Made by a program: the position numbers and the translations under genes. From assembly GCA_902594545.1 (NCBI GenBank), contig CACJMO010000002.1:62001-126000 (forward strand): 64,000 nucleotides of DNA. Reading direction: 5' to 3'. The notes below the pieces were generated by a model. That model saw only the letters and a list, made by a program, of their open reading frames with translations, ran no database searches and had not been told where the DNA came from. Of this stretch, positions 1 through 64,000 are shown one piece after another; position 1 is the stretch's first letter, and every line of letters starts with the position of its first letter. This DNA is from an uncultured SAR86 cluster bacterium (GTDB taxonomy: Bacteria; Pseudomonadota; Gammaproteobacteria; Magnimaribacterales; Magnimaribacteraceae).

Positions 1-177
1 CCATTTGCTAGTGCTATTGCGTGTTTTGTTCCAACATACTTAGCAAATTCTTTTTCAAAATTTTTGCCTTGTTCTCCCGTCCAGTAATTGACTTTATTAG
101 ACTTAAGCACGTCAGAAACTTTATTTATTTCTTCAGCAGAATAATGAGGCCATTGACCAAGTACTTTTTTTACCATC
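1..177 (-). CDS. DegT/DnrJ/EryC1/StrS-type sugar aminotransferase, N-terminal fragment (runs off window edge; PglE-like by context)
   Basis: Reverse complement of 1-177 reads MVKKVLGQWPHYSAEEINKVSDVLKSNKVNYWTGEQGKNFEKEFAKYVGTKHAIALANG, typical N-terminus of the DegT family; not in ORF track because truncated. Confidence 0.85.
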
Positions 178-789
178 TTATGTTCTTTTTAAACTCTTAG
201 TTTTTGTTGATGAGATGCTGATAATATCATCCTCTAAATCCTTGTTGATATAAGTCAAAGCGTCAACTTTATTATTTTTTCCTAGCTTCACGCCTTGATA
301 AACAAAGGCATTTGACCCAATTAGGCTTTCGCTACCTATACACACGTTCCCACTAATTCTTGCACCGGGCAATACGATAGTATTATTTCCCAAGTTAACA
401 TCGTGACCTATGGAACAATTTAAGTTTAACTGACAAAAATCACCTATTTTTGCATCAGAAGATATTGATGCATTAGCAGCTATGTAACAACCAACACCAA
501 TTTTTGCTGATTTAGCTATGTAAGCTGATCTATTGATAACAGTAAAAGGAATAAGCTTATTTTTTAAACAAAAACTTATACAGTCTTTTCGCAGAGATGC
601 TTCAGAAAAGCCTATATTAAAATGAATGTGATTAGCCTCCTGTAGGTCTAAGATTGAATTATCTTTGCTTTCTTCTCCATAGAAATACAATCTTTTAATT
701 TGATCAAAGTGGCCATCATAAGACTCCTGTACTACCTCTTCAATTTCTTTTGCAGTCGACTCGGTCCCAAAAATATAAAGTACTTTCAT
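178..789 (-). CDS. NeuD/PglD-family sugar O/N-acetyltransferase (left-handed beta-helix)
   Basis: N-terminal Rossmann-like segment then hexapeptide repeats (AKIGVGCYIAANASISSDAKIGDFCQLNLNCSIGHDVNLGNN). Confidence 0.85.
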   Translation of the reverse strand: MKVLYIFGTESTAKEIEEVVQESYDGHFDQIKRLYFYGEESKDNSILDLQEANHIHFNIGFSEASLRKDCISFCLKNKLIPFTVINRSAYIAKSAKIGVGCYIAANASISSDAKIGDFCQLNLNCSIGHDVNLGNNTIVLPGARISGNVCIGSESLIGSNAFVYQGVKLGKNNKVDALTYINKDLEDDIISISSTKTKSLKRT

Positions 790-796
790 GAAAATT

Positions 797-1393
797 TTAT
801 TTCTTCCTTAATACATCTAACCTTGGCATGATAGTCTCATTATGAGGTGAAATACCAGACCTAGTTATAACTATCTTAATAGTCAAGAATAGGATTTTTA
901 GATTAAGAAAAAAAGAACGATTTTGTACATAAAGGTTGTCGAAATAGAATTTTTCTTCCCAAGTGAGTGCGTTTCTTCCTTCTACCTGAGCCAAACCAGT
1001 CAAACCTGGCCTGACTTGATGTCTTTTTTTTTCTTCATCAGAGTAAAAGGGGAGGTATTCTGGTAGTAAAGGTCGCGGACCTATAAAACTCATATCTCCC
1101 TTTAAAATATTCAAAACAGAAGGCAGTTCATCCAAACTTGAAGAACGCAATAGTTGGCCCAATTTTGTTAATCTCTTCTCATCAGGTAATAAATTTCCCG
1201 AAGAATCATAAACTTCCTTCATAGTCTTCAGTTTAATTAACTTAAATTTTTTTTCGCTCTTGCCAATCCTCTCTTGAACAAATATTGGATTGGGGTCTAT
1301 AAAGAACACCACTAAGAGAATAATAAAGGTAAATGGAACAAATAAAAAAAGCAGTGTGAAAAGGGAAAATATAATATCTGCCGTTCTATTCAC
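797..1393 (-). CDS. Bacterial sugar transferase (initiating phosphoglycosyl transferase, PglC/WcaJ-like)
   Basis: FVQERIGKSEKKFKLIKLKTMK...LDELPSVLNILKGDMSFIGPRPLLPEYLP...RHQVRPGLTGLAQVEGRN. Start reassigned to GTG at 1393 (VNRTADIIFSLF) rather than the upstream ATG at 1444. Confidence 0.9.
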   Translation of the reverse strand: MNRTADIIFSLFTLLFLFVPFTFIILLVVFFIDPNPIFVQERIGKSEKKFKLIKLKTMKEVYDSSGNLLPDEKRLTKLGQLLRSSSLDELPSVLNILKGDMSFIGPRPLLPEYLPFYSDEEKKRHQVRPGLTGLAQVEGRNALTWEEKFYFDNLYVQNRSFFLNLKILFLTIKIVITRSGISPHNETIMPRLDVLRKK

Positions 1394-1394
1394 T

Positions 1395-2681
1395 TTAGTT
1401 TGAGGAAATCCATTTGACCATACTCTGCATTGGCAAGTAACCATCCCATGGATTCTGATATATTGACATAGAACCTAAATTAGGAAAGCGATCAACGCCA
1501 TATCTGGCCAGCTCAGTCATGACAAGAGGCTTGGCCTGAGGTGGGACAAACAAACCTACTGACTGTATATTAGAGGGAAGCATATTCCCTAGATTGTCTA
1601 TTGATTCAATTTCTGAGATAAAGATACTCCTTCCATAGAGTGGCTCTTCTAGTTTAGGTTTATCATACCTAATGAAGATATTCCAATTGCCTGTTTTGCT
1701 TGTTTTACCCTCCAAGGTATCTTGGGAGTTATAAATGAATTCTTTGAGTAGAATGTTAAAAGTATCAATTGGTTCCTTAGTGAGTTCATTAAGTCGTGAC
1801 TTTTTTTCAAATACCTCTTCTATAGCCTCTGCAATATATGAAAGATTGAATCTAGAACCTTTTTCTATTATTAAATTATGAGGAGCATTACATCCAGTTT
1901 GATCGAACGCATAAATATCATTAGCTAATTTTTCTGCCATGTCTTTGACATCATCTTCAGATTCCAGCTTAGCCGAAGAGACATAAGCTAAAGAAATTTT
2001 TGGCCCAAAAATTAAATCTCTACAATTAATTTTCTTTGGAAGGCCTGTAACTGACTCAACTGCATCTGCCCCTCCCCAACAAATTCTTATATCTGCAATA
2101 GTAGATAAAAGTGCTTGATTCTCATTATCTGATTTATCAATGTACACGAGAATTATATTTTCTAGTAACTTCTTTATAGTTGTCGATATTCTGCTCGAAA
2201 AAAACTCGTTATTCATAAGATCAAAAAGGAGATTTGGAAGCACGTCTTTGTAAGCTGAAGGAAGCTTAACAATACTTTTATTCTTTGTTAGCAAGGTTTG
2301 AAAAAGAGAGATAACACCAAGAACAGGAACATTTCCTGCTATCCAATGCACAGACAAACCTAGAGGCATTCCTAGTAGGTAATAATCGTATTGATCAATA
2401 TAAATTGGACTATCAAGTGATTCAGGATGTTTAAAGTTTTGATTCAATAATTTTTCTATATTTTTTTTTGCTAACCAAGGTATTAAAAAGCCTATGCCTT
2501 CTCTTTTTATTAAATCCTTCACACGGTTATCTTTTGATACCCAATATAACGAAACCGCATTATAAGCTTCCGTAATCTCATGAATATCTAATTCAAGAAG
2601 AGTGTTTTCTTTATCTACAAAATCTTTCAACTCTTCCAAGGGGTTTTTGGATCGGCTGTTTAAATTGAAATGTATTTCCAT
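1395..2681 (-). CDS. LuxC-like acyl-CoA/acyl-protein reductase
   Basis: LuxC-family pattern: LGLSVHWIAGNVPVLGVISLFQTLLTKNKSIVKLPS; DQTGCNAPHNLII around the presumed catalytic Cys; GVDRFPNLGSMSIYQNPWDGYLPM near C-terminus. Confidence 0.85.
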   Translation of the reverse strand: MEIHFNLNSRSKNPLEELKDFVDKENTLLELDIHEITEAYNAVSLYWVSKDNRVKDLIKREGIGFLIPWLAKKNIEKLLNQNFKHPESLDSPIYIDQYDYYLLGMPLGLSVHWIAGNVPVLGVISLFQTLLTKNKSIVKLPSAYKDVLPNLLFDLMNNEFFSSRISTTIKKLLENIILVYIDKSDNENQALLSTIADIRICWGGADAVESVTGLPKKINCRDLIFGPKISLAYVSSAKLESEDDVKDMAEKLANDIYAFDQTGCNAPHNLIIEKGSRFNLSYIAEAIEEVFEKKSRLNELTKEPIDTFNILLKEFIYNSQDTLEGKTSKTGNWNIFIRYDKPKLEEPLYGRSIFISEIESIDNLGNMLPSNIQSVGLFVPPQAKPLVMTELARYGVDRFPNLGSMSIYQNPWDGYLPMQSMVKWISSN

Positions 2682-3808
2682 TAAATGTAGTAATTATCGG
2701 GAAGAGTATCGCCACATCCTCTTTCTTCAGCTTTTTCTAACCTTGATAGAACTTTAAACTTGAGCACTTCTCGATTTCCCTCATTGTATCTTTCAGAAAT
2801 GTAGCCTAAATCATCATTCAGAATAGAGAATCCAGGATAACTCATTGGTAGCGCAGAGAAAAACTGAAGAAAACCTATTTCACCGTCCTCTAAAACTTTT
2901 AAAGTATTTGTATCGCGAACAATTACATGCGAGTAGTCGGACACCAAAGAACCTTCCTCACCTTTTCCTACGTATACTGTTCCTAATTGCTCGGTAAACC
3001 CATAAATATCCATTATGTTGTCTTCACTGATATTCAGCTTTAATTTTAACGCAGCATTTAGCTCCGTCTTTGATTTCTTTAAGTTCTGTAATTTTTTCCA
3101 GCCACCAAAATGAATCAAATGAGAATCTCTTCCTAAATTTTGAGCCTTAAAATTGTTATTTCCAGCCAGATATTGCCAAATCATATATGTATAGCCTATT
3201 ACAACCACCGCTTCTTTTGATGAAGTTTCAAGTAACAAACTTAACGCATCATTGTTTATCTTTAAGGATCCTTCCTCGTCTTGATCAAGCAAATAAGTTC
3301 TTGATTTAGAGGCCAATAAATAGCCTTGCATACCTGCCAAACGAGCAGAGATCGAACCATCATCACTGAGGGCTTCTTTGGGTTCTATATCTACGATAAA
3401 AAATGGTTTCTTATTTTTTCCTATGAATGATTTTAATATTTTTGTAAGAGCTTTAGTTTGGTTTACAGAAGTGCTGGAATCTAAATTAATAGAGCTCTTG
3501 AGCTGTGAAGAAGTTCCACTAGATCTAATTATCTTCTGAGAAACGGGGTTGCTGCTTAATGCAACGTGTTTAAAAATAGAACTAGGAAGGAAGGGAATGT
3601 CATCTATTTTCTTAATATTATCAGGACTAAATCCTTTCCTTTTTAGCCACATTCCATACTCTTCGCAATGTTTAGAGTGATATTCGACTTGTAATTTTGC
3701 TAAATCCAAAATAGTTTTTGATTTGAGCTCCTTGGATAACTCAAAAGGTTCCAACTCTAGAAGAGAATCAATTGATTTCTTTAATTCCATAAAAATTCTG
3801 AAATGCAC
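2681..3808 (-). CDS. LuxE-like acyl-protein synthetase
   Basis: IRSSGTSSQLKSSINLD, IMDIYGFTEQLGTVYVG, and C-terminal RLEKAEERGCGDTLPDNYYI with a Cys about 11 residues from the end. Start may be the internal Met at ~3790. Confidence 0.85.
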   Translation of the reverse strand: MHFRIFMELKKSIDSLLELEPFELSKELKSKTILDLAKLQVEYHSKHCEEYGMWLKRKGFSPDNIKKIDDIPFLPSSIFKHVALSSNPVSQKIIRSSGTSSQLKSSINLDSSTSVNQTKALTKILKSFIGKNKKPFFIVDIEPKEALSDDGSISARLAGMQGYLLASKSRTYLLDQDEEGSLKINNDALSLLLETSSKEAVVVIGYTYMIWQYLAGNNNFKAQNLGRDSHLIHFGGWKKLQNLKKSKTELNAALKLKLNISEDNIMDIYGFTEQLGTVYVGKGEEGSLVSDYSHVIVRDTNTLKVLEDGEIGFLQFFSALPMSYPGFSILNDDLGYISERYNEGNREVLKFKVLSRLEKAEERGCGDTLPDNYYI

Positions 3809-4838
3809 CGAATATATCAGCTTTTTCTAACTTTTTTTTCATAAGCTTCCAACAAGGATCAGCTTGGGCTCCTTCAATAATATCAGACAAAACATCTTCC
3901 TTCCCATTCAAACATTCCTTTATTTGAAAAATTCCATACTCTTGATTATAGGAGGAATAGTAATTTGATATCTTGGTGACCAGATCTGCAGGGAATTTTT
4001 CAAAAGTTGAGGAATCTTTAGCTTCTAATAATCGAATAGTGGGAACTAAAAATTCAGCAATTGCCTCAGTGTGCTTGACTTTTAATACCATCTCGGCAGA
4101 GTGGCTCAAAGCATGGCATAAACCTGCACCCGCATTATTCTGAGCCAAGCCGCCATGAAAAGACAACATACAAAGATGTTCAAGAAAATTTTTACTAGGG
4201 CTGCTAAAGTCTATTGTATTTCTAGAAATATAATTAAAGAAATAATCAAGAGTAGAATAAGATAGGTAATCTACGTAAGGATTAGCAAGAAATGATAGAG
4301 ACGATTCAATTAGATGAGTTAGAGAATCAATAGAACCTTCAAAAAAATCTCTTGGCTTGAGACTATCAAATAAATCAAAATCATATATAACCGTTTTGGG
4401 CATCATTATTTCATTGACCTCTATCGATTTAGTGGTTTGCTCGTTTATTATTGAAGTCATTGAACTTTCTGCTCCAGAGCCAATTCTTGAAGGGATGACA
4501 ACCAGCTGTATCTTTAAGTTTTTGTCATTCCCAATAAGAACAAGTCTCTTTGCATAATCTATGAGACTTCCTCCTCCAATTACAAAAATTCTATTAAACT
4601 TTTGTTGGCTTAATTGATTATATAAATCGTGCAAACTTGATAAAGAGTTTCTTTCACTCCCAATCTTAAGGTGCAACAGGTTTTCTCCCGTTATCCTAGA
4701 AATCCTCTCAAGGATACTTTCAAATTCAGAGTTATGGCCAGTTAAGAGGCAAGACTTATAATGAGAACTTAGTTCGATAGCTGAATATCCTTTTCTTCCT
4801 ATACCCAGGCTAGATATAAAATTCTGCTTAGCCATCAT
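3768..4838 (-). CDS. Iron-containing alcohol dehydrogenase family protein
   Basis: GGGSLIDYAKR, VIPSRIGSGAESS, SIDSLTHLIES and GLCHALSHSAE (metal-binding His/Asp pattern of Fe-ADH). Confidence 0.85.
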   Translation of the reverse strand: MMAKQNFISSLGIGRKGYSAIELSSHYKSCLLTGHNSEFESILERISRITGENLLHLKIGSERNSLSSLHDLYNQLSQQKFNRIFVIGGGSLIDYAKRLVLIGNDKNLKIQLVVIPSRIGSGAESSMTSIINEQTTKSIEVNEIMMPKTVIYDFDLFDSLKPRDFFEGSIDSLTHLIESSLSFLANPYVDYLSYSTLDYFFNYISRNTIDFSSPSKNFLEHLCMLSFHGGLAQNNAGAGLCHALSHSAEMVLKVKHTEAIAEFLVPTIRLLEAKDSSTFEKFPADLVTKISNYYSSYNQEYGIFQIKECLNGKEDVLSDIIEGAQADPCWKLMKKKLEKADIFGAFQNFYGIKEIN

Positions 4839-6243
4839 AGATTCCTTTTAAGATATTTGGGTCTCTGACTTTCTTTCCATTTTCAGTGAGAGGAATTTGC
4901 TTAATTAATAAGTATCCTCTGGGTTTGTAGTAATTAGGATAGTCTTTGAAAAGTCTATCAATTTCTTTATTTACAGTTTCATTCGTTAAAACTTCCTTAG
5001 ATGATATTAAAGTGATCGGTTTTTGGCCAAGAATTGGATCTTCTATTGGAAAACATATTGCTTTTTCAAAATATTCGGAACTTTCCACTATATCTTCTAT
5101 ATTTTCAGATTGGACTTTTTGTCCTCCAATGTTGATTTGGTTATCTGTTCTTCCTGTCAAAAAGACTTTTCCATTGTCTAATGTGCATATATCGCCAGTG
5201 GAAAACCATCCATCATTCAATTTATCTGAGTTAAATTCATCTTGTAAGTAGCCACTAAACAGATTGGTTCCTTTTAACAAAAGTTCACCTGAAAATAGAT
5301 CATCTTTTATTTTGAAGTGGCAGCCTGGCAAGGGATTACCTATCCATGCACTTTCTTCAGTAAAGTCATCATCTTTTCCTCTGGGTCTTATAAAAGATCT
5401 AGAACACTCTGTCATTCCATAATGATGAATTATTTCAGCTTTATTAAAATTTTCTTGAAGCCAGAGCCTAGATTTCATCTCTAAAGAACTGCTCCCAATT
5501 TCTAGATACCTAATATTAGCTGAAAATTCTATAGTTTTTTTTCTTAATAAAGATCGGATCAGCTCAATTGCAGATGGAACCATTGAGAGGCCAGTGATTG
5601 AGGTAGTTTTTGAGAATCTAAAAATCTCTGGAAATTGTTTCAATCCATCAGTCACTAAGGCCGAAGATCCGCTTAAAAACATTGTCCTCAATCTTGTTAA
5701 ACCAAAGGAATGATAGAAAGGCATGCTTAAAAGCTCTAAATCAGTTTCATTTTGCCTAAGAATATCAATTAAAGAATTTGCAACATGCAAATAGGCATCT
5801 TCACTAACTATTGCACCTTTTGGAAAACCGGTTGTTCCTGAAGTAAAGACAATATCCTTATTCATTCCGAGATTATTGTCTTTTTTACTCTCAATTCTTT
5901 CTACATCTGCTTTGTCAAAACCTTTTTGTAGGTCGACATTTTCAAAAAAAAGATCGATCGGATAATTATTTTTTATGACTTCTTTTATATCCCCTTGCAT
6001 AGATGGATTTACTATATAAATTGATCTACCGGAAGACTTAGCTGACAAATAAACTAAGGGCCAGAAGATATTATTGTCTGAGCTAATAGCTATAGGCTTA
6101 TTGGATGTGGATAAAAAATCTGATAATTGATCTATCAAATTTATACAGTCATTTCCATCAAGTTTAGACTCTAAGGAGTAAAGAAAAACTTTCGTCTTAT
6201 TTTTCTTAAGTTGCTTTATAAAAGAATCAAATAATACGGACAT
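4828..6243 (-). CDS. AMP-forming acyl/aminoacyl ligase (ANL superfamily)
   Basis: IVFTSGTTGFPKGAIVSEDA (P-loop), HHYGMTECSR, GWFSTGDICTLDNGKVFLTGRTDNQINIGGQKVQ, C-terminal LTENGKKVRD. Confidence 0.92.
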   Translation of the reverse strand: MSVLFDSFIKQLKKNKTKVFLYSLESKLDGNDCINLIDQLSDFLSTSNKPIAISSDNNIFWPLVYLSAKSSGRSIYIVNPSMQGDIKEVIKNNYPIDLFFENVDLQKGFDKADVERIESKKDNNLGMNKDIVFTSGTTGFPKGAIVSEDAYLHVANSLIDILRQNETDLELLSMPFYHSFGLTRLRTMFLSGSSALVTDGLKQFPEIFRFSKTTSITGLSMVPSAIELIRSLLRKKTIEFSANIRYLEIGSSSLEMKSRLWLQENFNKAEIIHHYGMTECSRSFIRPRGKDDDFTEESAWIGNPLPGCHFKIKDDLFSGELLLKGTNLFSGYLQDEFNSDKLNDGWFSTGDICTLDNGKVFLTGRTDNQINIGGQKVQSENIEDIVESSEYFEKAICFPIEDPILGQKPITLISSKEVLTNETVNKEIDRLFKDYPNYYKPRGYLLIKQIPLTENGKKVRDPNILKGIYDG

Positions 6244-6486
6244 CTAAAGTTTATTTTTTGTCATGACTATAAGCTTCTCTATAGTATCAACTCCTACAAC
6301 TTCATCGATTTCGAACTCAATATCTAATCTCTCTTCAATTTCCATAATAATCCTCATATGACCAGTAGAATCCCAACCTTCAACTTCTTCAAACATTGAG
6401 TCAAGTGTTAATAATGAAGCTGTTTCTTCAGAGAGCTCCAGACTTATAAGAAAAACGGATTGCATGAAGCTTAGATTTATTTCCAT
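6244..6486 (-). CDS. Acyl/peptidyl carrier protein
   Basis: 80 aa; EEVEGWDSTGHMRIIMEIEERLDIEF, with Ser in the phosphopantetheine-attachment context (DS-x-x-H/M). Confidence 0.88.
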   Translation of the reverse strand: MEINLSFMQSVFLISLELSEETASLLTLDSMFEEVEGWDSTGHMRIIMEIEERLDIEFEIDEVVGVDTIEKLIVMTKNKL

Positions 6487-6551
6487 AATCTTTTTAAATA
6501 TATTTTGGGCGAATTATCGCACTGAATAAAGTTTTTAAAAAGAATAGAATT

Positions 6552-7682
6552 TCAAAATGTACTAGGAGTGAAAGATAGCTGATCAATAATTTCAGCATTT
6601 ACTTTATTCACGTCGAACTTTTCTTCAACAAGTTTTCTGGATTCTAAGCCCATACTTAACGCAAGCTCTTCATTCTGAATAAATTTTTCTATAGCTTCAA
6701 CTAATGCTCCTTTGTCTTTTACGTTTATGAGAAATCCATTGAGACCGTCAATCACTGTCTCACGACATCCAGGCACATCAGTTGTTATTATTGCTCTTCC
6801 TGTAGACATTGCTTCCAAAGTTGATTTTGGTAAACCCTCATGATAGGAGGGTAGTATAAAACATGAGGATTTTGCTAATACTCCTCTGACATCATTAATC
6901 TCTCCTAAATAATTTACACTTCCATCCAATATAAAGTCGTCTAAAAACGAAGGTTTAATTGAAGTCGGATTTGAATCAAAAGGTCCTACAAGAGTGAAAT
7001 TTACCTCATTATAATTTGAGACAATCTCTCTTGCAGCGTACAGATATTCTTTCACTCCTTTATCTTCAAGGAGTCTTGAGATCATAATAAATGTAAATTT
7101 ATTTTTTACTGGTTCAAATTTGAAATGTCTTGTATCTACTCCTGATCCATTTATTAATTTAATTTTTTGATTTGGTTTTATTAATTTGTTTACCTTAAAA
7201 AAATTGAGATTATCCTTATTTTGAAAAAAGATTGTTTGAGAATGATACAGTGAAATTTTATAAAGAGTTTTTAAAATGAACTTTATCAATTTATATAAAT
7301 TAGTTGAATAAAAGGCAGATCCCAAACCAGTTATCAATGGGTAATTCTTGTATTTAAAGTAGAAATTCAGTAATCCGGTATAGAAAATTGGTTTTATGGT
7401 ATAAGGTATTACTATATCCGGGTTGAGTCTTTTAAATATAAAAAACAACCTGATTAAGATGAGTAAATCCATAAGGGGGTTTTTACCTGTTCTTATTAAG
7501 TCTACATCTACGAACTGTATACCGTATTTGGTTAATTCAGCTTTAACTTCTTTATCGAAAGGAGAAATGGCAATCACTTCATGACCTAGCTCCTTTAATT
7601 GAACTAATAATTTAAGTCTAAAATTGATAAAAGATTTAGGATAACTGCCAAAGACTACTATTTTATCCATTTTTTTGGTCAT
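6552..7682 (-). CDS. Glycosyltransferase family 4 (PglA-like)
   Basis: GT4 pattern: SRLLEDKGVKEYLYA, FILPSYHEGLPKSTLEAMSTGRAIITTDVPGCRETV. Confidence 0.9.
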   Translation of the reverse strand: MTKKMDKIVVFGSYPKSFINFRLKLLVQLKELGHEVIAISPFDKEVKAELTKYGIQFVDVDLIRTGKNPLMDLLILIRLFFIFKRLNPDIVIPYTIKPIFYTGLLNFYFKYKNYPLITGLGSAFYSTNLYKLIKFILKTLYKISLYHSQTIFFQNKDNLNFFKVNKLIKPNQKIKLINGSGVDTRHFKFEPVKNKFTFIMISRLLEDKGVKEYLYAAREIVSNYNEVNFTLVGPFDSNPTSIKPSFLDDFILDGSVNYLGEINDVRGVLAKSSCFILPSYHEGLPKSTLEAMSTGRAIITTDVPGCRETVIDGLNGFLINVKDKGALVEAIEKFIQNEELALSMGLESRKLVEEKFDVNKVNAEIIDQLSFTPSTF

Positions 7683-9603
7683 GAAGCCATTGTTGGAATA
7701 TTAAAATATTCCATAAATGTGATTGCCAGTTTCTGTTGCCAGATAAATGTTCTTTCCACTTCTTTCTTATAACTACAGAGTCGAGTAGACCATCTTGACC
7801 GATTCTGTGAGCACTCAATAGATCCTCGGCCCATTCTCTCAGAGGACCTCTCAACCAATCTCCTATAGGCACGCTAAAACCTTTTTTAGGTCTATCAATT
7901 AAGTGCCTAGGAACATGCTGTAATAGAATATTTCTTAAAATTGATTTCTGAATTGGCATTTGTGAGGAATTATCTATCTTTTGTTCAATCGGTATTCTCC
8001 AAGAAAACTCTATGACTCTATGATCTAGAAATGGAATTCTTCCTTCAAGACTTACTGACATAGCAGCACGATCAACCTTTGTTAAGATATCATTTAATAA
8101 ATAATTTTTAATATCACTTAACATTAGTCCTTCAAGAAATGTAACCCTGCTATCCAAATCATAAGTTAAGTCAGAAAATTTATTTTCAGTATGAAGTAAT
8201 GGTACTCCTTCTTTTGTCCAATGATTGGATATAAGTTTTTTATAGATTTCCCTTCCAGAAGAAGAGTCTAACAATTGCATTCCTTTTGAAAGTCTGTCTC
8301 CAACAAAGGGTTTTTCGAAAAAATTTCCTAATTGGTTTAAAAGAAAAATACTGTTATTGCTTAGTTGTTGAGGAAGGCTTCTCCTCAATAATGATGGTAA
8401 CTTAGATATTAGGTTCCACATCTTTTGAGTTTGAATATACCTAGTATATCCACCAAAAATTTCATCACCCGCATCTCCAGATAAACAAACTGTGACATCT
8501 TTTCTAGCCAACTTACTCACTAAAATTGTTGGAATCTGAGATGAATCAGCAAAGGGCTCATCATATATGGTTGAGAGAGAAGGAATTATGTCTAAAGAGT
8601 CTTGGGGAGTTAAAATAAGTTCTTGATGGTCTGTATTCAAAAAATTTGCAATATCCTTGGCATAACCTGCTTCGTTATATCTTTCATCTTCAAAACCGAT
8701 TGAAAAAGTCTTAATAGGTTTTGAAGAATATTTCTGCATCATTGCAACAATTAAACTCGAATCAATACCGCCAGAGAGAAAAGCACCTAACGGAACATCA
8801 GAAATCATTTGATCGGAAATAGCAGATTCCAAGACTTCAATTAAACCAGCCATAGCCTCTTCTTTAGAAGTAATAATATTCTCTTTTCCCCTTTGTACCA
8901 CCTCATCAAGACTCCAATAAGACTCTTCATTAAACACGCCTTTGTCTTTAGAAATATACAAGATCGTTCCTGGCTTTACTTTTTTTATACCTTTATAAAT
9001 ACTTTGTTGTCCTTGTAAGGTGTTATATTGCAGATATCCATCTAGAGCCTCTAGGGATATATCTGATTGAAAAGACTTGTGTTTTCTTAATGCTTTTAAT
9101 TCAGATGAGAAAAGCATTACTTTGTTTTTACCAATTCCTTGATAACCATAATATAAAGGCTTTTCTCCAGTTCTGTCTCTGATAAGTATTAAGACTTTCT
9201 CTTTTGTGTCCCAGACCGATATTGCAAACATACCGATAGACTTTTTCATAGTCTCTTTGATGCCCCAATTATCAAATCCATTGAGAAGTGTCTCAGTGTC
9301 AGAGGTACTCTCCCATAAAGGATTATAAGTAAGGTCGAGTTGTTTCCTTAAATCGAGATGATTGTAAATCTCCCCATTGAAAGCAATAATATATCTACCA
9401 CTTTTTGAAATCATTGGCTGATTTCCTCTTGAAGAAACATCTAAAATAGATAGCCTCCTGTGGCCTAAAAAGATTTCAGAAGAAATATCTTTCCATATTC
9501 CATCTGAATCAGGTCCTCGATGTCGTAGGGCATAAGACATTTCATTAATAGCTACTCTATTAATGTGCTCTTCACCTCCTAAGACTCCAACTATTCCACA
9601 CAT
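7663..9603 (-). CDS. Asparagine synthase (glutamine-hydrolysing) family amidotransferase, copy 1
   Basis: MCGIVGVLGG N-terminal Cys glutaminase; AFLSGGIDSSLIVAMM; CLSGDAGDEIFGGYTRY. Confidence 0.93.
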   Translation of the reverse strand: MCGIVGVLGGEEHINRVAINEMSYALRHRGPDSDGIWKDISSEIFLGHRRLSILDVSSRGNQPMISKSGRYIIAFNGEIYNHLDLRKQLDLTYNPLWESTSDTETLLNGFDNWGIKETMKKSIGMFAISVWDTKEKVLILIRDRTGEKPLYYGYQGIGKNKVMLFSSELKALRKHKSFQSDISLEALDGYLQYNTLQGQQSIYKGIKKVKPGTILYISKDKGVFNEESYWSLDEVVQRGKENIITSKEEAMAGLIEVLESAISDQMISDVPLGAFLSGGIDSSLIVAMMQKYSSKPIKTFSIGFEDERYNEAGYAKDIANFLNTDHQELILTPQDSLDIIPSLSTIYDEPFADSSQIPTILVSKLARKDVTVCLSGDAGDEIFGGYTRYIQTQKMWNLISKLPSLLRRSLPQQLSNNSIFLLNQLGNFFEKPFVGDRLSKGMQLLDSSSGREIYKKLISNHWTKEGVPLLHTENKFSDLTYDLDSRVTFLEGLMLSDIKNYLLNDILTKVDRAAMSVSLEGRIPFLDHRVIEFSWRIPIEQKIDNSSQMPIQKSILRNILLQHVPRHLIDRPKKGFSVPIGDWLRGPLREWAEDLLSAHRIGQDGLLDSVVIRKKWKEHLSGNRNWQSHLWNILIFQQWLHDQKNG

Positions 9604-9604
9604 A

Positions 9605-10744
9605 TTATTGCTCTAAAATATTTTCGTATAGACCTTGATATCTTTCTATGAAATTATCAATTGAGTAACTAGTAATCATGTTTTCCTTAGATGATTGTGT
9701 AATTTCCATTCTTTGATGCTTACTTAAGCCTACAAAATAATTTATTTTTTTTACAAATTTATCAATATCACCAGCAGGAAGGATAAGATCGGGTTCTTTA
9801 ATCATAAGATTTACATCACCAACATCACTACTAATTGAAGGCAATCCAACGAGAAGAGCTTCTGCTAAGGCATTAGGAAAACCTTCAGTTTTAGAGGTCA
9901 TCACAAATATGTCTAGAGAAGATAAATAGTCTACAATATCATTGACTTCGCCAACAAGAATAAAGTGATTTTCTAATTTTCTTTTTTTTATCTCTTGACC
10001 TAGTTCTATATTGGTCTTTGAAAGCCCTTTTCCAATCATCATAAAGTTTACATTTTTGTTTGAGGAATTAACCCCTTTTGCAATATCTAGAAAATCTTCA
10101 ATTCCTTTAATTGGATGGTATCTTCCTACAAATCCTACTAAAAAATTATCATCGCTTAGATTACAACTATTTCTAATTCTGATTCGGCTATCTAAATTAA
10201 ATTGATAATAATCTGAGGAATAACCATTAGCTATAACTATAGATTTTTTTAGGTTGTAGCCTAGCTTGGTATGCAGTTTCAATCCTGCATGAGAAACAAA
10301 AACAATATCTCTTGGAACAAAATGAGACAAATAAACGCATAATCTCCTTAGTAAATAAGTCATAGGGCTCAATTCTTTGCTTATTTCCGTTGTCCTAATA
10401 TTCCATATAATATTTTTAAAGCCCAAAATTTTTGCTGCCAATCCACCAAAAAGATCTGCATGGTACATCCATGTCTGGACTATATCTGGATGAATTTGCT
10501 TTAGTTTGAAAATCAGTTTCAAAAAATAGACAGGGTAAAGATAGACCTTTTGTAAGCCAAGTACATGAACCTTATAACCTTCATTTTCCAACTCAGACCC
10601 AATTTCTCCTTTTGTAGTTAATGAAAGAACTTCGTGAGAGATTCTCTTATTTGTGGTGTTTAGAATGAGTCTTTTAAGGGCCCCTTCGGCACCACCTTTA
10701 TTGAGCCCAATAATTATATGGAGCACTATTTTTTTTTCTCTCAT
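9605..10744 (-). CDS. Glycosyltransferase family 4
   Basis: LNKGGAEGALKRLIL; VGFVGRYHPIKGIEDFLDIA; IFVMTSKTEGFPNALAEALLVGLPSISSDVGD. Confidence 0.92.
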   Translation of the reverse strand: MREKKIVLHIIIGLNKGGAEGALKRLILNTTNKRISHEVLSLTTKGEIGSELENEGYKVHVLGLQKVYLYPVYFLKLIFKLKQIHPDIVQTWMYHADLFGGLAAKILGFKNIIWNIRTTEISKELSPMTYLLRRLCVYLSHFVPRDIVFVSHAGLKLHTKLGYNLKKSIVIANGYSSDYYQFNLDSRIRIRNSCNLSDDNFLVGFVGRYHPIKGIEDFLDIAKGVNSSNKNVNFMMIGKGLSKTNIELGQEIKKRKLENHFILVGEVNDIVDYLSSLDIFVMTSKTEGFPNALAEALLVGLPSISSDVGDVNLMIKEPDLILPAGDIDKFVKKINYFVGLSKHQRMEITQSSKENMITSYSIDNFIERYQGLYENILEQ

Positions 10745-10748
10745 AAAT

Positions 10749-11366
10749 TCACGGGAATTTAACTAGATAAAGCTTTCTAATGTTATCCGCACCATTGACC
10801 TTTTGGATGATGACTCCTAAGTCCTCTAAATTAGACTCTTTATGAATATATGGATACCCTTCTGTATCCTGCTTAATTAAATCAATAAGCAGGTGCTTTA
10901 TTTCATATTTCTTAGAAATCTGCACTAAGCTGCTACGAATAAAATCCCATGAAACTTCATGAGTCCAATTTACTAAAACAAGTATATCTAAAGTTGAAAC
11001 AGGAAAATCAAGTTGGCCAATATCTTGTAGGTTACAGGAGGAATATTTTATAGATTTAGGGGATAAATATTTAGCTGCATCAATTACGTTAGGATCGTTA
11101 TCTATTCCAAACTTTATAGGTGCTTCTATTTTTCTAAGGATTTCGCCCAATCCGCAACCAACTTCCATTACTGACATAGGATTTATTGAATTTGCAATTC
11201 TAACCACTTGCATTTTATATGGCTTACTTTCTAATGGAGAATCTGAGTGCCAGGAATTGAAATTAAATTTTTTTCTCAAGATTTTAAAATACATTCTTTT
11301 TGCTAAAGCAATTACAAGGCCTCTGAGGCCAATAGAACTAATAATGCTGAATATTTTATTTATCAC
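10749..11366 (-). CDS. Class I SAM-dependent methyltransferase
   Basis: VMEVGCGLGEILRKIEAPIKFGIDNDPNVIDAAK (motif I and following). Confidence 0.75.
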   Translation of the reverse strand: MINKIFSIISSIGLRGLVIALAKRMYFKILRKKFNFNSWHSDSPLESKPYKMQVVRIANSINPMSVMEVGCGLGEILRKIEAPIKFGIDNDPNVIDAAKYLSPKSIKYSSCNLQDIGQLDFPVSTLDILVLVNWTHEVSWDFIRSSLVQISKKYEIKHLLIDLIKQDTEGYPYIHKESNLEDLGVIIQKVNGADNIRKLYLVKFP

Positions 11367-12093
11367 TAAATCTCTTTCGTTTTGCTCTCAATATATGTTT
11401 GGACAAAATCCTTAAACTAGTTGGAATGATCGATGAACCTGTATTAATCTCAATAGCTTCTTTAAAAGAAATAAATTTCTTTTGATTTTTCCTGACAAAA
11501 TTACTGATTGACTGAATACCAGAGTCAGATAATGCGTTTATATGAATACAAATAGTCTGAATACCTAAACCAATGGGAAGGTAAAATGAAGTAAGTTGCG
11601 GGACTAGGACAATATTCTCTTTTATGTAAGGATAAAAACCATATCCATCAGTCAAAGCATGAAAATCTAAATCTCTTAGAGCTTTAAGTGTATTTGTATC
11701 AAAGCTATGTGCAGGAGCCATGAAGTAAGGCTGCCAGACTTCCTCTGCAAGAAGGATTTCCTTTCCTTTTTTTAAAGTAAGTTTTTGTTCTTCAAATGCG
11801 AGTCCTGCAAACTCTGAAAAGTTATTTATGCCCAGAATTCCACTATCTTGTGTAACGTAATTATGATGAGTCCCATGCTGAGCAATAATATCTCCATAAT
11901 CTCGGTAAGTTCTGATTAAATTAAAAAAATCTGGTTTTATCTCCTCGACATTTAATTTCTGATCTTGGCAATCTGGCACAACTCCAAGAATCGACCTAAT
12001 ACCGAGACTTTCTAAATGTTCTTTAAGGGGGATAAACTTACTCCAAGCCATGCCTGGAGCAACATCATCAAATCTAATTAATATTTTTGACAT
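11356..12093 (-). CDS. Polysaccharide deacetylase-like protein (DUF2334-like)
   Basis: ILIRFDDVAPGMAW at N-terminus; IIAQHGTHHNYV metal-binding-like motif. Confidence 0.75.
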   Translation of the reverse strand: MSKILIRFDDVAPGMAWSKFIPLKEHLESLGIRSILGVVPDCQDQKLNVEEIKPDFFNLIRTYRDYGDIIAQHGTHHNYVTQDSGILGINNFSEFAGLAFEEQKLTLKKGKEILLAEEVWQPYFMAPAHSFDTNTLKALRDLDFHALTDGYGFYPYIKENIVLVPQLTSFYLPIGLGIQTICIHINALSDSGIQSISNFVRKNQKKFISFKEAIEINTGSSIIPTSLRILSKHILRAKRKRFSDK

Positions 12094-13216
12094 TATTCAT
12101 TCTCTCATAATCCTCATCTTTTAATAAATTAAAAATATATGCACTAACTATAAAAAATATTAGGACTTGCCCTCTTTCCAACGAGTATGTATGAAATAAC
12201 AAGTGTGGCGAACTAGCAACTAGAAATACCCATGAGAACAACTTTGTACTCTCATCAGAAGTAAAAATAGAAAATATAAACCTAAAACAAAATAAAAGAT
12301 AAAAGAACATTACAAATATCCCGTAATCGGCAATAAGATGCAAAAATTGAATATGAGGTTCTTGATTCCAATAAGGATCCATCCATTCTTCTATACCAAA
12401 TCCAAAAAGGAGTAACCAAGGTTTGTAGATCAGATCACTTAAAAAATACATTATTATGCTAATTCTTTCTGAATCCGAGACTAACCTTCCGATAATCCTA
12501 AGCTCAGAATTATCAGCATAAAGAACCAGTAAAGAAGAAAGAAAAACTAAACTTAAAGCTATAGATAAGAGTAGCAACATAGGTCTTTTTTTCCACGTCA
12601 CATAGGTTATTGTAAGTAAGGCACTGAGCAGCATGCTTCTTTGACCTGTGGCTATAACAGCAATCAAAGTAAGAGAGAAAAAGAAAAAGAAATGAAAAAA
12701 ATTCTTTTGATTCATAAGATACTGAAAGCCACTTACTCCTAAAACAAAAATGTAAATGGAAGCAGTACCAGAAAAGATAGGAAGTAATCTTCCTGTTCCA
12801 TCATCTTTAACTATTGGCAGATCAAAAAAGAAACTCAATAAGAAAATAGATGTAATAATTAGAGATAAAGTTTTTATACCTTTGGAAAAACTTTCAAAAG
12901 AATAACTTTCAACAAATAAAATAGAAAAAATACTTACTATATTTAAAAGAAAGAGGAATTGGACAGAATTTTCAATAATATTGGTATCAAGTTGTGTAAA
13001 CAAGACATTGAATATAATTACAGGTATAAAAAATAAGTTACCTGCAAGTATTGTTTTTAAACTATGTTTACTAATTTCTATCTTGTTGAAAATTAGTAGG
13101 AAGATTAAAAAAAATAAAATATAAATGTCTAGAGCAGAGAAGTTTCCAAATAATGTTAATAAGGAACTTAAAGGTATCAAGAGTATGAAGAAGTAAAGAT
13201 TTATATTTTTTATCAT
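12074..13216 (-). CDS. O-antigen polymerase-like integral membrane protein (Wzy candidate)
   Basis: About 10 hydrophobic segments; GFGIEEWMDPYWNQEPHIQFLHLIADYGIF resembles the O-antigen polymerase/ligase periplasmic loop. Confidence 0.7.
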   Translation of the reverse strand: MIKNINLYFFILLIPLSSLLTLFGNFSALDIYILFFLIFLLIFNKIEISKHSLKTILAGNLFFIPVIIFNVLFTQLDTNIIENSVQFLFLLNIVSIFSILFVESYSFESFSKGIKTLSLIITSIFLLSFFFDLPIVKDDGTGRLLPIFSGTASIYIFVLGVSGFQYLMNQKNFFHFFFFFSLTLIAVIATGQRSMLLSALLTITYVTWKKRPMLLLLSIALSLVFLSSLLVLYADNSELRIIGRLVSDSERISIIMYFLSDLIYKPWLLLFGFGIEEWMDPYWNQEPHIQFLHLIADYGIFVMFFYLLFCFRFIFSIFTSDESTKLFSWVFLVASSPHLLFHTYSLERGQVLIFFIVSAYIFNLLKDEDYERMNNVKNIN

Positions 13217-13290
13217 ACAAAGTTTTTAGATAATATTATTACTTCTGTTCGGAATATGGTGAAATTAGTTCTAAAAAGTTTGTAAATCCC

Positions 13291-14823
13291 TTACGAAGAT
13301 TTCACATTATTCAAAAGGTCGATCTTAAAAACCTTCAAGAGAAATATACAAAATAAACATTGGTAGATTATATATATGCCTATAGGGAGCATAAGCTCCA
13401 GAGCACTAAATTCATCGTAATATGTAAAAAAATTACTTTTTAAAAATCCCACTACTGATAAATTGAAAAGAAATGGCACGAAGATAATTTTTAGCACGTT
13501 CCATATTAAAGCATGCATACCTGGTAAGTAACTGCATCTAATTAACAAGCATGAAAGAAGTGATAATTGCATAATACAAAAACCTACAACAATTCCTAAT
13601 AAATCGTATTCCTTTATGATTATAGGCATTGATAATAAATATATAAAAGTAATCAAAAATAAAATTTTAAGAACGTCCCTTGAATCGTCTGAACTTAATA
13701 ATAGTCCGTTAAACAAGGGAATAAATGCTCCAAAAGTTGCCCCTAATAAATAAATTGGGAATATAGATATCAAAGAAGAGGATATTTCTTTATCAAGATA
13801 AATTCCCAAAATTGGTTCAATAAACAGTAACAAGAACGAACTTATTGGTACAACTAAAATAGCTGAAATAACAGTATAGGTTCTAAGCTTTGAAAGTAGT
13901 TGCTTGGTATTGTTACTTGCCATTGCTTTGGAAAAAGCAGGAAAAGATACCGATCCTATTGGATAGCCCAAAGTTAATATTGCAGTACCGAAAAGAACCA
14001 TCAAACTATATTGACCAAAAATATCTAAAGAAAGACTTGACGCTACTATCATTTTATCGAATTGAAATGAGACTACTCCAAGGAGAGAAATAGCAAATGA
14101 AGTGGAAATAAAGTCAAATTCGTCTTTGAAATGCTTAATCCGAAAAGGAACCTTACTATTTAGATTGTCCTCACTCCAACAAACCAATCTTGTAATTATT
14201 AACTCCAAGAATACGATGATAATTTGATATGTGAAGAATTCAGCTATATCAATTTCAAAATAAATTAATAATAAAGCACTACCAAAAAGTCTTATTGAAC
14301 TGAAAAATATTGTGAGTAAATTGAGAGGAACTATTTTTTGAAAACCTGTTAATGCCGCTTGGTAAATAATTATTGGAAATCTGAGAGCAACTTGAAGGAT
14401 TATTAGAAAAATAGAAATACTAATTATTCCTTGATCTAGATCTTGGCCAGTAAAAAGGAAATCACTAAGGTAAGAAGATGGCAAAGCTATGAATAAAACT
14501 ATAAGGATAGCTAAAGTAATGAAAACTAATTCAAAAGTCTTAAGTATGGAAGAGATTGTTGAGTGAGAATCAATTTCTGCTCTTAGTCTTGATATAGCCC
14601 TATTTAAAGAAAGTGGAATCCCAAATTCCAAAATCATCAGAATCCCCTGAACCAAAACAAAAAAGCCAATGAGGCCATATGCCTCAAATCCAAGGTAATG
14701 TATGAAAACTGGGGTAAGAAGAAATGTAAGACCCATATTCCAAAGCCTGCCTGCAAGGGAGAAGAGAACCTTAACAAATTCTTCGTTTTGAAGATTTTTT
14801 ATTAAGTCTAAAGTTTTATTCAA
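13291..14823 (-). CDS. Polysaccharide flippase (Wzx/MATE-like)
   Basis: 510 aa, 12+ predicted TM; LAGRLWNMGLTFLLTPVFIHYLGFEAYGLIGFF. Confidence 0.85.
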   Translation of the reverse strand: MNKTLDLIKNLQNEEFVKVLFSLAGRLWNMGLTFLLTPVFIHYLGFEAYGLIGFFVLVQGILMILEFGIPLSLNRAISRLRAEIDSHSTISSILKTFELVFITLAILIVLFIALPSSYLSDFLFTGQDLDQGIISISIFLIILQVALRFPIIIYQAALTGFQKIVPLNLLTIFFSSIRLFGSALLLIYFEIDIAEFFTYQIIIVFLELIITRLVCWSEDNLNSKVPFRIKHFKDEFDFISTSFAISLLGVVSFQFDKMIVASSLSLDIFGQYSLMVLFGTAILTLGYPIGSVSFPAFSKAMASNNTKQLLSKLRTYTVISAILVVPISSFLLLFIEPILGIYLDKEISSSLISIFPIYLLGATFGAFIPLFNGLLLSSDDSRDVLKILFLITFIYLLSMPIIIKEYDLLGIVVGFCIMQLSLLSCLLIRCSYLPGMHALIWNVLKIIFVPFLFNLSVVGFLKSNFFTYYDEFSALELMLPIGIYIIYQCLFCIFLLKVFKIDLLNNVKSS

Positions 14824-15750
14824 TTATCTCTTTGTTTTAATTTTTAAGAAAAGTTTTTTTAGTTGATTAAGAATAGGGCTTGGAATTATCAAGTAAATCA
14901 ACCATGTAAATGAATCAAGAAAGTTGATGCTTAAGTTCTTCAAGCCAAGAAAAATATAAGGAAACGAATCTTTTTTTCGTCCCTTGAATATCAATAGGTT
15001 TCTTATGAGTGAATTTAAGGTATATCTATAGTATTTTTTCCCCATATTGTCTTTGTAATTATCGAATAAATATTGTCTTGTAAATAAAGACCATTCAAAA
15101 TAAATATCAGCATTCTTGCCTTTTGTAATGTTATCTTCCCCCCAACCTCCCGTGAGCACAACTAATTCATTCAATTTTTCAAGATAAAGGTTATTCATGG
15201 CTACATCGTAAAACGATCTAAAAAAATCTTTTGGCGATCTGAAATAATTCATGAATTTTTTCCAAAAAATATTTCTATAGAAAAATAAGTAATCAGATTG
15301 AACGTATTTATCTGACATAATTTCGTTACTTAGAAATGATTTAGTAATAACTCTATTATGATCTTCGTGTAGAAGGCCATCTTCAGTATCAAAGAAAAAA
15401 CCAATTTTCCATACCTCAGAAGGTTCGTTATTAAAAATTGAAATTATTATTTTGAATATGTCATCTTTAAAGTAGTCATCTGATCCTATGAAAGAAACAA
15501 TATCTCCCGTAAGCCTTTCCAATACTCCTGATTCGTAAATGGCAACTGGATGACCACGGTTTTCTTCAAAACTAAAATAGGTAATTCTTTCATCATTTAG
15601 AGATGATAATAGGAATTTTGTTTCATCTGTCGAGCCGTCGTCTACGATGAATAACTCCCAATTTTCATGCTCTTGAGATTTGATAGAGTCAATCATCCTT
15701 GATAATTTTTCTGCCCTATTGTAAGTGGCTGTTAAAATAGAGATTTTCAA
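14824..15750 (-). CDS. Glycosyltransferase family 2
   Basis: ISILTATYNRAEKLSRMIDSIKSQEHENWELFIVDDGSTDET; DIVSFIGSDD. Confidence 0.92.
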   Translation of the reverse strand: MKISILTATYNRAEKLSRMIDSIKSQEHENWELFIVDDGSTDETKFLLSSLNDERITYFSFEENRGHPVAIYESGVLERLTGDIVSFIGSDDYFKDDIFKIIISIFNNEPSEVWKIGFFFDTEDGLLHEDHNRVITKSFLSNEIMSDKYVQSDYLFFYRNIFWKKFMNYFRSPKDFFRSFYDVAMNNLYLEKLNELVVLTGGWGEDNITKGKNADIYFEWSLFTRQYLFDNYKDNMGKKYYRYTLNSLIRNLLIFKGRKKDSFPYIFLGLKNLSINFLDSFTWLIYLIIPSPILNQLKKLFLKIKTKR

Positions 15751-15765
15751 TTTGTTTTGTTGATA

Positions 15766-16665
15766 TTATTTGATCCTTTTCCCAGGATTTCCAACATAGA
15801 CTGAATCAGGTTCAGTATCTCTTAATACGACACAACCGATACCAACAGTAGTATTCTTAGCCAAATTTACACCTTCTAATATGGAAGAGTTAACACCTAA
15901 CCAGCAATTTTCTTGAATTTTAACACTCCCACAAACAACCACTCCTGCGGTAATAGCAACATTTCTTCCTATATGACAATTATGAGCTAGATGAACATGA
16001 TCATCAGATTTAACACCATCTTCTATGATGGTATTATTGATAGTTCCTCTGCAAGTAGTACTGTTAGACCCTAACTCCACATTGTCACCTATAATGACTG
16101 TTCCAGAATGGTGCATTTTAACTAAAGCCTCATCATCATCTCTTGCCACCCCAAAACCCTCTTCTCCAACCACAGCACAGCTCTTTAGAACGCAATTCGT
16201 TCCAATTTCTACATCCCTATATACAGTTACGTGGTTTTGAAGAATAGTTCCTTCACCAATTTTAGTATTTTCACCTACTACACAATATGGACCAATAGAC
16301 ACACCCTTTCCTAAATCACACGACTCATGAATAAATGCTGTCTTGTGGATTATGGGATCAGGGCTGTTTTTAAAAAATTTCTCTGATATTTTAGCAAAAG
16401 CAAGGCGAGGATCATTAACGACAGCCACTATCAAATTAGATGCTTCAGGAATTTTAATCTCATCATTAATTATTAGTAAAGGAGCTTTTATGGATTCGAT
16501 ATCTAGATCGATAGAATTTGACCATACAATGGTGTTCTCAGAGGATTTATCATGGGTTGAAAAGCCAACTAAAGCTTGTTCATGTAGGTTTTTATTGTCA
16601 TTGTAAACTTCAGCTTGCATTGCTGAAGAAAGGTAAGACAAAATTTCACTAATATTTATAGACAT
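15766..16665 (-). CDS. LpxD-like hexapeptide acyltransferase
   Basis: Hexapeptide repeats; LAHNCHIGRNVAITAGVVVCGSVKIQENCWLGVNSSI resembles LpxD/sugar N-acyltransferases. Confidence 0.8.
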   Translation of the reverse strand: MSINISEILSYLSSAMQAEVYNDNKNLHEQALVGFSTHDKSSENTIVWSNSIDLDIESIKAPLLIINDEIKIPEASNLIVAVVNDPRLAFAKISEKFFKNSPDPIIHKTAFIHESCDLGKGVSIGPYCVVGENTKIGEGTILQNHVTVYRDVEIGTNCVLKSCAVVGEEGFGVARDDDEALVKMHHSGTVIIGDNVELGSNSTTCRGTINNTIIEDGVKSDDHVHLAHNCHIGRNVAITAGVVVCGSVKIQENCWLGVNSSILEGVNLAKNTTVGIGCVVLRDTEPDSVYVGNPGKRIK

Positions 16666-16676
16666 AAACTATAATT

Positions 16677-17429
16677 TCAGTCTTTAGATTTCTTTCCAAC
16701 ATTTACCTTACCATGATTATCTAATAAAAGATCGTATGCTTTCATGACGTCTTTGGTCCTTCCTTCTGCTGCCCTTAAAACTCTCTCTCTTGGCAACATT
16801 GGAGACTTAACCCACCAAACTGGATGAGTGAGTACTTGAAGATACTGTATATCATCGCGCTCTAAAACATCATTTAATCGCTTGAATTTCCAATAACCAT
16901 TAGAGTCACTGCAGTAACTATATTTATCCATAAAAAAGTCAGAACCTGTATTCAATAACCTTCCATAGGTTGGGTCAGTAAATTTCTTTGTTAATTCTGT
17001 AGTATTGTGAAATGAAAAAGATTTAATTTCCGTGCCAAATTCATTTTCTAAAACAGATGCTTCGTATTCTAAATGATTTTTTAGATTCTTTTTTAGAGTG
17101 TGTTCAGGGTAATAAGTTATATCAAAATGTAGAGCAACTTCATTTCCTAGTGAGAGTATCTTATGAACACGCTCTTTAATTGCTTTTTCAAAAATACTGT
17201 AGAACTCGCATCTGAGAAGAATAAAAAAAGTGGAATTCACTCCTTCTTCACTTTCTATTTCTGCAAGCCTTAATGCTCTGTGCATAGAAAAGTCTACATC
17301 ATGCCTCCAAAGAACATGTCTATCTTCCGTATCATCTCCAAAAAATGAGAACTTATATTTATCTTTAGCTCTTCTTACAAGAGAACGATAATTTTCTTCA
17401 GTAAAGTCTTCTATATTGAAATTTGTAAT
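16677..17429 (-). CDS. Polysaccharide deacetylase-like protein, proposed ATT start
   Basis: ORF track begins at internal ATG 17285, but the frame is open upstream to a stop at 17439-17441 and encodes ITNFNIEDFTEENYRSLVRRAKDKYKFSFFGDDTEDRHVLWRHDVDFSMHRALRLAE, with an RHDVD metal-site-like motif. No ATG/GTG/TTG lies upstream; an AGGAG precedes an in-frame ATT by 6 nt. Confidence 0.7.
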   Translation of the reverse strand: MTNFNIEDFTEENYRSLVRRAKDKYKFSFFGDDTEDRHVLWRHDVDFSMHRALRLAEIESEEGVNSTFFILLRCEFYSIFEKAIKERVHKILSLGNEVALHFDITYYPEHTLKKNLKNHLEYEASVLENEFGTEIKSFSFHNTTELTKKFTDPTYGRLLNTGSDFFMDKYSYCSDSNGYWKFKRLNDVLERDDIQYLQVLTHPVWWVKSPMLPRERVLRAAEGRTKDVMKAYDLLLDNHGKVNVGKKSKD

Positions 17430-17447
17430 ACGTAACTCCTACTTTTA

Positions 17448-18365
17448 TTAGCTTAGTCTTGATCTTATTGAATTGATCACCTCTCTAGGATTTTTGATCC
17501 CATTATAATCTATTCTGTTTAGCTTTAGCTTACCCTGACCAGTTGAAATAATAATGGATTCATTTTCAAGTCCAACAACCTGACCTGGAACAGCACAGTA
17601 AATTTCACCATCATTTACCAGTTCTGCATCCCAAACAATAATTTTCTTTTTTTCTAAAAAACAATAGGCACCACTATATGGACTACCGGATGCATTTATT
17701 AATCTCAATATATCTTTTGCACCTTGCTTCCAATCAATTCTTCCATCCTCAGGTTTTCTAGGATAGCACCTTAGAGCAACACTAGGATCTGAGTCTTGCA
17801 CTTCAAGAATATAACTTCTATCAGACTCTAATTTGTCTAGGGCTTTCAAAAACAGGGAAGGAATTCTTTGGTTCATCCAATTCCATATAAATCCTACCTT
17901 TGTATTTATATCAATTTCTAGATAGTCTCTCGCAATAATGTCTCCATTATCAAGTTCTCCTCCTATCATATTGTGGATACAAAGACCTACCTTAGTTTCT
18001 CCATTTAATATCGCCCAGGCTTGGCACGCATTACCTCTATATTTTGGTAAATCACCTCCATGAGCATTAAGTATGCCAATCTTAAAGCAGTCGATGATCT
18101 CTTGAGGAATGATCCCGCTATAGTTGACACTAACAGCTATATCCAGATCTAAATCTTTTATTTCCTTTTGAGTCTCAAGTATCCTTGGTGTATGAATAAA
18201 GCAGGCATTTAGTTGTGTTGCTTTTTGCTCGAAGTCTTTAGAAGTCTTTGTATATTCAGGTGCCTCTTTTGAGGTAATTATCAGCTCAATACTATGACCA
18301 GCTTCTTCAAGAACTGTAATCACATCATACAGAATCTCGCTTCTTCCAATTATACCTACTCGCAT
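17448..18365 (-). CDS. Formyltransferase family protein (sugar N-formyltransferase-like)
   Basis: GILNAHGGDLPKYRGNACQAWAILNGETKVGLCIHNMIGGELDNGDII (formyl-THF-dependent transferase core). Confidence 0.88.
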   Translation of the reverse strand: MRVGIIGRSEILYDVITVLEEAGHSIELIITSKEAPEYTKTSKDFEQKATQLNACFIHTPRILETQKEIKDLDLDIAVSVNYSGIIPQEIIDCFKIGILNAHGGDLPKYRGNACQAWAILNGETKVGLCIHNMIGGELDNGDIIARDYLEIDINTKVGFIWNWMNQRIPSLFLKALDKLESDRSYILEVQDSDPSVALRCYPRKPEDGRIDWKQGAKDILRLINASGSPYSGAYCFLEKKKIIVWDAELVNDGEIYCAVPGQVVGLENESIIISTGQGKLKLNRIDYNGIKNPREVINSIRSRLS

Positions 18366-18434
18366 TTAACTTTTTTGATGAATTTAAATATTGAATCTTT
18401 TAATTTAACCTAGAAATTTAATAAAAGTAAATTT

Positions 18435-19484
18435 CTAAAAAGCGTTTAGTTTTAAGCCTAGTCCAGATTTTTGTGTCTCCTCAATAGCTTCAAGTACTGA
18501 ATTTCCTTCCAAACGTGAACGAGATGCTATTTCACCAACCTTTAAACCTGCTGTATGAAGATCAACCAAGGGTTTTGGGCCTACATATTCTGTTGTCAAA
18601 GACATGTATCCAAATGGAGCAATCTCTTCAGGCCATATCTTCATATCTCTCATATTAAGAAATGATTTATCTACATTACCGCATATATGAATCAATTGCT
18701 TATCTTTAATATTATCAGGATCTATCACCGAATCCTTACCTATTATTTGATAAGGAAAATTATGCTCAGCCAAAATTATTGCATCTGCATTCTGTAAATT
18801 CTTGAGAATTTCTATTTCTTTATTAGAAATTTCTTCATTTAGGACAAGTTGTGTAGAACTAGCACCTATGCTTTGAAGAGTTTCATGAATGTAACTTCCA
18901 AAAGGATCTGATCCTATAACAATAATATTAGAAGAATAAATTTCTATATTTCTTTCGAAGAGCAACTTAGCAGCAAGCAGGCCAACATACTTATAAGTAT
19001 TCAATCTGGTATCTCTTTCATTTGTTCCGATTACTGGAATATCCTTAGATACACAATAGTTAACATCAATATCTTCTTCTCTTAATTCCCAAGGCTCCCA
19101 CATCAGAGAAATGACGGCATTTGAAGGCAACTCATCTATTAATTGTTTGTTTATTGGTCTCACAAAACCAAGATTAGTAACTATATTAATGCCTTTTGCC
19201 ACCTCATGAGGCGGTTGATCAGTAAACTCTATATTATTTATAGATAATGAATTTGCATTATTTTGACAAAAATCTATAACTTGATTGGCTGAACCATAAG
19301 AAGAATCTTTGGTAACTGCAATTACCTTATTGGCATTTGCCATAGCGGCAATTAAACAAGTCGATACAAAATTTCCACTTGCAGCTTCAGTGAGAACATT
19401 TAAACCACTTAGATCCAAATCCATAACCTTTATAGAATCTTTAATTAGGGTCTCTAATCTGGTGAGGTCAAAGTGTTTGGACAT
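18435..19484 (-). CDS. Rossmann-like protein of unknown specificity in polysaccharide cluster
   Basis: 349 aa ORF, tightly linked to neighbours; LTEAASGNFVSTCLIAAMANANKVIAVTKDS and IIVIGSDPFGSYIHETLQSIGAS suggest nucleotide-binding folds; no specific family recognised. Confidence 0.6.
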   Translation of the reverse strand: MSKHFDLTRLETLIKDSIKVMDLDLSGLNVLTEAASGNFVSTCLIAAMANANKVIAVTKDSSYGSANQVIDFCQNNANSLSINNIEFTDQPPHEVAKGINIVTNLGFVRPINKQLIDELPSNAVISLMWEPWELREEDIDVNYCVSKDIPVIGTNERDTRLNTYKYVGLLAAKLLFERNIEIYSSNIIVIGSDPFGSYIHETLQSIGASSTQLVLNEEISNKEIEILKNLQNADAIILAEHNFPYQIIGKDSVIDPDNIKDKQLIHICGNVDKSFLNMRDMKIWPEEIAPFGYMSLTTEYVGPKPLVDLHTAGLKVGEIASRSRLEGNSVLEAIEETQKSGLGLKLNAF

Positions 19485-21352
19485 TAAAAATTAATATCTA
19501 GATATTCATTTACGTTAAGTAAAGACCAAATAAATAATCTTCTGTTGCTTAAGCCGTTCAAATGCTGATCAATTATTTCATTTGTACCTTTGAAATCTAA
19601 ATAGTTGTAAATAGGAGCAGAAGTATCCTTCAACTTTTTATTGACATAATCAATACTATCTCCCTTGAACCAACTTGCATCGGGAGAGCTGAAACCCTGC
19701 TTTTCGGACTTAGAAATCTCATCTGGAACATAGCGTGACATAACGTCTCTTAAAATTTGCTTACCTTCATTCGATTTTTGAAAAATCTTAGACTGCTTGT
19801 TGCCCACTGTATTTTCATTCATTGTTTTTATTTCAGATAGATTTCTTATTTTCAAAGAAACAGGACATGACATAGAAAATTCTACTAAGTCATTATCCAT
19901 AAACGGAACTCGGGTTTCTAAGCTATGCGACATACTTATTTTATCCTCGATCACAAATAAACCATGAAGAAAAGTCTTAGCCTCAAAATAGAGACTGTTA
20001 TTAATTGAATCCTCAAGAGTATCTTGTTTTTTATCTGTGTTAAGGTAGACGGCTCTAAATATTTCCTTAAGGTCCAGGTCCTTAACATCCTTCCAAATAG
20101 GAGAAAATATGGTCTCTCTTTCTTCCTTTTTTAGTAATCGTTGCCAAAATTCATAATACTGATTTACGTATTCATTAAAATTTTTTGTATTTGTTGCCCT
20201 GTAATATCTCCAAGGATAACCTCCAAATAATTCATCGCCTCCAGCTCCAGACAAAACTACTTTTACAAACTTACTTGCAAGTTTTGCTGCATAAAAATTA
20301 GGGTAACTCTGACCGACTCTTGGTTCTTCGAGTATATGAGAAAGTTTATTTAGGCTCCTTTCCATATCTCCAGACTTAAGCACCATTTCGTAATGTTCAG
20401 TTTTGAAAAGATAAGACATATACTCAGCCTTTTCTCTTTCGTCGAAGGCCAGTTCTAAACCAGAAGCAGATCTAAGATCAAAACCGCATGTAAATGTATT
20501 AATGAAAGGCAATTTTTTTGAAGCTAAAGCTGTCAAAGTACCTGAATCCATACCACCTGATAGGTAAGACCCTAATTCAACATCAGCCACTAATTGCCGA
20601 GAAACGGCTTGCTGGAGGAGTCTGTCAAGCTCTTCTTCTAATTCTATTTTGTTATCAGTGAGAGCAGCTTTAAATTGATAATCCCAATAAATCTCTTTAG
20701 TTATTTGGTTAGTTTTAGTACTGATAGAAATAATTGATGCTGGTTCTACGATATGAATACCTTTAAGCAGGGTTTTATTTGTGAAAAAATTCTGAAAAGT
20801 AAAATATTCTACTAAAGCTTCCTTATCTAGTTCCTTCTTTGTACTTGGATGCTCTAAAAGAGCTTTCTGTTCTGATCCAAAAACTAAACAATTACCCCAA
20901 TTAGCGTAATATAAAGGTTTAATTCCGTATCTGTCTCTAGCCAGATAAACCATTCCATCTTTACGATCATATATGGCAAAAGCGAACATACCATTAAATT
21001 TATTTACAGACTTTTTCCCCCAATGCTGCCAGGCCTTAAGAACAACCTCTGAGTCTGTTTCAGAAATGAATCTGTAACCTAAATTTATAAGTTCAGATCT
21101 TATTTCTTTGAAATTATAAACCTCTCCGTTGTATGTAAGAACAAACCTCTTATTGTCAGAATGCATAGGCTGTGCGCCTCTCTCAGACAAATCAATAATC
21201 GATAGCCTTCTATGACCCAGAGCTACGTTTCCCTCTAAAAAAAAGCCTTCTCCATCAGGTCCTCTATGAGCAATGGAATCTGTCATGTTCTTTAAAACAA
21301 GTTTCTCAGACAGAACTCCATTGGAGTTTACATAACCTGCAATGCCACACAT
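19484..21352 (-). CDS. Asparagine synthase (glutamine-hydrolysing) family amidotransferase, copy 2
   Basis: MCGIAGYVNSNG; LGSYLSGGMDSGTLTALA; LSGAGGDELFGGYPWRY. Confidence 0.93.
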   Translation of the reverse strand: MCGIAGYVNSNGVLSEKLVLKNMTDSIAHRGPDGEGFFLEGNVALGHRRLSIIDLSERGAQPMHSDNKRFVLTYNGEVYNFKEIRSELINLGYRFISETDSEVVLKAWQHWGKKSVNKFNGMFAFAIYDRKDGMVYLARDRYGIKPLYYANWGNCLVFGSEQKALLEHPSTKKELDKEALVEYFTFQNFFTNKTLLKGIHIVEPASIISISTKTNQITKEIYWDYQFKAALTDNKIELEEELDRLLQQAVSRQLVADVELGSYLSGGMDSGTLTALASKKLPFINTFTCGFDLRSASGLELAFDEREKAEYMSYLFKTEHYEMVLKSGDMERSLNKLSHILEEPRVGQSYPNFYAAKLASKFVKVVLSGAGGDELFGGYPWRYYRATNTKNFNEYVNQYYEFWQRLLKKEERETIFSPIWKDVKDLDLKEIFRAVYLNTDKKQDTLEDSINNSLYFEAKTFLHGLFVIEDKISMSHSLETRVPFMDNDLVEFSMSCPVSLKIRNLSEIKTMNENTVGNKQSKIFQKSNEGKQILRDVMSRYVPDEISKSEKQGFSSPDASWFKGDSIDYVNKKLKDTSAPIYNYLDFKGTNEIIDQHLNGLSNRRLFIWSLLNVNEYLDINF

Positions 21353-22306
21353 TTATTTTGTAAATCTGCCACTATGGCAAGCTTCTTCAGAGTGAACTGA
21401 TGTACCGGATAGATTACTTTTTCTAACCATATCTAGAAATTCGTCTTTTGTATACCTTTCTGCATTAGAAGGAGCATACCAGTCAAAATTAGTTGATATA
21501 GAAGTTTCAAGGCCTAAATCTTCATTCCAAAAACACTTAATAAGGTTCCAATATATAAATCTTTGTACATCCATTTCTCCACCCTGAATACCTAATATGG
21601 GAATATCTGGAACTTTCACAGTTTTATTTAACTCCGAAAGATTCTTTCCTAAGATAGTTAGTTGTTCACTCATCTCCCATAAATCTTTGTCAGAAAGGCT
21701 CTTAGTTTTTTCACGAAAATGCTCATCTAACAACTCTCTTGGTAGGGCTTTCTTCGCATATACATATACTGCCAACTCTCCCCCCATTTTTAAAATTCTT
21801 GATAGTTCTATCATGGTCAATTGAGGATTTTCTGTGTGATGTATAACTTGATCACAACTAACGTAATCTAGAACAGAGTCGTTAAACTTTGTATCTGCAA
21901 TGTCTCCTTTAACAAATTCTAAATTTGATACATTTTTATATGTTTCTCTTGCTATAAAAACAGAATCTGAGAAATCCATTCCTATAACTTGAGTATTTGG
22001 AGATAGCTCGGCAAACCAGTTAGCTTTGTAACCCAATCCACAACCTGCATCTAATATAATTTCTTTTGATATTAAGAATTCTTTTAACTCATTTTCGTTT
22101 TTGAAATTATAAAGACTTAAGTACCAGTTCTTTTGAAATTCAAAAAATTTAAGTTGGTTCTTTAACTCATCCTCACTATATTTTTGCCACTTGTCAGTAA
22201 ACACATCATTTGTCTGCGATTGATCACTAAAAGTAGAATTGTCCGAAGCGATCCAAACTCCATTACGCTTAGATAATTTATCCTTAAATATTTGATCTAT
22301 ATTCAT
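21353..22306 (-). CDS. Class I SAM-dependent methyltransferase
   Basis: EIILDAGCGLGYKANWFAELSPNTQVIGMDFSDS; DYVSCDQVIHHTENP. Confidence 0.88.
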   Translation of the reverse strand: MNIDQIFKDKLSKRNGVWIASDNSTFSDQSQTNDVFTDKWQKYSEDELKNQLKFFEFQKNWYLSLYNFKNENELKEFLISKEIILDAGCGLGYKANWFAELSPNTQVIGMDFSDSVFIARETYKNVSNLEFVKGDIADTKFNDSVLDYVSCDQVIHHTENPQLTMIELSRILKMGGELAVYVYAKKALPRELLDEHFREKTKSLSDKDLWEMSEQLTILGKNLSELNKTVKVPDIPILGIQGGEMDVQRFIYWNLIKCFWNEDLGLETSISTNFDWYAPSNAERYTKDEFLDMVRKSNLSGTSVHSEEACHSGRFTK

Positions 22307-22309
22307 TCT

Positions 22310-23473
22310 CTAAAAGCTATTTTTTACCTTCTCAATGATGTATTGTTGTTCACCCTCACTCAGTCCATGGAAAAGCGGAAGGGAGATGCTGCAATCATTC
22401 AATACGTAAGAATTATAGAAACTTTCTTTCTCTATGTTATATTTATTTTTATAGAAACTTAACATATGCACGGCATGAGTAGCCGGTCTAGTTGATATGC
22501 CTAAGTTAAGAAGATAATCCATCCATTCATTTCTAGCTTCGTGCGTTTCTTTGATTTTATTTTTTTGTATCTCAAGAGGTTTAAAGATGCAAGGGTAAGA
22601 TTGATAGCTATGTTCATAGTCATTTCCAACTTTTGGTGTTTGGAGCCACTCTATATCTGAAAACTCTTCGTCATAGATGTTTGCCAACCTTTGTCGCTCT
22701 TTAAGTATTTGGTCAGCTCTATCCATCTGTGCACTTCCTAATGCAGCCTGTAGGTCGGTCATCCTTTGGTTATAACCAGCATCGGGGTGATCAGCAAGAA
22801 GGTAAGGTCTTTGCCCGAGATGCCTTTGTAAATCTGACATCTCAGCTCCATGATCTCTCAATCTTCTAATTTTCTTTGTTAATGATTCGTTATTGCACGT
22901 AACCATTCCTCCCTCACCAGTGGTAATAGATTTTCTTGGATGAAAACTAAAACAACCTGAATCTCCAAAACCTCCAACATGTTTTTTTTTGTATTTTGTT
23001 CCAAATCCACAAGCTGCATCTTCTACTACCGCTAGGTCATAATTTTTTGCAATCTTACTTATTGGATCCATATCTGCAGATAGACCAAAAAGGTGGACAG
23101 GAAGTATTGCCTTCGTTTGTTTTGTTATTTTCTCTTCAATCTGACTTACATCTATATTGAAAGTATCCAGGTTAACATCGCAGAAAACAACTTTTCCTCC
23201 TAAATGTTCAACAACATTAGCAGTAGAAATCCAAGTAAATGCGGGAACAATTGCTTCATCTCCTTTTTTGAATCCTAAAGCTGCTAACGAAAGATGAAGA
23301 GCAGAAGTACAAGAAGTAACAGCCACTGAGTAAGGATTTTTTGTAAATGTGGACCATTTTGTTTCGAACTCTTGAACTTTTGGCCCTTGCACTAACCAAC
23401 CAGACTCTAAAGGTTCAAGAACTTTATTTATCTCTTGCTTAGTAAGGGAGGTTCTTGCTATTGGGATTTTCAT
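22310..23473 (-). CDS. DegT/DnrJ/EryC1/StrS aminotransferase
   Basis: SGWLVQGPKVQEFETKW; VTSCTSALHLSLAALG; VVEDAACGFGTKYKKKHVGGFGDSGCFSFHPRKSITTGEGGMV (PLP Lys). Confidence 0.95.
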   Translation of the reverse strand: MKIPIARTSLTKQEINKVLEPLESGWLVQGPKVQEFETKWSTFTKNPYSVAVTSCTSALHLSLAALGFKKGDEAIVPAFTWISTANVVEHLGGKVVFCDVNLDTFNIDVSQIEEKITKQTKAILPVHLFGLSADMDPISKIAKNYDLAVVEDAACGFGTKYKKKHVGGFGDSGCFSFHPRKSITTGEGGMVTCNNESLTKKIRRLRDHGAEMSDLQRHLGQRPYLLADHPDAGYNQRMTDLQAALGSAQMDRADQILKERQRLANIYDEEFSDIEWLQTPKVGNDYEHSYQSYPCIFKPLEIQKNKIKETHEARNEWMDYLLNLGISTRPATHAVHMLSFYKNKYNIEKESFYNSYVLNDCSISLPLFHGLSEGEQQYIIEKVKNSF

Positions 23474-24441
23474 CTATTTCTTTTTCTCCAGAGTATAAGT
23501 TTCTCTAATCCCTCTTTTAAACCATAATCATATTTAAAATTTAAATCTTGTTCAGCTTTTAAAGGGCAACCTATTCTGTTTTGAACCAATCTTCGAGCAT
23601 CATCTTCATTGTAAGGTTTATATTTAACTACTAAGTCTGATTCTTTCAATTCAAGGATTAAATCACAAAGATCTTTGATGGAAGTCTGGATTCCAGACCC
23701 CACATTATAAAATTCATCTGTTGCTGAAGACTCTAAAGCTTTTATATTGGCCTTTGCAACGTCTTCAACATAAATGAAGTCATAAGCTTGAGTACCATCG
23801 CCATTGATTTCAGGGGCTTCATTTGAGTCTATTTTATTAAGCATTATAGGTATAACACCCGTATATGCTGCTGTCTGATCTTGGTGAGGACCATAGACAT
23901 TCATATACCTTAATCCAACATAATCTAATCCATACCTGTCATAGAAGGCTCTGCACATTGCTTCTCCGGCAATTTTAGTTGCCCCATAAAAGTTTTTATT
24001 CATAAATGGGTGTTCCTCAGTCATTGGAACTTCAACAGCATCACCGTATACAGAAGCTGAAGAAGAGTATATGAGCTTCTTGATTCCGTGTCTTACACAT
24101 GCTTCTAAGATATTAAAAGTTCCCTCAATATTCACATGAAAGGCAGTTCTAGGAAAATCTTTACAGTGCAATAGCCACATTGCAGCTGTATGAATTACAT
24201 AATCACAACCTTCAATAGCTTTATCAAGAACATCTACATCTCTTATATCTGCTCCATCAAGAAAAATACTTAAGCGTTCATCTTCAATAAATGGCTCAAG
24301 ATAACTTTCTTTACCTCTAGCAAAATTATCATAAACGACAATTTCTCTCACATCTGTTTTTAATAGTTCTTCTACTACGTGGCTACCTATGAAACCTGCA
24401 CCTCCTGTAACAAGTATCTTTGTATCATTTAAATTATTCAT
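23470..24441 (-). CDS. NAD-dependent nucleotide-sugar epimerase/dehydratase
   Basis: ILVTGGAGFIGSHVVEELL; YSSSASVYGD; NFYGATK (SDR YxxxK). Confidence 0.93.
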   Translation of the reverse strand: MNNLNDTKILVTGGAGFIGSHVVEELLKTDVREIVVYDNFARGKESYLEPFIEDERLSIFLDGADIRDVDVLDKAIEGCDYVIHTAAMWLLHCKDFPRTAFHVNIEGTFNILEACVRHGIKKLIYSSSASVYGDAVEVPMTEEHPFMNKNFYGATKIAGEAMCRAFYDRYGLDYVGLRYMNVYGPHQDQTAAYTGVIPIMLNKIDSNEAPEINGDGTQAYDFIYVEDVAKANIKALESSATDEFYNVGSGIQTSIKDLCDLILELKESDLVVKYKPYNEDDARRLVQNRIGCPLKAEQDLNFKYDYGLKEGLEKLILWRKRNR

Positions 24442-24445
24442 AATA

Positions 24446-25537
24446 TTATTTGGCAGAAAAATCTTTAATGGATTTCATAATCATATCTTGATCTTCTTCA
24501 GTTAAATATGGATGCATAGGCAAAGACAAAACCCTTGTTGAAACTTCATCTGAGACTGGTGTTTTACCCCTACAAAAGTTTATATAAGCAGGGGACTGAT
24601 TGATTGGAAATTTATAATGCACAGCCGTTGGGATTTTTTTTTGTTTTAGATGATTTGTTAGTTTCTCTCGATGATCTGAAAAGATTGTGTATTGCGCAAA
24701 TACACTTGTTCGATCTTCCTTTTGTTTAACTCTTTCTATCGATTGACTATCAAAAAAATTATTATATCGATCGCCAATGGTAAGTCTCCTCTCTATTTCT
24801 GACGGAAATCCTTCTAGTTTGGAAAGAACTATTGCAGCTTGTAGTGTATCCATTCTGCCTCCAACTCCAATGCGAGTATGCCAGTGCTTACTTTCGGCTC
24901 CATGAAGTCTTATTTCCTTACAAATTTGAGCAATATTTTCATCATTAGTGAAGATAGCTCCGCCATCTCCATAACACCCCAAAGGCTTACTTGGGAAAAA
25001 ACTCGTGCATCCAATATCTGACAAATTGCAAGAGATGTCTTCTTTATACTTAGCACCAAAACTCTGAGCTGCATCTTCAATAACAATCAAACCATATTTC
25101 CTTGCAATTTGATTTATCTCTTGCATATCTGAAGGTTGACCGTAAAGGCTTACGGGCATAATAGCTTTTGTTTTTTCAGTGACTGCAGATTCAATTTTAC
25201 TTTGATCGATGTTACAGGTGCTTGATTCAATATCAACAAACACTGGTATTGCTCCTAGCAAGGCTATAACTTCAGCCGTAGAGACCCAAGTAAAAGGAGT
25301 TGTAATAACTTCATCTCCGGGATTTATACCAATGGCCATTAAGCTGATTAATAGTGCATCAGTTCCACTTGAAACTGTTATACAGTGCTTGGTGCTTGTA
25401 AAAGTCTCTAATTTTTCTTCAAGCTCGAAGATCTCCGGTCCCATTATGTAATTACCGTGATCTAGCACCTTTTTAATCCTCCTCTCAAGATCATCTTTAA
25501 TGCGGTCTTGCTGGGTCTTTAAATCAATGAATTCCAT
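24446..25537 (-). CDS. DegT/DnrJ/EryC1/StrS aminotransferase (WbpE/WlbC-like)
   Basis: MEFIDLKTQQDRIKDDLERRIKKVLDHGNYIMGPEIFELEEKL; VSSGTDALLISLMAIGINPGDEVITTPFTW; TSFFPSKPLGCYGDGGAIF. Confidence 0.92.
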   Translation of the reverse strand: MEFIDLKTQQDRIKDDLERRIKKVLDHGNYIMGPEIFELEEKLETFTSTKHCITVSSGTDALLISLMAIGINPGDEVITTPFTWVSTAEVIALLGAIPVFVDIESSTCNIDQSKIESAVTEKTKAIMPVSLYGQPSDMQEINQIARKYGLIVIEDAAQSFGAKYKEDISCNLSDIGCTSFFPSKPLGCYGDGGAIFTNDENIAQICKEIRLHGAESKHWHTRIGVGGRMDTLQAAIVLSKLEGFPSEIERRLTIGDRYNNFFDSQSIERVKQKEDRTSVFAQYTIFSDHREKLTNHLKQKKIPTAVHYKFPINQSPAYINFCRGKTPVSDEVSTRVLSLPMHPYLTEEDQDMIMKSIKDFSAK

Positions 25538-25546
25538 TTTTAAATA

Positions 25547-26050
25547 TTATATGTGGGGATTGCTGATTCTGTTTCCTTCTTCATCCATCCAACCTATACG
25601 TTTTGCAGGCACTCCAGCCATCAAAGCATAAGGTTCAACATCTTTTGTAATAACAGCTCCAGCAGCTATAAAACAATATTCGCCTAAAGTAACTCCACAA
25701 ACTATTGTTGCGTTAGCACCTATTGAAGCGCCTTTCTTAACTAATGTGGTCTTGTATTCATCTTTCCTTTCAATATCAGATCTAGGATTTATAACATTTG
25801 TAAAAACCATGCTTGGACCACAAAAAACATTTTCTTCTAGCCTAACTGAATCAAAGATACTGACATTATTTTGGATCTTACAACCATCGCCAATAACCAC
25901 ATCATTAGCTACATAAACGTTTTGACCAATAGAACATTCACTTCCAATCACTGATTTTGAAGAAATGTGGGTCCAATGCCAAATCTTGGTTCCATCGCCA
26001 ATTGTGGCACCATTATCAACGACGGAAGTTTCGTGACAAAAATATTTCAT
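25547..26050 (-). CDS. Nucleotide-sugar N-acetyltransferase (WbpD/WlbB-like)
   Basis: Hexapeptide repeats; [58 protein letters not shown]. Confidence 0.9.
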
Positions 26051-27066
26051 AAGATTACCACCTCTTTATTCAGTGAGGATTGAATAGCTGAAGAGATGAT
26101 TCTCAAAGATTTAAACCCTTCATGACCATCAGTTTCAGGTGTTGAGCTCATTTGTAAAGCATTTAATACATCTTCATAGTATGGCTCATGAGAGAAACCT
26201 TCTGGAAAAGGTTCCATTAATTCAACCTTTTTTTCGTGTTCTTCCATATCTTCAAACTCCCACTTCAAAAACTTGTTGAGGCTAGGCCCACCAAGTTGAA
26301 CAGTGCCCTTTTCACCGATTATAGTTAAAGAACATTCAAGGTTCTGAGGATAAGTTAATATTGTAATTGCGATGGATCCAAGAGTATTACTACCTAATCT
26401 AAGATTTATAACAGAAGTATCCTCAACTTCTATATTTCTACCAAGAGTTCCATTCATAGCTGAAACCTCTGTTACTGGCCCAAAAAGCCAGTCTATTATA
26501 TCGATATAATGACTGCCTTGGTTTAATAACGTGCCTCCATCCATATCTAAAGAGCCTCTCCAGGGCGCTGAATCATAAAACTCCTGGGGTCTTGTCCAAA
26601 ATAAATTGAGATTTACAAGATAAATATTCCCAAATCTTCCGGCCTCAAGGGCTTTTTTTATCATCTGAATAGATTTAGTGAATCGAACTTGCTTTACAAC
26701 AAATAATTTTTTATCCAATGATTGAAAGGTCTTAATCATTTTTTGGGCATCTTGGACCTTAGTGGCCATCGGCTTCTCGGTGATTACATGAAATCCTGCT
26801 TTAGCAGCATTTATACTGTGATTTGAATGCATTCCATTTGGTGTAGTTACAATTATGCAGTCTGCTTTACTTTTTGAAAGCATCTCATTGTAATCCTTAT
26901 AAGGATTGGCAGAAGTTTCTAAAGCTGTTTTCTCTAGGGACACTTCATCAACATCACAAACATCTTCAAGCTTACATCTTTGGCTCAAGGAAGAAATGGC
27001 CTCTATATGTCTTTTTGATATTCTGCTACAACCTAATAAAGCAAATTTAGTTATTTTAGTATTCAC
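26047..27066 (-). CDS. Gfo/Idh/MocA oxidoreductase (WbpB/WlbA-like)
   Basis: [42 protein letters not shown]. Confidence 0.92.
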
Positions 27067-27078
27067 TAGCGATCAGAT

Positions 27079-28089
27079 TTAATTTAATTTATAAAAAAAT
27101 TTGTACCAATTGACGAAACTATCTATGCCCTCTTCTATACTAGTGTTTGGGGCAAAATCTACCCAATCATTTAGCATCTGGGTGTTTGACGCAGTCGATA
27201 CAACATCTCCTAACTGTAAAGGCATAAAATTAATAATAGCTTTTTTCCCAAGAGAATCTTCTAAGGTTTGGATATATTTCATTAGCTTTACGGGACTACT
27301 ATTGCCTATATTGAAAAGTCTGAAGGGAACATTACTGGAAGAAGGGTTTGGCTGGTTTGTTGAAAAATTTTCATCTGCTGTGGCTGTTTTATCTAAGACT
27401 CTAACAATGCCCTCTACGATATCTTCAATATAAGTAAAGTCTCGGTACATTTCTCCATTATTAAAAACATCTATTGGCTTATTTTCTAATATGGCTTTTG
27501 TGAAGAGAAAAAGTGCCATATCCGGTCTTCCCCAAGGTCCGTAGACCGTGAAGAACCTTAAACCTGTAGTTGGTAAACCAAATAAGTGACTATATGTGTG
27601 CGCCATAAGTTCATTTGATTTTTTTGTAGCTCCATAGAGACTCACAGGATGATTTACGTTTTGATCTTCATCGAAAGGAGTATTTGTATTTGCACCATAG
27701 ACACTAGAGCTGCTTGCATAAACTAAGTGACTTACACTGTGATGTCTGCATGCTTCAAGAATATTCATAAAGCCTTCTATGTTTGCTTTAATATAAGCAT
27801 TGGGATTTTCTAAAGAATATCTTACCCCGGCTTGGGCAGCTAGGTTTACAACCTTTTGAGGTTTTACTTTTTCGAAAATTAGTTCAATATCTTTTTTATC
27901 TGAAATATCAACTTCCTCAAATTTAAAATTTTTGTAACCTTTTAAAATATCATTTCTGGCAGTCTTCAAAGATACATCATAGTATTTATTGAGGTTATCA
28001 ATACCTACTACAGTATCACCTCTTTCAAGTAATCGAGAGGCTACATGCATACCTATGAATCCTGCAGAACCCGTCACTAATATTTTCAA
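27079..28089 (-). CDS. NAD-dependent epimerase (UDP-glucuronate 4-epimerase-like)
   Basis: ILVTGSAGFIGMHVASRLLERGDTVVGIDNLNKYYDVSLK; YASSSSVYG; SLYGATKKSNELMAHTYSHLFGLPTTGLRFFTVYGPWGRPDMA. Confidence 0.92.
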   Translation of the reverse strand: MKILVTGSAGFIGMHVASRLLERGDTVVGIDNLNKYYDVSLKTARNDILKGYKNFKFEEVDISDKKDIELIFEKVKPQKVVNLAAQAGVRYSLENPNAYIKANIEGFMNILEACRHHSVSHLVYASSSSVYGANTNTPFDEDQNVNHPVSLYGATKKSNELMAHTYSHLFGLPTTGLRFFTVYGPWGRPDMALFLFTKAILENKPIDVFNNGEMYRDFTYIEDIVEGIVRVLDKTATADENFSTNQPNPSSSNVPFRLFNIGNSSPVKLMKYIQTLEDSLGKKAIINFMPLQLGDVVSTASNTQMLNDWVDFAPNTSIEEGIDSFVNWYKFFYKLN

Positions 28090-28090
28090 C

Positions 28091-29368
28091 TTATAGCCTC
28101 AAGTCAGAATGTTCTTTTGAAAGAATTGATTTTAGGTCAAAAATAATCCCTTGATTTATAGTCATGTCTCTAAAGTCCTGTGGATCTATATCTAAAAAAT
28201 CATCATGTCCAACTGCAATAACTACAGCATTATATTTTTTGGTAGGGTTTATCTCTTGTATACAGTCAATACCATATTCCTTTTGAACTTCTTTTGTATC
28301 TACAATCGGATCATAAATATCTACATTTATATCCCTTAAATTTAATTCATTTATTATGTCAACGACTTTTGTATTTCTTATATCAGGGCAATTTTCTTTA
28401 AATGCTATACCAAGGACTAAGACCTCACCTGAAACTGGATTGACGTTCCTCTGTTCTAAGAGTGAGCATAGTTTGTTTACAACAAATTTACCTACAGAAT
28501 CATTTATTTCCCTACCTGAAAGTATCATTTTAGGCGTATAGCCAATTTGTTTAGCTTTATAAGTGAGATAATATGGATCTACTCCGATACAATGGCCTCC
28601 AACTAAACCTGGGGTAAAGCCTAAGAAATTCCACTTTGTACTTGCCGCGTCAATTACTTCTTTGGTGTCAATGTCTAAAAGGCTGAAGATCTGACTCAAT
28701 TCATTCATTAACGCGATATTTACATCTCTTTGAGTATTCTCAATAACTTTTGCTGCCTCTGCTACTTTTATAGATGATGCCCTATAAGTCCCAGCATTAA
28801 TAATTTCAGAATAAAGACTGTCTACTATCGAAGCTGTCTCACTATTGCTGCCGCTTGTAACTTTCACTATGTCAACAAGGCGATGCTGCTTGTCGCCCGG
28901 GTTTATTCTTTCAGGGCTGTAACCACAAAAAAAATCTTTATTAAATTTTAGTCCGGAAAATTTTTCTAAAACAGGAACACATACTTCTTCTGTACATCCC
29001 GGATAGACAGTTGATTCATAGATAACTATATCTCCTTTATTTAAATAAGTTGCAACTGTTTCGGAGGCAGACTCAAGCGCCTTGGTATCGGGCAGCTTAT
29101 TTTCATCAACTGGGGTGGGAACAGAGATTATGTATATGCTAGCTCCCGACAGACTCTCTTGATTGTGTGTAAACTCTAAATAATGTGAGGAAGATATTTC
29201 ATCTGGTGTTGTTTCTAAAGTCCTATCTATGGACTGCTTAAGTTCAATAATACGGTCTTTGTCTAAATCAAATCCAATTACTTTCCTATATTTTCCAAAT
29301 TCTACAGCTAGAGGTAAACCAACATATCCTAATCCTATAATAGCTATGTCGCCTTTAGTGTCCATCAC
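28091..29368 (-). CDS. UDP-N-acetylhexosamine 6-dehydrogenase (TviB/WbpO/WbpA-like)
   Basis: IAIIGLGYVGLPLAVEFGK; YSPERINPGDKQHRL; TPGLVGGHCIGVDPYYLTYKA; GIAFKENCPDIRNTKV. Confidence 0.93.
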   Translation of the reverse strand: MMDTKGDIAIIGLGYVGLPLAVEFGKYRKVIGFDLDKDRIIELKQSIDRTLETTPDEISSSHYLEFTHNQESLSGASIYIISVPTPVDENKLPDTKALESASETVATYLNKGDIVIYESTVYPGCTEEVCVPVLEKFSGLKFNKDFFCGYSPERINPGDKQHRLVDIVKVTSGSNSETASIVDSLYSEIINAGTYRASSIKVAEAAKVIENTQRDVNIALMNELSQIFSLLDIDTKEVIDAASTKWNFLGFTPGLVGGHCIGVDPYYLTYKAKQIGYTPKMILSGREINDSVGKFVVNKLCSLLEQRNVNPVSGEVLVLGIAFKENCPDIRNTKVVDIINELNLRDINVDIYDPIVDTKEVQKEYGIDCIQEINPTKKYNAVVIAVGHDDFLDIDPQDFRDMTINQGIIFDLKSILSKEHSDLRL

Positions 29369-30261
29369 GATCCAGTCTTCCTTTTCAAGTATGAGAGAAA
29401 TATTAGAGATATAGGTAATAACAATCCTAAGATTATTCCAAAAAATAAAAAGTTTATCCTGATAGGAGAGTATAAGGTTTCAGGCAGAAATGCTTGATCT
29501 AAGACTCTCAAAACATATTCATCATTTGAGTTGATAAGTGTTAGTTTTTTTTCTTCTTCCGCTATCAATTCAAAAAGCAATTTCTTAAGTTCTATTTGGT
29601 TGGTATTAACAATTCTCGCTTCTAGAAATGCCATCGATCTCAAAGCAGTTTGTCTATCTCTTTCAGCAAAATAAGAGTTTATATCCTGAACAATCCAATC
29701 AACCCAAGATTTGGCTATGTTTGGTGAGATATGCTTGATGCTTAGGTGTATCATACCTGTAACTTCATCTTTTTCTATTTCTAGATATTCTGACAAGAAA
29801 ACTTCGTGGGCCTCTAGAATTGATGGACTATTACTGCCGGATCTAAAGTTTCCTGTCCACTCTCCTGTGTCGGGATCAAAATCTTCGTAGGAAACGATGT
29901 CAGTTTCTTCATTCCAAGAATTTGCTGCCATTAAATCGGGAAAAATATTTCTTCGCGAATTGAACTCTACCAAGAAATTTCTTGATTTAATTACCTCTAT
30001 AGCCTCTTTCTCCCTCGAAAATCCTTCCCCTGGGAGACTAACTCCCCCTAAAGATGCTAAATTTGATAATTGAGAAGGAACCGAAGGTAATTCTTGACGT
30101 GATTCTTTAATCAGTATGGCATTTGCCTTGTAAATCTCTGGTACTGAATAGGAGTATAGCAAGCTTAGAATGCTAGTGATTATCACAGAATAAAAGATCA
30201 AGATTCTTTTTTCTTTTAACAAGATATATAGTTCTAAAAAATTTATTGTCTCTTTATTCAT
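29365..30261 (-). CDS. Wzz/chain-length determinant family protein
   Basis: N-terminal TM (ILIFYSVIITSILSLLYSYSVPEIYKANAILI), SPNIAKSWVDWIVQDIN, C-terminal TM. Confidence 0.88.
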   Translation of the reverse strand: MNKETINFLELYILLKEKRILIFYSVIITSILSLLYSYSVPEIYKANAILIKESRQELPSVPSQLSNLASLGGVSLPGEGFSREKEAIEVIKSRNFLVEFNSRRNIFPDLMAANSWNEETDIVSYEDFDPDTGEWTGNFRSGSNSPSILEAHEVFLSEYLEIEKDEVTGMIHLSIKHISPNIAKSWVDWIVQDINSYFAERDRQTALRSMAFLEARIVNTNQIELKKLLFELIAEEEKKLTLINSNDEYVLRVLDQAFLPETLYSPIRINFLFFGIILGLLLPISLIFLSYLKRKTGS

Positions 30262-30275
30262 TACTAATTCAGTCT

Positions 30276-30362
30276 TGGTGCCCGGGGCCGGACTCGAACC
30301 GGCACGAAGTTTCCTTCGAGGGATTTTAAGTCCCTTGTGTCTACCAATTCCACCACCCGGGC
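30276..30362 (-). tRNA. tRNA-Leu (anticodon UAA), CCA encoded
   Basis: Reverse complement GCCCGGGTGGTGGAATTGGTAGACACAAGGGACTTAAAATCCCTCGAAGGAAACTTCGTGCCGGTTCGAGTCCGGCCCCGGGCACCA; acceptor GCCCGGG/CCCGGGC; class II variable arm; T-arm GCCGG-TTCGAGT-CCGGC. Confidence 0.97.
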
Positions 30363-30399
30363 TAGAGCAAGCATTATATTCTAAATAACCAATAAAGCT

Positions 30400-31491
30400 T
30401 TAAAATTCATCTAACATATCTTTGATGTATTGCGCGGTTGCTAAGGAGCATGTTAGTCCTGGAGACGAGTAACCTAAAACATCTATGAGTATATTTTTAT
30501 CTAGGCTAGTTGCTTCAATAACAAAGTCTTCTTCATTTTCAAGAAGTGGTCTAATGCCTGAGTAACTAGGATAAAGTTTATTTGCATCTATATCCGGCCA
30601 ATATGATCTTATAGACTCTAAGAAAAAAGGTTTTTGTTCATTTGAGATAGAGTAATCTACTTCCTGGACTTCATATGCGGATGGACCAAATTTGATCCCA
30701 TGACCAAGATCAATGGTGGCATGAGTTCCAAGACTATATTCTTTAGGAACAGGATAAATGAGATGCGACAACTTTTCTTTTCCGCTGTAACTATAATATT
30801 CGCCTTTTAGTAATTTTAAAGTGTGTCTATTCTCTTCTATGAGAGTATTCGACAAAGCAACCGCACCTAGTCCTAAACAATTTATTAACAAGCTAGTTTG
30901 TATTTCAAATTCTATTTTATTGTTAAGATCATTCACCAAAACAGAAAAATGATCTTTTTGTCGAGAAATTCGAAGAAATTTATTTCCTTTTAAGATTATT
31001 CCACCGGAATCACAAAAATCTCTCTCTAGCGACAAGATGAACGAATGACTATCAAACACACCTGTAGATGGAGAAAATAAATGCTCATGATAATCAAGAA
31101 AAGTGTATTCTTTTATTAAGTCATTTCCAAACTCTAGATCTTCAACACCGCATTCGTAAGCATTTTCTTTAATCTGATAGAGTTTTTGTATCTCTTCTTG
31201 AGACGAAGCAAGAATAAACTTGCCGCAATTATTGAATGCAATTTTTCGATCTTCTAAATAACCGTATAGAAGTCTCTTTCCTTCAATACAAAGTTTAGAT
31301 CTAAGACTATCTTTTTTATAATAAATTCCTGCGTGTATTACTTCAGAATTACGACTAGAAGTCTCTGAACCTAATTCTTTATTCTGTTCTACTAATATAC
31401 ATTCTTCAAAACTATCTGCTAGTTTTGCTGCCACAGCTATACCAGCAACTCCTCCGCCTAAAACCAAACAGTTAGTTTTAAATTTTTCCAT
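30400..31491 (-). CDS. FAD-dependent oxidoreductase (L-2-hydroxyglutarate oxidase LhgO-like)
   Basis: CLVLGGGVAGIAVAAKLA; SSRNSEVIHAGIYYKKDSLRSKLCIEGKRLLYGY; GPSAYEVQEVDY. Confidence 0.88.
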   Translation of the reverse strand: MEKFKTNCLVLGGGVAGIAVAAKLADSFEECILVEQNKELGSETSSRNSEVIHAGIYYKKDSLRSKLCIEGKRLLYGYLEDRKIAFNNCGKFILASSQEEIQKLYQIKENAYECGVEDLEFGNDLIKEYTFLDYHEHLFSPSTGVFDSHSFILSLERDFCDSGGIILKGNKFLRISRQKDHFSVLVNDLNNKIEFEIQTSLLINCLGLGAVALSNTLIEENRHTLKLLKGEYYSYSGKEKLSHLIYPVPKEYSLGTHATIDLGHGIKFGPSAYEVQEVDYSISNEQKPFFLESIRSYWPDIDANKLYPSYSGIRPLLENEEDFVIEATSLDKNILIDVLGYSSPGLTCSLATAQYIKDMLDEF

Positions 31492-31500
31492 TTATAGTAG

Positions 31501-31571
31501 AGGCTGAGGTCGGAATCGAACCGGCGTAGACGGATTTGCAATCCGCTGCATAACCACTTTGCTACTCAGCC
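31501..31571 (-). tRNA. tRNA-Cys (anticodon GCA), CCA not encoded
   Basis: Reverse complement GGCTGAGTAGCAAAGTGGTTATGCAGCGGATTGCAAATCCGTCTACGCCGGTTCGATTCCGACCTCAGCCT; acceptor GGCTGAG/CTCAGCC; discriminator U; anticodon loop TTGCAAA. Confidence 0.95.
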
Positions 31572-31608
31572 TTGTGTGTATTTTAATTGTCTAAAAACAT
31601 TAGACCAA

Positions 31609-32154
31609 CTATTTAATATAATTTTTATAAGTTTTTATGTAGCCATATAGACTATATAAGGAAGCAAAGGCAGCTGTATAAAAAAGAATAATTGTCAAAT
31701 AATAGAAATTATTTCCGAAGTTTGGAGAAATGATTAAGAAGGACAAGGCAGTAATTTGTAAAGTAGTTTTGCTCTTGGCTATAAAACTTACCTTTATAGG
31801 GTTGCTACCTTTTCTCTCTGTCAAAAATTGCCTAACTGCGGAAATTACTAATTCCCTAAAAATGATAATCATGGCAGGTATAACTAAATATTCATTCGTC
31901 GTTAATGACACCAGATAAGAAGTAATTATGACTACAAGAAGCTTATCTGCCATCAAGTCTAACAAGGCGCCCAAAGGGCTTTCTGTGCCCGTTCTTCTCG
32001 CAATGTAACCATCAAGATTGTCAGTGATACCCGCAAGGACAAATAAAATCAAAGCGAACCAGTTCGACAAGTTCTTATCTTCAGAGACTAGTATAAGAAC
32101 AGGAAGTATTAAGACAATCCTGGAAAGAGTTATTAAATTTGCTGTATGAATCAA
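31609..32154 (-). CDS. pgsA: CDP-diacylglycerol-glycerol-3-phosphate 3-phosphatidyltransferase
   Basis: ITDNLDGYIARRTGTESPLGALLDLMADKLLV (CDP-alcohol phosphatidyltransferase motif); adjacent to uvrC. Confidence 0.95.
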   Translation of the reverse strand: MIHTANLITLSRIVLILPVLILVSEDKNLSNWFALILFVLAGITDNLDGYIARRTGTESPLGALLDLMADKLLVVIITSYLVSLTTNEYLVIPAMIIIFRELVISAVRQFLTERKGSNPIKVSFIAKSKTTLQITALSFLIISPNFGNNFYYLTIILFYTAAFASLYSLYGYIKTYKNYIK

Positions 32155-34001
32155 TTATGTAACTCCTCAAATATAGACTTAGCTGTATTTAGCCCTATGC
32201 CGGAAACTTCAGTCAAATCCTCAATACTTGCTCTTTTTAGTTGCTCTATAGAGCCAAAATATCTGATAAGAGATTTTTTTCTCACTTTTCCAACACCAGA
32301 CAAGCTGTCTATTGATGACTTAATGGTTGATTTTCTGGCCTTTCGTTTTTGCAATGTTATTGCGAATCTATGAGTTTCATCTCTTATTTCTTGGATGAAA
32401 TTTGAAAAGGAAGGATGACGATTTACATCTAGTTTAAGGCCTTTCTGTAAATGGATGCTATCAAAAGTAGACTTTCGTCTAATCCCTTTTGATATAGAAA
32501 TTACATTAATTGAGTTCAGTTTAAGTTTCTTTAATTTAGTTAGTACTTGTTTAAGATGAGTTTCACCTCCATCAATTATCATCAAGTCTGGTAGATATTT
32601 TTTATTAGAAGCCCTAAACCTTCTTTCGATAACCTCAACCATGGAGCCAATATCATTTCCTGAATTTTCTCTGCTTATATTATAAGACCGATAGAATTTC
32701 TTTTCTTTTCCTTTTTCAGAATAAACAACACAACCTGCAACTGCATTATTACCTGCATGATGGCTGATGTCGTAAGATTCTATCCACTTTATATTTTGAT
32801 CAGTGTTCAAAACTTCACTTACTTCCTTTAATTTAGATATTGATAGAGGATCCACTTTATCTTTGTTTAAGACGTATTCCGTATTAGCTGCACAAAGATC
32901 CATTAAACCCTTATCCTTTTTTCCAAGCTTAGTTACTATTGAAACTTTTTTACCGTGACGCTTAGATAATGCTGCCTCTATTATCTTTTTATTATCTACT
33001 TTCTTTCCTAGCACAATCTTGTCAGGGCATCTTTTTTCTCTTAAATACTTTTGACTGATGAAGCTCTCTAATAAATCTTCGTTTTCATAACCATCTATTT
33101 GGTAAAAATTCTTATGACCTATAACCCAGCCTTCATTTACAGATGTTACGCCAATCCTTATTTTGCCCTTAACGGGTTTTACAGAGATTGCATCTTTGCT
33201 ATCGGTAAAGCCCGCAATACTCTGTGACCTTTGGATATCTCTTAAAGCCGATATTCTATCTCTATAAATAGCTGCCCTTTCATAATTTTTTTTAGCAGAA
33301 TATCTATCCATCTCTCTATAAAATTCGTTTATCAATTCATCTGACTTTCCTTCTAATAAAAGTTTTGCACTATCAACATCTTTTAGATATTCCTTTTTTG
33401 TTATAAAGCCAACACACGGAGCTGAACATCTTCCTATCTCATATTGAAGACAAGGCCTACTTCTGTTCTTGAAATATGATTCAGAGCAGTTTCTGAGCTT
33501 AAAAGTTTTTTGAATTAATTTAAGGGCATCTCTAACTGCATAGCCATTAGGAAATGGGCCATAAAAATTTCCATCTTTGAGATTCTTTCCAAGAAATGAT
33601 TTCGCAGATGGGTAGCTTTTCTTTTCTTCTATTTTTATCCAGGGATATCCTTTGTCGTCTTTAAATTGAACATTAAATTTCGGTTTATACTCTTTTATTA
33701 AGAACTGTTCATGTAAAAGCGACTCAAGTTCGGTATTCGTTAGACTGATATCTATAAATACTGCCTGTTCAAATAGCCTTTCTATTTTTTTTGTCTTAGC
33801 AGAGATCCTAAAGTAAGACATTAATCTATTTTTTAAAGACTTCGCTTTTCCTATATAGAGAGGATATCCCGTCTTATCGAGAAATCTATAAACACCTGGT
33901 TTATTAGGGATTGCCTTGAAGAATAGTTTTATTTCATCTTCTAAAACAGGAATCGGGAAAGGCTCTTCAGTGAAAATCTTTTCTTCCATACATATCATCA
34001 A
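32151..34001 (-). CDS. uvrC: Excinuclease ABC subunit C
   Basis: GIY-YIG: KPGVYRFLDKTGYPLYIGKAKSLKNRLMSYF; PDLMIIDGGETHLKQV; C-terminal HhH. Confidence 0.97.
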   Translation of the reverse strand: MMICMEEKIFTEEPFPIPVLEDEIKLFFKAIPNKPGVYRFLDKTGYPLYIGKAKSLKNRLMSYFRISAKTKKIERLFEQAVFIDISLTNTELESLLHEQFLIKEYKPKFNVQFKDDKGYPWIKIEEKKSYPSAKSFLGKNLKDGNFYGPFPNGYAVRDALKLIQKTFKLRNCSESYFKNRSRPCLQYEIGRCSAPCVGFITKKEYLKDVDSAKLLLEGKSDELINEFYREMDRYSAKKNYERAAIYRDRISALRDIQRSQSIAGFTDSKDAISVKPVKGKIRIGVTSVNEGWVIGHKNFYQIDGYENEDLLESFISQKYLREKRCPDKIVLGKKVDNKKIIEAALSKRHGKKVSIVTKLGKKDKGLMDLCAANTEYVLNKDKVDPLSISKLKEVSEVLNTDQNIKWIESYDISHHAGNNAVAGCVVYSEKGKEKKFYRSYNISRENSGNDIGSMVEVIERRFRASNKKYLPDLMIIDGGETHLKQVLTKLKKLKLNSINVISISKGIRRKSTFDSIHLQKGLKLDVNRHPSFSNFIQEIRDETHRFAITLQKRKARKSTIKSSIDSLSGVGKVRKKSLIRYFGSIEQLKRASIEDLTEVSGIGLNTAKSIFEELHN

Positions 34002-35217
34002 ATCTTATGATATCGTCCTCACCAAAATAACTTCCTGTCTGGATTTCAATTATTTCCAAAACCTCGTCATGAAGATTCTCAATTCTATGCTTTTCTTTTC
34101 TTTGAATAATTATGGATTCTCCAGGATAAAGTTCTACAACTTCATCAGATTTTGTGATGGTTGCAACTCCCTGAGTAATGTACCAAGTTTCTGATCTATG
34201 TTCATGCATTTGCATTGAAAGCTTTTGTTCTGGGTTTATAGAAAGTATTTTCACTTTTGATGTCTCTGACTCCAACAAAACCTCAAAGAAACCCCATGGT
34301 TTCTCAGTTCTTGGATAGAGTCCTTCAGAGTAGAGGGTCAACCCATGTTCGGGCTTTTTTTGTAAATTGCTCAAAGTGTGCCAAGATCCTAGATCTGTCC
34401 AGCCTGCAGCCAAAGTTGCAACATAGTTATTTTTATTAAACTCAACAAAACCTTTATCAAAAGATAAATCTTCAAGCTTAGAAAATTCTTCTGGGTCGGG
34501 ATAGAAATATGTTTCATTTAAATTTTCTTTGGAGACAATCTCATTAAGTCTTGAATAAACCTTCGGATTGTTGATCTTAATTTCTTTTTTTAACCAACTG
34601 CCTTCAAAACAAAAAATACCTGCATTCCATAGCGTATTAGGCTGTTTAAGTAATAATTTAGCTCTTTCCAAATTGGGTTTTTCAATGAAAGAATCTACTT
34701 GTTTCAAGCCATCATATGAAGATTTATAAGATATATAGCCGTATTCAGTTGAAGCCTTATCTGGCAATATGCCCATAAGAGTAAGTGCATCTTTTCTAAA
34801 TTGATCCCTAATAACACTGCAGCTTTCATAAAAGGACTTATTAAATGGTATGTAATGATCCGACGGCATAGTTATATATCTTTCGCTCTTGGATTTATTT
34901 TGCTCAAGTGAAACAAGAACAGGTAAAGCCAAAGCGGCATAAGTGTTTTTAGATTCAGGTTCGAGGTATATTTTCTCTACCTCTATGCCTGTCCTAGCTA
35001 ATGATTGTTCAACAAGAGGTAAGTAACTTTTAGAAGTCACTATTATTGGCTCAGAAAATAGATTTCTATTATTTATTCTCTGCAGGGTCAAATCAAAAAG
35101 AGATAAATCTCCAAATAGCTCAAGAAATTGTTTTGGTTTTTCTTTTGTTGAGAGAGGCCAGAGTCTTTTGCCTGAACCTCCAGCCAAAATAATGGGTCTA
35201 AACTTTATCAAAGACAT
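33967..35217 (-). CDS. manC: Mannose-1-phosphate guanylyltransferase with C-terminal cupin
   Basis: RPIILAGGSGKRLWPLSTKEKPKQFLELFGD; MPSDHYI; FIEKP; RPWGFFE-like TEKPWGFFEVL, MQMHEHRSETWYITQG. Confidence 0.93.
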   Translation of the reverse strand: MSLIKFRPIILAGGSGKRLWPLSTKEKPKQFLELFGDLSLFDLTLQRINNRNLFSEPIIVTSKSYLPLVEQSLARTGIEVEKIYLEPESKNTYAALALPVLVSLEQNKSKSERYITMPSDHYIPFNKSFYESCSVIRDQFRKDALTLMGILPDKASTEYGYISYKSSYDGLKQVDSFIEKPNLERAKLLLKQPNTLWNAGIFCFEGSWLKKEIKINNPKVYSRLNEIVSKENLNETYFYPDPEEFSKLEDLSFDKGFVEFNKNNYVATLAAGWTDLGSWHTLSNLQKKPEHGLTLYSEGLYPRTEKPWGFFEVLLESETSKVKILSINPEQKLSMQMHEHRSETWYITQGVATITKSDEVVELYPGESIIIQRKEKHRIENLHDEVLEIIEIQTGSYFGEDDIIRFDDMYGRKDFH

Positions 35218-35231
35218 CCATAAATTATAAA

Positions 35232-36713
35232 CTAGGACTTAGGGAGAAGCTTGGAAGAAAAATAATTTGATAAAAATTTTGAGTTCTCTTCGGAGCTATT
35301 AGCTAGTTTTTTTCCTAACTGCACTCCCCACTGATCGAAAGAATTTATACCTAAAATCAACCCTTCAAAAAAGACTTTGTGCTCATAAAGTGCTATCAAA
35401 AACCCTAATGTGTTGAGATCAAGTGAGTGCAATTCAATAACTGAACAAGGATTATTTCCTCTAACTGATTTATGAGGTTCCATTTCGTTATTTTCTCCTA
35501 AAGTCATAGCAAGAACTTGAGATAACATCATCTGATAAGAATCTTTCAATTGTTTATTTGTATTGAGTCCTATGAAATCACAAGAAGTGTTGGTCTTTCC
35601 TTGCATCATCCATTGAAAAGTTGAGTGTTGACAATCTACTCCATAGCCTCCCCATATCAAAGGCGATGTAGATAAAGGAGAAAGCATAGAATCTGAGTTA
35701 ATAGATTTACCATTACTCTCCATACTTAATTGAGCAACATATGAGGTGAAAGAACGTAATCTATAATTGTAGGTAAAAATTCCATGATTATTTATTCCCA
35801 AGGCCGAAGTATTCCAGACACTCAGTAAAGCCATGATCATAGAAATATTATTCTTCCACTCACTTTCCATTACATATTTATCTGCAGCAGCACCTCCCTC
35901 TAGAAAGCTTTGATAGGCTTTAAAATCTGAATTTATAAATGCAGGTAGACTCATAGAGGACCATAGAGAATATCTTCCTCCTAAAGATTCTAGAACAATA
36001 AATTGATTTTCTTTTTTAATACCAAAAGCATCCATTGCTTCTGCATCTGATGAAACTCCAAACAGTTGATCGAAGCAATCTATTCCATCTCTGTTATCAA
36101 ACCATTCTTTAACAAAATCAAGATTCTTCAAAATTTCTGAAGTAGTAAAAGACTTTGAGGATGCGAGAAAAATGGTTTCACTCTGATCACATCTTTCAAG
36201 TGCATCTTTTAATTCCAATAAATCATAACTGGAGCAAAAAAAGATATTTAAAGATTCTTTTCTAGCCTGAAATTGATTTAATAATTCAGGGCCAAGCCTT
36301 GAGCCTCCTATCCCAATACAAATCAGATTTTTGATATTTTTTTTAGATTGAACTTTTTTAAAAAAATTGCCTATCTTAATTCTTTCAGAAAAAATTTGTT
36401 CGTATCCTCTTTTCGGTTCAGACGACCTATAGAGAGTATGAGAAACCTTTCTCTTCTCAGATGGATTATCAAAATCTCCATCTAATAGCTTCGAGAAATG
36501 ATCTCTGAGATTAAGTTGATCCGGAATAGTGAGTAACCAGTCAAAAGCCTGTTTATCTATCCTTTGTTTAGAAAAATCAAAATTTAGATATGGTGTAGAA
36601 ATTACTTCATCAATAGATTTTTGTTCAAGAGGCAAATCTTGAATCTTCAGATCTGCATGTTGTTTTCCAAGTTTTGCGAGATTTTCGCTGATTTGTAATC
36701 TCAGGTCATTCAT
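35232..36713 (-). CDS. pgi: Glucose-6-phosphate isomerase
   Basis: ICIGIGGSRLGPELL; SKSFTTSEIL; GGRYSLWSSMSLPAFI; INSFDQWGVQLGKKLA. Confidence 0.96.
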   Translation of the reverse strand: MNDLRLQISENLAKLGKQHADLKIQDLPLEQKSIDEVISTPYLNFDFSKQRIDKQAFDWLLTIPDQLNLRDHFSKLLDGDFDNPSEKRKVSHTLYRSSEPKRGYEQIFSERIKIGNFFKKVQSKKNIKNLICIGIGGSRLGPELLNQFQARKESLNIFFCSSYDLLELKDALERCDQSETIFLASSKSFTTSEILKNLDFVKEWFDNRDGIDCFDQLFGVSSDAEAMDAFGIKKENQFIVLESLGGRYSLWSSMSLPAFINSDFKAYQSFLEGGAAADKYVMESEWKNNISMIMALLSVWNTSALGINNHGIFTYNYRLRSFTSYVAQLSMESNGKSINSDSMLSPLSTSPLIWGGYGVDCQHSTFQWMMQGKTNTSCDFIGLNTNKQLKDSYQMMLSQVLAMTLGENNEMEPHKSVRGNNPCSVIELHSLDLNTLGFLIALYEHKVFFEGLILGINSFDQWGVQLGKKLANSSEENSKFLSNYFSSKLLPKS

Positions 36714-36930
36714 CTTTTTTGGCCCTTGAAGAAAAGAAAATAAGTTCTAGAAAGATTGTTATAGATATTCCTAACAAAAGGGTAATGAGAATGAGTGAAC
36801 CGAGGGAGATATCGAATTCTAAAAAAAGAAGATCCAGTTGAATAAGCGAGTTATTTAGGGAAACAATGACAAACGAGTAGACTCCGATTGCTACAACTAA
36901 AATTAGAAGAAGAATAAGAGAGAAAGACAT
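36706..36930 (-). CDS. LapA/DUF1049-like small membrane protein
   Basis: 74 aa, two TM segments, N..N..I.LDLLFLEF..SLGSLILITLLLGI pattern. Confidence 0.65.
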   Translation of the reverse strand: MSFSLILLLILVVAIGVYSFVIVSLNNSLIQLDLLFLEFDISLGSLILITLLLGISITIFLELIFFSSRAKKDE

Positions 36931-36935
36931 AAGTA

Positions 36936-37559
36936 TTACGTTTTAATTAACCAGCCATCCTCCAACAGCTTATCCTCTACATACTGCAATAAGGCATGAC
37001 CTGCAGTAATATGACTCTCTTGAATTCTTGCAGTCACTTCACTAGGAACCACAAAAGCTGAATCACAATAAGACAAGGCCTCTCCTCCACCATTTCCAAG
37101 AAAGCCTAGTGTAAATATACCTCTATTTCTTGCCTCTTTAAGGACCTCTAATATATTTTTTGAATTACCTGAAGTAGTAATTGCTAAGAGAATATCATGC
37201 TCAGCACACATCGCAGTGAAGACCCTCTTAAAGATTACTTCAGGACCGTAATCATTAATACAAGCTGTTAAAGTTGAGGTATCTTGTGCAAGTGAAATAG
37301 CAGGAATGCTCTGTCTATTCACATCTGAAGTGAGTCTGATCAGGAATTCAGCTGCTAAGTGTTGAGCATCTGCAGCAGAACCTCCGTTGCCACAAATTAG
37401 TAGTTTGCCTCCTTTAGCAATTGACTGAGATATTATGTCACCTGCCTGAAGCAAAACCTGATAAAGATTCTGATCAACTATTTTTTTCTTAACAAGAATT
37501 GAATCTATAAAACTTTCTTCAACCTTTTTTTTAATTTCGTCGGACATAAAAACTCTCAA
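36936..37559 (-). CDS. gmhA: Phosphoheptose isomerase / SIS-domain protein
   Basis: KLLICGNGGSAADAQHLAAEFLIRL; LLAITTSGNSKNILEVLKEAR; ESHITAGHALLQYVED. Confidence 0.88.
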   Translation of the reverse strand: MRVFMSDEIKKKVEESFIDSILVKKKIVDQNLYQVLLQAGDIISQSIAKGGKLLICGNGGSAADAQHLAAEFLIRLTSDVNRQSIPAISLAQDTSTLTACINDYGPEVIFKRVFTAMCAEHDILLAITTSGNSKNILEVLKEARNRGIFTLGFLGNGGGEALSYCDSAFVVPSEVTARIQESHITAGHALLQYVEDKLLEDGWLIKT

Positions 37560-37590
37560 CCTGTATCTATACTATACAGTCTATAGGTTC

Positions 37591-37869
37591 TTATTTGTTT
37601 AATGAATTTTTTAAATTTTTAGAGGCTCTAAAGTAAGGATGTGATTTTTCTTCAACTAATACAGATGTTCCAGTTTTTGGGTTCCTGGATATCCTTTTTT
37701 CTCTTTTGCGTGTTGAGAAAGTACCAAAATTTCTAATTTCGATTCTATCTCCTTTAAATAAAGTATCAGATAAGAAATTTAAAATTGTGTTTGTAGACTT
37801 TTCTAAATCGTCCTCGGTAAATGAATCTTTCTTTTTAAATAACTTCTTAACAAGATCAGATTTATTCAT
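37591..37869 (-). CDS. ihfB: Integration host factor beta-like HU-family protein
   Basis: GDRIEIRNFGTFSTRKREKRISRNPKTGTSVLVEEKSHPYFRASKNLK; downstream of rpsA. Confidence 0.93.
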   Translation of the reverse strand: MNKSDLVKKLFKKKDSFTEDDLEKSTNTILNFLSDTLFKGDRIEIRNFGTFSTRKREKRISRNPKTGTSVLVEEKSHPYFRASKNLKNSLNK

Positions 37870-39547
37870 CTTCCGATTTAGAGTCTTCCATTTCAGCTTT
37901 AATTAGGTCGCCAATATTTGATTTAGTTGCATCTTCGATTTCTTTGTTCTTTAAAGCATTATCCTTGAGCGCACTTTTTTCTTCTTGCTTTTCTAAAGCT
38001 CTTAAGGAAAGGATAACTTCTCTATCTTTACGATTGATATTTGCTATAACTACCTCAATCTCAGCCCCTTCCTCAATAGGAGTTTCAGACATGGAATTAG
38101 TATAGTCTTTCATTGGGAGATAGCCTTTGACATCCTCAGTCAGTTTTAGATCAATTCTGTCATCGGAGGCACCAAGAATTATTGCATTTACTCTAGAGCC
38201 TTTTTTGTTTGCTTCAGCGAAATCTCCAAACGAGTCGGATACTAATTGCTTCATGCCTAGTGATATTCTTTCTCTATCTGCCTCTATAGAAAGCACTAAT
38301 GCCTCGACAACATCTCCCTTATTTAGAGATCTTACTGACTCTTCACTTTCGTCCCATGAAATATCAGAAAGATGAACTAAGCCATCGATTCCACCCTGCA
38401 GCTCTATGAAAACTCCAAAATCAGTTATTGATTTTATTGCTCCTGATACTTTATCCCCCTCTTTATGAGTATGTTCAAAAACCTGCCAGGGGTTTTCCGT
38501 AAGTTGTTTTAGTCCTAAGGAAATCCTTCTCTTTTCTTCATCAACTTCTAGAATCATAACTTCTACTTGGTCCTTAAGTTGAACTACCTTAGAAGGATGA
38601 ATATTTTTATTAGTCCAATCAATCTCAGATACATGGACTAAACCTTCGACACCTTGTTCAATTTCTGCAAAGAAACCATAGTCAGTAAGATTTGTAACAG
38701 TTGCCATAACAGAAGTATTAAGAGGGAACTTAGATTCAATGCCCACCCAAGGGTCATCAATCAGCTGCTTGATGCCAAGGGATACTTTCTTCTCTTCCGC
38801 ATCGTACTTTATAACTTTAACATCAAGTTGCTCGCCTATTTTTATGGCTTCAGATGGATGATTAATTCTACTCCACGAGATATCAGTGATATGTAGTAAT
38901 CCGTCAATGCCACCTAAGTCAACGAATGCTCCGTAATCTGTCAAGTTTTTCACCACTCCTTTTACTACTTGGCCCTCAGCTAAAGTAGCTAAAAGTTTTT
39001 CCCTTTCTTCAGAGTTTACTTCTTGTAAAACAGCTTTTCTTGATAAGACTACATTATTCTTATCTTTATCAAGCTTGATGACTTTGAATTCTTCGTAATT
39101 TCCCACCAAATGTTCCAGGTCTTTAGTGGGAACGACTTCAGCCAAAGAACCGGGCAAGAATGCTTTTATTCCCTGAACATCTACAGTCATACCTCCTTTG
39201 ACAGAGCCTGTGATTAAACCTTTCAGTATAGAATCCTGAGCTAAACAGTCTTCAATCCTCTTCCATACCTCTTGCTTAATAGCTTTTTCCCTAGATACAC
39301 GAGTATTACCATGGCCATCTTCAATAGCTTCGAGAGTTAATTGAACTTCGTCTCCAATTTCTAACTCCAGTTCACCTGATTCGTTATAAAACTCAGAAAC
39401 TGGAACCACTGCTTCAGATTTTAAGCCAACATGAACAACTACATGGTTATCTAAAATATCTATAACAATACCAGTCACAAGACTGCCTTGTTTCATAATT
39501 ACTGTACTCAGGTTCTCGTCTAAAAGTTGTTCAAAGCTTGCTGCCAT
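37862..39547 (-). CDS. rpsA: 30S ribosomal protein S1
   Basis: Six S1 repeats (VVKNLTDYGAFVDLGGIDGLLHITDISW etc.). Confidence 0.98.
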   Translation of the reverse strand: MAASFEQLLDENLSTVIMKQGSLVTGIVIDILDNHVVVHVGLKSEAVVPVSEFYNESGELELEIGDEVQLTLEAIEDGHGNTRVSREKAIKQEVWKRIEDCLAQDSILKGLITGSVKGGMTVDVQGIKAFLPGSLAEVVPTKDLEHLVGNYEEFKVIKLDKDKNNVVLSRKAVLQEVNSEEREKLLATLAEGQVVKGVVKNLTDYGAFVDLGGIDGLLHITDISWSRINHPSEAIKIGEQLDVKVIKYDAEEKKVSLGIKQLIDDPWVGIESKFPLNTSVMATVTNLTDYGFFAEIEQGVEGLVHVSEIDWTNKNIHPSKVVQLKDQVEVMILEVDEEKRRISLGLKQLTENPWQVFEHTHKEGDKVSGAIKSITDFGVFIELQGGIDGLVHLSDISWDESEESVRSLNKGDVVEALVLSIEADRERISLGMKQLVSDSFGDFAEANKKGSRVNAIILGASDDRIDLKLTEDVKGYLPMKDYTNSMSETPIEEGAEIEVVIANINRKDREVILSLRALEKQEEKSALKDNALKNKEIEDATKSNIGDLIKAEMEDSKSEDE

Positions 39548-39555
39548 ATTTAAAT

Positions 39556-40230
39556 TTATAGGTAAGTTTTTATTTTCTTAACCACTCCTTCAGGGTTTAA
39601 ATTACTTGTATCAATTACAACTGAGTCTTCGGCAGGTACCAGTGGAGAATGCTCCCTTTCTGTATCTTTACGATCCCTCTCCTCTAACTCTTGTAAAAGG
39701 GAGCGCATGTTAACCTCCAAACCTTGTCTTTTCAACTGTGATTGTCGTCTTTTCGCCCTTTCCTCTGCAGAGGCGGTTAGAAAAATCTTATATTTAGCAT
39801 CTGAAAAGATAACTGTACCCATATCTCTACCATCAGCTATGAGTCCAGGTGGAATCATAAAATCTCTTTGACAAGGCTTAATGAAGTCTCTGATAACCGG
39901 TTCAGCGGCTAGAGTGGATGTAAGTTTTGCCATTTCTTCTGTTCTTACTGATGCGGTGATATCTTCATCATTAAATATAACTTTCACAGGTTCACCAGGA
40001 ATTCCTGGATCAAACGAAACCTTGAAGTTATCTTTAATTTCATCAGCTCTTACTTCAAATTCTGCTAAAGATATTTGGTGCTCTTTCATAAAATAAGCAA
40101 GAGTTCTATACAAAGCACCGCTGTCTAAGATATTCCAACTCAGTTCACGTGCTAACATTTGAGCAACTGTTCCCTTTCCAGCTCCACTGGGTCCGTCAAT
40201 AGTAATTACTGGAACAGTCAACTCATTCAT
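39556..40230 (-). CDS. cmk: Cytidylate kinase
   Basis: VITIDGPSGAGKGTVAQMLA; DGRDMGTVIF; RAKRR; upstream of rpsA. Confidence 0.96.
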   Translation of the reverse strand: MNELTVPVITIDGPSGAGKGTVAQMLARELSWNILDSGALYRTLAYFMKEHQISLAEFEVRADEIKDNFKVSFDPGIPGEPVKVIFNDEDITASVRTEEMAKLTSTLAAEPVIRDFIKPCQRDFMIPPGLIADGRDMGTVIFSDAKYKIFLTASAEERAKRRQSQLKRQGLEVNMRSLLQELEERDRKDTEREHSPLVPAEDSVVIDTSNLNPEGVVKKIKTYL

Positions 40231-41542
40231 GGTTACTTATATCGATTCCAACTTGTCTACACACATCAATAAAATTAGGAAAAGAAGTATTTACGTTCAC
40301 GCAGTCTAAAATCTTTACAGCATCGTCGGACCTGAGAGAACCTATAGCGCTTGCCATTGCTATTCTATGATCACCATAAGAGTCTATTTCGGCAGAGTTT
40401 AATGTTCCTTTTGAGCCTATACCATGAATAACTATTCCATCCTTGCTGAGCTCATTTTTAATGCCAAATGCATTCAAAGAGTCAGCCATTGCTTGAAGCC
40501 TATCGCTTTCTTTTGTTCTTAGCTCTTTAGCGTCTTTAACTATTGTTTTACCCTCTGCCAGAGCTGCAGCAACAAAAAAAGCAGGCATTTCATCAATCAT
40601 ATTTGCGACTAATGCGGTGTTAAGGGATATGCCTTTAAGTGAAGAAGTTTTTACTAAAATATCTGCTGTAGCTTCTGAAGTATTCTTTAAATTTATTAAT
40701 TCTATATTCGCACCCATATGCCTTAATGCATGAAGAAAGCCTATTCTTGTCTCATTAATACCAACATTCTTTATTTTAATAGAAGAATCAGGACAGATTA
40801 GAGCAGCAAGAATAAAAAAAGATGCTGAAGAAAAATCTCCTGGAACTTTTATATCCTGGGGATAAATCCGGCTCGCTTTATTTACACAGATAGTCCTAGA
40901 TTGACCAGAAGGCTTAATCTCTATAGGAAGTCCATATTCCATGAACATTCTCTCAGTATGATCTCTGGTTATGGTCTTTTCTGTTATTTTGGTTTCGCCC
41001 TCTGCAAATAACCCTGCAAGCATTAAACAAGATTTAACTTGCGCACTTGCAATAGGTAAAGAATATTCTATTGCATGCAGAGACTTAACAGGACTGACAT
41101 TAATAGGAAGAGTTCCCTCGTCAGTTGCTACTAAATCTGCACCCATAGCATTTAATGGATCTACAACTCTTCGCATTGGTCTTGTTGAGAGTGATTTGTC
41201 TCCTGTCAACAAAGATGAAAAATTTTGTGAAGATAACAATCCAGCACACAACCTAATGGAAGTTCCTGAATTTCCAAAATCAAGTGCCTCATTGGGTTCT
41301 TTGAGACCCTGCAAGCCATTACCGATGACCGTGTAGACACCCTTTTTAGAAGAGATATCAATTCCCATCTTTTTGAATACTTCAATTGTAGCTAAACAAT
41401 CTTCTCCTTCGAGAAGACCACTGATTGTAGATTCTCCTTCCGCTAAAGAGGCTAATATAATTGAGCGATGAGATATGGATTTGTCACCAGGAACGGATAT
41501 TTCCCCTCTCAAGCCCTCGCCTCTCTTTACTGTAAAAATCAT
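40223..41542 (-). CDS. aroA: 3-phosphoshikimate 1-carboxyvinyltransferase (EPSP synthase)
   Basis: VPGDKSISHRSIILASLA; FGNSGTSIRL; SAQVKSCLMLAGL; RDHTERMF; KESDRL. Confidence 0.97.
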   Translation of the reverse strand: MIFTVKRGEGLRGEISVPGDKSISHRSIILASLAEGESTISGLLEGEDCLATIEVFKKMGIDISSKKGVYTVIGNGLQGLKEPNEALDFGNSGTSIRLCAGLLSSQNFSSLLTGDKSLSTRPMRRVVDPLNAMGADLVATDEGTLPINVSPVKSLHAIEYSLPIASAQVKSCLMLAGLFAEGETKITEKTITRDHTERMFMEYGLPIEIKPSGQSRTICVNKASRIYPQDIKVPGDFSSASFFILAALICPDSSIKIKNVGINETRIGFLHALRHMGANIELINLKNTSEATADILVKTSSLKGISLNTALVANMIDEMPAFFVAAALAEGKTIVKDAKELRTKESDRLQAMADSLNAFGIKNELSKDGIVIHGIGSKGTLNSAEIDSYGDHRIAMASAIGSLRSDDAVKILDCVNVNTSFPNFIDVCRQVGIDISNHE

Positions 41543-42415
41543 TTAACTATCTAAAATTGAACTGTCTCTTAATTTTTTAATATTATCTAAAAATTCAATT
41601 ATTCCCTCTTCATTGCCATCATTTATTAATTCTTTTAGTTCACTGAGGCTATCCTCAAACTCTTCTATAGAGGATATGATATTGCTTTTATTGGATACAA
41701 AAATATCTTTCCACATCGTTGGGTCACTCGAGGCAATTCTAGTGTAATCTTCTAGACTTCCACCTGAATATTCAAAAGTATTTTCTTTTAGTTGATCGAA
41801 CAAGCTCCTTGTAAGCGCGTAAGAAATTACATGAGGTAGATGGCTTGTTTTGGCAAAAATAAAATCATGCTGATCTTGAGTTAGAATTTTTGTATCAGAG
41901 CCTAGTGACTTCCAAAAGTTAACGACTCTAGCAATATCCTCTTCATTATTGGACTCATTAGGGGTAATAACGGAAATTCTACCCTCAAACAAATCTTTTT
42001 TTGAATGTATAAGGCCGCTTTTCTCAGATCCTGCAATAGGGTGAGATGACACAAATTTATCCTTTAGTTCAGGAAATTCTTTTCTGAGCATTTGATTGAA
42101 AAACCCCTTGGTGCTCAACGTATCTGTCAATATAACGTTTTGGGAAGGTTGCAGAGACAGGAAAGAATTTAGGGCTGCTTGAATCGATAACACAGGTGTA
42201 CAAAAAATTACCAAAAGGTCATCAAGGTTATCTAAGTTAAGAGTTTCGCTTGATATCAGATGCTTTTCTTTTGCAATGGACGTGGCTTTCGAATCATTAT
42301 CTAATCCATGAACTACTCCTGAATAAGAGATATCTTTTAATTTTTTTGCTATTGAGCCACCGATTAGCCCCAATCCTATTATCAAAACATTGCTAAAATC
42401 TTTAGGAACACTCAT
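41543..42415 (-). CDS. tyrA: Prephenate dehydrogenase family protein
   Basis: VLIIGLGLIGGSIAKKLK; SSHPIAGSEKSG; AKTSHLPHVISYAL. Confidence 0.93.
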   Translation of the reverse strand: MSVPKDFSNVLIIGLGLIGGSIAKKLKDISYSGVVHGLDNDSKATSIAKEKHLISSETLNLDNLDDLLVIFCTPVLSIQAALNSFLSLQPSQNVILTDTLSTKGFFNQMLRKEFPELKDKFVSSHPIAGSEKSGLIHSKKDLFEGRISVITPNESNNEEDIARVVNFWKSLGSDTKILTQDQHDFIFAKTSHLPHVISYALTRSLFDQLKENTFEYSGGSLEDYTRIASSDPTMWKDIFVSNKSNIISSIEEFEDSLSELKELINDGNEEGIIEFLDNIKKLRDSSILDS

Positions 42416-43509
42416 TTGGATAGAGCTGATTCTATTTTTTCAAGAAAGATTTGATTCTCTTCAGGAAGTCCCACAGAGACCCGTAGGAAATTTGGCATCT
42501 TGTAAACTGTTAATGACCTTACAATAACTCCCTCCAGTAACAATTTATTAAATGCATCTTTCGAATCCTCCTTACAATCAAACGAAATAAAGTTCCCTCT
42601 GCTCGGCAAGCATTCATAACCCAAGGATCCCAACTCTGTAAAAAGGATTTTCTTTTGCTCGTGATTCAGCTCTAGGCATTTTTGGATAAACTTTTCGTCA
42701 CCTAAAGCAATTTCCGCAGCATAAAGTGCAAGAGAATTGGCATTGAAAGGTTGTCTTACTCTGTTTAAATAATCTGCCATCTCTTTTGAAGAAACAGCGA
42801 AACCTACCCTGTATCCGGCAAGACCATAAGCTTTAGAGAAACTCCTGCTGATTACAAGATTTGAGAATCTTTGTAGCACATCAAAATCTATATCTTTTGT
42901 TTCGTAAGACGAATATTCAAAGTAGGCTTGATCTAGCAGGACAAGAACATCCTCAGGCACTTTTTCAAGAAAATCGATCAATTCGGAATATTCTATGAAA
43001 GAACCTGTGGGATTATTGGGATTAGCAATGAAAATCAGCTTAGTACTTTCCTCTATTGAATCTAACATCGCATTTAGGTCGTGAGAAAAATTCTTAGCAG
43101 GGACCTCTATCCCCTTTGCACCAACTGCCTGCACTACCAAAGGATAAACAGCGAAAGCATGCTCAGAATAGATTGCACTATCACCGGGACCTAAAAAGCT
43201 CCTCGCAACGAACTCGATAATGTCGTTGGACCCGTTTCCAATGGTTACTTGATCTTCGAGCACATTAAATTTATTTGCAATCTTAGCTTTGAGACGGGTT
43301 GCATTACCGTCAGGGTAACGATGGGTTTCTTTTAAAATCATTTCAATAGAATCAATTATCTTAGGGCTTGGCCCTAGTGGATTCTCATTGCTAGCAAGCT
43401 TCACTGCATTTTTTATACCGAGCTCTCTTTCAAGATCTTCGATAGGTTTGCCGGGCTCATAAGGGCTTAAACCATCAATCCCTTTATTAACTAATTTTTT
43501 AAGATCCAT
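42412..43509 (-). CDS. hisC: Histidinol-phosphate/aromatic aminotransferase
   Basis: KLASNENPLGPSPK; NPNNPTGS; SRSFSKAYGLAGYRVGF. Confidence 0.95.
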   Translation of the reverse strand: MDLKKLVNKGIDGLSPYEPGKPIEDLERELGIKNAVKLASNENPLGPSPKIIDSIEMILKETHRYPDGNATRLKAKIANKFNVLEDQVTIGNGSNDIIEFVARSFLGPGDSAIYSEHAFAVYPLVVQAVGAKGIEVPAKNFSHDLNAMLDSIEESTKLIFIANPNNPTGSFIEYSELIDFLEKVPEDVLVLLDQAYFEYSSYETKDIDFDVLQRFSNLVISRSFSKAYGLAGYRVGFAVSSKEMADYLNRVRQPFNANSLALYAAEIALGDEKFIQKCLELNHEQKKILFTELGSLGYECLPSRGNFISFDCKEDSKDAFNKLLLEGVIVRSLTVYKMPNFLRVSVGLPEENQIFLEKIESALSK

Positions 43510-43512
43510 AAT

Positions 43513-44589
43513 TTACCCTAGAGACTTGGGATACGAGCCAAGCATTTTTAAATCAATATCTTTGTTTGAAAAATCAGAAAAGAGTTCTTGAATGAGGTCA
43601 TCATCTTGATGTCCATCAAAATCTATAAAGAAAGAATACTGCCATTTATTGATTTTTGAAGGTCTGTAAGTGAGATGTGATAAGTTTATATCTAACCTAT
43701 TAAAAGGCTCTAAAAGTGAAAATAGAGCCCCTTGTTCATTTTTGGTAGTTGCCATTAAGGAAGTTTTATCTCTGCCAGTTTGTGAAGCCACTACTTTACC
43801 AATAGTTAAGAAACGAGTTGTGTTTCCGGAATAATCTTCAATATTTGAGTTTAATATATCTAAACCATATTTCTCTGCCGCGAGACTACCAGCAATTGCT
43901 ATTATCTGATTATCAGTTGTAACGTTTGCTGCGGCCTCTGCATTACTTGAAACGCTTACTAATTTGACTCCAGGGCAATAAGATTCTAGCCATTTTCTAC
44001 ATTGGGCTAAGGTTTGTTCATGGGCATGTATCTCAAATCCTTCCTTCGGAAGAGGTCTGTCATGTCCCAATAGGTTGTGATGAATTTGCAATTCAATCTC
44101 ACCGCAAATTTTAAGATCAAACTCTGCTAAGCAGTCCAACGTAAGATTTACAGAGCCTTCAGTTGAATTTTCGATTGGTACAATTCCAAAATCAGAACTA
44201 CCAGATGAAACGGATTCAAATATATTTTTTATATTTTCTTGAGGAAGCTTTGTAACTGACTTCCCAAACTGTCCCTCTAGTGCCGACTCAGAAAATGTTC
44301 CTTCGGGTCCTAAAAAAGAAACAGTAAATGTTGATTCCGTTGATCTGCAGCTAGAAATTATCTCATTAAAGATATTTATTATTTGATCCCTATTGAGTGG
44401 ACCTTTGTTCATATCAGTCAGTCTGTTAAAGATTAGAGACTCCCTTGCTGGCTTATAGATATCAGATTCTGTCTTTGTCTTACCAGCTGAGATAGCCAAT
44501 TCAGCTCTTTCAGTTAATAAAGATAAGATTTGATCATCGATTGAATCAATGGCCTTTCTTACTTTTGATAATTCATCCTCTTTAGGCAT
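43513..44589 (-). CDS. pheA: Bifunctional chorismate mutase / prephenate dehydratase
   Basis: RKAIDSIDDQILSLLTERAELA; SFLGPEGTFSESA; GIVPIENSTEGSV; TRFLTIG. Confidence 0.97.
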   Translation of the reverse strand: MPKEDELSKVRKAIDSIDDQILSLLTERAELAISAGKTKTESDIYKPARESLIFNRLTDMNKGPLNRDQIINIFNEIISSCRSTESTFTVSFLGPEGTFSESALEGQFGKSVTKLPQENIKNIFESVSSGSSDFGIVPIENSTEGSVNLTLDCLAEFDLKICGEIELQIHHNLLGHDRPLPKEGFEIHAHEQTLAQCRKWLESYCPGVKLVSVSSNAEAAANVTTDNQIIAIAGSLAAEKYGLDILNSNIEDYSGNTTRFLTIGKVVASQTGRDKTSLMATTKNEQGALFSLLEPFNRLDINLSHLTYRPSKINKWQYSFFIDFDGHQDDDLIQELFSDFSNKDIDLKMLGSYPKSLG

Positions 44590-45667
44590 CAGAGTATTTT
44601 TGTTCGAAAGATTCCATAAAATTTAAAAGTGCATCAACTCCCTCTTCAGGCAAACCATTATAGATGCTTGCCCTCATTCCTCCGACAGACCTATGTCCTT
44701 TGAGGGCCAATAAGCCAGCTTTATTAGACTCCTCTAAAAATAGAGAATTAAGGTCCTCATTACTCAACAGAAAAGGAACGTTCATTATCGACCTATTCTC
44801 TGTTTTTATTTCATTCTTATAGAAATCAGAACTGTCAATAAAGTCATAAAGCTTTGTTGCTTTTCTATTATTGATTTCAGCTATGGCCTCTACGCCACCG
44901 ATCGACTTAAGCCATTTGAAAACCTTGCCAGCTACATACCATGCGAAAGTAGGTGGTGTATTCGACATAGATTCCCCTTCATGAATTAATGTGTAATTGA
45001 GAAGATTAGGCGTTATAGGTTGCGGATTTCCTAAGAGCTCTTTTTTAACAATCACAAAACCCAAGCCTGAAGGTCCTATATTTTTTTGAGCTCCGCCGTA
45101 TATCAAAGAGAAATTATCTATCTCAATGGGTTCAGATAGAATGCCAGAGGAATAGTCTGCAACTACTGGAACAGAGGAACTTTCGAGAGTCCTTAAACAA
45201 AGTCCGCCTATTGTTTCATTAGGTGTGTAGTGAACATATGCAGACTCTGCATCCAAAATCCAAGAAGACTGCTCGGGGAAATATTGAAAGTCAGCTTCTT
45301 CTGAAGAAGCTGCAATCTTTACATTTGTATAACGTCCAGCTTCCTTAATTGATCTCTTTGCCCAGTGACCACTATTAACATAGGAGGCCATTCCATCAGG
45401 TGTGGCAAGATTTAGAGGTACCATTGCATTTTGCATGGTAGCACCACCATGAGTGAACAAAACTGCAAAATTATCTGAAATTGAAAGTAATTCTCTGAAA
45501 TCAGATTCTGCCTGTTTAGCTATTTCTACAAATTCAGGGCTTCTGTGGCTTATCTCCATAACGGATAAACCTAATCCATTCCAGTCTAAAAGCTCTTCTT
45601 GAACTTCTAACAGGACAGATTCGGGCATAGTCGCAGGCCCTGCTCCGAAATTAAATTTTCTCGGCAT
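44582..45667 (-). CDS. serC: Phosphoserine aminotransferase
   Basis: FNFGAGPATMPESVLLEVQEELLDWNGLGLSVMEISHRS; YGGAQKNIGPSGLGFVIV. Confidence 0.97.
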   Translation of the reverse strand: MPRKFNFGAGPATMPESVLLEVQEELLDWNGLGLSVMEISHRSPEFVEIAKQAESDFRELLSISDNFAVLFTHGGATMQNAMVPLNLATPDGMASYVNSGHWAKRSIKEAGRYTNVKIAASSEEADFQYFPEQSSWILDAESAYVHYTPNETIGGLCLRTLESSSVPVVADYSSGILSEPIEIDNFSLIYGGAQKNIGPSGLGFVIVKKELLGNPQPITPNLLNYTLIHEGESMSNTPPTFAWYVAGKVFKWLKSIGGVEAIAEINNRKATKLYDFIDSSDFYKNEIKTENRSIMNVPFLLSNEDLNSLFLEESNKAGLLALKGHRSVGGMRASIYNGLPEEGVDALLNFMESFEQKYSDA

Positions 45668-48210
45668 TATTCATCTCCTATGAATTCTTCACTAATAGGC
45701 GCAATGCTAATCAATTTTTCAGAATCTTTCAGTCTAATAACTGTCACTCCTTGAGTATTTCTTCCTATGATATTTACCTCTGATACTCTCGTTCTTACTA
45801 ACATGCCTTTATCAGAGATGAGCATCAATTCATCATCTTCATTTACTTGGGCAGCACCTATCAATTGTCCATTTCTTTCTGATATTTGCATCGCAATGAC
45901 ACCTTTAGCGCCTCTTCTGGTCTTTCTAAAATCAGAAGATTTAGATCGTTTACCATAACCATTCTCACTAACAGTGAATATAGATGTGTTTTCTTCAGGG
46001 ACAATAAGAGAAATAACTTGCTGATCTTTATCTAGTTTAATACCTCTTACTCCTTTAGCAGTTCTACCCATAGACCTAACTTCAGTCTCTGAAAAATGAG
46101 CCGCCTTTCCTGCATTGGTAACCAACATTACAAACTTGCTACCATCTGTTACTGTTGTACCCACAAGTTCATCACCCTCAAGCAGCGTTATGGCCCTTTT
46201 ACCCCCTTTTCTTTGATTTTGAAACTCAGTTAGAACTGTTTTCTTAATTGTTCCTCCCTTCGTTGCCATGAGGATAAAATGCTTATCATCATACTCTTCT
46301 ACAGGCACCATGCTTGTAATTCGTTCACCTTCATTTAGCTGAATTAGATTAACAAGAGGACGTCCTTTAGCTGCCCTACCAGCTGACGGAATTTCATAGA
46401 CTTTTAGCCAATAAACTTGACCAAGATTCGAAAAGCAAAGCAGAGTTGTATGAGTATTTGCTACCAAAAGTTGTTCAACAAAATCTTCATCCTTTACAGA
46501 GGCAGCAGTTTTTCCTGTTCCTCCCCTTCTTTGAGCTCTGTACTCTTCCAGAGGCTGAGTTTTTGCATATCCTTCATGAGATATAGTCACAACTCTATCT
46601 TCAGGTGTAATAAGATCAGCTTCTGTTAGGTCAGCTGCAGAATCTTGTATCTCTGTTCTTCGATCATCCTTATATTTTTCTTGTACTTCCTTGAGCTCAT
46701 CTTTCACAACTTCGATTAAACGATCTGAATCTCCTAATATTTCAAGCAAGTAAGTTATATGTTCAATTATCTCTTCATACTCTTTAATTAATTTATCCTG
46801 CTCAAGACCTGTGAGCCTTTGAAGCCTCATATCTAAAATGGCTTGAGCCTGCTGTTCTGATAATTGATAAGTTTTACCAATCAACCCTACAGATGTATCT
46901 GTGACATCAATCTTGCAAGCATCGGGCCCAGCTTTTTCTAGCATTGCTATAATTTTTCCTGGTTTCCATTTTTTAGACAGTAATTTCTTTTTAGCTTCAG
47001 AGCCTTCTTTTGATTTTTTGATCAGTTCGATCATTTCATCTATGTTAGCCAGAGCAATTGTCAAACCCTCCAAGATATGACCTCTTTCTTTGGCCTTTCT
47101 TAAATCAAAAAATGTTCTTCTGGATACAACTTCTTTTCTATGATTAAAGAAAACTGAGAGTATAGATTTCAAGTTAAGAAGTTTTGGCTCTCCATCTATT
47201 AATGCAACATTATTTATTCCAAAAACAGTTTGCATTTGCGTTTGAGAATATAGATTGTTCAGAACTACATCAGGGATCTGTCCAGATTTGAGTTCGATAA
47301 CTACTCTGACACCATCTTTGTCGGACTCATCTCTTATATCTCTAATACCCTCTAATTTCTTATCTCTAGATAACTCAGCAATTTTTTCTATCAATCTTGC
47401 TTTAACAACTTGATAAGGCATCTCAGTTATAATTATCTTAGCCTTGTCTTTTTCTTCATCTTCGAACTCAGTTTTTGCTCTAATTTTTACTCTTCCCCTA
47501 CCAGTTTCATAAGCACTAACGATTCCAGCTTTACCATTGATTATTGCACCTGTTGGAAAATCAGGACCTGGGATGTACTCCATTAACTCCTGAACAGTTA
47601 TTTCGGGATTATCGATGAAAGCCAAACAAGCTGAGAGAGATTCATTTAGATTATGCGGAGCCATATTTGTGGCCATACCTACAGCTATACCTGCCGAACC
47701 ATTTACAAGCATGTTGGGAATTTTTGTAGGAAGCACTTCGGGCATCATTTCAGTGCCATCATAATTCTCTACGTAATCTACTGTTTCCTTTTCTAAATCA
47801 GCCAATAATTCTTGAGAAATTTTAGCCATTCGAACTTCTGTATATCGTTGAGCAGCTGGTCCATCACCATCCATTGAACCGAAATTTCCTTGCCCATCAA
47901 CTAGGGGGTATCTCAAAGACCACCACTGCGCCATTCTTACAATTGTTTCATAAGCAGCGCTGTCACCATGAGGATGGTACTTACCAATCACGTCACCAAC
48001 TATTCTTGCTGATTTTTTGTGTGGTCTACCGAAGTCATTATTAAGGACATGCATGGCATATAAAACCCTTCTATGAACTGGCTTTAAGCCATCTCTAGCA
48101 TCTGGCAAGGCTCTGCCAACAATTACACTCATTGCGTAGTCCAGATAAGACTGTTTGAGTTCTTTTCCTATATCAACAGGTACAATTTCCTTGGCAGCTA
48201 TTTCGCTCAT
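45667..48210 (-). CDS. gyrA: DNA gyrase subunit A
   Basis: [62 protein letters not shown] GyrA-box-like. Confidence 0.99.
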
Positions 48211-48306
48211 AACTTATGTCCGAATGTTTAATTTAATTGAGAAAAAAGGAGATAATATTTCAAAAGAAATCCTTAATTTTTGGTGTTTTTTATGCAATAT
48301 CAACTT

Positions 48307-48331
48307 AGGTCGATTTTAACATAATCGACCT
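48307..48331. repeat. Perfect inverted repeat in the gyrA-pntB intergenic region
   Basis: AGGTCGATT-TTAACAT-AATCGACCT (9-bp arms, 7-nt loop); no long T-run follows on the minus strand. Confidence 0.6.
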
Positions 48332-48366
48332 TAAAAATCGCCGAAAAAAGCTGGAAAAAAGGTGAA

Positions 48367-49752
48367 TTAGCCCTTAAATTCTGATACTAAACTAGATACC
48401 ATCTCTTTAGCATCACCAAAGAGCATTCTGGTGTTAGATTTAAAGAATAACGGGTTCTGTATGCCAGCAAATCCTGATGCCATGGAGCGTTTTAGAACGA
48501 ATACTGTTTTAGAATTATCTACCTCAATAATTGGCATTCCATAGATAGGACTTCCTTCATTATCTTTAGCGTCTGGATTAACTACATCATTAGCCCCTAT
48601 AACCATACATACATCAACTGTTTCCATGATTGGATTCACGTCTTCAGGTTCGACCAAGACATCATAGGAAACATTAGCTTCGGCTAAAAGAACATTCATG
48701 TGGCCAGGCATCCTACCTGCAACAGGATGTATGGCATATTTTACTTCAGCCCCATTTTCTTCTAAAAGTTCACCCAGTTCACGAACAGTATGTTGCGCCT
48801 GTGCTACCGCCATTCCATATCCTGGAACAATTAAAACCGAAGAGGCTGCTTCAAGAATAAGATATGCGTCCTCTGCAGAGATAGGTTTTACTTCTCCTTG
48901 TTCTTGAGCTGATTCACCTGATGGATCAGGAGCTGCACCAAAGCCGCTGAATAAGACATTTGCAAGGGACCTGTTCATCGCTTTACACATAATGTTGGTT
49001 AAGATTAAACCACTTGCCCCAACTAACGCTCCTGCAACTATGAGGACATTATTGAGTATCACAAAACCTGCAGCACATGCAGCCAGTCCTGAAAAACTAT
49101 TTAAGAGAGCAATAACTACAGGCATATCGGCTCCGCCAATAGGAATTACAAACAAGACTCCTAAAATAAATGCTAAACCAATTAATAATAAGAGCGTTTG
49201 CTCTGAACTGATAAAGCCTTGTATAAACAACATGTTTATACCAACCAGCAAAATGGCAAAAAGAAGAATTCCATTTACAAACTGTTGGCCTTTATAGAGA
49301 TAAGGTTTACCGGAAATCGTTTCGGAAAGTTTTCCATAGGCTATGATACTTCCGGTAAAAGTAATTCCTCCAATAAGAACTGTAAGAAATATAGCCCCTA
49401 AAAAGGCAGGATTATCAAAAGCTCCAGATACGTACTCTGCAGAACCAACCAAGAGACTAGCTATTCCTCCAAACCCATTAAAAATAGCTACCATTTCTGG
49501 CATTGAAGTCATCTTTACTCTGGTTGCTGCAAAAAAACCAACCAAACTTCCAGCTACCAATGCTCCTGCTATGTATCGATAATCAATAATATTCTGATCT
49601 AATAAGGTAATAAGAACTGCCAATAACATTCCAGAGGAAGATAAAAAGTTTCCTCGTCTAGCTGTATCAGGAGAACCGAGCATTTTCAGCCCAACAATGA
49701 ACAATATCGAAGATGCTATATAGGATAAATTGACTAGTATTGAAATATCCAT
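48367..49752 (-). CDS. pntB: NAD(P) transhydrogenase subunit beta
   Basis: VPGYGMAVAQAQHTVRELGELLEENGAEVKYAIHPVAGRMPGHMNVLLAEANV; GANDVVNPDA; KRSMASGFAG. Confidence 0.97.
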   Translation of the reverse strand: MDISILVNLSYIASSILFIVGLKMLGSPDTARRGNFLSSSGMLLAVLITLLDQNIIDYRYIAGALVAGSLVGFFAATRVKMTSMPEMVAIFNGFGGIASLLVGSAEYVSGAFDNPAFLGAIFLTVLIGGITFTGSIIAYGKLSETISGKPYLYKGQQFVNGILLFAILLVGINMLFIQGFISSEQTLLLLIGLAFILGVLFVIPIGGADMPVVIALLNSFSGLAACAAGFVILNNVLIVAGALVGASGLILTNIMCKAMNRSLANVLFSGFGAAPDPSGESAQEQGEVKPISAEDAYLILEAASSVLIVPGYGMAVAQAQHTVRELGELLEENGAEVKYAIHPVAGRMPGHMNVLLAEANVSYDVLVEPEDVNPIMETVDVCMVIGANDVVNPDAKDNEGSPIYGMPIIEVDNSKTVFVLKRSMASGFAGIQNPLFFKSNTRMLFGDAKEMVSSLVSEFKG

Positions 49753-49754
49753 AT

Positions 49755-50033
49755 CTATTTTTTCTTGAACATGCCAAGCATTCTGTTTGTTACCAGATAA
49801 CCACCCACCACATTTATAGAAGCAAAAAATACTGCTGCAGTACCAAGTGCTATGGTGACGAATTCAGAAGATCCGGATGATAATATTGCACCGACAAGGG
49901 TGATACCCGATATTGCATTCGCACCTGACATAAGAGGTGTATGAAGAGTAGAGGGAACTTTAGTAATTAATTCTACACCCAAAAAAATGGATAAAACTAA
50001 AATAAAGATTAACAATATGATTTGGCTTTCCAT
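49755..50033 (-). CDS. NAD(P) transhydrogenase alpha subunit, separate transmembrane part
   Basis: VELITKVPSTLHTPLMSGANAISGITLVGA, 92 aa, between pntB and the soluble alpha domain. Confidence 0.93.
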   Translation of the reverse strand: MESQIILLIFILVLSIFLGVELITKVPSTLHTPLMSGANAISGITLVGAILSSGSSEFVTIALGTAAVFFASINVVGGYLVTNRMLGMFKKK

Positions 50034-50042
50034 GCTTTGTTC

Positions 50043-51161
50043 CTATTTAATAGCTTCGTTTACAACCTCACCCTGATGAGTGATAACACACCCTTTTAGA
50101 ATCTCATCTTCTAGATCAAAGTTAAGGCTTTTTTGTTCTTTATCCCAAAACTCTTCAATCATGTTGTAAAGATTATTACCAAAAACCTGTGAAGCATCTC
50201 TTGCTACCTCACCAGGCAAATTAGACATGCCTATGATAGTAATACCATTATGGAATACGTATTCATCGTTTTTCGAACCTTCAACATTTCCACCCGTAGC
50301 TACAGCCATGTCAACAATAACACTCCCAGGCTGCATTGCGTCAACCATATCTTGAGTAATGATTCTTGGAGCTGGTCTTCCAAATACCTGAGCTGTAGTA
50401 ATAATTACATCCGACTGCGAACATATTTTTTTCATGCCTTCTTGTTGCATTTTGATTTGCTCAGAAGTTAACTCTTTTGCATATCCTTGTTCGGTTTCTT
50501 CAGTCTCGCCTATATCTATTTTTACAAATTTAGCTCCTAATGATTTTACCTGCTCTTCAACAACCGGTCTGGTATCAAATGCCTCAACTCGAGCTCCCAA
50601 TCTTTTCGCAGTTGCTATAGCCTGCAATCCTGCAACACCTACTCCCACAACAAACACTCTAGCAGGAGAAATTGTTCCTGCAGCAGTCATCATCATAGGA
50701 AAAGATTTAGAAAGTGTTCTTGATGCTTCTATAACAGCAGAATAACCTGCTAAATTTGCTTGTGAACTCAATGCATCCATTTTTTGTGCACGAGTTATCC
50801 TAGGTACCAGCTCCATACTGATAGAGCTAACGTTTGCAGAAGCTAACTCAGCAACGAGGTCAGACTCGTTAAAAGGATCCAAAAAGCTGATAAAAATTGA
50901 GTCTTTTTTCAGCTCACTCACTTGATTGGCATTAGGTTTATTTATCTTGCAAATCACATCTGCAGTTTTGAAGCCTTCATTGCCTTCAGGGCAGATTCTT
51001 GCACCAACTTCTGCATATAAATCATCTGCTATGAAAACTTTATCGCCTAATCCGGACTCAATTGTTACCTCTATGCCTAAATCGATAAATTTTTTAGCAA
51101 CTTCAGGTAAAATGGTCGCGCGTATTTCGTTTGTCTCTTCTTTAGGAAAGAATATTTGCAT
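50043..51161 (-). CDS. pntA: NAD(P) transhydrogenase alpha subunit, soluble NAD-binding domain
   Basis: PKEETNEIRATILPEVAKKFIDLG; VFVVGVGVAGLQAIATAKRLGARVEAFDTRP; VDMAVATGGNVEGS. Confidence 0.96.
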   Translation of the reverse strand: MQIFFPKEETNEIRATILPEVAKKFIDLGIEVTIESGLGDKVFIADDLYAEVGARICPEGNEGFKTADVICKINKPNANQVSELKKDSIFISFLDPFNESDLVAELASANVSSISMELVPRITRAQKMDALSSQANLAGYSAVIEASRTLSKSFPMMMTAAGTISPARVFVVGVGVAGLQAIATAKRLGARVEAFDTRPVVEEQVKSLGAKFVKIDIGETEETEQGYAKELTSEQIKMQQEGMKKICSQSDVIITTAQVFGRPAPRIITQDMVDAMQPGSVIVDMAVATGGNVEGSKNDEYVFHNGITIIGMSNLPGEVARDASQVFGNNLYNMIEEFWDKEQKSLNFDLEDEILKGCVITHQGEVVNEAIK

Positions 51162-51215
51162 AATAATTTTGACTCGGAAAGTTTGTCATTAACAGTTTAA
51201 TGAAAAAATTAGACT

Positions 51216-51926
51216 ATGAACATAAAAAATTTAGACCATGATGAAGTAAAAAAATTTGATGACCTGGCGGCTAAATGGTGGGATCCAGATGGAGAATTTA
51301 AACCGCTTCATCAAATTAACCCCCTTAGAGTTGGCTTCATAAATGAGCGAGCAAATTTGGAAGGCATTAAAGTCTTAGATGTAGGATGTGGAGGCGGAAT
51401 CTTGGCTGAAGCTCTGAACAAACTTGGAGCGCAAGTCACAGGGATCGATGCTTCTGAACAAACAATCGGTGTAGCGCAAAACCATTCGAATGCAGTTGGA
51501 AGCGATGTCTCATACTATCAAACTACAATTGAAGAATTTATAGCAAACAAACCTGAAGAAAAATTTGATGTGATCACCTGTCTAGAAATGCTTGAACATG
51601 TTCCTTCTCCTGGAGAGATTATTAAAACTTGTTCAACCATATTGAAAGATGATGGCGATATTTTCTTTTCAACAATTAATAGAAATCCTAGGTCATATCT
51701 ATTCGCGATAGTCGGAGCTGAATATATTTTGAACCTCTTGCCAAAAGGAACTCATGACTACCAGAAATTTATTAAACCTTCCGAGCTAGCAAAATGGATT
51801 AGAGATGCAAGATTGTCTCAAATAGAAACCATAGGATTGAGTTATAACCCCATCACAGACAATTATTGGCTAGGTAAAGACATACAAGTCAACTATATGG
51901 TTCATGCCAAGAAGGAAGCAAATTGA
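51216..51926 (+). CDS. ubiG: Ubiquinone biosynthesis O-methyltransferase
   Basis: FDDLAAKWWDPDGEFKPLHQINPLRVGFI; VLDVGCGGGILAEALNKLGAQVTGID. Confidence 0.97.
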   Translation: MNIKNLDHDEVKKFDDLAAKWWDPDGEFKPLHQINPLRVGFINERANLEGIKVLDVGCGGGILAEALNKLGAQVTGIDASEQTIGVAQNHSNAVGSDVSYYQTTIEEFIANKPEEKFDVITCLEMLEHVPSPGEIIKTCSTILKDDGDIFFSTINRNPRSYLFAIVGAEYILNLLPKGTHDYQKFIKPSELAKWIRDARLSQIETIGLSYNPITDNYWLGKDIQVNYMVHAKKEAN

Positions 51927-52579
51927 ATAAGATAGAGCTCTTTGCTTTTGACTTAGACGGTACCCTCTTAGACACTGCTCCTGACTTTTATAAATCAGTA
52001 AATATATTAAGACAAAAATATGACTTGGATACTGCTGATTATGATCAAGTTAGAACTAGGGTATCTCAAGGTGCAGCAAGTCTTGCAGCTTATGCCTTGG
52101 GACTGGAGAAAGACGCAGAAGAGGTTATCGAATTTCATAGACAAGAGCTACTAGAAATATACGAGGGGTGTTGTTTGGATGAAACGATACCTTTTGAAGG
52201 AATAGATAAAGTTTTAGATCAACTTAATGATATGGAAATTAAATGGGGAATAATTACCAACAAACCTAGAAGATTTGCGGAAAGTATTGTCGACAATAAG
52301 CTCAATATTTACAAAACTCCCTTCTTGATTTGTCCTGATGATGTGGGAGTCAGGAAGCCTGAGCCAGATGGCTTATTGCACGCGCTGAAAATTTCTAACT
52401 CTTCGCCAAAAAATAGTATTTACATAGGCGATCATGCAATTGATATTGAAGCTGGTAAGCGAGCAAAGATGATAACAGGTGCAGCAGCTTATGGTTACGT
52501 ACCGCTCGAAGATAGTGTTATTAATTGGGAAGCACATCATATCTTTCAAAACCCTATGGCAATAACCAGCCTAATATAA
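51923..52579 (+). CDS. gph: HAD hydrolase, phosphoglycolate phosphatase
   Basis: FAFDLDGTLLDTAPDF; ITNKPRRFAE; KPEPDGLLHAL; IYIGDHAIDIEAGKRA. Confidence 0.9.
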   Translation: MNKIELFAFDLDGTLLDTAPDFYKSVNILRQKYDLDTADYDQVRTRVSQGAASLAAYALGLEKDAEEVIEFHRQELLEIYEGCCLDETIPFEGIDKVLDQLNDMEIKWGIITNKPRRFAESIVDNKLNIYKTPFLICPDDVGVRKPEPDGLLHALKISNSSPKNSIYIGDHAIDIEAGKRAKMITGAAAYGYVPLEDSVINWEAHHIFQNPMAITSLI

Positions 52580-52581
52580 AA

Positions 52582-53334
52582 ATGCTAGATTTTAAAAAAC
52601 ATCAAATCCCCTCTGATTCACTTAAGGGTAAAGCTATTGTTATAACTGGCGCTGGATCTGGGATCGGCAGAGAGGTAGCTAAATGCTATTCAAAGTTTGG
52701 AGCAAATCTAATTTTATTAAGCAAAAGCCAAGATAAACTTGAAACTCTTTACGATGAGCTAACACCTTATGGTAATAATGTTGCTATTCAGCCGATTGAC
52801 TTCTCTTTGGTCAAAGAAAAGGACTACATAGATATAGTTAAAGCCATTAAAGAAGAGTATCCAAAAATAAACGGACTTGTGAACAATGCCGGAATATTAG
52901 GAGAAAAAAAATCTATCGAACAATTTGATTACAAAACTTGGAGAGAAGTTCAAAGAGTTAATCTTGATGCAGGCTTTTTACTCTCGAAACATCTTTTACC
53001 GTTGATGAAAAAATCAAAAAACAGTTCAATTATTTTCACCTCATCAGGTGTAGGGAGAATTGGAAAAGCTTATTGGGGAGCCTATTCTGTGAGTAAATTT
53101 GCTACAGAAGGATTGATGCAAATACTTTCTGAAGAACTACAAAATACCTCATCCGTAAGGGTGAACTGTATCAACCCAGGAGCAGTAAGAACAAAAATGA
53201 GAGAATCTGCTTATCCTGCTGAAGACCCGGAGAGCAACCCATTGGCGTCAGAGATCATGACACCTTATTTGTTTCTTATGTCAGACATAAGTGAAGATAT
53301 TACTGGTCACTCAATTGACGCTCAAGAGAACTGA
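52582..53334 (+). CDS. SDR oxidoreductase (YciK-like)
   Basis: KAIVITGAGSGIGREVAKCYSKFGANLILLSKSQDKL; VNNAGILGE; YSVSKFA. Start moved to MLDFKKH (52582), just after the gph stop, instead of ORF-track 52525. Confidence 0.9.
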   Translation: MLDFKKHQIPSDSLKGKAIVITGAGSGIGREVAKCYSKFGANLILLSKSQDKLETLYDELTPYGNNVAIQPIDFSLVKEKDYIDIVKAIKEEYPKINGLVNNAGILGEKKSIEQFDYKTWREVQRVNLDAGFLLSKHLLPLMKKSKNSSIIFTSSGVGRIGKAYWGAYSVSKFATEGLMQILSEELQNTSSVRVNCINPGAVRTKMRESAYPAEDPESNPLASEIMTPYLFLMSDISEDITGHSIDAQEN

Positions 53335-54037
53335 TCTCGCTCTTGGAGAGTTCTTTAAATGCACCCTGCTTTAAATTAGCAGGTAGAAATAAATTACCGT
53401 ATCTGACTCTTTTGAGCCTTGAGATCTCTAAACCTTGACTCTCCCATAATCTTCTAACCTCACGAGTACGTCCTTCCATAATAACCATAGCAAACCATTG
53501 GTTGGTATTACCTTTTCTGCCTCCCTGAACATCCGTAAATTTTGCAAGTCCGTCTTCAAGCATTATGCCGCTAACTAAATTTTGAAGAATTGCATCAGTG
53601 ACTTCTCCATGAACTCTTGCAACGTATTCTCTTTCAATTTCTGAAGAAGGATGCATCAAATCATTTGCAAAAGAACCATCATTAGTAAAAAGAATAAGAC
53701 CAGAAGTATTAATATCTAATCTGCCAACCGAAACCCATCTTCCTGATTTTAACTTGGGCAAAGTATCAAAAATTGTTCTTTTGTGATCAGGGTCTTTTCT
53801 TGAAGAAATCTCGCCAACTTTTTTGTTGTACATGAGAACTCTTTTCTTCTTAGGATCTTTTTTACTTAGTTTGATAGACCGACCATCAACCTCAAAAATA
53901 TCGTTCTCTGTCACAAGCTGCCCTATGGAGGCAAGTTGACCATTTACAAAGACTTTTCTTTGTCTAATAAGAGTCTCTAAACCTCGTCTAGATCCTATTC
54001 CATGATCTGCGAGGATCTTGTGGATCCTAGTTTTCAA
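53300..54037 (-). CDS. rluB: 23S rRNA pseudouridine synthase B
   Basis: S4 domain KILADHGIGSRRGLETLIRQRKVFVNGQLA; VGRLDINTSGLILFTNDG; EGRTREVRRLWESQGLEISRLKRVRYG. Confidence 0.95.
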   Translation of the reverse strand: MKTRIHKILADHGIGSRRGLETLIRQRKVFVNGQLASIGQLVTENDIFEVDGRSIKLSKKDPKKKRVLMYNKKVGEISSRKDPDHKRTIFDTLPKLKSGRWVSVGRLDINTSGLILFTNDGSFANDLMHPSSEIEREYVARVHGEVTDAILQNLVSGIMLEDGLAKFTDVQGGRKGNTNQWFAMVIMEGRTREVRRLWESQGLEISRLKRVRYGNLFLPANLKQGAFKELSKSEISSLERQLSDQ

Positions 54038-54040
54038 TTT

Positions 54041-54631
54041 TTAATTTAGCGTTTGAGGGTTTTCATTGCCCTCAGGCGGCTCTATTGGTAATTCTAACTC
54101 TATAGAATCTAAGTCAGGCAATGATGGCAATTCAGGCAACTCCCTCAGGTGTTGTAGTCCGAAGTAGTCCAAAAACTCTTTTGTTGTTGAGTACAAAGAT
54201 GGTCTACCAGGAACATCTCTTTGTCCGACGATCTTGACCCATCCTCTTTCCATTAGACCTCTCATCAGCTGCGTACCAACCGTGACTCCTCTAATTTCTT
54301 CTATTTCTCCTCTTGTGATGGGTTGTTTGTAAGCAATAAGCGAAAGTGTTTCCAGAGTAGCTTTAGAAAATTTCTGAGGACGTTCTTCCCATAATTTAGC
54401 TACATAATTGGATAGACTCTGCTTAACTTGAAGACGATAGCCGCTTGCTACTCTTTTGAGTTCTATACCTCTCTCAATACATCCCTCATCTATTTGATTT
54501 AATGCTGACCTGATCTCTTCTTTAGTAGGCTTTTGATCTTCAAATACTTTGATCATTTCATCTATACTTATGGGTCTTGAAGCAGATAGAAGTAATGCTT
54601 CTAAAATTTCACTTAACTTATTTTCCATCAA
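54041..54631 (-). CDS. scpB: Segregation and condensation protein B
   Basis: LSEILEALLLSASRPISIDEM; ATLETLSLIAYKQPITRGEIEEIRGV; GRPSLYSTTKEFLDYFGL. Confidence 0.96.
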   Translation of the reverse strand: MMENKLSEILEALLLSASRPISIDEMIKVFEDQKPTKEEIRSALNQIDEGCIERGIELKRVASGYRLQVKQSLSNYVAKLWEERPQKFSKATLETLSLIAYKQPITRGEIEEIRGVTVGTQLMRGLMERGWVKIVGQRDVPGRPSLYSTTKEFLDYFGLQHLRELPELPSLPDLDSIELELPIEPPEGNENPQTLN

Positions 54632-55467
54632 TGCACCTCGTCTATTCCCTTTATGTGAATGGGGCCAAATTCCTCGGATTGAACAATCTCTATCAGAGAA
54701 TCTTTCAATAATTCTAATATAGCAAGAAAAGTAACAACGACGCCTATCTTTCCTTCTTTTGCAATAAAAAGCGAAGTAAATTCAATGAAGGATTCGGTTT
54801 TCATGCGCTCTAAAATCTGTGTCATGCGTTCTCTTGTAGAGAGCTCTTCAAAATTAATTAAATGTGCTTGGGATTGGTCGGCTCGTCTCATGACTTCTGC
54901 AAGAGCAAAAGTTAGATCTTCCAAAGGAATATCAATCAGAGGAGTATCGGTAGTGAATTCAGGCAATTTTGCATTGGCTGCGAAGGTTTCCCTGTCTAGT
55001 CTTGGTATCTTATCTATTCTTTCAGCAGCCTCTTTGAACCTTTGGTATTCTTGCAACCTTTTTATTAGTTCTGCACGCGGATCCTCTTCTTCAGTCTCTT
55101 CTTGAGGCCTTGGCAGAAGCATTCTAGATTTAAGCTCAGCTAAGTAAGCTGCCATAACAAGATAATCACCTGCTAATTCAACCTGCATAGCATCCATAAG
55201 CTCTATATAAGACGTATATTGTTCGGTGATTTTGGCAACATTTATATCCAAAATGTCCAGATTCTGTTTTTTTATTAGATACAGCAAGAAGTCTAAGGGT
55301 CCTGCAAAGCTATCCAGTAATACTTCAAGAGCATTTGGAGGCACATACAAGTCTTCAGGAAGAACAGTTTCTTTACCTTTTACAGTCGCTAAGAACATCT
55401 CCTCTTGACGAGGATAAATTTGATTTTCCTCAGTTTTTTGAGGATTTGAGGTCTTTGTATCAACCAT
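54628..55467 (-). CDS. scpA: Segregation and condensation protein A
   Basis: FAGPLDFLLYLIKKQNLDILDINVAKITEQY; LAGDYLVMAAYLAELKSRMLLP. ORF track starts at a TTG (55476); the in-frame ATG at 55467 is more likely. Confidence 0.93.
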   Translation of the reverse strand: MVDTKTSNPQKTEENQIYPRQEEMFLATVKGKETVLPEDLYVPPNALEVLLDSFAGPLDFLLYLIKKQNLDILDINVAKITEQYTSYIELMDAMQVELAGDYLVMAAYLAELKSRMLLPRPQEETEEEDPRAELIKRLQEYQRFKEAAERIDKIPRLDRETFAANAKLPEFTTDTPLIDIPLEDLTFALAEVMRRADQSQAHLINFEELSTRERMTQILERMKTESFIEFTSLFIAKEGKIGVVVTFLAILELLKDSLIEIVQSEEFGPIHIKGIDEVH

Positions 55468-55532
55468 TTTTACCAATACTTTCGTATTGGGCCTATATTA
55501 TAGACATATATGTTGAAGTAAGGAAATAAAGA

Positions 55533-57161
55533 CTATTTCAAGAACTTATTTGTAATTGGATATCTTCTATCTTTGCCAAAACCTCTAGAGGTAATCTTTA
55601 CACCTAATGGTGCTTGACGCCTTTTGTACTCACTTAGATCGATAAGCCTAATTACCCTATCTACAATTTTTTTGTCTACACCTATGTTCGCAATTTCTTC
55701 TTTACTCTTATCTTGCTCAACATAAAGCTCGATAATTTTATCCAAAATATCATAGTCAGGAAGACTATCGCTGTCTTTTTGATCCGGAGCCAGCTCAGCA
55801 CTAGGAGGTCTTTCAATGATTCTTTCAGGGATGACTTTTGAAATGCTGTTTCTATATTTTGAAAGCTCATAGACCATTGTTTTGGGAACGTCTTTAAGAA
55901 CACAAAATCCTCCTGCTGTATCACCATATAGAGTTGAATAACCTACGGCTGTCTCACTTTTATTACCGGTTGTTAAAACAAGATCTCCTGATTTATTGGA
56001 TAGAGCCATCAAAATCACACCTCTGCATCTCGATTGAAGATTTTCTTCAGTGATGTCCTTCTCTTTTCCACTAAACTCATCTTCAAGACTACAACTGAAA
56101 GAATCATAAATTTGCCCAATCGGAATTGTAGAATGTTTTATTCCTAAATTATTTGCTAACTCTGCTGCATCTTCAACACTCATATCTGATGTATATTCAA
56201 AGGGCATCATGAAAGTTCTAACTTTATCTGCACCAATTGCATCTGCAGCTATAGCTGCTGTCAGAGCAGAATCTATGCCTCCTGATGAACCTATAATCGC
56301 ACCAGGGAACTTATTTTTCTCTATATAGTCTCTAGCACCCACTACTAAGGCCTGATAAACCTCCTCAAGCTCGTTGTCATCAGGAATAATCATCTCACTA
56401 TGAGCTTCCAAACAGCCCTCTTTATCCTCAAAAATAATGGTTTTTAAGTCCTTCTTAAATTTAGCCAATTGGATTACCTGTTTTCCCCGACCATCAATTG
56501 CCATGGATGTTCCATCGAAAACAAGTTCATCCTGGCCACCAATCTGATTAGCATAAACTATAGGTAATGAGTATTTAGAAGAATGATTTATTAAAAGCTC
56601 CTTCCTGTTTTCAATTTTTTTCAAGTGATATGGAGAGGCATTTATATTTAAAATTAAATCAGCTTTGTTGTCGTAGGCTTGCTTAATAACCTTTTCGTGC
56701 CAGATGTCTTCACAAACAGACAGAGCCACTCTAAGGCCACTAACTTCGAAGATACCTGGACTTGAACCAGGTTCAAAATACCTTTTTTCGTCAAAAACTT
56801 CATAGTTCGGCAATTCTTGTTTTTTGTATTCAGTAATAATGGAATGATTTCTTAAGACACCTGCACAGTTATAAATCAAATCTCCTTCTTTTTTTGGATA
56901 ACCTATAACAACAAAACTCTCTGGTTTAACTTCAGATAATTTTTTTACTGCATCGTATGCATATTTTAGAAGATCATCTCTCAAAATTAGATCTTCAGGA
57001 GGATATCCAGTAATAAACATTTCCGAAAAAAGAAAAATATCAGGCGATCCATTTGAAGATAGATCTTCGATGGCAGAAATTGCTAGATTTAAATTTCCTT
57101 CAATATCACCAACAATAGGGTTCTCCTGAATAATGCCAACAGAAATTCTCTTTTGAGCCAT
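55533..57161 (-). CDS. nadE: Glutamine-dependent NAD+ synthetase
   Basis: N-terminal nitrilase domain (LFSEMFITGYPPEDL, VCEDIWHE) plus GAIIGSSGGIDSALTAAIA and GNKSETAVGYSTLYGD. Confidence 0.97.
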   Translation of the reverse strand: MAQKRISVGIIQENPIVGDIEGNLNLAISAIEDLSSNGSPDIFLFSEMFITGYPPEDLILRDDLLKYAYDAVKKLSEVKPESFVVIGYPKKEGDLIYNCAGVLRNHSIITEYKKQELPNYEVFDEKRYFEPGSSPGIFEVSGLRVALSVCEDIWHEKVIKQAYDNKADLILNINASPYHLKKIENRKELLINHSSKYSLPIVYANQIGGQDELVFDGTSMAIDGRGKQVIQLAKFKKDLKTIIFEDKEGCLEAHSEMIIPDDNELEEVYQALVVGARDYIEKNKFPGAIIGSSGGIDSALTAAIAADAIGADKVRTFMMPFEYTSDMSVEDAAELANNLGIKHSTIPIGQIYDSFSCSLEDEFSGKEKDITEENLQSRCRGVILMALSNKSGDLVLTTGNKSETAVGYSTLYGDTAGGFCVLKDVPKTMVYELSKYRNSISKVIPERIIERPPSAELAPDQKDSDSLPDYDILDKIIELYVEQDKSKEEIANIGVDKKIVDRVIRLIDLSEYKRRQAPLGVKITSRGFGKDRRYPITNKFLK

Positions 57162-57291
57162 TTTTAACTGAATTGCTAGGTTTTAATATTAATCTAATAA
57201 GTGATTGACCTTTAAGTCTTTAACTCTATCTTAACATTTTCATGCTTTAATCTGTGCATAATGTATGTAGAATGCACGTCCGGTTTTTAAA

Positions 57292-58347
57292 ATGAATATA
57301 CAAAAAACTAGTGATCTTAGAATTGCAGGAAGGCAAGAAGTTGTCTCTGCTAAGTCACTCATATCAGAACAACCCATTTCAGAAAAATCTTCTGAAACTG
57401 TTTTCAATGCCAGAAAAGAGTTCTCAGATGTTCTCTACAAAAAAGATGAAAGGCTTGCTGTTGTAGTTGGGCCTTGCTCAATTCATGATCCAGGTGCAGC
57501 AAAAGAGTACGCTGAATTATTGTTTAATGAAAAGAATAATCTAAAAGATAATCTCTTGATCATAATGAGGGTGTATTTTGAGAAACCACGAACAACAGTA
57601 GGATGGAAAGGCTTAATCAATGATCCTGACCTGGATAATTCTTTCAATATAGACAAGGGTTTATCGATTGCCAGACAGTTGTTGAGGGATATCAATGATA
57701 TGGGCATGCCTGCTGGAACGGAGTTCCTAGATGTCATTACGCCCCAATACATAGCTGATTTAATCTCTTGGGGTGCAATAGGAGCACGAACAACTGAAAG
57801 TCAAGTTCACAGAGAGCTTGCTTCAGGTTCTTCTTGTCCTATAGGCTTCAAAAATGCTACCAATGGCGGAATTCAGGTTGCTGCAGACGCAATTGGTTCT
57901 GCGTTGCATCCTCATAAGTTTTTATCTGTAACTAAAGAAGGGAAAGCCGCTATATTTTCTTCATCAGGCAACAAAGACTGTCACGTCATTCTAAGAGGCG
58001 GAAAAGAACCAAACTATACAAAAGAATTTATTAATTCTACTTCTGAAATACTTCAATCCAATGGGTTGGAGGAGTCAATTATGGTTGATATGAGCCATGG
58101 GAATAGCAGTAAGCAACACAAAAAACAGATAGATGTTTGTAAAAACATAGCCGATCAAATCAGTGCTGGTGAAGATAGGATTACTGGAGTTATGATTGAA
58201 AGCAATCTAGTAGAAGGAAACCAAAAGGCCGATGATCTTGCGAATCTTGTATATGGAAAAAGCATCACCGATGCCTGCATAAATTGGCAAGATACTGTTG
58301 ATTGTCTCCATAGACTAGCTGAAGCCGTAGATAAAAGAAAAAACTAA
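57292..58347 (+). CDS. 3-deoxy-7-phosphoheptulonate synthase (class I DAHP synthase)
   Basis: VVGPCSIHDPGAAKEYA; MRVYFEKPRTTVGWKGLINDP; GARTTESQVHRELASG; DMSHGNSSKQH. Confidence 0.97.
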   Translation: MNIQKTSDLRIAGRQEVVSAKSLISEQPISEKSSETVFNARKEFSDVLYKKDERLAVVVGPCSIHDPGAAKEYAELLFNEKNNLKDNLLIIMRVYFEKPRTTVGWKGLINDPDLDNSFNIDKGLSIARQLLRDINDMGMPAGTEFLDVITPQYIADLISWGAIGARTTESQVHRELASGSSCPIGFKNATNGGIQVAADAIGSALHPHKFLSVTKEGKAAIFSSSGNKDCHVILRGGKEPNYTKEFINSTSEILQSNGLEESIMVDMSHGNSSKQHKKQIDVCKNIADQISAGEDRITGVMIESNLVEGNQKADDLANLVYGKSITDACINWQDTVDCLHRLAEAVDKRKN

Positions 58348-58397
58348 CCATTTCTCTTGTTTAGGTTAATATCATAAATTAATCTAATGCCAATCGT

Positions 58398-59438
58398 ATG
58401 TCGAATTCAAAGTTAACTTTCTCTAAAGAAATTGCTGAAACAATCGGCTTGAGAGAAGCTATTCTTTTAGATCAATTAAAAAAGGAAGGCAATCAAAATA
58501 GACTAGTTTCATTCAAAGAAATTTGTTCAGATCTCTCCTTTTTGCCAGCACAAGAAGTAGAGGCATTGCTGTCAAAGCTTGTAAAAATTGGATTAATAAG
58601 TTCAGAAAACAAAGAAGGCATTCTGCATTACTCTTCCGGTAAAAAAACTGATACTGAGACTGTAGATAGATGGATACCTGATCAAGAAATCTTAGATCAA
58701 ATTAATGAATACGGTATTCCTGAAGACTTCGCAAACCTGCTATTAGAAGACTTTAATCAGCTCAGCAACGAAAGAAATGATAAAGAGGCAAACTGGGGAA
58801 TAAAGTTTTTAAGATTTGTCATTAAAAAATGGAGATTTAAAGAAGCAGAAGACAATAAAAAGAAAAAACTAAAACCCATCCATAAAGATTGGTCTCCAAA
58901 TGGTGATGCTAAAGAAATTCTTCTAAAGGCAGGTATAACTGAAGAATTTATTCAGAAAGAGTTGCCTGAATTTATTATGTATTGGAGTGAAAGAAATGAA
59001 GAATCCGATATTTGGAATAGCAAGTTCATAGCCCATATAAGAAGACGTTGGGGTAGATTCAGCGAGATAAAAGAGAATGATGATACACCCTCAAAAATGT
59101 CTCAAAACTGGACTCCAAATGAAGATTTTTATGACATACTCCAATTAACTGATATTCCTCGGGAATTTGCAGAGAGCACCAAACCTGAATTCATAATGTA
59201 TTGGAAAGAATCCGGTCAATCTCTAACCTCTTGGAATAGTAAATTCCTTCAACACGTTAAATTCAACTGGGAAAAAAGTAACAGAGGTCAAAACAAACAG
59301 TTGTCGAATCAATTAGAAAATAGAATTGAATCAAGCTGGAAAATAGATCAAAAAAACTTAAACAATCCAAAAGCCTCAAGAGACACACAGAAAATTAGAG
59401 AAAACTTCAAAAAATTAAAGGATAAGCACAGAATTTAG
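58398..59438 (+). CDS. Protein with three tandem DnaT-DNA-binding-like repeats
   Basis: Repeats at about aa 90-150, 166-225 and 236-295 share W-x-P-(x)n-GI/DIPxxF-(x)n-YW...W(N/G)xKFxxH/F...W; N-terminal winged-helix-like region. Confidence 0.75.
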   Translation: MSNSKLTFSKEIAETIGLREAILLDQLKKEGNQNRLVSFKEICSDLSFLPAQEVEALLSKLVKIGLISSENKEGILHYSSGKKTDTETVDRWIPDQEILDQINEYGIPEDFANLLLEDFNQLSNERNDKEANWGIKFLRFVIKKWRFKEAEDNKKKKLKPIHKDWSPNGDAKEILLKAGITEEFIQKELPEFIMYWSERNEESDIWNSKFIAHIRRRWGRFSEIKENDDTPSKMSQNWTPNEDFYDILQLTDIPREFAESTKPEFIMYWKESGQSLTSWNSKFLQHVKFNWEKSNRGQNKQLSNQLENRIESSWKIDQKNLNNPKASRDTQKIRENFKKLKDKHRI

Positions 59439-59457
59439 TTTTTTTCTAAGTATTTTA

Positions 59458-59479
59458 GTGTTATAGTTATGTATAACAC
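59458..59479. promoter_or_regulatory. 22-bp inverted repeat (candidate operator) upstream of efflux operon
   Basis: GTGTTATA-GTTATG-TATAACAC, perfect 8-bp arms with a 6-nt spacer, ending 12 bp before the adaptor ATG at 59492. Confidence 0.5.
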
Positions 59480-59491
59480 CTATATTTCTCT

Positions 59492-60397
59492 ATGAAAATA
59501 AAACAAACTTACAAAACAGCGTCAATTCTTGCATCCTTTTTAGTCATATGGATGGTTTCAGGGTCCATGGTAGAAGAGGAAAACTTTGAAAAGAATAATT
59601 CTGCATTAGATACACTCTCGTCTGTAACGATTGTTAATAGCAAGGCCACAAATAAATCTAAAATTCTCAAATCAAGCGGGTTTACTGAAGCTGATAAGTT
59701 TGTTCAAGTGAGAGCAGAAGTCAGCGGCAGATTGATTGCAAGGCCAGCTCAGCAAGGTGATTTTGTTGAAGAAGGCGATTTAATTTGCCAACTCTACATA
59801 GCAGGTCGAGAGGCCTATCCTAAAATAGTAGCTCCCTTTTCAGGTTATCTGGAAACACTCAGAGTCGAGGAAGGTGATTTCCTTAATACTGGAGCAGTTT
59901 GTGCCGCTCTTATCGATCCTGATCCAATGCTAATAGTTGCAGACATTGCTGAAAAAGATATTGCTCAAGTTCAACTTGGATCCGAAGCTAGGGCAAAACT
60001 AATTTCTGGAAGATTCATATCAGGCGAAGTAACTTTTATAGCATCATCAGCAGATAAAAATACGAGAACCTTCAGAGTTGAAATTAGTGTAGACAATAAA
60101 GATAGAGCTATCAGAGATGGTGTTTCAGCTGAGATCTATATCAAAGGTAAAGAGGAGGCCGCTCATAAAATTTCTCCAGCTATCTTATCTCTCAATGACC
60201 AAGGTAAGTTAGGAGTTAGAACAGTGACTGCTGATAACAGAGTTGAATTTAAAGAGATTAGCATACTCGAAGATACAAACAGCGGCATGTGGGTATCTGG
60301 TCTCGGAGAAGAAGCTAGAATCATAACCCTCGGCCAGGAATATGTATTCCAAGGTCAAACCGTGAACGTTAAAGAAATTTTTTCCCCTGATGCATGA
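59492..60397 (+). CDS. RND efflux periplasmic adaptor (HlyD/MFP family)
   Basis: VRAEVSGRLIARPAQQGDFVEEGDLICQL; IVAPFSGYLETLRVEEGDFLNTGAVCAAL. Confidence 0.92.
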   Translation: MKIKQTYKTASILASFLVIWMVSGSMVEEENFEKNNSALDTLSSVTIVNSKATNKSKILKSSGFTEADKFVQVRAEVSGRLIARPAQQGDFVEEGDLICQLYIAGREAYPKIVAPFSGYLETLRVEEGDFLNTGAVCAALIDPDPMLIVADIAEKDIAQVQLGSEARAKLISGRFISGEVTFIASSADKNTRTFRVEISVDNKDRAIRDGVSAEIYIKGKEEAAHKISPAILSLNDQGKLGVRTVTADNRVEFKEISILEDTNSGMWVSGLGEEARIITLGQEYVFQGQTVNVKEIFSPDA

Positions 60398-63300
60398 AAA
60401 CTTTTATAACTGGAGCAATAAAGAAAAGTAGAACATCTTTAAGTATATTAGTACTTTTAGCACTTTCAGGGATATTCGCACTCAACTATCTACCAAAAGC
60501 TACTGAGCCACAGGTAAGTTTTCCAGGAGCTTACATTGGCGTTGGATTTGAGGGAGTATCACCTGAAGATTCAGAAAGACTTTTAGCTAAACCACTCGAA
60601 GACGCCCTGCGAACAATCTCAGGAGTTGTCGATATTAGATCTACTTCTGCAACAGGTTATGCTGCAGTAGTTGTAGAGTTTGATCAGGATGTCGACATAG
60701 ATGATGCATTATATGACGTTAGGGTAAAGGTAGATGAAGCAAGAGCAGATTTACCCCAAGATGCAAGAGAGCCAACAATAAGAGAGTTCACCTCAACTGA
60801 TGACCCCATTTTGACAATAAGTGTTGCCAGCTCAGTTCTACCGCAAAGAGTACTTGTAAACTTAACTCAAGAGTTACAAGACTTGGTAGAAACACATCCG
60901 AATGTATTAGAAGCTGAACTTAATGGCGTACCTGAAGATTTAATTGAAGCAATAGTTGATAAAAGTAAGTTGGAGTCATATGGGATCTCTATGAATCAGC
61001 TTTTTCAGGCTGTGTCAAATAACAACAGAGTTATACCAGCGGGATACCAAGATACTGGAACAGGAAGGTTTGCAGTCAATGTTCCAAGTGTGTTTTCTAA
61101 TTTAGAAGATATAGAGACCTTACCAATCAAGGTATCCGGTAGTTCTGTAGTTACACTGAAAGATGTGGCCGATGTAAGTCTTACTTTTAAGGATAGGGGG
61201 GGATATTCAAGAATCAATGGTCAACAATCTCTGTCAATAGATATCAAAAAACGTATTGGCACTAATATCATAGACACAGTCACAGACATTAGACAAATGG
61301 TTGAGGAGAAAATTAAATCTTTTCCTGAAGGTATAGATGTAAATTTTGTTCGTGATGACTCAGAGTTTGCCCTTCAGATGATCTCCGAATTACAAGGCAA
61401 TGTACTAACTTCAATAGCATTAGTCATGATTGTTGTTCTGGCAGCTTTGGGGTTTAGGACTTCAATGCTGGTTGGTATGGCTATACCCTTTTCTTACCTC
61501 TTCGCACTTTTGGTACTTTTTGTCTTAGATAAAGAGTTTAACTTCATGGTCATGTTCGGGATGCTTATTTCGATGGGAATGACTATAGATGGTTCCATAG
61601 TTGTCACAGAATATGCTGATCGAAAACTTGCTGAGGGTATGAATAGAATTGAAGCTTATACGGCTGCGGCAACTCGAATGTTCTGGCCAGTGCTTTCTTC
61701 AACTACTACCACATTAATAGCCTTTACGCCTTTAATGTTCATGCCTGGATTTGGTGCTTTCATTAGAGATATGCCCATAACAGTCTTTTGTGTGCTTGTT
61801 GGATCTCTTCTTTACTCTTTATTCTTTGCACCGATCTTAGGAGCAATGTTTGGTGGACTTGCCAAGCAATCAGAAGAAGAAGTTAACAATACGAGGTTGT
61901 TAGAGTCATCTGATCCACTAAGCTTATCAGGTGCTTCAGGTGTCTATGCCAGAAAAATTAATGGCTACCTAGATACACCAGGTCAAACGATTTCCATAAT
62001 TCTGGGTGCAATTATCCTCTGTATTGGACTTTGGGCTCATCACGGCAAAGGGATAGTTTACTTTCCCCAAGTAGCTCCTCAATTTGCAGATGTAGATATC
62101 TTGGCAAGAGGAAACCTATCAGTAGATGAAATAAGAGATATTGCTATTGAAGCTGAACAAAAAATAATTGATGTTGAAGAAATAGAAAGATTGTCTGTCT
62201 GGTCAAATTCTGGAGGGAGTAGAGGTTTGGGAAGGCGTTCAGGATCTCCTGATAGAGTCGGAGGTATGTTCATAGATTTTTATGGGGAGGATGAAGCAGT
62301 ATCTGATTTAAATGGTTTTGAGATCATGGAAGTTTTACGAGATAGGCTTAAAGACACTTCAGGTTACATAGTTCAAGTTGAAGAAGAAAAAGGTGGACCG
62401 CCTATAGGTAAACCTCTCCAATTAAATGTCAGCGGTGATAACGAGCAATTGCTCGTTGCTGCAATAGGTAAAATTAGAAGCCATCTGGAAAGTATGGGAA
62501 GTTTCATTGATATAGAAGATACCACTGTAACAAGAGGTATTGAGTGGGAACTTCAAATCAACAGAACTAAGGCTGCTCAATATGGAGCAGGATTAAGTGA
62601 TGTCGGTGCCTCTGTTCAAATGGTAACAAACGGGATAAAAGTTGGTGAATACAGACCATTGAATCTGGATAGAGAAGTAGATATAAGAGTTAGATTCCCA
62701 AAATCAGAGAGAAACATTGATCAGTTAGGAAACCTTAATGTTCAAACAATGAAAGGTTTAGTGCCTGTTAGCAGTTTTGTAGAAACTAATATTAAACCCG
62801 CCACCAAAAGCATATCAAGAAAAGATGGAAAGAGAGTTCACAGTATTTCAGCCAACACTGTAGAGGGAGCTATACCTTCTGTTCAAATCAAAAAAGTAAA
62901 AGATTGGCTTGCAACTCAAGATTTAGGTAGAGGAGTTTCTGTTGGAGATGATGGATTTGATAAGTACAACAAAGAGGCAGCTGATTTTCTAGTTTTAGGG
63001 TTTATAGCCATGCTCTTTGTTATGTTGATAGTCCTGGTTGCTCAATTTAATAGTTTTTATCAAGCAAACATTGTTCTCTCAGCTATTCTCTTGTCTTTTG
63101 GAGGTGTTTTTGTATCTCTTTTAATTCTTGATCGGTCTTTTAGCACACTTCAAACCGGAATAAGTTGTGTTGCTTTGGCTGGAATTGTTGTGAATAACAA
63201 TATTGTCCTGATTGATACTTTCAATTTACTTAAAAGAAATAATCCAGGATCAACCACAAAATCACTCGCTCTTAGAAGTGCAATATTGAGATTGAGACCT

Positions 63301-63588
63301 GTATTCTTGACTTCGTTTACGACCATTGCAGGACTCTTGCCTATAGCGCTAGGCTATAGCATCGATCTAATTGATAGAACAATCAAATCTGGATCTTACA
63401 TTACAAGTTTTTGGGAGCAAATGGCCGGATCTCTTGTTGTTGGTTTAACAGTTGCAACAATACTAACTTTGGTTGTGACTCCTTGTGCTCTGGCTTTTTC
63501 AGATACGATTAGGTCCATACCTTCAAGAATATTTAGATTTTTATCTAGACCTTTTCTGGCTCTAAATTCTCTTAGAAAAGCAAATTAA
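60394..63588 (+). CDS. RND (AcrB/MdtB-like) inner-membrane efflux transporter
   Basis: 1064 aa; VGFEGVSPEDSERLLAKPLEDALRTISGV; ISMGMTIDGSIVVTEYADRKLAEG; GIVVNNNIVLIDTFN. Confidence 0.95.
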   Translation: MKTFITGAIKKSRTSLSILVLLALSGIFALNYLPKATEPQVSFPGAYIGVGFEGVSPEDSERLLAKPLEDALRTISGVVDIRSTSATGYAAVVVEFDQDVDIDDALYDVRVKVDEARADLPQDAREPTIREFTSTDDPILTISVASSVLPQRVLVNLTQELQDLVETHPNVLEAELNGVPEDLIEAIVDKSKLESYGISMNQLFQAVSNNNRVIPAGYQDTGTGRFAVNVPSVFSNLEDIETLPIKVSGSSVVTLKDVADVSLTFKDRGGYSRINGQQSLSIDIKKRIGTNIIDTVTDIRQMVEEKIKSFPEGIDVNFVRDDSEFALQMISELQGNVLTSIALVMIVVLAALGFRTSMLVGMAIPFSYLFALLVLFVLDKEFNFMVMFGMLISMGMTIDGSIVVTEYADRKLAEGMNRIEAYTAAATRMFWPVLSSTTTTLIAFTPLMFMPGFGAFIRDMPITVFCVLVGSLLYSLFFAPILGAMFGGLAKQSEEEVNNTRLLESSDPLSLSGASGVYARKINGYLDTPGQTISIILGAIILCIGLWAHHGKGIVYFPQVAPQFADVDILARGNLSVDEIRDIAIEAEQKIIDVEEIERLSVWSNSGGSRGLGRRSGSPDRVGGMFIDFYGEDEAVSDLNGFEIMEVLRDRLKDTSGYIVQVEEEKGGPPIGKPLQLNVSGDNEQLLVAAIGKIRSHLESMGSFIDIEDTTVTRGIEWELQINRTKAAQYGAGLSDVGASVQMVTNGIKVGEYRPLNLDREVDIRVRFPKSERNIDQLGNLNVQTMKGLVPVSSFVETNIKPATKSISRKDGKRVHSISANTVEGAIPSVQIKKVKDWLATQDLGRGVSVGDDGFDKYNKEAADFLVLGFIAMLFVMLIVLVAQFNSFYQANIVLSAILLSFGGVFVSLLILDRSFSTLQTGISCVALAGIVVNNNIVLIDTFNLLKRNNPGSTTKSLALRSAILRLRPVFLTSFTTIAGLLPIALGYSIDLIDRTIKSGSYITSFWEQMAGSLVVGLTVATILTLVVTPCALAFSDTIRSIPSRIFRFLSRPFLALNSLRKAN

Positions 63589-63667
63589 TTTCTTTATTAA
63601 AGAGCCAGTTTAAGGAAAAACTGCGCTATCATATGCACGCCCAATTGAATCAAATAATGGAATATAG

Positions 63668-64000
63668 ATGACCAAAAAACTGACTTTTTTTACTTTTGCT
63701 TTGATCACTTTCTCGATGAATGGTTTCTCGGAAGAAATTCAAGAAATAATTGTCCTTGAAAAAAAATTGTCTAGTTTAAATGAATGGTCAAATAATCAAT
63801 CTATAAGTTCAATCGATGAAGATGAGTTGGTTGAACTCGATGCTCAGCATCCAAAACAAATTTTCAGAAGATCTCCTGGAGTTTGGATAAGCAGAGGTTC
63901 TGGACAAGAGCATTTAACTGCTATTCGCTCTCCAGTCCTTACAGGCCCAGGAGCATGTGGTTCCTTTTTGTTGCTTGAGGATGGTATTCCCATTAGACCT
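63668..64000 (+). CDS. TonB-dependent receptor, N-terminal fragment (runs off window)
   Basis: Signal peptide MTKKLTFFTFALITFSMNGFSEE, then plug-like LDAQHPKQIFRRSPGVWISRGSGQEHLTAIRSPVLTGPGACGSFLLLEDGIPIRP. Confidence 0.85.
   Translation, partial: MTKKLTFFTFALITFSMNGFSEEIQEIIVLEKKLSSLNEWSNNQSISSIDEDELVELDAQHPKQIFRRSPGVWISRGSGQEHLTAIRSPVLTGPGACGSFLLLEDGIPIRP

What the first reader, a model, noticed from the sequence alone, without database searches (positions are those of the whole stretch)
1395..6486. LuxC/LuxE-like acyl-reductase set with its own carrier protein, AMP-ligase and Fe-alcohol dehydrogenase inside an O-antigen locus
Five contiguous, overlapping or abutting minus-strand genes encode ACP (6244-6486), ANL ligase (4828-6243), Fe-ADH (3768-4838), LuxE-like (2681-3808) and LuxC-like (1395-2681). 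LuxC/LuxE are classically the aldehyde-generating arm of bacterial bioluminescence, but no luxAB luciferase is in this window and the set sits between a GT4 and a PglC-like sugar transferase. Proposed logic: the ligase loads a carboxylate onto the ACP, LuxE takes the acyl group on its Cys, LuxC reduces it to an aldehyde, and Fe-ADH could take it to an alcohol. The product might be a sugar substituent or small amino-alcohol/alkyl decoration. I do not know of a biochemically assigned function for this combination in a glycan locus.
Basis: partly seen in the sequence, partly recalled or inferred. Interest (0 to 1): 0.78.

Follow-up and report, generated by a model that had tools for sequence, protein, structure and literature searches.

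The report
Hydroxy-acid module for O-antigen sugar
Five genes in a marine bacterium's O-antigen cluster, including cousins of two light-organ (lux) enzymes, most likely make a small hydroxy-acid that caps an amino sugar, as the same-ordered genes are thought to do in the cholera bacterium's O1 antigen; it is a new member of a known pathway whose chemistry has not been rebuilt in the papers I could read.

Summary
The five genes are real: ACP, AMP ligase, Fe-alcohol dehydrogenase, LuxE, LuxC, overlapping or abutting, with active-site residues intact. The combination is not unassigned. It has the gene order of Vibrio cholerae O1 rfbK-L-M-N (VC0248-VC0251: carrier protein, ligase, Fe-ADH, LuxE/LuxC fusion), followed there by an acyltransferase (VC0252); these genes are assigned to 3-deoxy-L-glycero-tetronate (2,4-dihydroxybutanoate), the N-acyl group of the O1 antigen. 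The order recurs in Vibrio, Bacteroidota, Terriglobia, Verrucomicrobia and Clostridia, mostly beside glycan genes; a sister form uses an SDR reductase instead of the Fe-ADH. Just beyond the window edge the operon continues with a QuiNAc4N-type aminotransferase (527 bits to Pcryo_0638) and a WbpM-type dehydratase; PglC-like and NeuD-like genes lie inside. Best reading: LuxE, LuxC and ADH reduce one carboxylate of a small dicarboxylate to a hydroxy-acid, the ligase loads it on the ACP, and the NeuD-like enzyme acylates UDP-QuiNAc4N, the initiating sugar. The exact acid and the transferase are inferred.

The parts
6244..6486 (-). dedicated acyl carrier protein (RfbK-like), 80 aa
   Evidence: PF00550 20.9 bits; D39-S40 conserved in 18 set-associated ACPs; separate from a housekeeping-type ACP on C8
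4828..6243 (-). ANL-family AMP ligase (RfbL/WbeL-like), 471 aa
   Evidence: PF00501 2.2e-29; ANL motifs and Lys457 conserved; V. cholerae WbeL is also 471 aa (PMC3441752)
3768..4838 (-). iron-type alcohol dehydrogenase (RfbM-like), 356 aa, divergent
   Evidence: PF00465 9.4e-12, PF25137 1.8e-10; four metal ligands invariant; AlphaFold model pLDDT 86, Foldseek 6e-18 to Fe-ADHs
2681..3808 (-). LuxE-type acyl-protein synthetase (matches the LuxE part of RfbN), 375 aa; a start at the ATG 18 bases inside is also possible
   Evidence: PF04443 2.9e-63; Cys365 invariant; PDB 7xc6 LuxE 4.4e-38 with a profile
1395..2681 (-). LuxC-type acyl reductase (matches the LuxC part of RfbN), 428 aa
   Evidence: PF05893 4.7e-56; Cys264 aligned to 7xc6 LuxC
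797..1444 (-). PglC/WcaJ-type initiating sugar phosphotransferase
   Evidence: PF02397 5.4e-53; overlaps LuxC by 50 bases at the called start
178..789 (-). NeuD/PglD-like left-handed beta-helix N-acyltransferase, proposed end of the module; catalytic His129 kept, C-terminal GNPA(K/R) CoA loop replaced
   Evidence: TIGR03570 1.4e-33 but under its cut-off; three closest relatives among the loci held all sit beside Fe-ADH-type sets; alignment A4
1..176 (-). start of a DegT aminotransferase that continues outside the window (G000:C2:61001-62176), QuiNAc4N type; followed outside by a WbpM/PglF-type 4,6-dehydratase (G000:C2:59030-60955)
   Evidence: 527 bits over 384 residues to Pcryo_0638, PDB 7l7x; PF02719 5.4e-120 for the dehydratase; DNA read as L007
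6552..7682 (-). GT4 glycosyltransferase just upstream in the direction of transcription (context, not part of the module)
   Evidence: PF00534 2.9e-29

Best explanation
The set is an rfbKLMN-type hydroxy-acid module joined to a QuiNAc4N (bacillosamine-type) initiating-sugar module. LuxE adenylates one carboxylate of a small dicarboxylic acid (malate, if the product is the same as in V. cholerae) and takes the acyl group on Cys365; LuxC reduces the thioester to the semialdehyde; the Fe-ADH reduces that to an omega-hydroxy acid such as 2,4-dihydroxybutanoate. The ANL ligase then adenylates the remaining carboxylate and loads it on the dedicated ACP. The NeuD-like enzyme transfers it to the 4-amino group of UDP-2-acetamido-4-amino-2,4,6-trideoxy-glucose, made by the WbpM-type dehydratase and the DegT aminotransferase, and the PglC-like enzyme puts that sugar on undecaprenyl phosphate as the first O-antigen sugar. 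Shown: genes, order, families, active-site residues, recurrence, neighbouring sugar genes. From literature: the tetronate assignment in V. cholerae O1. Inferred: the substrate, the order of steps, NeuD-like as the transferase, and the position acylated.
For: Gene order matches VC0248-VC0252: RfbK carrier and RfbL ligase for 2,4-dihydroxybutanoic acid (PMC12208996); [quoted passage not shown] 'tetronate biosynthesis (VC0248-VC0252)' and loss of O1 antigen in a wbeL deletion (PMC3441752). The Fe-ADH-containing order recurs in about 20 loci of several phyla, 11 of them exactly ACP-LIG-ADH-LuxE~LuxC with LuxE and LuxC fused as in RfbN. The window LuxE groups with Fe-ADH-set LuxEs; the Fe-ADH label changes 6 times on the tree against a mean of 25 and a minimum of 19 when shuffled, though the deep node has low support. 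Glycan genes lie beside the set in 15 of 16 sampled set loci (two or more in 10) against 0 of 20 control stretches. The aminotransferase is 527 bits to Pcryo_0638, an enzyme with measured kinetics and a structure, acting on UDP-4-keto-6-deoxy-GlcNAc. A PglC-like gene with the set also occurs in L060, L082, L090, L093 and L128. The NeuD-like protein lacks the C-terminal Asn-Pro CoA loop, and its three closest relatives (L077, L084, L145) all sit beside Fe-ADH sets. Two separate adenylating enzymes, LuxE and the ligase, fit a substrate with two carboxylates. Marine O-antigens do carry such groups: 4-hydroxybutyramido sugars, N-(3-hydroxybutyryl) bacillosamine (PMC3210612).
Against: The V. cholerae O1 proteins themselves could not be fetched, so membership rests on gene order and annotation, plus Vibrio fortis-type sets. 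The ADH is only 20-24% identical to other set ADHs and the ACP barely reaches the Pfam cut-off. NeuD-like may simply be an acetyltransferase, as Pcryo_0637 is, and an LpxD-like N-acyltransferase at 15766-16665 is another possible user of the acyl-ACP. Some NeuD-type enzymes beside other sets also lack the GNPA loop without clear meaning, and some set-associated ones keep it. No gmd passes its cut-off in the held genome, so the perosamine part is absent as far as tested. Related modules carry extra enzymes (transketolase halves, ThDP enzyme, hotdog protein), so the acid clearly varies between members. The V. cholerae pathway is itself called putative.
Confidence: 0.7

Rival explanations
1. Same hydroxy-acid module, but the acyl-ACP is used on another sugar of the locus by another transferase (for example the LpxD-like enzyme at 15766-16665), while the NeuD-like enzyme only acetylates QuiNAc4N.
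For: The LpxD-like protein gives 185-195 bits to LpxD, an acyl-ACP-using family, and the locus has other amino-sugar genes (22310-27066). Pcryo_0637, of the NeuD/PglD class, uses acetyl-CoA.
Against: The LpxD-like gene is 9 kb from the set; the NeuD-like gene is in the same tight run, has lost the CoA loop, and its nearest relatives sit beside Fe-ADH sets.
Confidence: 0.18
2. One reading: the ligase loads a mono-carboxylate on the ACP, LuxE takes it from the ACP, and LuxC and ADH release an aldehyde or alcohol used as an alkyl or amino-alcohol decoration.
For: All enzymes are present; the chemistry is formally possible.
Against: LuxE has its own ATP-binding motifs and needs no ACP donor; no enzyme for attaching an alcohol or aldehyde was recognised next to the set; the assigned product in V. 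cholerae is an N-acyl hydroxy-acid.
Confidence: 0.05
3. Long-chain fatty acyl or 'liposugar' decoration, as suggested for flagellin islands with luxE and luxC.
For: Proposed in PMC7874193 and PMC4875605 from annotation of the related SDR-type set.
Against: Reducing a fatty acid would give an alcohol, not something an ACP-dependent N-acyltransferase can use; the O1 antigen group is a C4 hydroxy-acid; LuxE and LuxC here are only about 22-25% identical to true lux enzymes.
Confidence: 0.05
4. Bioluminescence remnant or other lux-type aldehyde supply.
For: LuxC and LuxE families.
Against: No luciferase family member in the held genome; real lux operons in the sample (L039, L040) have luciferase genes between luxE and luxC and no ACP, ligase or ADH.
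Confidence: 0.01

Closest known systems
Vibrio cholerae O1 rfbKLMNO / wbeKLMNO (VC0248-VC0252), 3-deoxy-L-glycero-tetronate module
   Same: Carrier protein, ligase (471 aa in both), Fe-ADH, LuxE and LuxC in the same order, an acyltransferase downstream, inside an O-antigen locus
   Different: LuxE and LuxC are separate genes here; a PglC-like gene lies between LuxC and the acyltransferase; the neighbouring sugar genes point to QuiNAc4N rather than perosamine; product untested
Flagellin glycosylation island sets of Aeromonas (group II) and Enterobacteriaceae: ACP, 3-oxoacyl-ACP reductase (SDR), AMP ligase, luxE, luxC
   Same: Same four core families beside nonulosonic acid and glycosyltransferase genes (PMC7874193, PMC4875605)
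   Different: An SDR replaces the Fe-ADH; linked to pse genes and flagellin, not to PglC and QuiNAc4N
Psychrobacter cryohalolentis Pcryo_0612/0638/0637 pathway to UDP-QuiNAc4NAc
   Same: Dehydratase, aminotransferase (527 bits to 0638) and a NeuD/PglD-like transferase
   Different: There the transferase uses acetyl-CoA; here it lacks the CoA loop and sits with an acyl-ACP module
luxCDABE bioluminescence operon
   Same: LuxE and LuxC families and their catalytic Cys
   Different: No luciferase; dedicated ACP, ligase and Fe-ADH instead; about 22-25% identity

Membership tests
rfbKLMNO (tetronate) module | carrier protein, ligase, Fe-ADH, LuxE, LuxC contiguous in that order | tested here: met
   VC0249-VC0252 order, RfbK
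rfbKLMNO (tetronate) module | LuxE and LuxC fused in one protein (RfbN) | tested here: not met
   separate overlapping ORFs 2681-3808 and 1395-2681; unfused Fe-ADH sets also in L070, L071, L073, so I do not treat fusion as defining the kind
rfbKLMNO (tetronate) module | linked N-acyltransferase that uses the loaded carrier | tested here: inconclusive
   NeuD-like gene at 178-789 is in the same run; its acyl donor is not known
rfbKLMNO (tetronate) module | perosamine genes (gmd, perosamine synthase) as the acceptor pathway | tested here: not met
   no gmd over cut-off in the held genome, 71% complete; perosamine synthase not searched for
rfbKLMNO (tetronate) module | direct sequence homology to VC0248-VC0252 | not tested
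   V. cholerae O1 sequence not obtained; Vibrio sets L126 and L155-L157 used instead
rfbKLMNO (tetronate) module | product is a 2,4-dihydroxybutanoyl amide on the sugar | not testable with these tools
   needs chemistry
luxCDABE bioluminescence | luciferase luxA/luxB | tested here: not met
   PF00296 absent from the held genome
flagellin island ACP-SDR-ligase-luxE-luxC set | SDR (3-oxoacyl-ACP reductase) in the set | tested here: not met
   Fe-ADH in its place
UDP-QuiNAc4NAc pathway | 4,6-dehydratase and Pcryo_0638-type aminotransferase | tested here: met
   (by sequence)
UDP-QuiNAc4NAc pathway | acetyl-CoA-dependent NeuD/PglD transferase | tested here: inconclusive
   catalytic His kept, C-terminal CoA loop replaced

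The most novel reading that the evidence does not exclude
The NeuD-like protein is an acyl-ACP-dependent (not CoA-dependent) 4-N-acyltransferase that has lost the CoA loop and puts a hydroxy-acid made by the LuxE/LuxC/Fe-ADH route on UDP-QuiNAc4N before PglC-type initiation, so that the very first O-antigen sugar carries a carrier-protein-made substituent.
Probability: 0.42. Interest if true: 0.5.

Novelty: new member of a known kind. Interest (0 to 1): 0.36.

Why it matters
The V. cholerae O1 tetronate pathway has been called putative since 1995; the literature held here describes it from sequence and mutants only, and the related sets in flagellin islands have been read as fatty-acid or 'liposugar' genes. 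The order conserved across phyla, the two-adenylation logic, and a free-living marine member with separate LuxE and LuxC enzymes make the pathway directly testable in vitro. If right, it would explain hydroxy-acyl amides in many bacterial surface glycans.

Tried and rejected
Viral contigs: no relatives of the LuxE. Plasmids: 32 records with distant LuxE relatives (those listed 25-33% identical), mainly Priestia and Rhizobium. V. cholerae O1 sequence: not among the 80 kept loci; 228 Vibrio-genus genomes gave 4 full LuxE-LuxC fusions, and the three loci read lie in legionaminic-type operons, not perosamine ones. Long-chain and luminescence readings were considered and disfavoured. The ADH fold search shows only the general Fe-ADH fold and does not single out a substrate; its best sequence hit in the PDB is named Cvir-Hbd2 (8.7e-14) and it has a 4-hydroxybutyrate dehydrogenase NCBIfam hit far under the cut-off (7.9e-16): suggestive only. 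The control for glycan context uses 20 stretches from the same genomes; the glycan queries come from this window and two related loci, so they favour glycan genes like those here, and only one locus of the phylum sample with the full set has an Fe-ADH.
Full report
Observation. The five genes exist as described, on the minus strand, in one overlapping run, with the named Pfam families and intact catalytic residues. The run does not stop at the window edge. L007 shows NeuD-like (178-789), then a DegT aminotransferase from window base 176 outward, then a 641-aa WbpM/PglF-type dehydratase. From the GT4 to the dehydratase the genes follow each other with overlaps or short gaps. The genome is a 71% complete draft of 1.34 Mb; it is in the same class as the genus of Vibrio fortis, so a gammaproteobacterium. 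None of the 18 genus mates searched has LuxE, and 4 of 101 genomes in the relatives search do, the window's own included, so the set is accessory.

What it is. The literature holds an ordered equivalent. In V. cholerae O1, VC0248-VC0252 are assigned to tetronate biosynthesis (PMC3441752). VC0249 is RfbL, the ligase for 2,4-dihydroxybutanoic acid that passes it to CoA or the carrier RfbK (PMC12208996). [quoted passage not shown] PMC4772473 states that RfbN holds a LuxE domain and cites Morona et al. 1995 for the pathway. WbeL is 471 aa, as is the window ligase, and a wbeL deletion loses the O1 antigen.

Recurrence. In 399 genomes of the phylum, 28 have LuxE over the cut-off. Of 31 neighbourhoods read (those of this sample plus two relatives), 16 hold LuxE, LuxC, ligase and ACP; 15 of those 16 have at least one glycan gene nearby and 10 have two or more, against 0 of 20 control stretches. 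Two loci are genuine lux operons, with luciferase genes (PF00296, checked in L039) and with neither ACP nor ligase. In named genomes, 71 of the best 80 LuxE relatives hold the four core families, 17 of them with an Fe-ADH. The order ACP-LIG-ADH-LuxE-LuxC, with LuxE and LuxC fused or not, is found in Vibrio, Bacteroidota, Terriglobia, Verrucomicrobia, Clostridia and Succinivibrio records. Many other sets carry an SDR instead of the Fe-ADH, as in the published flagellin islands. On a LuxE tree the Fe-ADH label is clustered (6 changes against a shuffled minimum of 19); the window's sister is a SAR11 single-cell record (L068, 50% identity); the deep node is poorly supported.

How it works. LuxE is an AMP-forming enzyme with its own ATP motifs and acyl-accepting Cys (established for LuxE; motifs seen), so two adenylating enzymes, LuxE and the ligase, act in one pathway. 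That is explained if a dicarboxylate is reduced at one end by LuxE, LuxC and the ADH and then activated at the other end by the ligase for loading on the ACP; malate would give 2,4-dihydroxybutanoate and succinate 4-hydroxybutyrate. This is inference from enzyme chemistry. The acceptor is suggested by the neighbouring sugar genes: the aminotransferase is a close homologue (527 bits over 384 residues) of Pcryo_0638, which makes UDP-2-acetamido-4-amino-2,4,6-trideoxy-glucose, and PglC-type enzymes start chains. The NeuD-like protein keeps the catalytic His but has replaced the C-terminal GNPA(K/R) loop; in Pcryo_0637 and its kin the Asn-Pro bond of the last turn changes state with CoA. Its three best relatives in the loci held (L077, L084, L145) are all in Fe-ADH sets, and the nearest two also lack the loop. 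This suggests, without proving, a donor other than acetyl-CoA. In Vibrio, Carboxylicivirga and Hungatella sets a different protein, with a tandem-GNAT-like predicted fold, follows LuxE-LuxC, so the transferase is probably exchangeable. Marine O-antigens with 4-hydroxybutyramido sugars, N-(3-hydroxybutyryl) bacillosamine and a 4-(2-hydroxyglutaryl)amido 2,4,6-trideoxyglucose are known (PMC3210612).

Limits. The ADH is divergent (20-24% to other set ADHs). The acid, the transferase and the acylated position are inferred. Verdict: a real, conserved module, a new member of a known kind, with a corrected mechanism.

Noticed in passing
L106, L092, L119, L078, L093, L099, L102, L144: LuxE/LuxC/ligase/ACP sets (rumen and other Bacteroidales, Alphaproteobacteria, Spirochaetia records) carry two ORFs of about 270 and 325 aa; in L106 these are the two halves of a transketolase (PF00456; PF02779 plus PF02780), with SDR and KAS III-like genes. 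A different, unexplained acid or sugar is probably built from the aldehyde.
   Followed up: partly
L009, L080, L097, L100, L116, L127, L140, L147: LuxE/LuxC sets joined to a ThDP enzyme (PF02775/PF02776/PF00205 in L009) and a NeuB-like synthase, in most of them also a hotdog-like protein: another variant.
   Followed up: partly
L041-L046: One family of the phylum has an Fe-ADH, a LuxE-LuxC fusion and an AMP ligase with no ACP found and no glycan genes nearby: possibly a different use of the same enzymes.
   Followed up: no
L126:11484-12551, L155:5379-6419, L156:14616-15752, L077:11499-12554, L130:7022-8038: A 340-380 aa protein (no Pfam hit for the L126 copy) following the LuxE-LuxC fusion; predicted tandem-GNAT-like fold (Foldseek E about 5e-12 to 6e-11 to VipF and MAB_4324, TM about 0.4-0.5), a candidate N-acyltransferase of other set members.
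   Followed up: partly
window 15766-16665: LpxD-like 299-aa N-acyltransferase inside the O-antigen locus, below the LpxD cut-offs; may use an acyl-ACP.
   Followed up: partly
L118: ACP-ligase-LuxE-LuxC run on a contig of a Nitrosopumilus single-cell genome (archaeon); contamination not excluded.
   Followed up: no
window 7663-9603, 19484-21352, 22310-29368: Two asparagine-synthase-like amidotransferases, and a run of UDP-GlcNAc C6-dehydrogenase (TviB-like), Gfo/Idh oxidoreductase, DegT aminotransferase and LbH acetyltransferase that looks like a diacetamido-uronic acid pathway: rest of the O-antigen repeat.
   Followed up: partly
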